Positions 1 to 36,685 of a DNA stretch of 36,685 bases are shown in pieces (the stretch's first letter is position 1; each line of letters starts with the position of its first letter). This DNA is from a virus: IMG/VR virus record IMGVR_UViG_3300037264_006101, positions 1 to 36,685 of that record. The stretch is one strand, 5' to 3'. Under the pieces are notes generated by a model. That model did not search any database. It had not been told where the DNA came from and saw nothing but the letters and a program-made list of their open reading frames with translations. Position numbers and translations under genes: made by a program.

Positions 1-915
1 GGTGGCCTTCACGGCCGCCGGCTCGTGCGCGAACTTGAAGTCCACGCGCATCGACACGACGATGATGTAGACGCCGGCCTGGATGTCCCGATCGGTGTCG
101 AAGCGGATGTTGCGCCACACGCCGAAGAGCATGTTGGCCGGGTCCGTGAGGAGCATGTCCGTCTGGTTGGCGCCGATGCCGAGGTCAGTCGGGAACACCG
201 GAACGTCGAGCACCGGGATGCCCTCGAACGGGCCGGCCATCGGCTGCATGACGTGGTCGTCGCCGGCTGGCGTCATGCGGTCCGCGATCGACTCGTGGTA
301 GTCGATGACCGCCTCGTCGGCCGTCATGAAGCGCAGGGCGCGCTTGTCACGGCGGAACTCGCTCGGCATCGTCTTGAGCGTGTCCTTGAGGACGACGCGC
401 CCGAGCGTCGCACCGCCAGCGCCGACGAGGTTCGTCACGGCCTGCGCCCGGAACCCGTCGAGCAGCTTCAGCAGCGCATCGACCGAGCCGGTGTCGCCGT
501 TGAATGCCAGGTCCTCGAGGTCGAGCGAGACGCGCTCCGCGAGCGTGTCGCGAACGGTCGCCTCGAAGTTGCCGCGCTCGATGGAGTCCTCGAGGGCCTC
601 GAAGCTCACCCGCGTCTCGGCCTTCGCGAGCTGCGCATCCAGCTCGACCTTGCTGGTGTCGGGAGCGGCACGCAGGCCGACCGGCAGCGCCGTCGCCTCG
701 GAGCCGGCGCGCAGGGCGCGCGACCCGTAGCGGATCTTCTCCCGCAGCTCCTTCGGCGAGCTCATGTCGACCCGCGTCATCAACGGCAGCACGACGCTGC
801 GGTCGATCGCCAGTCGAATGAACCGGTCCGCCTGCCCAGGCTCGAGCAGACCTCCGGGCGCGAGCTGCGCGAGGAGCATGTCGGCTTTCTGAATGACGTC
901 TCTATTGTCCCGCAT
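1..915 (-). CDS. Major capsid protein, HK97-like (C-terminus beyond window)
   Basis: It would form the icosahedral shell. The start is ATG at 915, preceded by AGGTAGGA on the minus strand, and 305 codons stay open to the window edge, so the C-terminus is missing. The translation begins MRDNRDVIQKADMLLAQLAP. Capsid-like features are the N-arm segment followed by EALEDSIERGNFEATVRDTL and then LDLEDLAFNGD, a pattern common in phage major capsid proteins. Later segments (GPFEGIPVLDVPVFP, TDPANMLFGVWRNIRFDTDR) fit the P-domain and beta-strand end of this fold. It follows a protease and a scaffold-like gene, the classical head-gene order. The family call rests on motif recognition, not on a search. 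Confidence 0.88.
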   Translation of the reverse strand, partial: MRDNRDVIQKADMLLAQLAPGGLLEPGQADRFIRLAIDRSVVLPLMTRVDMSSPKELREKIRYGSRALRAGSEATALPVGLRAAPDTSKVELDAQLAKAETRVSFEALEDSIERGNFEATVRDTLAERVSLDLEDLAFNGDTGSVDALLKLLDGFRAQAVTNLVGAGGATLGRVVLKDTLKTMPSEFRRDKRALRFMTADEAVIDYHESIADRMTPAGDDHVMQPMAGPFEGIPVLDVPVFPTDLGIGANQTDMLLTDPANMLFGVWRNIRFDTDRDIQAGVYIIVVSMRVDFKFAHEPAAVKAT

Positions 916-972
916 CGATTCCTACCTCTCTGTTCCAGGGCGTCCTGTGGTCAAGCGCCTTCCAGTTGTTGC

Positions 973-2064
973 TCACCAGACCCACGGACCGCCCTGGCGC
1001 ATGCCGCGACGGTTCCGTTCGTTCGTTCCGCCGCCAGCGGGCTTGCCTGGCGGGTCCGCCTCCGGCCTGCTGCCCTGCGGCACCGGGGTGGAGGACAGCT
1101 CGGCGACGCGCGCAGTCATCGTGTCGAGCCTCTTCATCAGCTCGGCCAGCTCGGGCACGTCCTCCTGCATCTTCTTCCCGGCCTTGCCGTCATCGGGCGA
1201 GCCGCCGCTGCCGATGTTGCCAAGCTCCGCGGCCGGCTTCGGATCGGGCGTCTGCGGAGTCGACTCCTCGAGTCGCTTCTCGGCGGGCGGAGGAGCCGCC
1301 GGCTCGACCTCCTCGAGGATCTTCATGAAGCGAGCGAACGCGTCCTCGAGCGACTTGATCGCATCCTTGTAGCGGACGAGGCGCCCGCCGGACAGCTTGC
1401 GCTTTTCCACGTCGTCCTCGGCCGGTGGCGCCGGAGTCGCAACCTCCGACGGCTGGGCCTCTGGTGCCGCCGCGGCGCCAACCGCGTGCAACGCGCCCTG
1501 GTAGTCCGAGAGGAACGAGAGGACCTTTGCCGACTCGTCCTTGGTGATGGTTCCCTCGCTCTTGATCTCGAGGGCCATGGCGCCGAGCTGCTTTGCCAGG
1601 TCGGCGAACCGCACGCCAGCGCCCTTCGCCATCGCCGTCTCGGACGGCTCCGCGGAGACGGGCGACGGGTAGCGACCGAGCGCCCCGGAGAGCAGGTCGC
1701 ACAGCGCCTTCATCTCCGCGCCGATCTCCGCGGGCACGGGCTCCGCCATCTGCTCCTGCGTCTCCTCCGCTTCCTTGATCATGTTCGTCAAGGAGACTCC
1801 GCGCTCGAGCACCTCGGTGAGGACGCGCAGCAGCCCCTCCTTCACCGGCGTCGGGATCGGGCCCTGCTTCGTTTCCGCGACGGGCGTCTGGGTGTTCTCG
1901 TCCATTGTCTGTCCTCCGAGGGTCTTCTTGGCGTTCTTCACAACGAGGAAGCGGCGGCGGTTGGCGGCGCGGTCGACGTAGCTCACTTCCTCGACGAGGA
2001 TGTCACGGAGACGAAACTTCGCCTCCTCCTCCTCCTCGCCATCATGCTCCTTGTCGGTCGCCAC
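973..2064 (-). CDS. Scaffold-like head assembly protein
   Basis: It probably acts as an internal scaffold or protease-associated assembly factor. The 363 residues start at GTG 2064. An acidic N-terminus (DGEEEEEAK) leads into LRDILVEEVSYVDRAANRR and FLVVK, a short element I associate with phage protease/scaffold proteins near residues 18-43. The rest is rich in Ala, Glu, Pro and Lys with predicted helix, for example VKEGLLRVLTEVLERGVSL and VPELAELMKRLDTMTARVAE, and has no recognisable enzyme motif. It lies between the protease fusion and the capsid gene, where a scaffold is expected. A strong ribosome site precedes an in-frame Met at residue 54, so a shorter form is likely. The stop at 973 is 57 bases from the capsid start. 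Confidence 0.8.
   Translation of the reverse strand: MATDKEHDGEEEEEAKFRLRDILVEEVSYVDRAANRRRFLVVKNAKKTLGGQTMDENTQTPVAETKQGPIPTPVKEGLLRVLTEVLERGVSLTNMIKEAEETQEQMAEPVPAEIGAEMKALCDLLSGALGRYPSPVSAEPSETAMAKGAGVRFADLAKQLGAMALEIKSEGTITKDESAKVLSFLSDYQGALHAVGAAAAPEAQPSEVATPAPPAEDDVEKRKLSGGRLVRYKDAIKSLEDAFARFMKILEEVEPAAPPPAEKRLEESTPQTPDPKPAAELGNIGSGGSPDDGKAGKKMQEDVPELAELMKRLDTMTARVAELSSTPVPQGSRPEADPPGKPAGGGTNERNRRGMRQGGPWVW
1913..1917 (-). promoter_or_regulatory. Internal ribosome binding site for a shorter scaffold form
   Basis: GGAGG on the minus strand sits 7 bases before an in-frame ATG at 1905, inside the scaffold-like gene. The full-length GTG start at 2064 has a weaker site, so the internal start (MDENTQTPV, 310 residues) may give the main product. 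Confidence 0.5.
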
Positions 2065-2119
2065 CTTGCCCGCCTTCGATGTAGGGCAACTATAACCGAG
2101 CGCCTCACAGCAACGCTAG

Positions 2120-5100
2120 TTACTCCTTCGCGGCCGCCCCAAGGGCCTCCTTGAGGGCCGTGCCGCCGATGGAGTAGCCGTCGAGCGAGCCCTCCTTCAC
2201 GAGCGCCCAGACCTCGTCCGGCCCCGCCCGCGTGGCCAGGAACCAGGTGCCGACCGGGAACTCCTCGCCGCCGTGAACCTCAGCAACCTTCGACACGTAG
2301 CTCTCGAGGACCTTGATCCCATCGAGAGGCCTGCCCCGGTGCATGATGCGCATGGAGCCGCCAAAGTGCTCGAGGAACGCGTGGGCAGCGCTCCTCACCG
2401 TGGCTGCGTCGTAGATGTCGCCCTGCGCGTCAACCTCGTCGGGCACCAGCACCACGCCGAACACGTATCGCTCCTCCGTCTGCGCCTCCGGCGAGTCGCT
2501 CTTGAGAAGGCGCACTGGGCGCACGGCCTTCGCCACCGCGTGCTCTCCCGGCTTGAGCAGCGCGAGCGCCTCACCGACCGTGCTCGGTCGCGCATCGACG
2601 ACCTCGAGCGCCTGCGCGGGACCGAACCACGTGAGCGTGTGCGCCACCGCGTCGGAGTGCAGGAACTCGAGCGCCTCGACCCGGATCACGTCCCCAACGC
2701 TCGCGTCGAGCTTGCGGTTGCCGGTCACGCCGACGACGACCCACCGATCGCCGCCGTGCTCGACGGTCTCGGCCCACTCGCCGTCGCCGTCCCGCAAGGG
2801 ACCGATCGCGCCAGTGAAGGTGTAGACGCCAGGTGAGCCCTCCACCTCGTGCCTGGCGACGACGAGCGCCCGCAGCTCGCGCACGAGCTTCACCTTCGCC
2901 CACAGGTCGTTCTCGCCGCCGAGGCTGATGGTGGAGCCGACCTGCTTGAGCATCGCTCCCTCGCTGCCAGGGGCTGCTGCGGCCTCGCGCATCGCATCCA
3001 GCATATCGGCTCGCGTCCTCACGACGACCGCTGGACCGAGCACGATGTGCTTCATCTCGTGACCCTTTGCCCATGTCTCGAGAACGGACCTGCGCTCGGA
3101 GAGCGGAGCCGAGGTCAGGTTCCCGGTCCCGCTGGCATACAGCACGTCGAAGACGACGAAGCGCAGGGCGCTGTCGTCCGGTGCATTACCGCGCAGGTCC
3201 GCCAGCTCTCGGCGCGGCTTGTAGCCACCGCCTTCCGCGGCCTCCATCATCTCGCCGTCGAGGATGATGTCGCCCGGAAGCGCGAGCAGCTCGGCTTGGA
3301 ACGATGGCCAGCGCTCCAGCAGGTTCACGTCGGGCGAGTCCTCCGTGTACGCCATCGCGCCATGGTCTCCCCACCGCTGGACGATTGATCGAAAGCCATT
3401 CCACTCCGGCTCCACCTGCACGCCGGCCGCGACCAGCTCGTCCGTGAGCGCCTCGTGCGCAGCCTGCTCGACGTCTCGGAAGGTGTTGGCGTCGCGAGCC
3501 GCTGGCTTCGTCGGCGCGAAGATGGCGGGAGGGCGCAGCGCGTCCCGATCGCCGCCCTTGTCGTCGGAGTCAGAGCGGTCCGCCGGGTCCCACACCTGCA
3601 CGTCGCCCTGCATCCTGTACCGCTTGGCCACCGCGCGGCCAGGATCGGCGCCCGGAGCCAGCAGCCAGATGTCTCCATCGGCCTCCTCCGCGACGAGCGT
3701 GTGGACGCCGCGCAGCTTCTCGCCGTCGAAGCGAACCCGGAGCAGCCGCCCAGGCTCGAGGTCGAGCACGTCCGCGGTGCCGCTCTCGAGGATCGTGGTG
3801 TGAGACGGCGTCGCCTTCGTCGGGTTCAGAACGATTCCGCCGACGCGCGTGCCAGGAGGGGTGTCGCCATCGAACGAGAGCAGCTCCGGGCCGCCCTCCC
3901 GAACCAAGGCAAGAACCTGCGGGTCGCCGGCCAGCGGATCGGAGTGGAGCTGGTAGTCCCACACTCGCCTCTCTCCCGGCTGGCCGATGATGAGGTGGAA
4001 CACCTCGCGCCCGACGCCGCGGACGACGGTCTGGCCCTTGAAGCGCTGCCACGTGAGGACGAACGACACGATCTCCTTGGTCACGCTCGCGGCTCCTGCG
4101 CGCTTCTGCTCGACGAGCGCGAACTCGCCGTCGATGACTGCGACGTTGCGCTCGGTGAACACGCGCGCCTCGACGAGCGCGTCTCGGACGGAGCGGGCCT
4201 TGGCCTCGGTCGGCTCGAGCCAGAACCTGTACTTCCTCGGCGTCGCCACCATGAGCGACTCCGGCATGGCAGAGTGCCCGAGCGGCGGCATCGACTTCGT
4301 CTCCACGGCGCGCGCCGTCAGCACGGACGGCAGGACGACCTTCGCGAGACCGACGGTCCAGAAGGCGTCACCGGGCGGTGCCTGGCTGGCCTCCGGTCCC
4401 TCGTCCACCGCCGCGTCGCCCACGAGCAGGCGGAACACGAGTCGCCCGGAGAGTCGCGGGTCGCCGCTGAGGAAGTACTCGTGCGAGAAGGGCTTCTGCA
4501 GGCCCCACTCGACGTCGGGCGTGGCCACCGCGACCATCACGCCCTTCTCGTTGCGTGTGGCGCCGACCTCGCCCTCGCCGAACACCTCGCCGACGACGTC
4601 CAACCACGACGATGGCTGGCGTAGCTTGGGCTCGGCGAACACGCGAGACGGGAGCAGTAGCGGCTTGTTGTACCGCCCTCCATCGACGGAGAAGTCATCG
4701 GCGATCGCACGCGCTTGCTCGACGGTTGTCACGGACGGCATCACGTCGGGTTGTTGGAGCGCAAGCGTCCAGCCGACGAGATAGTCGCGAACCTGCATCC
4801 GCAGGTCCCCATGAAGCGAGCGGCCACGCATGTGATACTGGAACACGGCTCGGCGCTTGCCAGGCTCCGCCGGCCAGTCGAGGTGCGGATCGTCCGCCTT
4901 CGCCGTGAGCCGCATCTCCTTCAACTCGCGGTCCTCGTGCGGCACGAGGCATAGGTCGTACAGCTTGATGAAGCTGGTGAACGGTCCGCCCATCGCGTCG
5001 TGGTGGAAGCTCAGGCGCCTGCTGGCCTCCGCCTCGAGCGCGCGACCGAGCCTGAACTTGATCACGTGCAGCGTCTCCTCGTCCATCGGACCTCGGATGA

Positions 5101-6919
5101 GCACGTCCACGTCGTTGCGCGTCAGGCCGTCGTTGCACACGCTGCCGACCAGGCACACGGCCGCATCTCTGATGCGCATCGGCTTCTCGTACGCGGAGAG
5201 CAAGGAGGTCAACTCCAGCGGCTCCAGCGTGCCCGGCGTCCCGGCATGGATCGGGGCGAAGCGATCGCGCTTCCACGCGGCTGACTCCTCTGCCAGCGCA
5301 TCATCCTCCGGCGACAGGACCTCGCGCGACGCTAGCTCCCGCAGCAGGAGGACGTGCGCGTTCACGAGGTCCTCGCGCGACGTGGAGCCGTCGGTCACCC
5401 GGTCATTGCCGGAGAACTCCGCCTCGAACCACACGTGCATCGCGCGGTCGAATGCGCGCAGGTCGTCGGACGATGCATCGACGAGCGCCTCCGGGCTCGG
5501 ACCCGCGACGAATCGCTCGAGCGCGACCTGGAGCCCGTCCTGGAACACCTTGGAGAACGGGAGTCCGAGCTGCCGCACCTTCTCCACGTCCGCGCCGAAG
5601 TCGATATCCCCGGCGAACCTGCGACCGGGCACCGCGGCTCGCAGCTTGAGCGGAGGGTCGAAGCTGACGAGCAGCTCCATCGGCATGTAGAAGAATGGGG
5701 CGATGGTGCTGTACTCCTCCAGGCTCGCCGCATCGATGCCCGCACGCAGCTCTTCCGGGACCGCGCCGAGGTCCTCGTAGCCGATCGGATCGCCGTACTG
5801 GACCACCGCCCACACGTAGGCGTCGCCCTGCCCCGAGACCTCGTTGACGAGGGCCTGCGGCTTATGGGCCCGCCCCACGCGGCGCACGCGGGAGAAGAAG
5901 CCGCTCGGCTCCCCGGCACGGAGCCGCGCGATGTTGAACTGCGGGTCCGGCAGCTTGAGCGCCGGGAGCGTTCCCGTGGGCGGCTCTGCCTTCCAGATAA
6001 CCTCCACGCCCTCATCCACGGCCCGCTTGCACAAGGCTCCGATGGCGAGGTCGGTCATGGCGGCCATCATCGGAGCCGGCGGAGAGTCGCCAAGCTCGCT
6101 CGGTCGCGACCCGAAGAGTCGCCACAGCTCAGCGGGGGTCAGGCTGACGAGCACGGTTCCATCATCCAGCTCGTGGACGTGGACGTGGACACCGCTGAAG
6201 TCCGTGTTCTCGACCTGGATGCCGTGGGCGTGAACCCCATCCTCTCGCGTCCACCTGACCTCGTTGTCAGGGCCGAGGAGCGCGTGAGCATGGCTGCCGT
6301 CGTCGAGGTCCGTGAGCGTGGCATCGGGCGACGGGAACGAGTGAGCGTGAGCGCCATCAACCTCTGTCACCCATACCTCGAAGTCGCCGTCTGCGCCCTT
6401 ACGATGGAAGTAGTGCTTGTGCCGCCCATCCTCGTGCGTCACGAGCTGCGGCCTAGATACGACGTGGACGTGGATGCCGCTCTCGGCCTCGCCGGACGGG
6501 AGGCCCTTTGCGGTCGCCTCTGCCATCCCGTGACCTTCCTCACAACGCGAGAACTCGGAGAGGTGCGAGGCCACCCTCGGCGCATCGGCCGCAAGCTCCT
6601 CGAGCACAGAGCCGCCCCTCGCGACGGCGGGCAGCAGCGACGCGAGCGCAGACGCGGCCTCCGGCACGCTGGCGTACTCGCCCGGGACCACTGGACCCGC
6701 ATTGAGCTCGAGCCTCACGGCGGCGAAGAACGTCTGCATAGGGCCGAGCGCGGCAGTGGCAGCCGTCACCCCGCGCCTGCGCTTGCACGTCTCGGCGAAT
6801 GCCGGGAGCGCCCTGAGCAGGTACTCCGCGGCGCGCGCCGCCGGCTCCGGGTTCGGGCGCGAAGACTTGAGCACGCTGGTGGCCGCATCGATCGCCTGCT
6901 GGGTGCGCTGAAGGTCCAT
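2120..6919 (-). CDS. Giant prohead protease fusion: HxH repeats, nucleotidyltransferase, LigD-like PE and ligase domains, XkdF-like protease
   Basis: This is a 1599-residue multidomain protein. Residues 1-145 are helical and 148-253 hold HxH repeats. Residues 581-661 show a Pol-beta nucleotidyltransferase signature (GS, nine residues, DVDV; later LYDLCL). Residues 689-723 (SLHGDLRM) and 1011-1091 (GEKLRGVHTLV, WLLAPG) resemble the LigD 3'-phosphoesterase, split by about 290 residues. Residues 1131-1441 follow an ATP-dependent DNA ligase (ILDGEMM, FVVFDVLY, EGAMLK, WAKVK, then an OB-like region), but motif I reads EPEWNGFR, not EPKWDGFR. Residues 1466-1599 look like XkdF-type prohead protease (YVFGVVLVPDEVDAQGDIYD, KEGSLDGYSIGG). 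ATG 6919 was chosen because GGAGG lies 9 bases upstream; ATG 6928, in an ATGA overlap with the preceding gene, is the alternative. The protease presumably trims scaffold and capsid; roles of the other domains are unknown. Confidence 0.88.
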   Translation of the reverse strand: MDLQRTQQAIDAATSVLKSSRPNPEPAARAAEYLLRALPAFAETCKRRRGVTAATAALGPMQTFFAAVRLELNAGPVVPGEYASVPEAASALASLLPAVARGGSVLEELAADAPRVASHLSEFSRCEEGHGMAEATAKGLPSGEAESGIHVHVVSRPQLVTHEDGRHKHYFHRKGADGDFEVWVTEVDGAHAHSFPSPDATLTDLDDGSHAHALLGPDNEVRWTREDGVHAHGIQVENTDFSGVHVHVHELDDGTVLVSLTPAELWRLFGSRPSELGDSPPAPMMAAMTDLAIGALCKRAVDEGVEVIWKAEPPTGTLPALKLPDPQFNIARLRAGEPSGFFSRVRRVGRAHKPQALVNEVSGQGDAYVWAVVQYGDPIGYEDLGAVPEELRAGIDAASLEEYSTIAPFFYMPMELLVSFDPPLKLRAAVPGRRFAGDIDFGADVEKVRQLGLPFSKVFQDGLQVALERFVAGPSPEALVDASSDDLRAFDRAMHVWFEAEFSGNDRVTDGSTSREDLVNAHVLLLRELASREVLSPEDDALAEESAAWKRDRFAPIHAGTPGTLEPLELTSLLSAYEKPMRIRDAAVCLVGSVCNDGLTRNDVDVLIRGPMDEETLHVIKFRLGRALEAEASRRLSFHHDAMGGPFTSFIKLYDLCLVPHEDRELKEMRLTAKADDPHLDWPAEPGKRRAVFQYHMRGRSLHGDLRMQVRDYLVGWTLALQQPDVMPSVTTVEQARAIADDFSVDGGRYNKPLLLPSRVFAEPKLRQPSSWLDVVGEVFGEGEVGATRNEKGVMVAVATPDVEWGLQKPFSHEYFLSGDPRLSGRLVFRLLVGDAAVDEGPEASQAPPGDAFWTVGLAKVVLPSVLTARAVETKSMPPLGHSAMPESLMVATPRKYRFWLEPTEAKARSVRDALVEARVFTERNVAVIDGEFALVEQKRAGAASVTKEIVSFVLTWQRFKGQTVVRGVGREVFHLIIGQPGERRVWDYQLHSDPLAGDPQVLALVREGGPELLSFDGDTPPGTRVGGIVLNPTKATPSHTTILESGTADVLDLEPGRLLRVRFDGEKLRGVHTLVAEEADGDIWLLAPGADPGRAVAKRYRMQGDVQVWDPADRSDSDDKGGDRDALRPPAIFAPTKPAARDANTFRDVEQAAHEALTDELVAAGVQVEPEWNGFRSIVQRWGDHGAMAYTEDSPDVNLLERWPSFQAELLALPGDIILDGEMMEAAEGGGYKPRRELADLRGNAPDDSALRFVVFDVLYASGTGNLTSAPLSERRSVLETWAKGHEMKHIVLGPAVVVRTRADMLDAMREAAAAPGSEGAMLKQVGSTISLGGENDLWAKVKLVRELRALVVARHEVEGSPGVYTFTGAIGPLRDGDGEWAETVEHGGDRWVVVGVTGNRKLDASVGDVIRVEALEFLHSDAVAHTLTWFGPAQALEVVDARPSTVGEALALLKPGEHAVAKAVRPVRLLKSDSPEAQTEERYVFGVVLVPDEVDAQGDIYDAATVRSAAHAFLEHFGGSMRIMHRGRPLDGIKVLESYVSKVAEVHGGEEFPVGTWFLATRAGPDEVWALVKEGSLDGYSIGGTALKEALGAAAKE
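6161..6478 (-). repeat. HxH repeat tract in the protease fusion
   Basis: About 106 codons hold five spaced copies of an HxH unit, four preceded by Asp-Gly: DGRHKHYF, DGAHAHSF, DGSHAHAL, DGVHAHGI and the variant SGVHVHVHEL, after an initial GIHVHV. The spacing of roughly 20-25 residues and alternating His suggest stacked beta-hairpins, possibly metal-binding; the metal idea is inference. Confidence 0.75.
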
Positions 6920-6924
6920 CTCGG

Positions 6925-7248
6925 TCATCCTCCCCAGGCGCGGTCGGCCGGCGCCGGCGTCCAGTCTACTCCATCGAGCCGTGCTCGTAGCGCCACTGGG
7001 AGTGCGTCCAGGGCATGGGTGGTCGAGTATCCGCACTCGGCCCGCAGCAGCATGAAGCAGTCGTAGAGGATGGCCGTGCGCCGCTGCACCTCCTGAGCGG
7101 TCATGTGGCGCAGGCTGCCGCTCCGCATGTCCGCCACCACGCTGTCGCGCACGATGTCAGCGAATCTCGCGGTCACGCGCCCGGCCTGGATCGGGTCCCC
7201 GAGCGAGCTGACCAGCACCTCGTGCCTGCTCTTGGCGATGTTGCTCAT
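6925..7248 (-). CDS. Small protein of unknown function between head genes
   Basis: This 107-residue mostly helical protein begins MSNIAKSRHEVLVSSLGDPI. No family was recognised. It has a repeated hydrophobic pattern (FADIVRDSVVADM, RRTAILYDCFMLLRAECG) and no Cys cluster or membrane segment. Its stop overlaps the ATG at 6928 of the protease fusion, so the two are probably co-translated. Position between the MuF-like gene and the protease suggests a head assembly or connector role, but nothing in the protein proves it. Confidence 0.75.
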   Translation of the reverse strand: MSNIAKSRHEVLVSSLGDPIQAGRVTARFADIVRDSVVADMRSGSLRHMTAQEVQRRTAILYDCFMLLRAECGYSTTHALDALPVALRARLDGVDWTPAPADRAWGG

Positions 7249-7278
7249 GGCGGCGGAGCATACTTCCGCCGGGCCGAC

Positions 7279-8499
7279 TCACAAGACGGGCATGAGCGTG
7301 CAGCGACAGCCCTCGTGGGCCGGGGGCGCCGTCACGCCATCCGTGGACCGCGTGCGCGTGATCGTCTGGTAGTTGCCAGGGACCCCGTTCTCGTCCCTCG
7401 AGAAGCGAGCCACCGGCGTGTCCGGGCCTCTCACGTAGATGGTGTCGCCGCGAACCCCGTAGAACCGCTGCTCGGCGATCGCCTCCTCGGGCGTCCGCGC
7501 AGTGGCGGCCCGATCAAACCGCCCCATGGTGTCGTACGTGCTGAATATCTGCCCGTTCATGTAGACGCAGACGGCGCAGGTAGCCTCGTCCATCGTGGCC
7601 GACCACTCGTAGGCGCCGATGCCGCCGTCGCGGAACCCGCTGACCTGGCCGTAGCTCCTGGCCCGCGTCATCGCCACGTTGGCCACGGTGCGGAAGTAGG
7701 CCTCCGTGCGCCCGCGCACTCGATGCGAGAGCGCCTCGTACAGCTCGCGCCCGATGGTCTGCGAGTCGAGCCCGCTCGAGAGGCCTGCGCGAATGATCGG
7801 CGATGCATCCTTGGCCCACGCCGCGGCCCGTCGCCCGTACTCGTTCGACACCCAGAAGGCATTGTCGCGCCCGATGCGCCGCACCGCCGCCGTGTCCTGC
7901 ACGTTCAGGAGCGCGCGCACGCCTGAGCGCCTGGCCGCCTTGCGCGACTCGGCCGCGACCTTGACCGCCCGGTCCGCGAGCCGGCCCGTGAGAGCGGCGG
8001 TCATGTTGGACGAGCGCGCGAGGCCCATGATGGCCCGCGACACCTCCGCGATCCTCTCCTCGCTCGCAGCGGGCGACAGGCGGATCCACTCCCGCTTGAG
8101 CATCCTGGCGGCGCGCTCGAGTGCCTTGCGCTCCGATGAGCGCGCGGTGCGAAGGAGCGAACGATGCACCCCGTCGACGATGCGCGCGAAGTCGCGCCGG
8201 TTGAGCGGGCTCCTGGCCTTGCCTAGCTGCACGATGCTCTGCGGTCTGACGTACAGCCACGAGCCAGAGCGGAGCTGCACCTTGCCCTTGAAGATGAGCG
8301 AGGTGCCATCGCCGGCTGCTGCCAGCCTGACGGCACGCGCCGCAGCCTCCTCCGGGCAGCTCGCAGCCTCCAGCCTGCCTATCGACGGGGCAATGGCCGT
8401 CCAGCCCGTGCAGGCAACGAACTCGGCCGGGTCCTCGTCGAGCGACCTCGGCTCGAGGATGAGGCGCCAGGGCGGCCCGGCGACGGCTACCCGATCCAC
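7279..8499 (-). CDS. MuF-like phage head morphogenesis protein
   Basis: This 406-residue minor head protein is likely to bind the portal and the inside of the capsid. The C-terminal half carries the signature of the Mu gpF / SPP1 gp7 family: YFRTVANVAMTRARSYGQ, then WSATMDEATCAVC (Cys 308 and 311) with NGQIF, ending in PPAHEGCRCTL (Cys 398 and 400). The paired CxxC and CxC are typical of this domain. The N-terminal 150 residues are divergent. The start is GTG 8499 with a poor ribosome site and a 13-base overlap with the upstream gene, so a later start is possible. Its position after the portal agrees with the family. Confidence 0.88.
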   Translation of the reverse strand: MDRVAVAGPPWRLILEPRSLDEDPAEFVACTGWTAIAPSIGRLEAASCPEEAAARAVRLAAAGDGTSLIFKGKVQLRSGSWLYVRPQSIVQLGKARSPLNRRDFARIVDGVHRSLLRTARSSERKALERAARMLKREWIRLSPAASEERIAEVSRAIMGLARSSNMTAALTGRLADRAVKVAAESRKAARRSGVRALLNVQDTAAVRRIGRDNAFWVSNEYGRRAAAWAKDASPIIRAGLSSGLDSQTIGRELYEALSHRVRGRTEAYFRTVANVAMTRARSYGQVSGFRDGGIGAYEWSATMDEATCAVCVYMNGQIFSTYDTMGRFDRAATARTPEEAIAEQRFYGVRGDTIYVRGPDTPVARFSRDENGVPGNYQTITRTRSTDGVTAPPAHEGCRCTLMPVL

Positions 8500-9110
8500 G
8501 TCCGCTTCGCGACGCGCTTCGCCGTCGGCGACTCGAGCTCAACGTAGTTCACGTCCGCGTCCTCGAGCCCGCAGTCACCTCGGCTCGCATGATCATCGCA
8601 GAAGGCCCGAAGCAGATACTTGTTGGCGTCGACAACCCTGCTGAACCCCTCGCGGGAGTACTCCGTCAGGATTCGGTACACACGCATCGCTTCCTTCGAG
8701 CAGCCGGGCTGTGAGCACAGCTCCCCATCGAGGCGATCGAGCGCGCGCCTGTAGCGCTCCTCCGCCTTCTCATCCGAGGCGCACTCGCCCAGCGTCTCGA
8801 GCAACCACGCCAGTGCTAACGCCGCCGTCCTCACGTTGGCGGAGCCGGCCTCCGCGATCAACATTCCCTTGCAGAGAAGCTGCGTGAGCGCAGAGACGCG
8901 CCACTCATCGCCGCTCATGTCACTGGTCTTCCAGCGAGGCACGGTGATGATGCGCACCTCGTCGATGCACTCGTGATCCTCGTGTGGCTTCCACCACGCG
9001 GAGGTGGCCGACTCTGGCACGCCCGGAACGTCGAGCGCCCGGCGCTTTGCTACCAGCACGCGCCCGGACTCGAGTCTGTCCGGCAGCGACTTGCGGACCA
9101 GCTCGCGCAT
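8487..9110 (-). CDS. Unknown protein in the portal-head cluster
   Basis: This 207-residue protein starts at ATG 9110 (MRELVRKSLPDRLESGRVLV) and shares bases with the preceding stop (TGATG). No family was recognised. It is Cys-rich towards the C-terminus (LCSQPGC, FCDDHASRGDCG), which could bind zinc. The centre has helical stretches (VRTAALALAWLLETLGECAS, ERYRRALDRLDGELC). The position between a portal-adjacent small gene and the MuF-like gene suggests a minor structural or assembly role, which is inference from order only. Confidence 0.78.
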   Translation of the reverse strand: MRELVRKSLPDRLESGRVLVAKRRALDVPGVPESATSAWWKPHEDHECIDEVRIITVPRWKTSDMSGDEWRVSALTQLLCKGMLIAEAGSANVRTAALALAWLLETLGECASDEKAEERYRRALDRLDGELCSQPGCSKEAMRVYRILTEYSREGFSRVVDANKYLLRAFCDDHASRGDCGLEDADVNYVELESPTAKRVAKRTWIG

Positions 9111-9514
9111 CAGGTCACCCGAGCACGGTCGCGGGTCCCGCTGACGACCACGATGTCCACCGTGATGGCCGTACCAAGAACGATGGTCGTGACTCGGAAC
9201 GAGACCTCGTGGCCCCGCGACGGGATCGTGGCGAGCACGTTGTCGGTCAGCCCGGCGACCGCGGTCAGCTCGCGCCACACCTTCCCGGCCGCAGCATCGT
9301 AGACGGCGATGAGCGGCGTGATGCTCACGCTCGTCCCGTCGGTCACCTCGCCGGCCACGTCGCGGAAGATAGGCGTGACCTGGACGTCCTCCCACTCGCG
9401 AGCGTCGAGCACGTCGAGCCCGCTCGGATCGGTCGGGAGCCACGTTCCGAGGTCCGCTGCCGCCAGACCGGTGCGCACCACTGCGGAGCCGTCGGTGTTA
9501 TAGAGTCGCTGCAT
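9110..9514 (-). CDS. Small beta-rich protein next to the portal, possible structural protein
   Basis: The 134 residues begin at ATG 9514, with GGAGG six bases before it, and overlap the portal end by 17 bases. The sequence is beta-rich and poor in Lys (SVSITPLIAVYDAAAGKVW, VSFRVTTIVLGTAITVDIVV). This resembles a small virion decoration or head-fibre-like protein more than an enzyme. No named family was recognised. Its start inside the portal gene implies coupled translation at head assembly. Confidence 0.75.
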   Translation of the reverse strand: MQRLYNTDGSAVVRTGLAAADLGTWLPTDPSGLDVLDAREWEDVQVTPIFRDVAGEVTDGTSVSITPLIAVYDAAAGKVWRELTAVAGLTDNVLATIPSRGHEVSFRVTTIVLGTAITVDIVVVSGTRDRARVT

Positions 9515-11294
9515 CGTCGTCCTCCACTCCAGCCCCAGCGTACCTGCGAGCGGCCTCGACCGCACGCTCCAGCTTCTGGCCCTCGCTGCCCTTGCGGTCA
9601 TCCACCGCCTGCTGGGCCTCGATCATGATGTCGCGCAGCCGGTCCTGCCGAGCTGACACCGCCTCGTCGTCCTCCGGCATGATGCCGGCCACGGTGATCG
9701 GCAGCGGCTGCCTGGCGAACGGGCGGTCGAACGGCGGGAGCTCCACTCCGAGCACCTCGCTCATGATGCTCCGCGCCTCGTTGGGCGTGATGATCGCGGC
9801 CTTCGTCAGCTTGTCCGCCGCGTCCACGATCGACTCGAGGTCGCGGGTGCGCGGCCCGAGGCTCTTGAACTCCACGAGCATGATGCGCATCTCGGGGAGG
9901 ATCACGCGGTTCATGAACGCATCGAAGTCGTTGCGCTCCGGCTCGAACACCTGCTCGTCGGCGAACTTCAGCGCGCTCTCGCTTGTGGCGCGGTTAAAGT
10001 CGCGCGAGTCCCCGCGCAGTAGCCGCGGGAGGCGGAAGCTCGAGCCGATCTTGTCGATGTTGCGCTCGTCGTACTTCTGGAAGAGGGCGTCGCCCTGCTG
10101 CGCATCCACGAGCTTCTCGAACTTCAGGCGCGGCACCACGCCGCTCTCGCCAGGCGTCATCTCGTCGCCGGAGTTGACGGCCTCGATGATGAGCACCTTG
10201 TGGAAGTTCTCGCGCCCCTTCGCACGATCTCGGAAGTGCGACTCGATGCGGGCCACGCTTCCCTCGGTCAGCTCGGCGCCCGAGACGAGGAGCGCCATCG
10301 GAGGGATCGCCTTGTTGTCGAAGTAGTCATAGTTCACCTCGTCTGCCGCCCTCGATCCGAGCACGGACAGGAGGTTGCCGATCCAGCGCGGCGTGCCGTA
10401 GGCGCTGCCCGCGTCGTCGATCTTGAAGTGGATGATCTCCGTTGCCGGCCGGTCTCCCTTGCCTGCCTTCGCCTGGAACTCGGCGAGGTCGGCGTACACG
10501 GCGCCCGTCTGCTGCGAGATCACGCGCGGGTCGCCGAACTGCTTGAACCACGTCACGCGCCGCCCCACGCACTGCACGTAGCGGCGGAAGTAGCGGTGCT
10601 GCCTGATCGGCTCCAGCTCCACGAGCCCCAGCGGGACGCGGTCCTCCACCAGCGTTGAGCAGCGGTCGAGGAGCGTGCAGCGCATGTGCGCCGGCGGCAC
10701 GAGGACGAAGCGCGCCAGGTCGCCGCCCTTGCTCCTCAGCACCTCCCAGTAGGCGTTGCCGGTGACCTCGAGGTCCTTGCGCGTCCTGGTGCGGAGCGCC
10801 ACGAACGAGCCCTCCGGGTTGACGCTGTGCAGGAACGAGTCGAGGCGCATGCGCTCGAGGCGGCTGCGCTTCACGAGGCGCCCGATCTCCGCCTCAACCT
10901 GGAGGTCCTCGGGCTCGAGGGCGTCGAGGTCGTCGAGCCTCTCGCCCGCGCGCTCGGTCGCCCGGACCGCCGAGAGCCACAGCGACTCCTTCACCTCGCT
11001 CCAGGCATCGTCGCCGTCGAAGTCGACAACGGTCTTGATGCGCCACCCCTGGCCGTCGATGTTCGTGGCGTAGGCCTGCACGTTCTGGTTCAGGCTCGAG
11101 CTGTTGTCGGCGATCCGCTTCAGCGTCTCCGGGTCATAGTCCGGGTCGACGATGCCGGAGCCGAGGAGCGACGCCAGAACATCGTCGTCCTGCACGGAGG
11201 CCGGCGAGGTGATGGTCGCCCCGAGCTCGGACGCCTTGACGATGAGCTTGCGAGCGGCGCGCCTCAGTGATTCGGGTTCCTGCACGCCAGCCAT
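9498..11294 (-). CDS. Phage portal protein, PBSX-like
   Basis: This forms the dodecameric portal ring at the capsid vertex through which DNA enters. ATG 11294 was chosen because the product (598 residues, MAGVQEPESLRRAARKL) has a normal portal length. The N-terminal region has YDPETLKRIADNSSSLNQNV then QAYATNIDGQGWRI, matching the PBSX-type portal pattern of wing contacts. The core contains YGTPRWIGNLLSVLGS and IPPMALLVSGAELT, strongly portal-like. The C-terminal part has KLTKAAIITPNEAR and ends in charged helices. It heads the structural cluster but is separated from the large terminase by about 10 kb of other genes, which is unusual. Confidence 0.9.
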   Translation of the reverse strand: MAGVQEPESLRRAARKLIVKASELGATITSPASVQDDDVLASLLGSGIVDPDYDPETLKRIADNSSSLNQNVQAYATNIDGQGWRIKTVVDFDGDDAWSEVKESLWLSAVRATERAGERLDDLDALEPEDLQVEAEIGRLVKRSRLERMRLDSFLHSVNPEGSFVALRTRTRKDLEVTGNAYWEVLRSKGGDLARFVLVPPAHMRCTLLDRCSTLVEDRVPLGLVELEPIRQHRYFRRYVQCVGRRVTWFKQFGDPRVISQQTGAVYADLAEFQAKAGKGDRPATEIIHFKIDDAGSAYGTPRWIGNLLSVLGSRAADEVNYDYFDNKAIPPMALLVSGAELTEGSVARIESHFRDRAKGRENFHKVLIIEAVNSGDEMTPGESGVVPRLKFEKLVDAQQGDALFQKYDERNIDKIGSSFRLPRLLRGDSRDFNRATSESALKFADEQVFEPERNDFDAFMNRVILPEMRIMLVEFKSLGPRTRDLESIVDAADKLTKAAIITPNEARSIMSEVLGVELPPFDRPFARQPLPITVAGIMPEDDEAVSARQDRLRDIMIEAQQAVDDRKGSEGQKLERAVEAARRYAGAGVEDDDAATL

Positions 11295-11304
11295 GCTACC
11301 ACGC

Positions 11305-11568
11305 TCACGACTCCCAGGGAGACCCCCGGCGACGCGGCCTGCGCGGCCTGCGCCCGCCATGCTCCCGCAGCATGCCCTTGCCGACCTCGCACCCGGCGCA
11401 GGTGCTCAGCGCGACGTCACCGCCGGAGGCGACGGCGACTCGATGGCGCTGTGCGCAGGACTGCTCCGATAGCGTCGCCGAGAGCGGCCCGCACCTGAAG
11501 TACCCGAGCGATCGCGGGTCGAGCGAGGCCATCGCGCGCTCGCCGTCGACTACCGGCAGGCAATGCAC
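11305..11568 (-). CDS. Small Cys-containing protein, putative zinc binding
   Basis: This 87-residue product begins MHCLPVVDGERAMASLDPRS. It carries YFRCGPLSATLSEQSCAQR and STCAGCEVGK, a spacing that could form one zinc site, and ends in a very basic tail (RRPRRPRRRG). It overlaps the upstream gene by 19 bases and stops 10 bases before the portal start. Similar Cys-bearing small proteins are common in early phage regions. Function unknown; nucleic-acid binding is a guess based on the tail. Confidence 0.68.
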   Translation of the reverse strand: MHCLPVVDGERAMASLDPRSLGYFRCGPLSATLSEQSCAQRHRVAVASGGDVALSTCAGCEVGKGMLREHGGRRPRRPRRRGSPWES

Positions 11569-11765
11569 CGGATGGAACCGTCGGTGCAGACGGACATCGA
11601 TCGCACCTCGAGGCCGTCCCTCTCGATGAGCTCTCGCGCCTGCTCCCGCGCCGCGTCGATGTTGGCAGCCGTCACGTTGAAGTCGCGGTGCAGCCTCGGC
11701 CTCTCCGGCTGCGATGTCCCGCGGGTTGGGCGTGGGATGGAGTGGACCGTGACCCTAACGCGCAT
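11550..11765 (-). CDS. Small conserved-looking phage protein of unknown function
   Basis: The 71 residues start at ATG 11765 (MRVRVTVHSIPRPTRG), sharing bases with the preceding stop. The pattern is beta strand, then helix (AANIDAAREQARELIERDG), then VRSMSVCTDGSI. This resembles small alpha/beta phage proteins that transform an N-terminal strand and an 'Ala-Arg' helix, but no named family can be given. It is part of a run of coupled small genes upstream of the portal. Confidence 0.72.
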   Translation of the reverse strand: MRVRVTVHSIPRPTRGTSQPERPRLHRDFNVTAANIDAAREQARELIERDGLEVRSMSVCTDGSIRCIACR

Positions 11766-11956
11766 CAGGCAACCTCGTCGACGGCGAAGCTCGCACGGTG
11801 GCCGAGCTTGCGCAACACCGCCTCCGCGTCCTCGCCCCACGCCTCGATGCCGTGGCCGCTGATCTTGCCATGGAACAGACCGGACTCGGCGTCCTCGGAG
11901 ATGACCGCCAGGAAGGCCCCGTGCTCCGTCACCAGCTCGTACGTGATGCTGCCCAT
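11765..11956 (-). CDS. Small protein, HicB-like appearance
   Basis: ATG 11956 was chosen because AGAAGG lies nine bases upstream; it gives 63 residues. An in-frame GTG at 12097 would add 47 residues but has no ribosome site. The visible pattern is SITYELVTEHGAFLAVISED, a loop with FHGKISGHG, and a helix (EDAEAVLRKLG). It resembles a partial HicB-type fold, in which a strand pair and a helix recognise a partner. No HicA-like toxin is adjacent, so an antitoxin role is not supported. Weak call. Confidence 0.6.
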   Translation of the reverse strand: MGSITYELVTEHGAFLAVISEDAESGLFHGKISGHGIEAWGEDAEAVLRKLGHRASFAVDEVA

Positions 11957-12121
11957 GGCGAACTGCCTTCTGTTGAACGGCTCGTGAGTGCGCCCACGGT
12001 CCTCAAGATAGGAGCGGAGCGGTGTCAACTGCGTGCAAGCCGCACCAGGCCAAGTCGGATGCTCTGCTATTAACTTATGCACTTGCTCAGCATGCACTAC
12101 TTGAATGCTGCTTTAGCGCGC

Positions 12122-13474
12122 CTACTGATCACTTGCATTCTCCAGCACGGCGCGGACATGCGCTGCAATTGCCCGCATAAACATGGGCGGGACCGAGTTA
12201 CCACAGACTGCCCAAGCATCTGCCCAGTCCTTGCGAGCTGCCCCAGATTCAGGAAACCGATACTCGTCTGGAAACGAGCAGAGTCGCATCACCTCGCCAA
12301 CGCTAAGCCCACGCGGCTTATCGTGGGTACTTAGGAAAACCAAATCATGACCGAAGCTACCATAGCTCCGTACAGTTGGCGATGAAGTGCTTGGATCCAC
12401 GGTCTTGGCAGACTTGCCTGGCATGAGCTTGCTTGCAAGCTCCTGGAACCGCTTGCTCAGCGCTGGCGATTGCAGGTAATTCGAGCGTGGGCGAACCATG
12501 AGCCACATGAGACCGTTGAACTCTGCCGTCTTGGTAATCGATGGGCTTGGTCGGCTTGGATCGACGATCTGACGATCTCTCCATGAGCCGTCGCGCCGAT
12601 GCTGACTACCGTTCTCTCCTGGTCTCATTCGCTCAGCAAGTTTGGCAACAGTTGCATGCAGGTCGGGCGCCTGCATGCATGCATCCCGGGCCACATACGA
12701 ACCGCTGCTCTTACTCAGAACTCCTGCCGCGTCTCTCTGAACGTCGAACGCCTTGTTGTGCGGTTTCCAATGCGACCCAGGTGCCCTCTCTCCGGCCACG
12801 TGTGCGAACCCACCAAGCCACGGGCATGCGTAGCCCACGCTGATCGGCTCTCGTTCTGCAATTGGATGACTCGGATCAATGCACAGATCCTCACGCAGGC
12901 CAATAAAGATGACCCTTTTTCTTGACTGCGGCACGCCAAACCATTTTGCATCAAGCAGTCTGCAGGACACGCGGTATCCACAGGCCTTGAGTTCTCTTAG
13001 CGCCTCGCGAAACACCCAGCGCATCTTTCCCTTGACCATGCCGGAGACGTTCTCCATCACAAACGCCCTGGGCCGAAGGCCAGCCAGCAACCGAGCATAC
13101 TCCTTGAACAGAGAGTTGCGTGGGTCTGTCAGGTCGCGCTTTCCAGCGGTCGAGAATCCCTGGCACGGAGGCGAGCCATCCAGCACATCCAGCTCTGATG
13201 GCCCAAGGCGAGCCATCGACAGCGCATTATCAACAGTGAGCTTGGAAACGTCTCCCTCGTAGACGAGTGTGTTTGGAAAGTTCAACCGATATGCTGCGGC
13301 TGGATACTTTGCCCACTCCACTGCCAGTCTTACGTCATAGCCCGCAGCACGATAACCCATGGAGCTCCCGCCGCCTCCGGCAAAAAGAGACACCACGGTA
13401 GGTGAATGCGGCTTGCGCCCTGCGACCATCTCCCTCCACGCAACAGACAGCTCTTGCCCGTATGGATCGTTCAT
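12122..13474 (-). CDS. DNA (cytosine-5-)-methyltransferase
   Basis: It transfers a methyl group from S-adenosylmethionine to C5 of cytosine in a specific site. All key motifs are visible in 450 residues: SAM binding VVSLFAGGGGSSMGYRAAG (27-45), catalytic PPCQGFS with Cys 104, ENV (141-143), QSRKRVIFIG (183-192), and the final GNSVPP (425-430). A variable target-recognition region lies between about 210 and 340. Length and order are normal, so it should be active. No restriction enzyme gene is nearby, so it is an orphan, probably protecting phage DNA. Codons here are richer in A and T than in the flanking genes, which suggests recent transfer. It follows the ParB-like gene by four bases. Confidence 0.93.
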   Translation of the reverse strand: MNDPYGQELSVAWREMVAGRKPHSPTVVSLFAGGGGSSMGYRAAGYDVRLAVEWAKYPAAAYRLNFPNTLVYEGDVSKLTVDNALSMARLGPSELDVLDGSPPCQGFSTAGKRDLTDPRNSLFKEYARLLAGLRPRAFVMENVSGMVKGKMRWVFREALRELKACGYRVSCRLLDAKWFGVPQSRKRVIFIGLREDLCIDPSHPIAEREPISVGYACPWLGGFAHVAGERAPGSHWKPHNKAFDVQRDAAGVLSKSSGSYVARDACMQAPDLHATVAKLAERMRPGENGSQHRRDGSWRDRQIVDPSRPSPSITKTAEFNGLMWLMVRPRSNYLQSPALSKRFQELASKLMPGKSAKTVDPSTSSPTVRSYGSFGHDLVFLSTHDKPRGLSVGEVMRLCSFPDEYRFPESGAARKDWADAWAVCGNSVPPMFMRAIAAHVRAVLENASDQ

Positions 13475-13478
13475 GGTG

Positions 13479-14156
13479 CTAGACCGGCACGTCGCCGTTG
13501 CAGTGCGGGCACTTCACAACCTTAACGTCATCGGCAGCTGCTTCCCCAAACTCAGGAAAGACTGCCTGGTTTGGGTCTAGCAGTGCCAGCCTATTCTGTT
13601 CTGAAACTTTCAACAGCTCTAGCGAGCGCTCGTTGAAGCCGGTGCTTTGCAGCAGATCGTTTCCAACACCTGCGATGCTGGTGAGCATCCTTAGCAGCTC
13701 CTCATCATTCCATCCGCCTATTTCCACAATTCGATTGTCCGCCAGCAGGTATGCCTCAGCCTCGTCATCGCTCTTGAATGCCACTCCGCGCAGCACCGGG
13801 ATCAGCCACTCGCCGCCAGGGCCAAGCTGTACTCGCTCTGGCGGAGGTCCACCGGCCTGCTTCATCGCTGTCAGGTTCTCGAGCCTGCCGTGACCAGCGA
13901 CCATCTTGCCGGAGCGCTCGTCGATGAGGATGGGCTGCGTGTAACCCCACCGGTTGATCGACTCGCTCAGGGCCGTGTGGTCATGGAGCTTCGGGTTGCG
14001 CGGCCAGCGCTCCAGCTTGGTCAGCGGGATCATGTCGACCCGCATGGTCGGGGCCTCCGCGTTGACTTGCGGCTCCGAGGCTGGCTTCGGCTTCGGCCTC
14101 AGAACTGCCTTGCGCGCAGCCTTGTGATCGCTCTTGGCTGGATTGCTCGTGCCCAC
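13479..14156 (-). CDS. ParB/sulfiredoxin-like domain protein
   Basis: The start is GTG 14156, preceded by GGGAAGGTAG; 225 residues. After a basic, Pro-rich N-terminus come IPLTKLERWPRNPKLHDHTA (residues 43-62), SINRWGYTQPILID and MVAGHGRLENLTAMK (85-99), the hallmark ParB N-terminal nucleotide-binding fold. AEAYLLADNRIVEIGGWND follows as in phage ParB-like proteins. The end carries CPHCNGDV, half a zinc site. In phages such proteins commonly sit next to DNA methyltransferases, as here. It is not a plasmid partition protein by context (no ParA). The exact activity, nuclease or CTPase-like DNA binding, cannot be told. The 3' half is poorer in GC, like the methyltransferase. Confidence 0.87.
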   Translation of the reverse strand: MGTSNPAKSDHKAARKAVLRPKPKPASEPQVNAEAPTMRVDMIPLTKLERWPRNPKLHDHTALSESINRWGYTQPILIDERSGKMVAGHGRLENLTAMKQAGGPPPERVQLGPGGEWLIPVLRGVAFKSDDEAEAYLLADNRIVEIGGWNDEELLRMLTSIAGVGNDLLQSTGFNERSLELLKVSEQNRLALLDPNQAVFPEFGEAAADDVKVVKCPHCNGDVPV

Positions 14157-14212
14157 GATGTTCTACCTTCCCCGCCACCTGGCGCATCAGCACGCGCGGA
14201 TGAGTACCAATA

Positions 14213-14227
14213 GCGCAGATGCTGCGC
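14213..14227. other. Perfect hairpin between two genes
   Basis: GCGCAG, a three-base ATG loop, then CTGCGC form a perfect 6-bp stem in the 79-base gap before the ParB-like gene is read out to its downstream neighbour's end. There is no T-run, so it is not a clear terminator; it may be an operator or an RNA stem. Confidence 0.4.
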
Positions 14228-14235
14228 AATGGACC

Positions 14236-14436
14236 CTATGGCAGCGGCCTCTCGTACCTTCTACGAATCGCGCCCTCGCACTCCGCGGAGCAGGCGTGGA
14301 ACGCGCCCACCCAGCCGAAGATCGAGAACGCCCTCCAGGGTGGCCGCAGGTCAACGCCGTTCTGCTCCGTCTCCGTCTTGGCGCGGCACTCGTCGCACAG
14401 GAAGACCCAGGAGCGCTCGATGGGCAGGACGACCAT
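14236..14436 (-). CDS. Small zinc-knuckle-like protein
   Basis: The 66 residues begin MVVLPIERSWVFLCDECRAK. CDEC near residue 14 and HACSAEC near residue 48 give a C2-type pair with the spacing of a small zinc ribbon. The end is basic (GAIRRRYERP). The ribosome site before ATG 14436 is weak. It lies between coupled small genes and the hairpin before the ParB-like gene. Unknown function, possibly an early regulator or host-takeover protein. Confidence 0.62.
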   Translation of the reverse strand: MVVLPIERSWVFLCDECRAKTETEQNGVDLRPPWRAFSIFGWVGAFHACSAECEGAIRRRYERPLP

Positions 14437-14467
14437 GGCCGGGTCGAACCTAGCACGCGACCCGCTG

Positions 14468-14704
14468 CTAGCCCCGCCTCTCGACCATCGCGGTGCTGGC
14501 GTCCGTGTCGAAGACGACCGTGAGGCACTCGCCGTGCTCCATCCAGGGCGAGATTGCCTTGAACGCCTCCTCGGACCGCGACTCTAGTAGCACGTCACGC
14601 TCCGCATCGGAGAGGCCGGCAACACCAGCAACGTCACGCTCCACGCTCTCGCGCACGGACTCCCACACGCCGTCTGGGTCCTTCATGTAGACCATGACCT
14701 TCAC
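14468..14704 (-). CDS. Small acidic protein of unknown function
   Basis: The 78 residues start at GTG 14704 in a GTGA overlap with the preceding gene (VKVMVYMKDPDGVWESVRES). It is a strand followed by helices (LSDAERDVLLESRSEEAFKA) and a C-terminal strand pair (ECLTVVFDTDASTAMV). The fold looks like a small alpha/beta phage protein. No family recognised. Confidence 0.72.
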   Translation of the reverse strand: MKVMVYMKDPDGVWESVRESVERDVAGVAGLSDAERDVLLESRSEEAFKAISPWMEHGECLTVVFDTDASTAMVERRG

Positions 14705-14880
14705 ATCTCCTCCTGCTGCTGCCGAAGCAGCGCGATGATCTCTGCCTGAAGGCGAGCGCGCCGCTTGGCCCAGGCCTCAGTCTCCCGCCTGGAGAAGCCC
14801 TCAAGCTCGATGGCCGCAGCAAGCTCGCGCTCCAGCCGCTCGAGCCTGGTTCGTATCAGACCCAAACGCTGTGGATGCAC
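14701..14880 (-). CDS. Short coiled-coil protein
   Basis: This is a 59-residue gene. GTG 14880 gives MHPQRLGLIRTRLERLEREL and then a continuous charged helix (AIELEGFSRRETEAWAKR, ARLQAEIIALLRQQQEEM). The heptad-like Leu spacing suggests a coiled coil. It overlaps the upstream gene end by 25 bases, and its stop shares bases with the next GTG. A TTG at 14865 is another possible start. Function unknown. Confidence 0.6.
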   Translation of the reverse strand: MHPQRLGLIRTRLERLERELAAAIELEGFSRRETEAWAKRRARLQAEIIALLRQQQEEM

Positions 14881-15071
14881 GGGTCGTCCCCCGGCATGCG
14901 GTCGATGCGCGCCAGCCCGAGCGCGAGCATCTCGCCGACCGCCTCGTCCAGCCCGTCGAACTCACGCGCCTGCGGCGTCGGCTCGTGGGTTCCCGGCCCG
15001 ATGACCCACCTGCGCACCACGGCCCTGCCCGGGGCGTCGCGAGGAGAGTCGTACACGACGAACATGTCCAT
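14856..15071 (-). CDS. Small protein of unknown function
   Basis: The 71 residues start at ATG 15071 (MDMFVVYDSPRDAPGRAVVR), in a TGATG overlap with the preceding stop. A strand region is followed by EFDGLDEAVGEMLALGLARI and then DRMPGDDPCIHSVWV. The compact alpha/beta layout is typical of phage accessory proteins. No named family was recognised. Confidence 0.74.
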   Translation of the reverse strand: MDMFVVYDSPRDAPGRAVVRRWVIGPGTHEPTPQAREFDGLDEAVGEMLALGLARIDRMPGDDPCIHSVWV

Positions 15072-15412
15072 CAGTTGAGCCCCTGGCTCGCGCGCTGCTG
15101 GGAGCACTCGGGACACTCGCGCGCCTGCGCCTGCACGTGGGCGAGGTCGAGCATGACTCGGACGAGATCCACGCGAACCGCCTCGACGGCCTGGTCCAGC
15201 AGCCGCCCGGAGAAGTCCGCGGCGCACTCATCGTCGCGGGCCGCGCCGAGCGGGAGCGAGTAGGCCAGGACGAGCCCCGAGCCGCCCCTCTCGACGAGGA
15301 GCACCTCCGCGCGACCGTCGACGTGTCGAGCCGCCTCCACCGTGAACTCGATGCGGACGGATGCCGCGCCGCGCTCGATGATGCCGCGACACACCGCGTC
15401 GGGATCGATCAC
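15071..15412 (-). CDS. Unknown protein with C-terminal CxxC
   Basis: GTG 15412 was chosen because GGGGAGG stands seven bases before it; the 113 residues begin MIDPDAVCRGIIERGAASVR. An upstream GTG at 15442 would add ten residues with no good ribosome site. The middle has two strands (VDGRAEVLLVERGGSGLVL) and two helices (LLDQAVEAVRVDLVRVMLDL). The end holds ARECPECSQQRA, one CxxC. No known family. Confidence 0.7.
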   Translation of the reverse strand: MIDPDAVCRGIIERGAASVRIEFTVEAARHVDGRAEVLLVERGGSGLVLAYSLPLGAARDDECAADFSGRLLDQAVEAVRVDLVRVMLDLAHVQAQARECPECSQQRASQGLN

Positions 15413-15446
15413 TCGGCAGCCTCCCCATTCGGTCCGCTGCACGAAC

Positions 15447-16199
15447 TCATGTTCTCTGTTCCTCGAATTGCATCACTTCCTGGCTGAGTCTCTTGGCTGC
15501 GATTTCGCAGTACCGCTCCTCGATTTCGATGCCGATGGCGCGCCTGCCGGCCGCCTTGGCGACAACGAGGGTGGTGCCGCTGCCGGCGAACGGGTCCAGG
15601 ACGAGATCTCCCTGGCGCGTAGACGCCATGACCAGCGGGCGGATAACCCTCTCCGGCTTCTGGGTTGGGTGGTCTACCTTGCCGGGCTGGCCGTGCCTGA
15701 AATTGTCCGCCACGAACACGTTTGACCGGGGCGCATCCCTGCCTGTCGGCGTCCACGTGCGGCCCGCAGGATAGGCGTAGAGACACAACTCGGCGCCACT
15801 TGGCCACCCAGAGCCAGGGGGGGCAGGAGCAGGGCATTCCTTGACCCAGACGAGAAAGCGCGTGGACATGCCGCTTTTCTCCAGATCTTCCACGAGCGGC
15901 CCCATCTGGCGGTGACCAATCCACGCATAGAGGCTGCCGTTGGGCGCCAGGCGCTCACGTGCGAGAGACATCGCCTCTCGCACGGTGGCAATCATCGTCG
16001 GCCAGTCGTCGTCGCCCTTGAAAAAATCGAGACGCCTAGACCCGTTTCCGGGCCGCCCAACATGCACGGACCCAGAGACCGAGACCGCATACGGCGGGTC
16101 GGTCACAACCGCGCTTACGAGCAGCGGCAGCGCCGGCATAATCTCGCGACAATCGCCGTGATAAATCGCGATGCCAGCGTGCTCGTAGTACGGGGTCAC
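15447..16199 (-). CDS. Beta-class DNA amino-methyltransferase (N6-adenine or N4-cytosine)
   Basis: It methylates an exocyclic amino group of adenine or cytosine in DNA with S-adenosylmethionine. The 250 residues show catalytic DPPY at 34-37 near the N-terminus, HPTQKP at 177-182, and the SAM loop DPFAGSGTT at 202-210 near the C-terminus. Catalytic motif before SAM motif is the beta-class order. Length is usual, and no motif is damaged. The start is GTG 16199 in a GTGA overlap. No partner endonuclease is visible, so it is likely an orphan anti-restriction or regulatory methylase. Which base it modifies cannot be read from DPPY alone. GC is lower than in its neighbours. Confidence 0.92.
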   Translation of the reverse strand: MTPYYEHAGIAIYHGDCREIMPALPLLVSAVVTDPPYAVSVSGSVHVGRPGNGSRRLDFFKGDDDWPTMIATVREAMSLARERLAPNGSLYAWIGHRQMGPLVEDLEKSGMSTRFLVWVKECPAPAPPGSGWPSGAELCLYAYPAGRTWTPTGRDAPRSNVFVADNFRHGQPGKVDHPTQKPERVIRPLVMASTRQGDLVLDPFAGSGTTLVVAKAAGRRAIGIEIEERYCEIAAKRLSQEVMQFEEQRT

Positions 16200-16660
16200 G
16201 CGCCGACCTCGCGCTCAACCGCGGGGTCGAAATCCTCGTACAGAGACCACGTGTCCTTGATGCTGGCGCAGGGGACCTCGATGAGGCGGCGAACATCGCA
16301 GCTCCGCACAGTCGCGCACGGCTCGCCCTTGTGGTTGTAGATCTCTTCGACTTCCCACCACGTCGCCCCGTCGTCCGGGCAGACGAGCATCATCCCAACC
16401 TGAACATAGGGCAGTGGACGGGACGCCTTGGCCACCACTTCGTCGCCAACAACCTTGTTAACCGGGGCCTCGATTTTTGCGCTGTTAAGCGCTTTTCGGC
16501 GCAGTTGAAATACCCGACGTTGGGCCTCTTGCTTGTCCATCGGCTCGCCTTTTGGGTTGTTTCGGTACGTGGACTGCCATGCGCCGCGTCCGTCATATTC
16601 ATCGATTGCCCAGCCCTTACCGCTATCTAGCGGACGGACATGGAAGATTGAGTTGCTCAT
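16196..16660 (-). CDS. Unknown protein upstream of the methyltransferase
   Basis: The 154 residues begin MSNSIFHVRPLDSGKGWAID. The N-terminal part reads like a small 'signature' phage module (DGRGAWQSTYRNNPKGEP, QEAQRRVFQLRRKAL); the C-terminal half has WWEVEEIYNHKGEPCATVRS and could be an SH3-like barrel. No family named. Its codons include more A and T than neighbours. Its stop couples to the methyltransferase start, so the pair may have arrived together. Confidence 0.75.
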   Translation of the reverse strand: MSNSIFHVRPLDSGKGWAIDEYDGRGAWQSTYRNNPKGEPMDKQEAQRRVFQLRRKALNSAKIEAPVNKVVGDEVVAKASRPLPYVQVGMMLVCPDDGATWWEVEEIYNHKGEPCATVRSCDVRRLIEVPCASIKDTWSLYEDFDPAVEREVGA

Positions 16661-16666
16661 GGGGTG

Positions 16667-17008
16667 TTAACTCCGATCCTTGTTAACCGACATCGAGTGA
16701 TCGAATGCCTCGGGCCCAGGCTGCTCGAGCGCGACAGGCTCGGAGGCCACGGCGAGTCGTGGAGTGGGCTCGTCTGCCGCAGGCTCCGGCGGCCGCATCA
16801 GTGACTGCGCGCACTGGATCAGCGCGAGCCCTAGCTGCCCGGCCTGCCCCGGGTGCAGTGTGATGACGCGGTCGCTGCTCCCGAGCCCCAGCATCACCAT
16901 GCCACTCTTGTGGTTCGCGCCGACCTTCAGCTCTACCTGCGCTGGCACGCTGTTGGATGGGGCCTTGCTTGCCCGCCTGGCTCGCCTCGCCTTGCGATTC
17001 TCGATCAT
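16667..17008 (-). CDS. Unknown small protein with basic N-terminus
   Basis: ATG 17008 overlaps the preceding stop (ATGA); 113 residues. The N-terminus is strongly basic (MIENRKARRARRASKAPS), followed by a strand region (AQVELKVGANHKSGMVMLGL, DRVITLHPGQAGQL) and a helix. The C-terminal 40 residues are Pro- and Ala-rich and probably disordered. The ending SVNKDRS is next to paired GTTAAC sites. No family recognised. Confidence 0.74.
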   Translation of the reverse strand: MIENRKARRARRASKAPSNSVPAQVELKVGANHKSGMVMLGLGSSDRVITLHPGQAGQLGLALIQCAQSLMRPPEPAADEPTPRLAVASEPVALEQPGPEAFDHSMSVNKDRS

Positions 17009-17340
17009 ACCTTCCCTCCACGCCAAGCGACCTCGACATTGGCTGCCGCGACGTCCTCATAGCTGAGCACGCGAAGATCGGCCAGCAGCAGCTCGCAGCC
17101 GCAGTCTGCCGCATCCAGCAGCAGGATGTCGCCGCGCTCCGTCAGCGGCCCGAGTCGGGCCCGAGCCTCCACGGCCGCGGGGCCGTGAACCGCAAGCGTC
17201 TCCGTGTCGACATCGAGGCGCAGGTGCTCCAGCGGGCTCGAGCCGGCGAGGTTCAGCCCGCTCCGGAACACCCATCCCTCCGGACGAGCGGAGCGCAGGC
17301 GCACGGCAACCACACCAGGCCTCGACAGCAGCGTGATCAT
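17005..17340 (-). CDS. Unknown small protein
   Basis: This 111-residue product starts MITLLSRPGVVAVRLRSARP at an ATGA junction. It is mainly strands (LEHLRLDVDTETLAVHG) with a short helix (VEARARLGPLTERGDILLL) and a Cys pair (CGC) near residue 80. No family or catalytic motif was seen. It is in the middle of a run of coupled small genes and probably shares their transcript. Confidence 0.72.
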   Translation of the reverse strand: MITLLSRPGVVAVRLRSARPEGWVFRSGLNLAGSSPLEHLRLDVDTETLAVHGPAAVEARARLGPLTERGDILLLDAADCGCELLLADLRVLSYEDVAAANVEVAWRGGKV

Positions 17341-17552
17341 GGCGCCTCGTCGTAGTCGAGCCCGCGGTCATCAGCCAGCCACCGCGGGATGGCGAGGATG
17401 CCCTCGTCGCCTGGGCCGCTCACCTCGCTCCCGGGCCGCACCTGCGACACCGGGATGAGGCGGGTGCCGTCCGCAGTGTCGACGAGGAGCGACTGGCCAA
17501 GCTCCTTCACGACCTCTGCCCACAAGAAGACCGTGTCGCTCGGGTTACTCAT
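17337..17552 (-). CDS. Unknown small protein
   Basis: The 71 residues begin MSNPSDTVFLWAEVVKELGQ. The pattern of short strands (SLLVDTADGTRLIPVSQVRP) fits a small beta-barrel of the SH3 type, followed by an acidic tail. It overlaps the upstream gene by eight bases and the downstream one by four. Function unknown. Confidence 0.72.
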   Translation of the reverse strand: MSNPSDTVFLWAEVVKELGQSLLVDTADGTRLIPVSQVRPGSEVSGPGDEGILAIPRWLADDRGLDYDEAP

Positions 17553-17721
17553 CCGCCTCGTCCTCGCTTTTGATCGTGTCGGCCCAGTCGCGGCACGACT
17601 GAGCGATCGTCTCGAGGAACAAGATGCTGACGCTGCGGGGCATGCTCGAGTCGCAGCACCGGTGCCTATGGATCTCCTGCATCACTTCCTCGGCCTCGCG
17701 CTCGATCTCAGCGTCGGTCAT
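17545..17721 (-). CDS. Short acidic helical protein
   Basis: This 58-residue gene starts at ATG 17721 with GAGGGTGAGG just upstream. It is a helix (MTDAEIEREAEEVMQEIHRH), then RCCDSSMPRS and a second helix (ETIAQSCRDWADTIK). Acid residues dominate both ends. Three Cys might pair or bind metal. No family recognised. Confidence 0.66.
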   Translation of the reverse strand: MTDAEIEREAEEVMQEIHRHRCCDSSMPRSVSILFLETIAQSCRDWADTIKSEDEADE

Positions 17722-17731
17722 TGCCTCACCC

Positions 17732-18034
17732 TCAAACCCAGCCACAGCAGCCGCAGTAGTATCGATCGAACGGCTCGAACGGTCGATGCTCGAAGTACTC
17801 CAGTCGTTCGTCGCTCGGCTGCTCGGAGGCGCATAGCTCGCCAAGCTCATACCTTCGGCCTCGGCGCTCCGAATAGACAGGTGACCGCCCGTGGTAGCGG
17901 CAGCGCGCGCGGCGTATGACCAATCTCGGCTGCTCCGTCGCTGGCTCCGCGCAGAGGCAGATCGCGCACGATGGCCTGCCATCGGAGGTCGCGGTCGCGG
18001 CGTGTCCGCAGGCCAGCATCGGGCGCGCCTTCAT
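17732..18034 (-). CDS. Small Cys-rich, putative zinc-binding protein
   Basis: The 100 residues begin MKARPMLACGHAATATSDGR. Cys and His are placed as CGH, CAICLC, CRYHG and a final CGCCGWV, enough for two zinc sites. The first part (ACGH...G.PSCAIC) resembles a zinc ribbon that is often seen in small phage proteins. It overlaps its upstream neighbour by ATGA. Possible nucleic-acid or protein-binding role; no family name can be given. Confidence 0.72.
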   Translation of the reverse strand: MKARPMLACGHAATATSDGRPSCAICLCAEPATEQPRLVIRRARCRYHGRSPVYSERRGRRYELGELCASEQPSDERLEYFEHRPFEPFDRYYCGCCGWV

Positions 18035-18252
18035 CGCTCCACCTCGTTGCGCTCTCCTGCACGCCGCTTGAACCTCTCGAGCCGATGGCCGGTTCTGCGC
18101 AGTGCGTCGTTCGCGTACCGAATCGCCGCTGGGTTCACCAGCTCGAAGGCGCTACCAGTGTTCAGCAGTGCCCTGGCAAGGCCCTCGGCCGCATCCTCGA
18201 CGGCCGCCACCAGCCGGCCCTCTCGCTCGGCATCCTCCGGGCCGCCGCTCAT
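18031..18252 (-). CDS. Small helical protein
   Basis: This 73-residue protein (MSGGPEDAEREGRLVAAVED) is predicted to be helical almost throughout (AAEGLARALLNTG, AAIRYANDALRRTGHRLERF) with a basic C-terminus. ATGA overlaps join it to genes on both sides. No family recognised. Confidence 0.72.
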   Translation of the reverse strand: MSGGPEDAEREGRLVAAVEDAAEGLARALLNTGSAFELVNPAAIRYANDALRRTGHRLERFKRRAGERNEVER

Positions 18253-18413
18253 GGCGCGGCCTCGATCCTGTTGAGCTTCACCGCAAGCTCGACGACGAGC
18301 GCCAACAGGCGCTTCCCTGCGTCGGCCCCGTTGCGGATGTCGCGCAGTGCGAGCGCCACGTCATCCCTCTTGAGCCGCCTGTTCGCCTCGCGCAGTTGTC
18401 CCACGTCGATCAT
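18249..18413 (-). CDS. Very short helical protein after the J-domain gene
   Basis: The 54 residues start at ATG 18413, overlapping the J-domain gene stop (ATGA). The sequence is helical: MIDVGQLREANRRLKRDDVA, then DAGKRLLALVVELAVKLNRI. The ATGA junctions on both sides and the high-GC third positions support it as a real gene. Function unknown. Confidence 0.7.
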   Translation of the reverse strand: MIDVGQLREANRRLKRDDVALALRDIRNGADAGKRLLALVVELAVKLNRIEAAP

Positions 18414-19015
18414 CGCAGCTCCCTCCGGGCCTGCTCCCAGGCGCGGTTCAGCTCGACCATCCGCTCGTGGCTGCCGCCAGCGTCCGGATGGGCGCTCCTG
18501 GCGAGGAGGCGGTACTTCGCCTCTGCGCAGTCCAGGGTTGTCCTGGCCTGGTCTACGCCCAGCACATCGGACCAGGGGCGGGGTGGGTTCTCCGACGCAA
18601 GCGCACGGAACCCGATGAACGCGCGCTCCAGGATCTCGCTCGCCCCGCAGCGCTCGAGCTGGCGCAGGGCCTCCACCGCCAGCCCTAGTGCGCGCACGTT
18701 GTCGCGGAGTGTCATCCACTTGCTGCACGCCATCACGTTCGCGGCCCCGTCGCGACCGATCCAGTAGACCGCGGCGGCAGCGTCCAGTGGCTCGCTCGCG
18801 CGAGCGTAGGGCAGGCCGTCTCCTCGTACCGGCTGGTTGGTGGAGAGCACGACGCGCGTTGCCCCGAGCTGTCGCAGCTCCTTGAGTAGGCGGGCGCGCG
18901 CCGCCGTGAACGCCAGGCCGTACTGGCTGCGCTTCCTCTGTCCGACCTGGATCATCTGCCACCCCGCGGGCCATGCCAGCGGGTAGGCGTCGGGTAGCTC
19001 GATTGCACTCCTCAT
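18410..19015 (-). CDS. J-domain protein (DnaJ-like C-terminus)
   Basis: It is likely to recruit and stimulate a host DnaK chaperone. ATG 19015 has AGGGAGG upstream; 201 residues. The C-terminal J domain (about 146-201) reads WSDVLGVDQARTTLDCAEAK, YRLLARSAHPDAGGSHERM and ELNRAWEQARRELR, with the essential HPD at 176-178. The N-terminal 140 residues (VVLSTNQPVRGDGLPYA, GRDGAANVMACSKW) form a separate conserved-looking module that I cannot name. A C-terminal J domain with such an N-terminal module is known in some phages and prophages. The role in this phage, folding or replisome remodelling, is inference. Confidence 0.88.
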   Translation of the reverse strand: MRSAIELPDAYPLAWPAGWQMIQVGQRKRSQYGLAFTAARARLLKELRQLGATRVVLSTNQPVRGDGLPYARASEPLDAAAAVYWIGRDGAANVMACSKWMTLRDNVRALGLAVEALRQLERCGASEILERAFIGFRALASENPPRPWSDVLGVDQARTTLDCAEAKYRLLARSAHPDAGGSHERMVELNRAWEQARRELR

Positions 19016-19050
19016 GGTCCTCCCTCTCTCTCTTACTGGCACCGTACGTG

Positions 19051-19539
19051 TCAGTCACGCTCGCGCACTTCGGCACGCGCCGCCACTCGTCCCCGCTTAT
19101 GCAGCGACCCCAGCAGCTCGTCGGCCTGCCCCGGCCACTCCTCCCGCGGCGCCGGGTTGCTGCCCAGGATCGCGTCGTGGTGCTCCGGCCCGCACACCTC
19201 GCGGAACAGCCGGTGGTAGACGAACTCCTCGGCCCGCCCCGGCGGTCGCCTGAGCGACAGCTCAGAGAGCGCTCCGAGCATCTCGGCTCGCGTCGGCTGC
19301 GCCATGTCCCCGCGCTCGCGCCAGCGCTCGATCAGCTCGCGGGCATGGTGCTCGTACACCGCATCACTGAGCATGATGATGTACGGCGTTGGGCACAGGT
19401 GCGCGAAGGCGTCCCGCGCGTCAAGCTCGTCGCACAGCTCCTCGGCGACGCCCATCAGCTCGAGCCCGCGCATGACGCGCGAGGTGGACCGGCGCACATC
19501 CCTGCACAGGCCCTCAAGTGCTCCGTCGACGTTCTCCAT
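19051..19539 (-). CDS. Unknown helical protein
   Basis: The 162 residues begin at ATG 19539 after GGAGGGA, overlapping the glycosylase-like gene end by 26 bases. Helices dominate (VDGALEGLCRDVRRSTSRVM, ELCDELDARDAFAHL, ELIERWRERGDM). The acidic, charged composition with no Cys cluster suggests a soluble interaction protein. No family recognised. It lies directly before the J-domain gene. Confidence 0.75.
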   Translation of the reverse strand: MENVDGALEGLCRDVRRSTSRVMRGLELMGVAEELCDELDARDAFAHLCPTPYIIMLSDAVYEHHARELIERWRERGDMAQPTRAEMLGALSELSLRRPPGRAEEFVYHRLFREVCGPEHHDAILGSNPAPREEWPGQADELLGSLHKRGRVAARAEVRERD

Positions 19540-20062
19540 TGTGACTCCCTCCGTCGTGCGCGGACATCGCGCACATCGTCGTCTGCTCCGGCTCGAGGCC
19601 GAGGATGGCGAGCAGCTCGCGCCGCGCCAGTTCCCGGTTCGCCGGGTCGTTCCACCAGCGCGAGGCGCCGGACGGGTGAGGGACGATGCAGGCCGCGAAC
19701 CCGCACTCGTGCTCCGCCCACTCGAACAGCCCGAGCCTCGGGCCGGCAAGGCCGACGGCGCCGCCGGCGAAGCACCACGCCACGGCGCGACCAGCCAGCA
19801 GCACGCGGCGACCGGCCAGGGTTGGCGCGAGGCGCTCTGCGGCTGCGCGGCCCTCCGCCATCGGGAAGGCGTCACCGGAGCAGCCCGCCGCGACCGGCCC
19901 CGGCCAGTAGTCGAGCAGGTTGCGCGGCTCCACAGAGGCCCGCAGCGCGGCCGTGGAGACCCCGAGCAGCCTTGCCAGGCGGTCGCTGGCCGGTCCTCGA
20001 AACGCGCCTCTCCCTTGCGAGGTGCGCGCGGGGGCCTGCCCGACCAGCACCGGCACGCTCAC
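19514..20062 (-). CDS. Uracil-DNA glycosylase superfamily protein
   Basis: It is expected to bind or cut damaged bases such as uracil in DNA. GTG 20062 (GTGA overlap) gives 182 residues that start directly in the first strand: MSVPVLVGQAPARTSQGRGA. This is motif A in the GQAP form. FRGPASDRLARLLG, RNLLDYWPG and RRVLLAGRAVAWCF follow, and the family motif near the end is PHPSG at 128-132 (usual form HPS). The layout resembles family 4/5-like phage glycosylases, but no four-Cys iron-sulphur cluster is visible. Activity on uracil is inference; the catalytic residue in motif A is not certain. Confidence 0.78.
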   Translation of the reverse strand: MSVPVLVGQAPARTSQGRGAFRGPASDRLARLLGVSTAALRASVEPRNLLDYWPGPVAAGCSGDAFPMAEGRAAAERLAPTLAGRRVLLAGRAVAWCFAGGAVGLAGPRLGLFEWAEHECGFAACIVPHPSGASRWWNDPANRELARRELLAILGLEPEQTTMCAMSAHDGGSHNGERRRST

Positions 20063-20277
20063 CCTACGCGCTCCCAGTCGACCACGAGCGTCTCCACGGT
20101 GACGTAGACCGTCCCGCGTCTCATGTCTGGCCCAGTCAGGCACACCACTCCAGCCACGTCTACTGCGACAACGAGCCAGCCGGAACGCTCGCCCCTGTGC
20201 CGCCACAGCTCCCCGGTGCGAACTATCAGCGCCGGCTCATGCCAGATCTGATCCATCTGCATCATCCCCGTCAGCAT
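20059..20277 (-). CDS. Small protein of unknown function
   Basis: The 72 residues start at ATG 20277, with AGGAG five bases before it (MLTGMMQMDQIWHEPALIVR). The core is beta-rich: TGELWRHRGERSGWLVVAVD, VAGVVCLTGPDMRRGTVYVT. This resembles small SH3- or KOW-like barrels. It couples to the glycosylase-like gene through a GTGA overlap. No family name. Confidence 0.68.
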   Translation of the reverse strand: MLTGMMQMDQIWHEPALIVRTGELWRHRGERSGWLVVAVDVAGVVCLTGPDMRRGTVYVTVETLVVDWERVG

Positions 20278-20285
20278 CTTCTCTC

Positions 20286-20438
20286 CTACCATCGAATCGT
20301 GCAGCCTCGTAGCACGATGCTGCAGCACGCGACACCTGCGACGCGCTGGCCGCTCTGGCTCGTTGTCTCGAACTCGCGAGACGTGAGGAGCGAGTCGTCC
20401 TCGGAGCACCGCAGGAGGGCCGGCGCGCCGACGGTCAC
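20286..20438 (-). CDS. Possible 50-residue protein
   Basis: A GTG at 20438 overlaps the preceding stop as GTGA, the same junction style as many genes here, and opens 50 codons (MTVGAPALLRCSEDDSLLTS) ending in TAG at 20286. It carries CC near residue 39. No homology can be judged. Without this gene the stretch would be a 157-base gap, which supports it slightly. Confidence 0.45.
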   Translation of the reverse strand: MTVGAPALLRCSEDDSLLTSREFETTSQSGQRVAGVACCSIVLRGCTIRW

Positions 20439-20695
20439 GTCTCATCTCCTTCCTTGTACTCCCACACGTTCTCATCCCACAGCGCGCGTGCCTGCTTGAT
20501 GTCGAACGGCGCGCACCCGTCGCCGCCATCCACGCGCATGAGCACCAGCGCTGGTGGATCGCCGAGGTCCAGCTCGTCTTGCAGCCTGGCCTCCGCCTCC
20601 GGCATCGCCTCGAACACGGCCGCCTCGAGCGACGCTGCCTCCACCTCGACCTCGATGCGGATCACGGACTCCAGGATGAACCTGAACTCTGGCAT
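20435..20695 (-). CDS. Small acidic alpha/beta protein
   Basis: The 86 residues begin MPEFRFILESVIRIEVEVEA, after GGAAGGTAGG. A strand pair is followed by a helix (ASLEAAVFEAMPEAEARLQD), a strand (PPALVLMRVD) and a C-terminal helix (IKQARALWDENVWEY). It is strongly acidic. Composition and size fit DNA-mimic or anti-host proteins as well as structural ones; no family can be assigned. Confidence 0.7.
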   Translation of the reverse strand: MPEFRFILESVIRIEVEVEAASLEAAVFEAMPEAEARLQDELDLGDPPALVLMRVDGGDGCAPFDIKQARALWDENVWEYKEGDET

Positions 20696-20701
20696 CCTTG
20701 C

Positions 20702-21442
20702 CTACCTTCCTCTGGCGCCGCTTGCGCTGCACGCCGTCGTTGTCCTGATACCTCCGGTCTCCAGCCCGGCCCAGTGCATCGTGAGCTGCAGCGGGTCCGA
20801 GGTGCCGAACTCGGCCTCCGCCGTCCGTCTCCAGGCGGCGGGGCCGCGCGTCCTGAACTCGTGCGCCCACAGGAGAGCGAGCGGAAGCGGCAACATGAAC
20901 TGCGGGAGCCCAAGCTCGTCGCTGATGTCCGCGCAGGCCGCGACCACACCCTTGTTCTGCACTCTGAAGTCCGGGCTCGCCACGTCGGCACCAGGAACGG
21001 AGCACGCGGCCGGGGCCGTGTCACCGAGCGCGAGGTACATGCGGCACGTTCTCGGCCGGTCCTCGTACACGGAGCAGTCGCCGTCCGTCGTGAGGAGCAC
21101 GCACGAGATGCTTCGACGCTGCCAGGTGAGCGTCGTCGTGCCCGGCTGCCCCATCGCCTCAACCTGCGCGCGACACAGGTGCTGCCCGCTGCGCTGGAAC
21201 CACTCGGCACGCCCGGCCTCGTCCAGCGCGACATGGATGGCCATCGCCTCCGCCATCGAGCACGTCACCACCAGGCGGCAGCAGGCGGTGCAGTCGCGCC
21301 GGCACGCCACCGGCATGTCGTCGGCGAAGGCGAGCGTTGCCGCCTCGCACAGCGCGTCCACGTTCCCTCCGACCACGCGCAGCGCGCGCCTGGCCGCCTC
21401 CGGTATCTGCCTCGCGATCGGTCCCTCGCGCTCCCTGCTCAT
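20702..21442 (-). CDS. YkgJ-like Cys-cluster protein
   Basis: ATG 21442 has GGAGGTAG before it; 246 residues. Cys are arranged as in YkgJ-type Fe-S/zinc proteins: ACRRDCTACCRLVVTCS near residue 50, then DGDCSVYEDRPRTCRMYL near 125, and AACSVPG. The CxxCC followed by C...RP..CR is the family hallmark. Its function is unknown; a metal-bound enzyme or oxidase-related role is discussed for relatives. The C-terminal 90 residues are helical. The gene heads the accessory operon downstream of the 262-base gap and so may sit behind a promoter. Confidence 0.82.
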   Translation of the reverse strand: MSREREGPIARQIPEAARRALRVVGGNVDALCEAATLAFADDMPVACRRDCTACCRLVVTCSMAEAMAIHVALDEAGRAEWFQRSGQHLCRAQVEAMGQPGTTTLTWQRRSISCVLLTTDGDCSVYEDRPRTCRMYLALGDTAPAACSVPGADVASPDFRVQNKGVVAACADISDELGLPQFMLPLPLALLWAHEFRTRGPAAWRRTAEAEFGTSDPLQLTMHWAGLETGGIRTTTACSASGARGR

Positions 21443-21465
21443 GCTACCTCCGCTCTGGTGGTTGG

Positions 21466-21492
21466 AGCGGGCCTCGTATCGCCCGGCCCGCT
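21466..21492. other. Perfect 8-bp inverted repeat
   Basis: AGCGGGCC and GGCCCGCT are separated by 11 bases, making a strong stem just upstream of the YkgJ-like gene. There is no T-run on either strand, so it is a stem in the 5' leader or an operator rather than a terminator. Confidence 0.5.
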
Positions 21493-21513
21493 ACGATTCA
21501 ATATAAGTCGGAA

Positions 21514-21559
21514 AGGTCAAGCCGAATCTGCCCTGGCCATGCAAGTTTCCAGGTCAAGC
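21514..21559 (-). repeat. Paired GCTTGACCT repeats, candidate promoter elements
   Basis: On the minus strand GCTTGACCT occurs at 21559-21551 and again at 21522-21514, 37 bases apart. Each is followed a few bases later by ACTT and an AT-containing step (ACTTGCAT, ACTTATAT). TTGACC resembles a -35 box, but no -10 box at 17 bases is seen. They may be binding sites of a phage regulator. Confidence 0.4.
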
Positions 21560-21704
21560 AAAAGGCGCCCGTCGGCCGAGAGAGCCCGACCACTGGGACG
21601 GGGCCCAGTCGCCCCTGTAGTGCCCGATCGGCGGGGTCCCGGCGCAGATAGGCGGGACAGCGGCCCGGGGCGGCCCAAGGGGCGCCCAGTGGCAGGACGG
21701 GGCC

Positions 21705-23747
21705 TTAGTTGGCCCCGACGCGCAGCGCCATCTCGGCGAGCCCGGCCGCCACCCGCGCCTCCCCGCTGCCGTCCGAGTGTCCGTTGCCGTTCGGGGGAGC
21801 GTCGACGCGGCGCCTGCGCTCCCGCCTCCGCAGCTTCCTGCGCACCATGCGCGCCAGCTCTCGGGCAAACCACGATGCCATTAAGTGATCGCCCGTATGC
21901 GAGCGCGGATCGTACTGCAGCAGCTCGCGGAGCCACTCCCGCACCTCGTCGTCGCAGTCCCCGCGCACCGTGTCGGCGAAGCACCGGGCGCCCTGGTTCG
22001 GGATGATCCACCGCTCCGCCTCGAACTCCGCCGCCAGGCTCTCGACGCCGAAGGCCGGGTCCACCTTGTTCCTCCCGGTCGTGAATGCGCGCACCGGGAT
22101 CACCACGTCCATCTCCCGGGCGAGCTGCACGATGAAGTCCTGCGCCGCGTTGTTCTCCACCATGAACATTCCGCCGAGGTCGTCGTAGGTGCCCTTCAGG
22201 TTGTTGAGTATCTGCGACGCCTTCCACCGCCCGGCCCGCACGCGCAGCACCTGCCTGTCGTCGTTGGGGTGGATGAACAGGCTGAAGATGACCGACACGT
22301 CGTTACGAGCCAGTTGCCCGACGCCGAGGTCAACCCCGTGCACCACGAAGGAGTCATCCGGGAGCTCGTCGGCCAGCTCCGCGTAGACCGGCACGCCATC
22401 TCCGCGCCGGAGGCACGCGTCGAGCCAGGTGTGGTTGAACCTGCGGGCCTCCTCGTCGTAGGGGCGCAGCTCCATCTGGCGGGCGTACTCGAGGTCGCCG
22501 AAGTCGACGCGCTTCTCCGCCAGGCGCTCCGGCGACCAGCGCCCCGGGTCGACTATGCGGCCCTCCTCGTCCTCGATGGCGCAGCGCTCGGCGGCCCACC
22601 CGTCCTTTTCCAGCTCGTGGGCGAGGTCATCCGGGTGCCAGGCGTTCGTGAGGAGGAGGACCTGGCTGCGCCGCGTGAGTCGGGAGAAGAGGGTGGCGCG
22701 GACCCAGGCGGAGACGGCCTCGCGCTGCGCGGCGGTGCGGGTGTTGTCGGCGTCGAGGATGTCGTCGAGGATGAGCAGGTCGATGCGCGAGCCCTGGACC
22801 GCGCCGTGGAGCCCGAGGGCCTGGACGGTCGGGTCGCGGCTGGTGAGCGGGCGGGCGACGGTGATCTCGTTGTCGGTCCACTTCGAGCCCGGGCGGAGGC
22901 GCGGGAAGATCTCGCGCAGCTCGTGGGACCGCTCGATCATGCCCTTGATGACGCCGAGGGGCTTCTTGGCCTGCTTCTCCGTGGCGCCGATGATGGCGAC
23001 GCGGATGGTCGGGTCCTGGCCGATGCGCATGAGCGTGCGGCCCACTGTTAATTGCGAGGAGTTGTGTGTCACCACGTAGTCGCGCCCTGCCAGGTACGTC
23101 TGGTCCGGCGAGCTGACGCCGATGCAGCGCACGGGGCGCGTAGCTATCCGTCGAATTGACATGACGTTTCGCCATCGTGCAGATCCGGCCGTTGGAATCA
23201 TCCAGCGACCTTTGGCCATCTGCTTCGTGCTGACCACCCGCTCGCGCCCTCGCCTCAGCACGCGATCCGTGGCGCTGCGGGCAACCCACAGGTGGTCGGC
23301 GTCCGCGCAGATGCTCGCCCCGTCGTCGAACTCGAGCCGGTACAGCTCGCGGTCGAGCATGGTCGGAGTCGCGAACGTGACTCGGCAGGTACGCCCGTGC
23401 CGATCGAAGACCTCGTCCCCTACGCCCAGCTCCCCGAGCGCCGTCCAGCCTCCTGGCGTTGGGATCGGCGTGTCGAGCGGGAGCGCCTTCCCACTCTCGG
23501 GAAAGGCCCATAGAACGAAGCGAGCGTGCTGACTTGCGCGCACCTGCCACCGCTCGTGGTGAGGGAGCTGGACGAGACGCTCGCCGGTCTCCTCGTCGCG
23601 CATCACGTACTCGATGAACGTGCTCGGGTCGTGGCGCGCGATGTCCACGCGCTGCCGGCGGTACTCGGTCCACGCCGCCCCCAGGTCCTCGAGCGCCTGC
23701 GGGTCGGGGGCTCCCGGGCTGTCAGCCGACACCCTGGTCCTTGCCAC
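21705..23747 (-). CDS. terL: Terminase large subunit (TerL) with in-frame intein
   Basis: TerL is the ATP-driven motor that packages DNA and cuts it at the head. The 680-residue precursor holds an intein at 88-229; splicing would leave 538 residues, a normal TerL length. The joined exteins restore the P-loop FPESGK-SSQL across the junction. Walker B is LLILDDI (324-330), followed by LDADNTRTAAQREAVSAW; the coupling region is SQVLLLTNAWHPDDL. The nuclease domain starts at VVHGVDLGVGQLARNDVSV, with further acidic motifs downstream, and the C-terminus is basic. The start ATG overlaps the end of the small-terminase gene by 26 bases. Without splicing the ATPase site would be interrupted, so function should depend on it. 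Confidence 0.93.
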   Translation of the reverse strand: MARTRVSADSPGAPDPQALEDLGAAWTEYRRQRVDIARHDPSTFIEYVMRDEETGERLVQLPHHERWQVRASQHARFVLWAFPESGKALPLDTPIPTPGGWTALGELGVGDEVFDRHGRTCRVTFATPTMLDRELYRLEFDDGASICADADHLWVARSATDRVLRRGRERVVSTKQMAKGRWMIPTAGSARWRNVMSIRRIATRPVRCIGVSSPDQTYLAGRDYVVTHNSSQLTVGRTLMRIGQDPTIRVAIIGATEKQAKKPLGVIKGMIERSHELREIFPRLRPGSKWTDNEITVARPLTSRDPTVQALGLHGAVQGSRIDLLILDDILDADNTRTAAQREAVSAWVRATLFSRLTRRSQVLLLTNAWHPDDLAHELEKDGWAAERCAIEDEEGRIVDPGRWSPERLAEKRVDFGDLEYARQMELRPYDEEARRFNHTWLDACLRRGDGVPVYAELADELPDDSFVVHGVDLGVGQLARNDVSVIFSLFIHPNDDRQVLRVRAGRWKASQILNNLKGTYDDLGGMFMVENNAAQDFIVQLAREMDVVIPVRAFTTGRNKVDPAFGVESLAAEFEAERWIIPNQGARCFADTVRGDCDDEVREWLRELLQYDPRSHTGDHLMASWFARELARMVRRKLRRRERRRRVDAPPNGNGHSDGSGEARVAAGLAEMALRVGAN
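23061..23486 (-). other. Intein in TerL P-loop, class 3-like mini-intein
   Basis: The 142-residue insert (residues 88-229) starts with Ala rather than Cys or Ser (ALPLDTPIPTPGGWTALGE) and ends in VVTHN before a Ser. It has block A (TPIPTPGGW), block B (ADADHLW, Trp 154), block F (VRCIGVSSPDQTYLAG, Cys 208) and block G (THN, Thr 227). Ala 1 with Trp, Cys and Thr at these places is the WCT signature of class 3 inteins, which start splicing from the block F Cys. No homing endonuclease domain is present. Family knowledge is from memory. Confidence 0.88.
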
Positions 23748-24435
23748 CCGGGATGGCGACCAGGCCGCCGCGGACCACGCGCTGCACGGCGCGGTTGGTG
23801 GCCTCGAACTCCCGGACCACGTCCTCGATCGTGGAGGTGGCGGCGCCGATGATCTCCGTGGGCTCGCCGAGGAGCAGGCGCTCCATGCGGACGACCTCCG
23901 CGGCGGACTCGGAGGCGCGCTGGACGATGCGGGCCAGGGCGTCCATCATCCTGACGCGCTCCTGAAGGCGGTACGACTTGCCGGTGGACGGGTCGAGGCC
24001 GCTTCGGATGTCGGCCTCGATGGTCCTGGCCTGGTCGAGCATCCCGCGCAGGGCGTGGCCGGTGATGCCGATGAGGGCGCCGACGTTGCCGCGGAGGGCG
24101 CGGACAAGCTCTGCCTCCTGCTTGCGGGTCCTGAGCACGTCCTCCCTGGCTCGTCGGGCGTCCGAGCGGGCCTCCTCGGCGCGCTGCACGGCATCCATGG
24201 CGGCCTGCTTGGCGGCCTCGTCGGCCATGGCCGCGCGGGCGTGCATCTGCTCCTCGCGGATGATCTGCTGGATGGGCGCCCTGGCCAGGAGCGGCCAGCC
24301 GTCGGTCCAGCCGCGGCGGGCGGTGAGGCGGGAGCAGCCGGCGATCCTGGCCGCCTGGGTGACGTTGCCCGGGTCCTTGCGGTAGGACTCGATCAGGGCC
24401 TGGTACTGCGCGTTGGTGATCGAGTGGTTGGCCAT
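23722..24435 (-). CDS. terS: Terminase small subunit-like protein
   Basis: It is expected to bind the packaging site and load TerL. ATG 24435 has GGTAAGGAT eight bases upstream; 237 residues. An N-terminal helix-turn-helix reads NVTQAARIAGCSRLTARRGW (about residues 23-42). A long charged helical region follows (MADEAAKQAAMDAVQRAEEA, EVLRTRKQEAELVRAL) as in oligomerising small terminases. A C-terminal helix TIEDVVREFEATNRAVQRVV may bind TerL. It sits immediately before TerL, and the ATG-side overlap suggests coupled synthesis. The call relies on HTH plus context. Confidence 0.82.
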   Translation of the reverse strand: MANHSITNAQYQALIESYRKDPGNVTQAARIAGCSRLTARRGWTDGWPLLARAPIQQIIREEQMHARAAMADEAAKQAAMDAVQRAEEARSDARRAREDVLRTRKQEAELVRALRGNVGALIGITGHALRGMLDQARTIEADIRSGLDPSTGKSYRLQERVRMMDALARIVQRASESAAEVVRMERLLLGEPTEIIGAATSTIEDVVREFEATNRAVQRVVRGGLVAIPGGKDQGVG

Positions 24436-24461
24436 GTCCCGAATCCTTACCACCGACGTGG

Positions 24462-24501
24462 GCGCCGGTGAAGGTGGTCACGTTGATCTGGTGACCGGCG
24501 C
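24462..24501. promoter_or_regulatory. Nested inverted repeats between divergent genes
   Basis: GCGCCGGT (24462-24469) pairs with ACCGGCGC (24494-24501), and inside it GGTCAC (24476-24481) pairs with GTGACC (24491-24496). The two pairings share bases, so they could be alternative structures. The site lies in the 92-base gap between the divergent terminase and plus-strand genes; an operator or RNA switch is possible. Confidence 0.5.
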
Positions 24502-24527
24502 GGCGGTCGTCGTGTAGGGTTGGCTGC

Positions 24528-24830
24528 GTGGCTGAGTCGGTCGAGAGCCTGCGGTTCCGGGTGTCGCTGGTGGACGACCAGCTCCGGGCGCTCCTGGGGC
24601 GCCGCGGGGAGCTGCACCGGGACATCGGGCAGGCGCTACGGGAGGTGGGCGGGGAGCCGGAGCCGCCCTCCTACGCGACCGTGGAGGGCCTGGCGGCGGC
24701 GGGCCCCGGTGCGTGGCGCCCGTGGGACCTGGCGCGGGTCTGGTGGGCCGTGGAGGGCGGCTGCCACGCGATCGTGGCCGAGGCGTGCGGCCGGGAGCCC
24801 ACCCCGGTCACGACTCGTCTGCGGAGGTGA
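24528..24830 (+). CDS. Plus-strand small protein, weak chorismate-mutase-like N-terminus
   Basis: This is the only convincing plus-strand gene. GTG 24528 begins 100 residues (VAESVESLRFRVSLVDDQLR) with high-GC third positions and no better reading on the minus strand. The first helix, LRFRVSLVDDQLRALLGRRG and ELHRDIGQAL, has the Leu/Arg spacing of type II chorismate mutases, but the Lys expected in the active site is not in place and the rest (YATVEGLAAAGPGAWRPWDL) does not fit clearly. A plain coiled coil is an alternative. It converges with the next gene, overlapping its end by 23 bases. Confidence 0.6.
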   Translation: MAESVESLRFRVSLVDDQLRALLGRRGELHRDIGQALREVGGEPEPPSYATVEGLAAAGPGAWRPWDLARVWWAVEGGCHAIVAEACGREPTPVTTRLRR

Positions 24831-25050
24831 TGGCCCTCCGCAGGTCGCCCAGTCGCAGCTTGATGACCTGGAGCCACTCATCCGGGTAGTCGTAGTCGAA
24901 GGGCGCGACCATGGCGCGGGCTGCGGATGCGACGGCGCGGAGCTGCTCGAGCTCGATGCACATGGCTGCGGCCACTTCCACTCCGTCCCCGATGGCCGCG
25001 CAGCCGCAGGAGAGGCAGCACCCGTCCTCGTCTCTCCATGAGTGTCTCAT
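24808..25050 (-). CDS. Small protein with DEDGCC zinc module
   Basis: The 80 residues begin at ATG 25050 in an ATGA overlap with the repeat-protein gene. The N-terminal module RDEDGCCLSCGCAAIGDG nearly repeats a module in the deoxyribosyltransferase-like protein at 27452-28210 (VDEDGCCTACGCVAVGAG). A helical region follows (IELEQLRAVASAARAMVAPF, DEWLQVIKLRLGDLRRAIT). The module could bind one metal with Cys only. Function unknown. Confidence 0.72.
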   Translation of the reverse strand: MRHSWRDEDGCCLSCGCAAIGDGVEVAAAMCIELEQLRAVASAARAMVAPFDYDYPDEWLQVIKLRLGDLRRAITSADES

Positions 25051-25667
25051 GTCTCCTCCTCCTCCTCCATCGCTCTCCGCACCGCGTCGGCGATGTCGAT
25101 CGGCCCTGCCGCCGCCGCCCTCGCCGCCCACACCGCCGCCTCCGCCGCCGCCGCCGCCGCCACCGCCGCCCACGCCGCCGCCGCCACCGCCGCCCACGCC
25201 GCCGCCGCCGCCCTCGCCGCCCACGCCGCCTCCGCCGCCCACGCCGATCTGTCCTCGCCCGACAGCCACCGCGCGGCCCACCCGGACCACTCGTCGTCAG
25301 GCGTCGCGTGCGCCGACTGGGCTAGATAGATCGCTGCCCTGACTCGCACCGCAGTCGACAGCACCGGCAGCTCGGCCGGCTCGATCAGCGCCAGCTCGTG
25401 CACGCCCACCTTCGTGCCGTCGTCCGCTGCGACGGCGGTGACGTACGCCCAGTACGCTTTGCCGCCCGCCGCCAACAAGTCCGCGTGGACGGGGTCCATC
25501 AACGCCGCCTGCTCCGGCGACGAGTACGCGTGATAGACACCGGCGGCGCAGAGCACGGTGCCCGACAGCGTCGGCGGTCGCGTGCCGTACGGCAGCCACA
25601 GCATCTCGCCCGGCTGTCCTTGCCGCGTGTAGCCGTCGGCGTCCGTCAGCTTAATCAGGCGCGTCAT
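25047..25667 (-). CDS. Ala/Trp-repeat protein with N-terminal unknown domain
   Basis: ATG 25667 (ATGA overlap, GGAGG seven bases before) opens 206 residues. Residues 1-120 form an alpha/beta domain (IKLTDADGYTRQGQPGEMLW, GTVLCAAGVYHAYSSPEQAA, TAVAADDGTKVGVHELALIE) that resembles small uncharacterised phage and bacterial domains. Residues 150-190 are repeats of AWAA and AAAAAW type, with an encoded run of gcc/cgc triplets at about 25100-25240. The end is PIDIADAVRRAMEEEEET. The repeat helix may pack into an amphipathic stack. No named function. Confidence 0.78.
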   Translation of the reverse strand: MTRLIKLTDADGYTRQGQPGEMLWLPYGTRPPTLSGTVLCAAGVYHAYSSPEQAALMDPVHADLLAAGGKAYWAYVTAVAADDGTKVGVHELALIEPAELPVLSTAVRVRAAIYLAQSAHATPDDEWSGWAARWLSGEDRSAWAAEAAWAARAAAAAWAAVAAAAWAAVAAAAAAEAAVWAARAAAAGPIDIADAVRRAMEEEEET

Positions 25668-26260
25668 CTGCACGCCTCCAGCGCCCGATCAGGCACATGC
25701 GCGTGCCGTCCGCACGTGTTGAGCGCGTACAAGTGAGACGCGAGCATCGCGGAGTGTAGCTGCGGCGTCATGCCCGATGACTCATACACGCTGTAGATCG
25801 GCTCGGCGTCGCCTGTGTCCATCCGCTCGATCTGGAATACCCGCTCGTCGAAGACGGGCAGCCCATCGCGGCCCGATCGTTCGCGGTGGCGCAGCAGTAT
25901 CCGAAACGTCGCCGCGCTCATCTCCCACCACTGCATGCGCCCCTCGGGGATGAGCCACACGTTCATGCGCACGCGGCACGCTGGCATGATCCCGACGTGC
26001 GGCGGATTGCGCTGCGGGTCGTGCGGGACACAGAGATCGTCCTCGCTCCACACGGCCTCGTACGACCACGGCTCGCCACGGAAGACGACCCGCCGTTGCT
26101 CGCCCATCTCGCCGAGTATCAGCTCGGTGGGTTCGCTGCCGGGGACAGCGGTAGCCTTGGCGACGGTTTCCCACGTCTGCGCCGATCGAGCTGGACACAG
26201 GTCCCTATGTTCCGTGGCAAACGGGTCAATCGTCGCGCACATGCATCCGTTGCGGTCCAT
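25664..26260 (-). CDS. Unknown protein, lower-GC segment
   Basis: The 198-residue product begins MDRNGCMCATIDPFATEHRD from ATG 26260 (TGATG with the preceding stop); GTG 26263 is an equal choice. N-terminal CMC and then DLCPARSAQT may bind a metal. The middle looks like a beta-domain: RRVVFRGEPWSYEAVWSEDD, VRMNVWLIPEGRMQWWEMSA. The end is helical (LHSAMLASHLYALNTC). No family was recognised. Codons are less GC-rich than in flanking genes, as in other members of this stretch. Confidence 0.75.
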   Translation of the reverse strand: MDRNGCMCATIDPFATEHRDLCPARSAQTWETVAKATAVPGSEPTELILGEMGEQRRVVFRGEPWSYEAVWSEDDLCVPHDPQRNPPHVGIMPACRVRMNVWLIPEGRMQWWEMSAATFRILLRHRERSGRDGLPVFDERVFQIERMDTGDAEPIYSVYESSGMTPQLHSAMLASHLYALNTCGRHAHVPDRALEACR

Positions 26261-26451
26261 CACGCCGACTCTCCCTCGGTGTCGAGATCGGCGATGGTCC
26301 GCGCCTCTTCCTTGATGTCGCGCATTCGCTCCAGGTCGACCGTGCCGCGCCCTTCACGCATGTGATCGCGGACCTGCAACGCCACCGACGCTCCGTACAC
26401 GCAGAGCCAACGGTGCTTCATGAACGCGCGATAATCTTCGACGATGCTCAT
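26260..26451 (-). CDS. Small protein, paralogue of the gene at 32084-32368
   Basis: The 63 residues (MSIVEDYRAFMKHRWLCVYG, ASVALQVRDHMREGRG) match the C-terminal part of another gene in this window: RFLSVYGATIAVQWAAHVSEGRG there, RWLCVYGASVALQVRDHMREGRG here. It ends in a charged helix (KEEARTIADLDTEGESA). ATG 26451 overlaps the Myb-like gene stop. It may be a duplicated regulator; function unknown. Confidence 0.74.
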   Translation of the reverse strand: MSIVEDYRAFMKHRWLCVYGASVALQVRDHMREGRGTVDLERMRDIKEEARTIADLDTEGESA

Positions 26452-26834
26452 TCCCACAGCCTCCTCATCCTGATCTGCTCCTGCTCGATCGCCGCCAGCC
26501 GGGTGTCGAGCGCCGATATGCTGTCGCGGATGCCCTTCAGCGCCTCGATCGTGTGGTCCTGCCAGTCGGCCTCGTAGGACTCGACCTTCGCGATCGTGTC
26601 GCGCCATGCCTTCTCCGCGCCAGCGTTGCCCATCGCTGCCGCGTCCTCTGCCCGCTGCCGAGCCAGGCGCTCGTGCCTGCTCCTGGCGGCGTCGGCGGAC
26701 ACGACCAGCCCTTGCTGCGCGAGGGCTCCGGCGACAGCCGACCACCAGCGAACGGTGGGCGGAAGAACGCCGTCGAGCGAGTCCACCGTGGCGAGAAGCC
26801 TCTCGTCGTCCTGTGCATTCCAGTTGTGCCTCAT
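26448..26834 (-). CDS. Myb/SANT-like DNA-binding protein
   Basis: The 128 residues start MRHNWNAQDDERLLATVDSL. The first 60 follow a SANT/Myb-like pattern: Trp 5, acidic and Leu-rich helix, then RWWSAVAGALAQQGLVVSAD and AARSRHERLARQ, which would be the recognition helix. Residues 65-128 form a coiled coil (SYEADWQDHTIEALKGIRDS, TRLAAIEQEQIRMRRLWE). Phages often use such small proteins as transcription regulators. The SANT match is by pattern, not by score. ATGA overlaps connect it to genes on both sides. Confidence 0.75.
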   Translation of the reverse strand: MRHNWNAQDDERLLATVDSLDGVLPPTVRWWSAVAGALAQQGLVVSADAARSRHERLARQRAEDAAAMGNAGAEKAWRDTIAKVESYEADWQDHTIEALKGIRDSISALDTRLAAIEQEQIRMRRLWE

Positions 26835-27040
26835 GTCTCGTCCTCCATCTTCATCGCTTCGTCATCGAGCAGGACCGCTGCCCTTCTGTATGCATCGGCC
26901 ACGCGCCTGCACATGCCGCTGAGCTTGGGCTCATACGCGTACGCGGCGCCCGTTGCATTCGCATCGCTTCGCAGGGCCGCGGCCTTGTTCCGAAGCCACG
27001 TCGCGCCGAGCTGGGTCGAGCGGATGTGGTCAACGGCCAT
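26831..27040 (-). CDS. Short helical protein
   Basis: The 69 residues begin MAVDHIRSTQLGATWLRNKA. Helices dominate (AALRSDANATGAAYAYEPKL, RRVADAYRRAAVLLDDEAMK) and the C-terminus is acidic. It overlaps the preceding gene by 11 bases. No family recognised. Confidence 0.7.
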   Translation of the reverse strand: MAVDHIRSTQLGATWLRNKAAALRSDANATGAAYAYEPKLSGMCRRVADAYRRAAVLLDDEAMKMEDET

Positions 27041-27455
27041 GGTGCCCTCGCATCCTCGCCTCCCCGCAGCCGTAGCAGTGGACGCCGCGGTGCTGCCGGA
27101 TCTCGTCCAGGATGAGCGGCGAGTCGCAGGCGACGCACAGCTGGCGCTCCAGGTTGATGGCGATGTGGCGGGCGCGGGTCCTGGCCGTGTCGAGGTCAGC
27201 GACGAGCACCCCGTGCCGCGACGTCCACCGCTCCCTCCTGACGCGCGCCAGGGCATCCCCGCAGGTCGCGCAGCCGCAGGCGGGCCTGTGCCCGATGCAC
27301 GCGCCGTCCCGAGGCTCCTCCGGGTCGAGGACGAGGAGCGCGACGTAGTGCATGCCGTCGTGGCGCTCGCTGATCTCGAGCCGGTAGGCATGGCCGCTCG
27401 TCGAGAACCCGAGCGCGTGGGACACGACCGTGCGCGACAGGTGGTCGGCGATCAC
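27030..27455 (-). CDS. Unknown protein with C-terminal zinc ribbon
   Basis: GTG 27455 (GTGA overlap) opens 141 residues. The N-terminal part is strand-rich (YRLEISERHDGMHYVALLVL). ACGCATCG near residue 60 and CVACD... CYGCG towards the end give two candidate zinc sites, the last one separated by about 20 residues as in a ribbon. A connecting helix runs between (DTARTRARHIAINLERQL). It may bind nucleic acid; no family name. Confidence 0.74.
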   Translation of the reverse strand: MIADHLSRTVVSHALGFSTSGHAYRLEISERHDGMHYVALLVLDPEEPRDGACIGHRPACGCATCGDALARVRRERWTSRHGVLVADLDTARTRARHIAINLERQLCVACDSPLILDEIRQHRGVHCYGCGEARMRGHHGR

Positions 27456-28210
27456 GGCTCCACCGCCTTACCGGCCCGCTCGTCGATCGCCTGGAGCAGC
27501 GCATCGGCCTCCTCGGTCGCAAGCCGATCGGCCGATCTGCCGCCCTCGATGTCGAGGTCGGAGAGATCGGCGTCAGGATACTCACGGAGCACTGCGCGCG
27601 CCCTGGCCTCGGAGAGCTTGGGCTTACTCGTGGCCGCTCGGCACCCGAGTGCCAGCTCCGCCCCGGCACCCACGGCGACGCATCCGCAGGCCGTGCAGCA
27701 GCCGTCCTCGTCCACCCCGACGTCCCAACCGCACTGCGGGCAGAGGCTGCCGGAGAACCCACTGGCGCGCGCCTCGCTGCCTAGACCGCGCAGGGCCTCC
27801 AGGGCCTCAGGAAGCGAGACGCACACCGCGTCGGCCATCCTGTACATCAGCTCCGGCTCCTGGCCGGGGGCGAGAAGGATGACGAGTCGCTTCCCCGAGA
27901 CGCCGGCGAAGAACCCGGCCTCGAGGTGCGCGGAGCGTCCGCACGGGAGGACCAGCAGGCAGGCGTCCGCCCGCCGCATCGCCTCCCGGTCGCGCCCGAA
28001 GCCCTCGATGGCGAGCGGGTGGTCGAGGCCGCGGCGGAATGCCTCGGGCGTCCACTCCTGCCACCGCTCGTCGATCTCCGACCACGCGAAGCCGCGGTCG
28101 TTGGGCGACGGGTTCCTGAAGTCGTAGACCTCGTGCCCGGCCTCCCGCAGCGCGCGCACGATGCCCGGCTGCTGCTCGTTCCTCCAGCTCGATGCCACGT
28201 AGATCCTCAT
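27452..28210 (-). CDS. Nucleoside 2-deoxyribosyltransferase-like protein fused to a zinc module
   Basis: It may remodel nucleosides or act on nucleotide-like ligands. ATG 28210 has AAGGTGAT upstream; 252 residues. Residues 1-140 follow the deoxyribosyltransferase-like fold: MRIYVASSWRNEQQPGI, GHEVYDFRNPSPNDRGFAWS, then ADACLLVLPCGRSAHLEAGF with Glu 97 at the catalytic place. Residues 157-177 hold CPQCGW and DEDGCCTACGC, a zinc module also found in the gene at 24808-25050. A helical tail (about 195-252) follows. Fusion of the enzyme-like fold with a ribbon is unusual. Substrate unknown. Confidence 0.82.
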   Translation of the reverse strand: MRIYVASSWRNEQQPGIVRALREAGHEVYDFRNPSPNDRGFAWSEIDERWQEWTPEAFRRGLDHPLAIEGFGRDREAMRRADACLLVLPCGRSAHLEAGFFAGVSGKRLVILLAPGQEPELMYRMADAVCVSLPEALEALRGLGSEARASGFSGSLCPQCGWDVGVDEDGCCTACGCVAVGAGAELALGCRAATSKPKLSEARARAVLREYPDADLSDLDIEGGRSADRLATEEADALLQAIDERAGKAVEP

Positions 28211-28242
28211 ACGATCACCTTGCTCCCATCGATGAAACCAAG

Positions 28243-28521
28243 TTACTCCAGCGTGGCCAGCGCGCATTCGACGGCCTGCCGCCCTGGTCCATCGCCGTCC
28301 CATCCGGCCAGCTCCAGCACGTCGTCGACCGTCACGGGCTCCAGGGCCGCGTGAAGCTCGGCGCAGCACTCCGCCACGGCCCAGAGCTCGACGAGCCGAC
28401 ACAGGACGTTCGCGCCAGATGCGTCCACCGTGCCGACGTGGGTGCGGATGCGGGCGAGCCACCGAAGCGACTCGTGCGCGGCCCTCAGCGCGCCGCGCAG
28501 CTCCTCCAGCTCGCCGGTCAC
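28243..28521 (-). CDS. Helical protein of unknown function
   Basis: The 92 residues begin MTGELEELRGALRAAHESLR from GTG 28521 in a GTGA overlap. The sequence is helical, including ANVLCRLVELWAVAECCAEL and HAALEPVTVDDVLELAGWDG. There are three Cys in the middle helix. No family was recognised. It is followed by a 32-base gap, one of the longer ones here. Confidence 0.72.
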   Translation of the reverse strand: MTGELEELRGALRAAHESLRWLARIRTHVGTVDASGANVLCRLVELWAVAECCAELHAALEPVTVDDVLELAGWDGDGPGRQAVECALATLE

Positions 28522-28733
28522 GGCTCACCCATCGGCTGCTTGCAGAAGGCGGCCAGCGCGGAGAGGCACTCGTGGGAGAGCGCGACCCCGGACTCCGGGT
28601 CGAAGATGTACTGGCCCCAGCGCGGATACCACTCGACCACGCCGAGCGCGTCTCCGCTGGACGACCTGATGATGTAGGTCTCGCGCGGCGCCGTCCCGAC
28701 CGGCTCCGCGGACATGAACCTCCCGAGCCTCAT
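28518..28733 (-). CDS. Small conserved-looking phage protein
   Basis: The 71 residues (MRLGRFMSAEPVGTAPRETY) carry the pattern GDALGVVEWYPRWGQYIFDP followed by a helix with HECLSALAAFC. WYPRW and YIFDP are common in small phage proteins of unknown function. ATGA overlaps link it to both neighbours. It may be a structural or host-interaction factor; no family name is certain. Confidence 0.74.
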   Translation of the reverse strand: MRLGRFMSAEPVGTAPRETYIIRSSSGDALGVVEWYPRWGQYIFDPESGVALSHECLSALAAFCKQPMGEP

Positions 28734-29176
28734 GCTCCGCCCTCCCTCTCGATGTCGGCGAGGCGGACGTCCCCAGACAGCACCGCCTCCTCGATCTCCG
28801 CTGCGCCCTCCGCGTACCACGCGGCCTCGTCCCACGGGCAGCGGCCCTCATGGATCGCAGTCCACTCATCATCCGTCGGCGGCCGGAACCTCCCGACTGG
28901 CTCGACCGACCCGTCCTGCGGGTGCTCCCACGAGCCAGGCGACCAGATGAATTTCCCGGTCCAGATGCTGATGCCCAGCGGTGCATCGTCGAGCCCGAGG
29001 TCTCCGAGCTGGCACAGACCACCCTCCTGCTGCTCGAATGCGACGTGGGCCCCGACGGTCCACAGGACGCAGCCGTTGCCGCCACCGTCGTTCGCCACGA
29101 CGGCCAGCGAGTCCAGCTCCCACCGAAGCCCGTTCCACGGCTCACCGCGGTTGCCGCTCTGGAATATCCCGCTCAT
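28730..29176 (-). CDS. Unknown protein coupled to the RadC-like gene
   Basis: The 148 residues begin at ATG 29176 (ATGA). The N-terminal half is beta-rich with many Trp (LRWELDSLAVVAND, CVLWTVGAHVAFEQQEGGLC, GISIWTGKFIWSPGSW), the C-terminal half is acidic and helical (DEAAWYAEGAAEIEEAVLSG). Trp-rich strands suggest a ligand- or protein-binding barrel. No family recognised. Confidence 0.74.
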   Translation of the reverse strand: MSGIFQSGNRGEPWNGLRWELDSLAVVANDGGGNGCVLWTVGAHVAFEQQEGGLCQLGDLGLDDAPLGISIWTGKFIWSPGSWEHPQDGSVEPVGRFRPPTDDEWTAIHEGRCPWDEAAWYAEGAAEIEEAVLSGDVRLADIEREGGA

Positions 29177-29649
29177 CGCTCGCTCCTTGTTGGAAACCCC
29201 ATCAGTCCCTCCTGCACGAGGCTGCACCACACCCCGTCACCGCCCGTGATGATGTGGTCGACGAGCGGGACACCGAGCAGCTCCCCGGCCCCGATCACGC
29301 GCCGCGTCAGGTCCAGGTCGCTCTCCGATGGGCGCACCGCGCCGCTCGGGTGGTTGTGCCCAAGGATGATGCTGTTGGCGCCCGCCAGGACGGCCCAGCG
29401 GAATATGCCGGCCACGCTCGTGGCTGCGGAGTCAACCGAGCCGGCCGCGGCCAGGTGCCAGCCGACGGGTCGCTTCCTCGCATCCAGCCCGACCACGACG
29501 ACGCGCTCCTGCGGTCCGTGCGGGATGATGTCGAGTAGCAGGTGGGCGGCGAGCACCGGGTCCGTCAGCTCCACATCCGGCATCTGGTGCCCGGTCCTTG
29601 AGTAGTGCAGCGCCACCTCGCGGACCAGCAGCGAGCGACGCCCGGTCAC
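29173..29649 (-). CDS. RadC-like JAB-domain protein
   Basis: GTG 29649 (GTGA overlap) opens 158 residues. The JAMM metal signature is intact: GHNHPSG (His 98 and His 100) followed eleven residues later by SESD with Asp 111, and upstream QERVVVVGLDARKRPVGWHL includes Glu 48. RadC-like proteins lack a proven DNA repair role in many bacteria, and phage and mobile-element copies probably support DNA metabolism or anti-restriction. The helix-hairpin-helix of full RadC is absent; this is only the JAB domain. Confidence 0.9.
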   Translation of the reverse strand: MTGRRSLLVREVALHYSRTGHQMPDVELTDPVLAAHLLLDIIPHGPQERVVVVGLDARKRPVGWHLAAAGSVDSAATSVAGIFRWAVLAGANSIILGHNHPSGAVRPSESDLDLTRRVIGAGELLGVPLVDHIITGGDGVWCSLVQEGLMGFPTRSER

Positions 29650-29894
29650 GGCGCGCACTCCCGCAGCGCCAGATCGTAGGCGCGGCAGGTCTCGCCGGTC
29701 ACGTAGACCGCCCGCCCGGTCTCCTCGTCCTCGAAGACGCCGGCTGCAGAGTCCGGGTGACCCGACTCCGCGATGGCGCTCCTGAACGAGCGCACCAGCT
29801 CCTCGTGGGACGCCGGGCGCAGGTCGCGCCCCGTCGCGTAGTCGCACACCCAGCCGTAGATCTGAACCACCATTGCCTGCTCCTCGCTCATCAC
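29646..29894 (-). CDS. Small phage-type protein of unknown function
   Basis: The 82 residues start MMSEEQAMVVQIYGWVCDYA; ATG 29891 is an equally good choice. AAGGAGG stands upstream. The motif EETGRAVYVTGETCRAYDLA occurs near the C-terminus, with RPASHEELVRSFRSAIAESG in the centre. The pattern is common in small phage proteins without known function. GTGA coupling links it to the RadC-like gene. Confidence 0.74.
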   Translation of the reverse strand: MMSEEQAMVVQIYGWVCDYATGRDLRPASHEELVRSFRSAIAESGHPDSAAGVFEDEETGRAVYVTGETCRAYDLALRECAP

Positions 29895-29909
29895 TTCCTC
29901 CTTGCTCGC

Positions 29910-30098
29910 CTACTCGTGCTCGACCGGCCAGACCCACCTCGGGTGGCTGTGCACGATCGCCCCGTCGCCGATGTCGATCCTGACGATCGGAAGCCTCGGG
30001 TCCACTCCGACCACCGCGCCGACGTGGACCGTTTGATTGTCACGGACGACGCGCACGCGCCGGCCCGTGGACGACATCCATGCCTCCGTCCAGTCCAT
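29910..30098 (-). CDS. Small beta-rich protein
   Basis: ATG 30098 was chosen because AAGGAGGGAGA is directly upstream; 62 residues. It is nearly all strands: RRVRVVRDNQTVHVGAVVGV, RLPIVRIDIGDGAIVHSHPR. The layout resembles a small SH3/KOW-like barrel. It overlaps the preceding gene by 59 bases, more than usual here, so the start may lie at 30077. Confidence 0.62.
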   Translation of the reverse strand: MDWTEAWMSSTGRRVRVVRDNQTVHVGAVVGVDPRLPIVRIDIGDGAIVHSHPRWVWPVEHE

Positions 30099-30480
30099 GC
30101 CTCTCCCTCCTTGCCTCGAACTCCTCGACCAGTTGATCAACCAGGAGGCATCGCGCCTCGTTCAGCAGCGCCAACTTCCGATGCCTCGCCGTCGGGTGAT
30201 CGCAGCACACGTCCCTCTCGACACCGCGCAGTCTTACGAGCCCGCGCCCCGTGTGCCTCTCCAGCAGCAGCACTGCGCGCCCCGCGAGAAGCCCAGTGCG
30301 CTCATGGCCGCCCGGGACCCGGTGCCACGGCCCGTCCCATGTCGGCGCGAACCTGGTGACCAAATCAACGATCGCATGCCGCACGCGCTGCTCGCAGTCG
30401 ACGCGCTGACACAGGGCGCACCGTGCCTCCCGCAGGGCCTGCTCGATGATGAGCTGCCACCTCAATCCAGGCCGCTTCAT
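30040..30480 (-). CDS. Unknown Cys-containing protein
   Basis: The 146 residues begin MKRPGLRWQLIIEQALREAR, with CALCQRVDCEQR soon after and CCDHPTARH near residue 92, so two metal sites are possible. A helical C-terminus follows (LALLNEARCLLVDQLVEEFE). It starts at an ATGA overlap. Length and arrangement do not match a family I recognise. Confidence 0.72.
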   Translation of the reverse strand: MKRPGLRWQLIIEQALREARCALCQRVDCEQRVRHAIVDLVTRFAPTWDGPWHRVPGGHERTGLLAGRAVLLLERHTGRGLVRLRGVERDVCCDHPTARHRKLALLNEARCLLVDQLVEEFEARRERHGLDGGMDVVHGPARARRP

Positions 30481-30716
30481 CAACCGCGCTCCATGCGGCG
30501 CGCCTTCTCCGAAGCCGCAAGCTCCGCGAGGTACGCGACCAGATCGCCGCGCCTCATGTCGTCCACTCGCATCTTGGTCCCCGTCAGCCTGTCGTGCACG
30601 AAGCACGCTCCGCCGTCGCACCTGGCGAAGTAGCGGGTCCCGGCGTACTCGTGCTCGAGGATCTTGTTGACCCGGGCGCACGTCTCCTTCGCCCGACCTG
30701 CTCGCTCGCCCATCAC
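30480..30716 (-). CDS. Small protein of unknown function
   Basis: The 78 residues (MMGERAGRAKETCARVNKIL) start in an ATGA overlap; either of two Met is possible. A beta-type stretch (YFARCDGGACFVHDRLTGT, KMRVDDMRRGDLVAYL) is followed by a basic helix. CDGGAC could bind a metal. No family recognised. Confidence 0.7.
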   Translation of the reverse strand: MMGERAGRAKETCARVNKILEHEYAGTRYFARCDGGACFVHDRLTGTKMRVDDMRRGDLVAYLAELAASEKARRMERG

Positions 30717-31135
30717 CCGTCCGCTCGCGACTTGCCGTGCAGCGCGCCGCGCCCTTTGTTCTTCTCGCTCTTGGCGACGATGGCCGCGGTGAGGTCAACG
30801 CCAACGCAGTCCGCCAGGCGGTAGACCTCGAGCACGGCAAGCTCGAGGTCGATGAGCACGTCCGAGCGCTCGTCGCGCCTCCATCGCTCGGCCGCGTCGC
30901 ACACCCTGGCGATGATCGGCCAGACGAGCACCTCGATGCGCTCGTGCCTGGTCGCCAAGGTTGGCCTGCGGCACCGAATGCGCCCGTCGCTCCACTCCCC
31001 TCCCGTGAGGTCGTGGAGCATGACGAGCAGGCGGATGGCCGCGTCGGCAAGCTCCTCCTCGAGCGGGTCTCCTCCGAGTCCGTTCGCAACCGCCCCGTCA
31101 CACGTACAGGGTTCATTTGTGATCTCTGGATGCAT
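30713..31135 (-). CDS. MazG-like nucleotide pyrophosphohydrolase fragment (C-terminal half)
   Basis: The 140 residues start at ATG 31135, two bases after the preceding stop. MazG-like features: DPLEEELADAAIRLLVML (EELAD) and, near the end, YRLADCVGVDLTAAIVAKSE with EKNKGRGALHGKS, the usual C-terminal end of short MazG-like enzymes (N-K-x-R-x-x-x-H-G-K). Missing from it is the N-terminal helix with 'ExxxE' for metal; a matching piece is at 32943-33158. An insert of about 75 residues separates the two motifs. Possibly the second half of a split enzyme that removes (d)NTPs or alarmones. Confidence 0.7.
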   Translation of the reverse strand: MHPEITNEPCTCDGAVANGLGGDPLEEELADAAIRLLVMLHDLTGGEWSDGRIRCRRPTLATRHERIEVLVWPIIARVCDAAERWRRDERSDVLIDLELAVLEVYRLADCVGVDLTAAIVAKSEKNKGRGALHGKSRADG

Positions 31136-31137
31136 GG

Positions 31138-31368
31138 TCACAACCCACCGTGCATCATCGACCGTAGGGCCTTGCGGAGCGCGGTGCATGCCGCAAGGTC
31201 GAGAAGTACAACCAGCGTAGGCATCCCGGCGCTCCCGGCCTTGCGGTCCTCCTCTGTCGGTCTGCCGATGCCCAGACAGACCTCCTCGCGCCCGTAGCCT
31301 CCCGTTACGTGCAGGACCATGCCGTCCTCGCAGGGGATGATCACCTCGTCGAATGCTTCTTCACCCAT
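31138..31368 (-). CDS. Small protein of unknown function
   Basis: ATG 31368 opens 76 residues (MGEEAFDEVIIPCEDGMVLH). Strands (VLHVTGGYGREEVCLGIG) precede a helix (LLDLAACTALRKALRSM). It overlaps the preceding gene by eight bases. No family was recognised. Confidence 0.7.
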   Translation of the reverse strand: MGEEAFDEVIIPCEDGMVLHVTGGYGREEVCLGIGRPTEEDRKAGSAGMPTLVVLLDLAACTALRKALRSMMHGGL

Positions 31369-31633
31369 GGTTCGCCTCCTCGCGCAGGACGCATTCCCAG
31401 CACAAGTAGTGTCCGTCTCCCTGACATCCACCATTGGCCGGTGTGCCGGGAGCAAACATGTCGCAGCGATGGTCGGGGTCGCGGACGCCTGGGGTGCCGT
31501 CAGGAACAGTGCGGAATCGTCCGTTGATGCGGCCCCACACGGCCTGGCACCCGATGCACACGACGCTCTTGTCTATGAGCGCCCAGTCACGCTCACCACA
31601 CGAGCACGGCGCGGTTGACACAAGGCGAATCAT
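31361..31633 (-). CDS. Small protein with two zinc-like motifs
   Basis: The 90 residues begin MIRLVSTAPCSCGERDWALI. CSCG with CIGC forms one likely ribbon; HRCDMFAPG with CQGDGHYLCWEC forms a second. The double site and small size fit a nucleic-acid- or protein-binding adaptor. The start overlaps the preceding gene (ATGA). Codons are poorer in GC than the window average. Confidence 0.73.
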   Translation of the reverse strand: MIRLVSTAPCSCGERDWALIDKSVVCIGCQAVWGRINGRFRTVPDGTPGVRDPDHRCDMFAPGTPANGGCQGDGHYLCWECVLREEANHG

Positions 31634-31827
31634 TCCACGACCCTCCACAGCCAAGACTTCATGCCCTTGGGAGTTTCGTCTTCATCGGTCCAGCGCAGCG
31701 TAGCGCCGCAGTGTTCGCACTCGAAATCGACGCGGCTCTCGGCTCCCGCCGGATGCCGTTGCTGTACCTCGCACGATTCACACCGTACCCAGCCGCGATA
31801 GCACCAACGTCCGATCTCGGTGGTCAT
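31630..31827 (-). CDS. Small zinc-ribbon-like protein
   Basis: This 65-residue protein (MTTEIGRWCYRGWVRCESCE) has CESC and, 22 residues later, CEHC before GATLRWTDEDE. The pattern is a short zinc ribbon. It is coupled by ATGA to genes on both sides. Function unknown. Confidence 0.72.
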   Translation of the reverse strand: MTTEIGRWCYRGWVRCESCEVQQRHPAGAESRVDFECEHCGATLRWTDEDETPKGMKSWLWRVVE

Positions 31828-32087
31828 GGTGCCACCGGAGACACGGCGTCGCAGGACACGCACCCGGCCTTGCCGCGTAGCCAGCACACCCACTGGCCGC
31901 TCGGTAGTCGCTGCGCCGGTTCACGCACGACCATCGCGGCCTTCGTGATCGGCCCTCCCAGGATCGCGTGGTAGTCCACGACGGTACCGACCTGCAGCCA
32001 CTTGTGGCGATCCCACTCGGACAACATCGTCTCCCGTCGTCGGCGTGCCGCCTTGCGGTCCATTGCCTTTCCAACCCACGGGCTCAT
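31824..32087 (-). CDS. Small protein of unknown function
   Basis: The 87 residues start MSPWVGKAMDRKAARRRRET. A basic helix leads to VGTVVDYHAILGGPITKAAM and QWVCWLRGKAGCVSCDAVSP, a beta-rich segment with CVSC. The 'VVDYHAILGGP...K' and 'WLxGKxGCV' patterns look conserved and phage-like, but no family name can be given. Confidence 0.73.
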   Translation of the reverse strand: MSPWVGKAMDRKAARRRRETMLSEWDRHKWLQVGTVVDYHAILGGPITKAAMVVREPAQRLPSGQWVCWLRGKAGCVSCDAVSPVAP

Positions 32088-32368
32088 CGCTGTACCTCCT
32101 CTGTCCACTCAGCCAGAGCACGCGCCTCCGCGATGAATCGTCGAATGGATCCGTTGTCGAGCCCCCGACCCTCGCTGACATGGGCCGCCCACTGGACTGC
32201 GATGGTGGCTCCGTAGACGGACAGGAAGCGGTCGCGAGCAACTTTCTCCCACGACCCGTCGTCGGTAATGCTCTTACCGGCACGACACTTACGGCAACGC
32301 TCTGCGTCTTCTCGGAGCGCCCGCTCGCCAATGGCCTGATCGCTGTTCCACTGCGCCTCGCCGCTCAT
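32084..32368 (-). CDS. Unknown protein, paralogue of the gene at 26260-26451
   Basis: The 94 residues begin MSGEAQWNSDQAIGERALRE. CRKCRAGKS near residue 27 may be half a zinc site. The C-terminal part RFLSVYGATIAVQWAAHVSE aligns with the small gene at 26260, including VYGA and a glycine-rich turn (EGRG). This suggests a duplication. ATGA overlaps on both sides. Confidence 0.73.
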   Translation of the reverse strand: MSGEAQWNSDQAIGERALREDAERCRKCRAGKSITDDGSWEKVARDRFLSVYGATIAVQWAAHVSEGRGLDNGSIRRFIAEARALAEWTEEVQR

Positions 32369-32715
32369 GGTGCCTCCCCGTGCATGTCCCTGGCTCTCCA
32401 CCAGGACCAGTAGATCGCGCTTGCGATGGCGACGGTCTCCTCGGTGATCGTGTAGCCCGCGCCCCGGGTCACGATCACGTCCGCGATGTGCTCGCCCTCG
32501 TGCCCCACGCGCATGTCGCTCAGCCTTGCGTGCGAGCGACCGTCCTCGTCCAGGTCGCAGACGATCTTAGCTCCGGGAGGACTCGCACCCATGGCGTTGC
32601 CGTCGGTCACGGCGAAATGCACCTTCGGCGGCCGGTTTCCGGCATCGCTCATCGGCGCGTAGGTCGCCGTGCTCTTGTCGTGTGCAAGATCGGAATCGAA
32701 TCGTGGTTGCGTCAT
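32365..32715 (-). CDS. Unknown protein
   Basis: The 116 residues (MTQPRFDSDLAHDKSTATYA) look beta-rich (KVHFAVTDGNAMGASPPGAK, RSHARLSDMRVGHEGEHIAD) with a C-terminal helix (TEETVAIASAIYWSWWRARD). The N-terminal 30 residues are polar and probably flexible. No family was recognised. It follows the zinc-type gene at 32719 after three bases. Confidence 0.72.
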   Translation of the reverse strand: MTQPRFDSDLAHDKSTATYAPMSDAGNRPPKVHFAVTDGNAMGASPPGAKIVCDLDEDGRSHARLSDMRVGHEGEHIADVIVTRGAGYTITEETVAIASAIYWSWWRARDMHGEAP

Positions 32716-32718
32716 GTG

Positions 32719-32946
32719 TTAACCTCGCCCTGTTTTTCTCTCGCTGTTTACCAGCACGACCGTCGTCCGTGAGCGCCTGCGGGGCTTTCGTCGGGGCTTG
32801 CACTTGGGGCAGAAGTCCTTGCCGCCCTCGGCAACGTGCTTCCAACCGGCCCGTTTCAACTCCTCACGCATCTGGTGGGCATAGAAGCAACGCCGCGAAA
32901 GTCCGACGCTTCCGCACTTGTCGCAACGAACCTCAATGAAAATCAC
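32719..32946 (-). CDS. Small zinc-ribbon protein with basic tail
   Basis: The 75 residues begin MIFIEVRCDKCGSVGLSRRC. CDKC and CPKC flank a helix (AHQMREELKRAGWKHVAEGG), a classical zinc ribbon with helix insert. The tail is basic (KPRRKPRRRSRTT). A DNA- or RNA-binding role is likely. Its end shares a 13-base direct repeat with the end of the next gene upstream. Confidence 0.78.
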   Translation of the reverse strand: MIFIEVRCDKCGSVGLSRRCFYAHQMREELKRAGWKHVAEGGKDFCPKCKPRRKPRRRSRTTVVLVNSERKTGRG

Positions 32947-33158
32947 GGTCGGCCTCCGTTCTCTGCGCGTTGACTTCTCTCGCTGTTAAATCCGTGGTCA
33001 GGGGCGAGTACCTTGACGTGCGCGGCGGCCTCGTTCAGCTCCGTGATGACGAGCATGCACTTGCCCAGCAGGTTGTCCCACGAGCAGGGCTCGAAGCCGT
33101 TGGACGCGATGACCGCCGCGGCCTCCCGCGCCAGATCATTCGGGCTCACCTCAGCCAT
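32943..33158 (-). CDS. MazG-like fragment (N-terminal half)
   Basis: The 71 residues (MAEVSPNDLAREAAAVIASN) contain NGFEPCSWDNLLGKCMLVIT and ELNEAAAHV, which match the first helices of MazG-like nucleotide pyrophosphohydrolases (a W near GF, then 'KxMLxxTELxEA'). The protein stops at the point where the second half would follow. The matching second half lies at 30713-31135. The two may act together as a split enzyme, or this may be a remnant. The C-terminal NSERSQRAENGG is unlike the family. Confidence 0.65.
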   Translation of the reverse strand: MAEVSPNDLAREAAAVIASNGFEPCSWDNLLGKCMLVITELNEAAAHVKVLAPDHGFNSERSQRAENGGRP

Positions 33159-33424
33159 TGCGCCTCCTGCATCGTTCGCCAGTGGGCTGGAGGAACCCAC
33201 AAGGGATTGCCCATACGCGCCCCGTCGGCGTCGCGCCGGCACACGTAGGCCGACCCGTCCTTCACCTCGATCAGCTCTGCAAGGTCCCAGCGGTCACCTT
33301 TCTCGACCCTGGGCGAGGCCGTCCACGCTCCGCACCACACGGCGCAGGTTCGGCGACGCGACCCGGCGTCCCCGAGCGCCTCCAGCTCTCCGTTGTCGTT
33401 GGTCCAGTCAGCCATGTCGCCCAT
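33146..33424 (-). CDS. Unknown small protein
   Basis: The 92 residues begin MGDMADWTNDNGELEALGDA. A shorter start at the next Met (33415) is possible. It has CAVWCGAWTA and is otherwise beta-rich (AELIEVKDGSAYVCRRDADG). No known family. It overlaps the next gene downstream by 13 bases. Confidence 0.7.
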   Translation of the reverse strand: MGDMADWTNDNGELEALGDAGSRRRTCAVWCGAWTASPRVEKGDRWDLAELIEVKDGSAYVCRRDADGARMGNPLWVPPAHWRTMQEAQWLR

Positions 33425-33599
33425 GCTCCGCCTCCCTCGTCATCAGCTCCTCGTGCTCCAGCAGGAGCGCGGCGATGGCGCGCGCTCCCTTCTCGATCCT
33501 CAGCCACGGCTGTCCGTTGCGGAGGATGTCGATCCTGCACTCGCCCATCACGTCGACGAACTCGTACTTGCCGCCCAGCACTTTGATGTGACGCTCCAT
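33408..33599 (-). CDS. Short protein of unknown function
   Basis: ATG 33599 follows AGGAGGTG; 63 residues (MERHIKVLGGKYEFVDVMGE). A three-strand sheet (CRIDILRNGQPWLRIEKGAR) leads to a helix (AIAALLLEHEELMTREAEH). Small, soluble, no family recognised. Confidence 0.7.
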   Translation of the reverse strand: MERHIKVLGGKYEFVDVMGECRIDILRNGQPWLRIEKGARAIAALLLEHEELMTREAEHGRHG

Positions 33600-33609
33600 G
33601 CTGCACCTC

Positions 33610-34272
33610 CTACTCGAACGGGACGCACTGGGCGCAGTAGCAGGCCGCTCCGGGGATGCCGTCGCAGTCTTCACCGCACGAGCAGCAGAGCTGCTTGCCC
33701 GTGATGAGCGCGAAGAGGCGCGCGACGGCCTCCTGCGCATAGAGTAGTCGCGAACCGGGCACGCTGCCTACACTCCACAAGGCAGACTCCGAGTCCGGCC
33801 CCGCGTCCTCTACGGCCCGAAGCCAGCCATGCTGTCCGTCGCGAAGCGCGGCCGATAGCTCGTCGCCGCAGGCGCGTGCCACCGGCTCCTGCTCGTCGCC
33901 GAGGATCGTGGCGAGGTCATGCTCCGCAACCTCGCGCTCCCAGTCGACGAGCCCGCTGCTGCCTCCGATAGATGCCTTCTCGCGCAGGTACTCCCCGCGA
34001 GCGCCAGCGATCCAGGCGAGCCTTCCGATCGCGTCGGCCGGCCCGTAGGCGAAGACCACGTGGTCGATGTCCCCGCCGACGTAGAGCGACCTGTTCCGCA
34101 GGCACACGGCCTCGAAGGAGTAGGCGGAGTCCCAGTGGCTGTCGCGATGTCGTGCCGCACACCATCGGTCGAGACCGTGCGGGTCGACCCCGTTGCAGCG
34201 GAGGACGTGCTCGGCGAAGGCGGCGCGGGCCTGCCGTCGCACGCGCGCCTCGTAGTCTCTTCGGCTGATCAT
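33610..34272 (-). CDS. Unknown protein with Cys-rich C-terminus
   Basis: The 220 residues start MISRRDYEARVRRQARAAFA in an ATGA overlap. The central part has DIDHVVFAYGPADAIGRLAW and helices. The C-terminal 30 residues hold CCSCGEDCDGIPGAACYCAQC, enough Cys for a zinc site. It may be an early accessory factor. No family recognised. Confidence 0.73.
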   Translation of the reverse strand: MISRRDYEARVRRQARAAFAEHVLRCNGVDPHGLDRWCAARHRDSHWDSAYSFEAVCLRNRSLYVGGDIDHVVFAYGPADAIGRLAWIAGARGEYLREKASIGGSSGLVDWEREVAEHDLATILGDEQEPVARACGDELSAALRDGQHGWLRAVEDAGPDSESALWSVGSVPGSRLLYAQEAVARLFALITGKQLCCSCGEDCDGIPGAACYCAQCVPFE

Positions 34273-34610
34273 AGCCCGGCTCCCTCCACGACCGCCTCGA
34301 GCTGCTCTGCGCATCGCTCGAGCTTCTCCGCGCTGAGCCTCGCGCAGACCGTCTGCTCCTTGCGCAGCATGTCGGCGAAGCGCAGCCACTCGACGCTCAG
34401 CTGGCGTAGGTCGCCGCCGAGCCGATCCACTGCATCAGCGGCCCGCAGTAGCTTCCCGTCGGCCGTGCCGGGGCTCGCGGCCCGCAGCTTGCGCGACAGG
34501 TGGAGGAGCGCCACGGCGACCTCGTCGCCGGCGTACTCGACGCTCACGATGTTCCCGTCGTCCAGGCGCAGGTGCCATCCGCGCTCGTTGGCGAACAGTG
34601 CCGCGCTCAC
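34269..34610 (-). CDS. Unknown mainly helical protein
   Basis: GTG 34610 overlaps the preceding stop as GTGA; 113 residues (VSAALFANERGWHLRLDDGN). After a short beta start (IVSVEYAGDEVAVALLHL), helices dominate (ADGKLLRAADAVDRLGGDLR, AEKLERCAEQLEAVVEGAGL). It could be a coiled-coil or oligomerising factor. No family recognised. Confidence 0.7.
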   Translation of the reverse strand: MSAALFANERGWHLRLDDGNIVSVEYAGDEVAVALLHLSRKLRAASPGTADGKLLRAADAVDRLGGDLRQLSVEWLRFADMLRKEQTVCARLSAEKLERCAEQLEAVVEGAGL

Positions 34611-34906
34611 ATCGTCCTCACTTCCGCGACTCGCGCGGAGGCCCACGAGTCCTCCTCGTCCCAGTAGATACCATTGGCCATCCAGTCGAGCACGGTGGTC
34701 AGCCCGGCAACCTTCAGCTCCTCCCCGTCGGCTCCGTACAGCACGACCTCGATGCATGCCACCTGCACGCGATCGCATCGATTGATGCCGGCCGCCACCT
34801 GCTGCAGAAGCTCGGGCACGTTGCGCTCCCACTCGCACCGGCCGCAACGGGCCGACCCGAACGAGGCATCGAACTCACAGCTCTCGCACTTCCTTTGTTC
34901 GCTCAT
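34607..34906 (-). CDS. Small protein with N-terminal zinc-like motifs
   Basis: The 99 residues begin MSEQRKCESCEFDASFGSAR, followed by CGRCEWERNVPELLQQ. CESC and CGRC sit 13 residues apart, a zinc ribbon. Then comes an alpha/beta part (RVQVACIEVVLYGADGEELK, GLTTVLDWMANGIYWDEED). The overlap with the RuvC-like gene is four bases. Function unknown. Confidence 0.73.
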   Translation of the reverse strand: MSEQRKCESCEFDASFGSARCGRCEWERNVPELLQQVAAGINRCDRVQVACIEVVLYGADGEELKVAGLTTVLDWMANGIYWDEEDSWASARVAEVRTM

Positions 34907-35424
34907 CTTCCTTGCTCCCTTCGACGGCCTTTGGCCGCCTCATCGATCAGTCTCAACGCCTCGGTCCTGTGCGCCCACGCGGCGATGCACAGCGCCTCGG
35001 CCTCGTCGTCTCCGACATCAACCTTGTATGCGGCACGCACGTACGCCACGGCCATCGGCTTCGTCGCTGCTCCGTTGCCGAGCACGTCCTTGCGCCACGT
35101 GGCCGGCACGACGCGGCCGATCCGCTTGGCGCCGACGCCGGCCAGCTCGAGGGCGAGCGCCCAACGTCCCCACGCCGCACCCATGCCGAAGTACGTCTTG
35201 AAGTTGCCGCGCCCGCCAGCCCACCCCGCGGTCCACCTCTCTGCGCCCACGACGAGATAGCAGCCGCCTCGCGACGCTGCGTCCTGCGCGCCCATCGCCG
35301 CGTCGACCAGCTCCTGCCCTCGGCGCACGGCACCGGAGGCGACGCGCCTGCCGCTTGCATCTAGCAGGCCCCACCCGCTTCGCTCGCCGGGGTCGATGCC
35401 TAGCGCGAAGAACGAGCGCGTCAT
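34903..35424 (-). CDS. RuvC-like Holliday junction resolvase
   Basis: It is a candidate for cutting branched DNA before packaging or during recombination. ATG 35424 (ATGA overlap) opens 173 residues. The RNase H-fold catalytic acids are visible: Asp 11 in LGIDPGERSGWGLL, Glu 62 in VVGAERW, and Asp 139/140 with Glu 141 in VGDDEAEALCIAAWA. GRGNFKTYFGMGAAWGRW between them resembles phage RuvC-like proteins. The C-terminus is basic (AKGRRREQGR). Length is a little above cellular RuvC but usual for phage versions. Context in the early gene block supports a DNA metabolism role. Confidence 0.87.
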   Translation of the reverse strand: MTRSFFALGIDPGERSGWGLLDASGRRVASGAVRRGQELVDAAMGAQDAASRGGCYLVVGAERWTAGWAGGRGNFKTYFGMGAAWGRWALALELAGVGAKRIGRVVPATWRKDVLGNGAATKPMAVAYVRAAYKVDVGDDEAEALCIAAWAHRTEALRLIDEAAKGRRREQGR

Positions 35425-35708
35425 CAGAACAGCCCTCCGGGAGGCTCGCTGCCGGTCTGCTTGCGCGGGGCTCGCGCTGCGGACCGCCTCGGCTTCTCCC
35501 GCCTCGGCTCGGGCTTCGCCCCAGCGAGCACCTCCGGGCGCACGACGTGCGTCTCGCTCTGGCATGCGTCGCAGTAGTGCTGCGCCGTGCGGACTCCTTG
35601 TGCGTCCATGAAGCGCACGGTCCACCCGCACGGAAGAGCATGGGAGAGGCGCGACGGTGCCTGCTCTGCCGCGCACCCATCGCACCTATAGATCAGCATC
35701 GTCCTCAT
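35424..35708 (-). CDS. Small zinc-binding-like protein with basic tail
   Basis: The 94 residues start MRTMLIYRCDGCAAEQAPSR; a Met three residues later is possible. CDGC and CDACQ give one ribbon-like site. The C-terminal 40 residues are Pro/Arg/Lys-rich (KPEPRREKPRRSAARAPRKQ) and likely bind nucleic acid. It overlaps its upstream neighbour by 23 bases. Confidence 0.74.
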   Translation of the reverse strand: MRTMLIYRCDGCAAEQAPSRLSHALPCGWTVRFMDAQGVRTAQHYCDACQSETHVVRPEVLAGAKPEPRREKPRRSAARAPRKQTGSEPPGGLF

Positions 35709-36312
35709 CCTCCTCGGCCTCCGCCCGCGGCTCGTCGCGATAGGCAGACGGGACGAAGCGGTGCGGCGGCGGCTCGCCGTTGAACAGCCAGTTGGGCATG
35801 ACGTCCACTCGTCGGCATCGCCTCGCCGCGGACGCCTGGCGCTCGAGCCTGTCGCCGGATGTCATGCCAGCATCAAGCTCCCCCCACCACCTCGTGACGT
35901 GCTCCAGCAGCATGTCGCGCTTGCGAGCGATGTCGTCGTCCTCCCCTCCCGCCTCCGCGATGAGGCGGTACGTGTCCATCGCCTCGAGCAGGATCAGCAG
36001 GTTGCCGAGGCCCAGGCTCTCGAGCTTCGCCACCTCCTCGCGCCACTGCACGAACCTCCGTGCCGTCTTGCGGTCGTCCGTCTCGGCCCTCGCTCGCCTA
36101 CCTCGCTCGAGGGTCGCGAAGACCTCGTTGTTGTCGTCCGGCACCATCGCGGGTCGGTCTGGCAGGGCCAGCGGCCTGTAGGCACCCATCTGCTCCATGA
36201 CGCCGTTGGCGATGGCCAGGCGGCTCGCCAGCTTGAGCGGAACGGTGCATCCGCTGCCGACCCCGCTCAGCGCCTCCTCCACGATCACAAGCCACCCTCT
36301 GACCTCCATCAT
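35686..36312 (-). CDS. Unknown protein downstream of a replication-initiator-like gene
   Basis: The 208 residues begin MMEVRGWLVIVEEALSGVGS in an ATGA overlap. Helices dominate (KLASRLAIANGVMEQMGAYR, VQWREEVAKLESLGLGNLLI), and the C-terminus is very acidic (EPRAEAEEDEDDADL). No known replication family was recognised, but the location directly after the initiator-like gene and the charged helices would fit a helicase-loader or adaptor. Confidence 0.72.
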   Translation of the reverse strand: MMEVRGWLVIVEEALSGVGSGCTVPLKLASRLAIANGVMEQMGAYRPLALPDRPAMVPDDNNEVFATLERGRRARAETDDRKTARRFVQWREEVAKLESLGLGNLLILLEAMDTYRLIAEAGGEDDDIARKRDMLLEHVTRWWGELDAGMTSGDRLERQASAARRCRRVDVMPNWLFNGEPPPHRFVPSAYRDEPRAEAEEDEDDADL

Positions 36313-36685
36313 CGTCCTTGCTCCTTCAGCGCCGCGCGCAGCTCCTTGTTGAGTCGGTTGTACGTCTCCAGGTCCCCGGCGCCACGCGCCTTCTCGGCCC
36401 GCTCCTCGAGTCGTCGCAGCCGCTGATCCCTCGCGGGCACCTGGGCGCTGCGGACCCCGCCGGCTCGCTCGATGTGGCCCTCGACCGTCTCGCAGCTCCT
36501 GAACAGGGTGCGGATGTCGAGGTAGGTCGTGCCCGTCTCGTTCTCGCCATTGTGATACGGCGAGGCCAGTGCGCCATCCACCGCCAGCTTCAGCTCGTCC
36601 ACCGTGAACTTGTCCTGCACGAGGCGCGTTCGGATCTTCTGCGCCCTGTCCGGGCTCAGCCTCGCTCGCTCCTTCCCGGTCGCCA
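36309..36685 (-). CDS. Replication-initiator-like protein, C-terminal part (N-terminus beyond window)
   Basis: The frame is open from the window edge to the stop at 36309, giving 125 visible residues. The first part (LSPDRAQKIRTRLVQDKFTV, DELKLAVDGALASPYHNGEN, GTTYLDIRTLFRSCETVEGH) matches a C-terminal module I know from phage replication and helix-turn-helix proteins: an arginine helix, 'FTVDELKxAVDG', 'SPYHNG' and 'YLDIRTLFRS'. The rest is charged helix (RRLEERAEKARGAGDLETYN). It should bind the origin or a helicase partner. The N-terminal DNA-binding part cannot be seen. Confidence 0.78.
   Translation of the reverse strand, partial: ATGKERARLSPDRAQKIRTRLVQDKFTVDELKLAVDGALASPYHNGENETGTTYLDIRTLFRSCETVEGHIERAGGVRSAQVPARDQRLRRLEERAEKARGAGDLETYNRLNKELRAALKEQGR

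Follow-up and report, generated by a model that had tools for sequence, protein, structure and literature searches.

The general frame for the locus described here is given by the polyvalent proteins (Iyer et al. 2017, PMC5512222), including the P1 DdrB/DarB and N4 vRNAP types. A precedent is P1 DarA, an internal head protein that the prohead protease trims and that is co-ejected with the DNA (PMC12810830). A mycobacteriophage circularises its genome via NHEJ (Pitcher et al. 2006, cited in PMC3898472); in that case the phage brings Ku and borrows the LigD of the host. In Phaeocystis globosa virus, PgVPolX joins a PolX-like polymerase and a DNA ligase in a one-chain base-excision-repair enzyme (PMC5537341). 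No description of a fusion of phosphoesterase (PE) and ligase domains with an XkdF protease was found in the literature searched, most subscription journals being outside its scope.

Such a fusion was analyzed here on the minus strand of a virus record of 36,685 nt, the whole of which is referred to as the window. The longest open reading frame (7036..2120, minus strand) has 1638 codons and GTG as the first codon. A GGGGAGG Shine-Dalgarno sequence is placed 9 nt upstream of the ATG at 6919, and the 1599-aa model starting from this ATG was therefore preferred; an equivalent Met is found close to the protein start in the relative L006. The extent of 2120-6919 and 1599 aa proposed in the initial annotation, which gave no strand, equals this best gene model. 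Residue numbers below refer to the 1638-aa frame and are converted to the 1599-aa protein by subtracting 39. From the N to the C terminus, the protein consists of HxH repeats, an ASCH domain, a Pol-beta-type nucleotidyltransferase (NTase), two PE domains (PE1 and PE2), an ATP-dependent DNA ligase core, and XkdF (Table 1).

Table 1. Coordinates of the fusion gene, its domains, and the head genes in the window
Feature	Coordinates	Strand	Basis or remark
Fusion gene, whole, 1599 aa	2120..6919	(-)	ATG at 6919, stop at 2120-2122
Histidine-rich beta repeats, six HxH motifs	6176..6472	(-)	Motif positions; residues 189-287
ASCH (PUA-like) domain	5576..6004	(-)	AlphaFold model and structural search
Pol-beta-type NTase (G-S ... 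D-V-D)	4889..5239	(-)	ANMV-1 match and motif conservation
LigD-type 3'-phosphoesterase domain 1 (PE1)	4298..4879	(-)	H-x-R-G ... S-x-H-G-D-L-R conserved
LigD-type phosphoesterase domain 2 (PE2)	3644..4078	(-)	AlphaFold structural match to 3p43
ATP-dependent DNA ligase adenylation domain	2888..3439	(-)	PF01068; motif I Lys replaced by Glu
Ligase OB-fold, presumed	2552..2887	(-)	ANMV-1 ligase alignment reaches this far
XkdF / Peptidase_S78_2 prohead protease	2150..2482	(-)	PF14550; His and Ser conserved
Scaffold-like gene	973..2064	(-)	Starts with EVSxVDRAANRRRFL motif; phrog_3017 residues 3-33
MuF-like head morphogenesis protein	7279..8499	(-)	PF04233, 2.5e-6, slightly below curated cut-off
Portal protein	9498..11360	(-)	PF04860, 1.8e-21
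Terminase	21705-23747		

The C-terminal domain is an XkdF prohead protease by profile (residues 1519-1629, 8.8e-22, 77.9 bits against a curated Pfam cut-off of 24), by active-site residues (His 98% and Ser 95% in the family, both present in the window), and by gene position, while proteolysis of head proteins is inferred. The head genes of the window run in the order terminase, portal, MuF, fusion, and scaffold-like gene, and the contig stops short of any capsid gene. The fusion gene thus occupies the usual protease slot, as had been claimed, after portal and MuF and before the scaffold-like gene, whose starting motif is known here as adjacent to, or within, XkdF proteins. The region near the head genes also encodes two more DNA methyltransferases and a ParB-like protein (12122-13474, 15447-16199, and 13479-14156, minus), and a RuvC-like Holliday junction resolvase (PHROG 159, 2e-8) is found at 34903-35685 (minus).

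In BLASTP, the ANMV-1 protein AJP62006 matched the PE region (residues 697-1126, 32% identity, 3e-41), the NTase (residues 585-716, 1e-9), and the ligase (residues 1200-1495, 3e-12). A PE1 profile of 17 sequences gave five matches in the PDB, LigD 3'-phosphoesterases only (best 5e-5), and Pfam PF13298 was detected in the relative L072 (2.3e-15). The catalytic H ... H-x-D-x-R residues of PE1 are 99-100% conserved in the family and intact in the window. The PE1 assignment rests on profile and alignment, the fold alone being unmatched in the structural search. For PE2 (residues ~989-1131; AlphaFold run on residues 590-1190), the match to the LigD PE 3p43 reached Z 16.1 with an rmsd of 2.3 over 120 residues, and six LigD PEs ranked at the top, followed by a row of only Z 4.3. 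No H-x-D-x-R signature was recognisable by eye in the PE2 sequence. PE1 and PE2 are detectably related in hhalign (E 1.4e-4, probability 52%). The PE region of the window is a duplicated LigD superfamily fold; its activity is inferred.

The NTase belongs to the Pol-beta superfamily by its GS and DxD motifs, which are conserved in the family at 98% (G), 90% (S), 98% (D), and 100% (D). Its PDB search gave 11 matches, every one ASFV PolX, yet these were weak (E 0.2), so that the kinship to PolX remains weak and activity is inferred. The ligase adenylation domain was detected by Pfam in residues 1200-1383 (DNA_ligase_A_M, 1.6e-13, 51.2 bits against a curated cut-off of 26.2), and the motifs III-V (DGE, FDVLY, EGAMLK, and WAKVK) were all found. 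The nucleophilic lysine of motif I, looked for as KxDG, was not found in the window ligase: the motif reads PEWNGFR, and the lysine is replaced by glutamate (GAG codon at 3404-3406), one base apart. This lysine is kept in 51 of the 53 family members with an aligned residue and is present in L003-L005, the closest relatives of the window; glutamate at this site is confined to the window. Judged from sequence alone, the window copy of the ligase is likely dead as sequenced, and because of the glutamate in motif I its ligase step is probably lost or partner-dependent.

At the N-terminal part, the AlphaFold model of residues 357-487 matched 5guq (Z 8.8, rmsd 3.2 over 118 residues), with further ASCH/PUA-like folds in the adjacent rows of the structural search; the ASCH domain is present twice in L004 and L005. 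The HxH repeat region is common to the window, L005, and L006, and no confident model was obtained for it (pLDDT <50). GHxHxL or HxH repeats were also seen in the linkers preceding the ligase in L003-L005, in addition to those at 6176-6472 of the window; a metal-binding beta repeat is possible.

The fusion of a protease with NTase, LigD-like PE, and DNA-ligase-like domains, which the initial annotation had read by eye, is a real single gene, and all four domain names were confirmed through profile or structure searches. Structure searches on segments, proposed there as a check, returned LigD PE and ASCH matches, and the protease and ligase were confirmed by Pfam. The designation LigD-type held only in part: the PE is of the LigD superfamily, but the whole protein is not a LigD because Pfam, searched up to E 1, revealed no AEP polymerase or primase domain and the NTase is instead of Pol-beta/PolX type. 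Features that escaped the initial annotation are the ASCH domain, PE2, the HxH repeats, and the replacement of the motif I lysine in the ligase.

Relatives were recovered with PE alignments in two rounds, yielding 31 and then 46 more viral contigs (77), so that the architecture, sought in other genomes as had been proposed, defines a family and not a one-off. Together with the window and ANMV-1, the set comprises 79 proteins, 70 of them distinct at 95% PE identity. The PE alignment was required, the whole fusion protein giving no match as a query against the viral contigs. No match was obtained in the plasmid search or in a first scan of GTDB genomes; a second scan gave a single contig of a Bacillota MAG (isolate SURF_36) with the order NTase-methyltransferase-ligase-UDG-PE-XkdF. 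Among 50,697 phage records, the PE region was found in ANMV-1 only, and the PE-bearing fusion in no cultured phage. Information on hosts is limited to this MAG and to the uncultured archaeal host stated for ANMV-1. The joins of the window recur in the independent contigs L003, L004, L005, L006, and L096, which rules out a misassembled join or a chance open frame and bears out the earlier judgement that assembly error was unlikely.

Across the 79 proteins, selected for PE by construction, local profiles on Pfam-defined or aligned segments detected XkdF in 63, NTase in 63, ligase in 60, uracil-DNA glycosylase (UDG) in 35 (about half), SAM methyltransferase in 25, D12 DNA adenine methyltransferase in 8, PE2 in 6, ASCH in 5, and Acb1 in 2. 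Pfam on 42 new members found XkdF (32), ligase (30), UDG (20), methyltransferase (14), metallo-beta-lactamase (4), and one each of Acb1, InPase, DHH, and intein. The UDG of one relative matched uracil-DNA glycosylases in the PDB (9e-17), chiefly of type 4. Modules are freely gained, dropped, and reordered among members. XkdF is C-terminal in all 45 complete XkdF-bearing representatives, 44 of which end at most 30 aa beyond it, and a module string without XkdF in the same protein was observed in 12 of the 57 complete representatives. The dN/dS ratio (NG86) was ≤0.40 in every module, in measurable pairs only and with several dS values near saturation. Enzymatic function appears retained across the family, given the almost unchanged catalytic residues and the dN/dS values far below 1 in the measurable modules.

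In the loci listed, genes follow the order terminase, portal, (MuF), module string with XkdF, scaffold-like, decoration, and major capsid, the last three being named by eye from position and start motifs. A scaffold neighbor is claimed for individually inspected loci only, because the scaffold-motif regular expression matched 25 of 45 downstream regions; the remainder are perhaps divergent or missed.

In the PE tree, the window, L003-L009, L096, and ANMV-1 form a clade (100/100) separate from a clade of 57. XkdF follows directly after PE in the large clade and after the ligase in the window subclade, and it is absent from the same protein in ANMV-1, L007, L008, and L009. From this it is inferred that the repair set was joined to XkdF at least twice, and one joining with later domain shuffling is not excluded. 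The unfused modules of L008, L009, and ANMV-1 sit in neighboring head genes, and the PE protein of L008 has a C-terminal MuF-like cysteine-rich segment (by eye).

Individual members carry further modules. Acb1 (anti-CBASS) and XkdF are encoded in one polypeptide at L033:6782-10981 and L089:2-2107 (Pfam 2.6e-22 and 2.8e-33), with both HxT motifs visible in L033; carriage of anti-CBASS activity in the head is a possible inference. Inteins with LAGLIDADG domains split the PE of L092 and L093 at the conserved KLxQP/WL motif, and L093 has an additional intein in the ligase close to motif I. The PE domain is linked to InPase (PF18823) at L090:6296-7948 and to DHH/DHHA1 at L079:7181-9427. In L009, the module set is spread over three genes, and the C-terminal part of the product of 6645-9359 is HipA/PI-kinase-like by motif reading. 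In ANMV-1, L002:1913-3193, annotated as a MutT-like phage hydrolase, is the portal (PF06381, 3e-22), and L002:5868-9368 encodes a 1,166-aa cysteine-rich protein with a MuF-like end.

The reading narrowly favored here, with a probability of about 0.55, is that the protein is a head-targeted polyvalent polyprotein for repair and counter-defence. Its architecture, conserved position, catalytic-residue conservation, purifying selection, and recurrence are shown, while packaging, cleavage, ejection, substrate, and activity are inferred. The XkdF end would recruit the polyprotein into the procapsid together with the scaffold and would probably cut the linkers during maturation, the protease then processing head proteins as usual and the freed cargo modules remaining in the head beside the genome. 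At infection, the modules would accompany the DNA into the cell and there mend or join genome ends that have been damaged or restricted. A division of labour is predicted in which uracil removal falls to UDG, in relatives, cleaning of 3' ends to PE, addition of a nucleotide to the PolX-like NTase, and sealing to the ligase. A head-carried cargo string is the simplest reading to account for the position, the protease fusion, the conserved active sites, the mix of repair and counter-defence modules, and the unfused versions beside MuF. Tethering or release of DNA-end enzymes in the head, raised in the initial annotation, remains the leading idea, with packaging and cleavage inferred.

Against the cargo reading, each protease copy would bring a large load of 1,599 aa into a head whose number of protease copies is unknown, there is no virion proteomics and no cultured phage with the PE-bearing fusion, the window ligase is without its nucleophile, and 12 of 57 complete representatives are without XkdF in the same protein. 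No defensible shared cleavage motif was found in the linkers, where it was sought by eye. A bolder version, which falls a little short of being probable, sees a packaged one-chain DNA-repair pathway (UDG, PolX-like NTase, PE, and ligase), self-released from the prohead protease and arisen at least twice, that would mend the DNA of virions that have aged outside cells, particularly in slow environments such as the subsurface.

The best surviving rival, itself unlikely, is that enzymes tethered to the procapsid by XkdF mend nicks, gaps, and uracils before packaging in the producing cell and are not carried onward. The anatomy would be identical, with protease fusion and late-gene position, the ligase, UDG, and NTase set would be useful on replicated concatemers, and the modules would not need to survive in the full head. 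However, repair in the producer cell requires no head-protein fusion, and the Acb1 and DNA adenine methyltransferase domains that occur within these strings fit the start of infection better.

Structural use of the modules, the alternative offered in the initial annotation, is kept as a minor and quite improbable rival in which they serve the protease as a pro-region, either scaffold-like or inhibitory, and descend from enzymes only incidentally. It is supported by the missing ligase nucleophile of the window, by the apparent catalytic degeneracy of PE2 (by eye), and by P1 DarA, which is proposed to pair scaffolding with counter-defence (PMC12810830). On the other hand, the catalytic residues of PE1, NTase, XkdF, and the relatives' ligase are close to invariant, the modules are reshuffled freely between members, unlike a pro-region, and XkdF functions without them in cultured phages. 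Equally hard to sustain is an ordinary late repair enzyme that shares transcript and frame with the protease, its halves separating after translation and acting independently, which agrees with the XkdF-free genes for the same modules in the head clusters of L008, L009, and ANMV-1, but not with the joining of the repair set to XkdF in two clades with different junctions or with its continued presence among the head genes in unfused form.

Should the modules be carried in the head, as the cargo reading holds, virions would contain their own repair enzymes, which could help to explain the long extracellular survival of phage DNA, and virion-borne DNA repair would become testable. The same fusion or domain set in ~70 related uncultivated viruses suggests that some phages may pack a DNA-repair kit in their particles. 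The prohead protease as a cargo-carrying domain may offer a way of loading enzymes into phage heads, and the module strings indicate where to mine for new anti-restriction and anti-CBASS cargo.

In comparison to known systems, bacterial LigD of NHEJ and archaeal LigD-like phosphoesterases (3p43 and 5dmp) share the PE fold together with an ATP-dependent ligase core in a single chain, whereas the window protein has a Pol-beta-type NTase, no AEP found, a duplicated PE, and an attached capsid protease. The mycobacteriophage likewise applies NHEJ-type end joining to its incoming genome, but it relies on the LigD of the host, whereas here the end-processing modules are located in a head protein. PgVPolX differs in belonging to a eukaryotic giant virus, in its NAD-dependent ligase, and in lacking a capsid protease. 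Plain XkdF proteases (Lactococcus phage 28201, Methanothermobacter phage psiM100, and Pseudomonas phage Roomu-2) also occupy the protease slot with a scaffold segment in the same or next gene, but are ~154-406 aa long and without repair modules. A methyltransferase-XkdF precedent in Lactococcus, suggested by a "DNA methyltransferase" label in PHROG/GenBank, was dropped, as the protein consists of XkdF and scaffold only; the label (L034:3459-4508, phage 28201, PHROG 1530) appears wrong.

A closely related described protein, AJP62006 of ANMV-1 ("ATP-dependent DNA ligase"), likewise unites NTase, ligase, PE1, and PE2, and its gene adjoins those of the portal and of a large protein that ends like MuF; it differs in the order NTase-ligase-PE-PE2, in the absence of XkdF, and in its intact ligase motif I. 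With polyvalent proteins (PMC5512222), the family shares the combination of many unrelated enzymatic domains in a chain encoded within the head genes, a built-in peptidase proposed to free domains, proposed co-injection, and the DNA adenine methyltransferase, 2H phosphoesterase, and InPase domain types. XkdF, DNA ligase, and ASCH do not occur in the main text of that study. The polyvalent criterion of several disparate enzymatic domains encoded with virion genes is met by the window family, while injection is inferred. In polyvalent proteins the peptidase is a zincin, whereas in the window family the prohead protease itself fills this role and the core modules are those of DNA repair. What is new is XkdF as the carrier and a content of UDG, PolX-like NTase, LigD-type PE, and ligase, which corresponds to the steps of base-excision and end repair.
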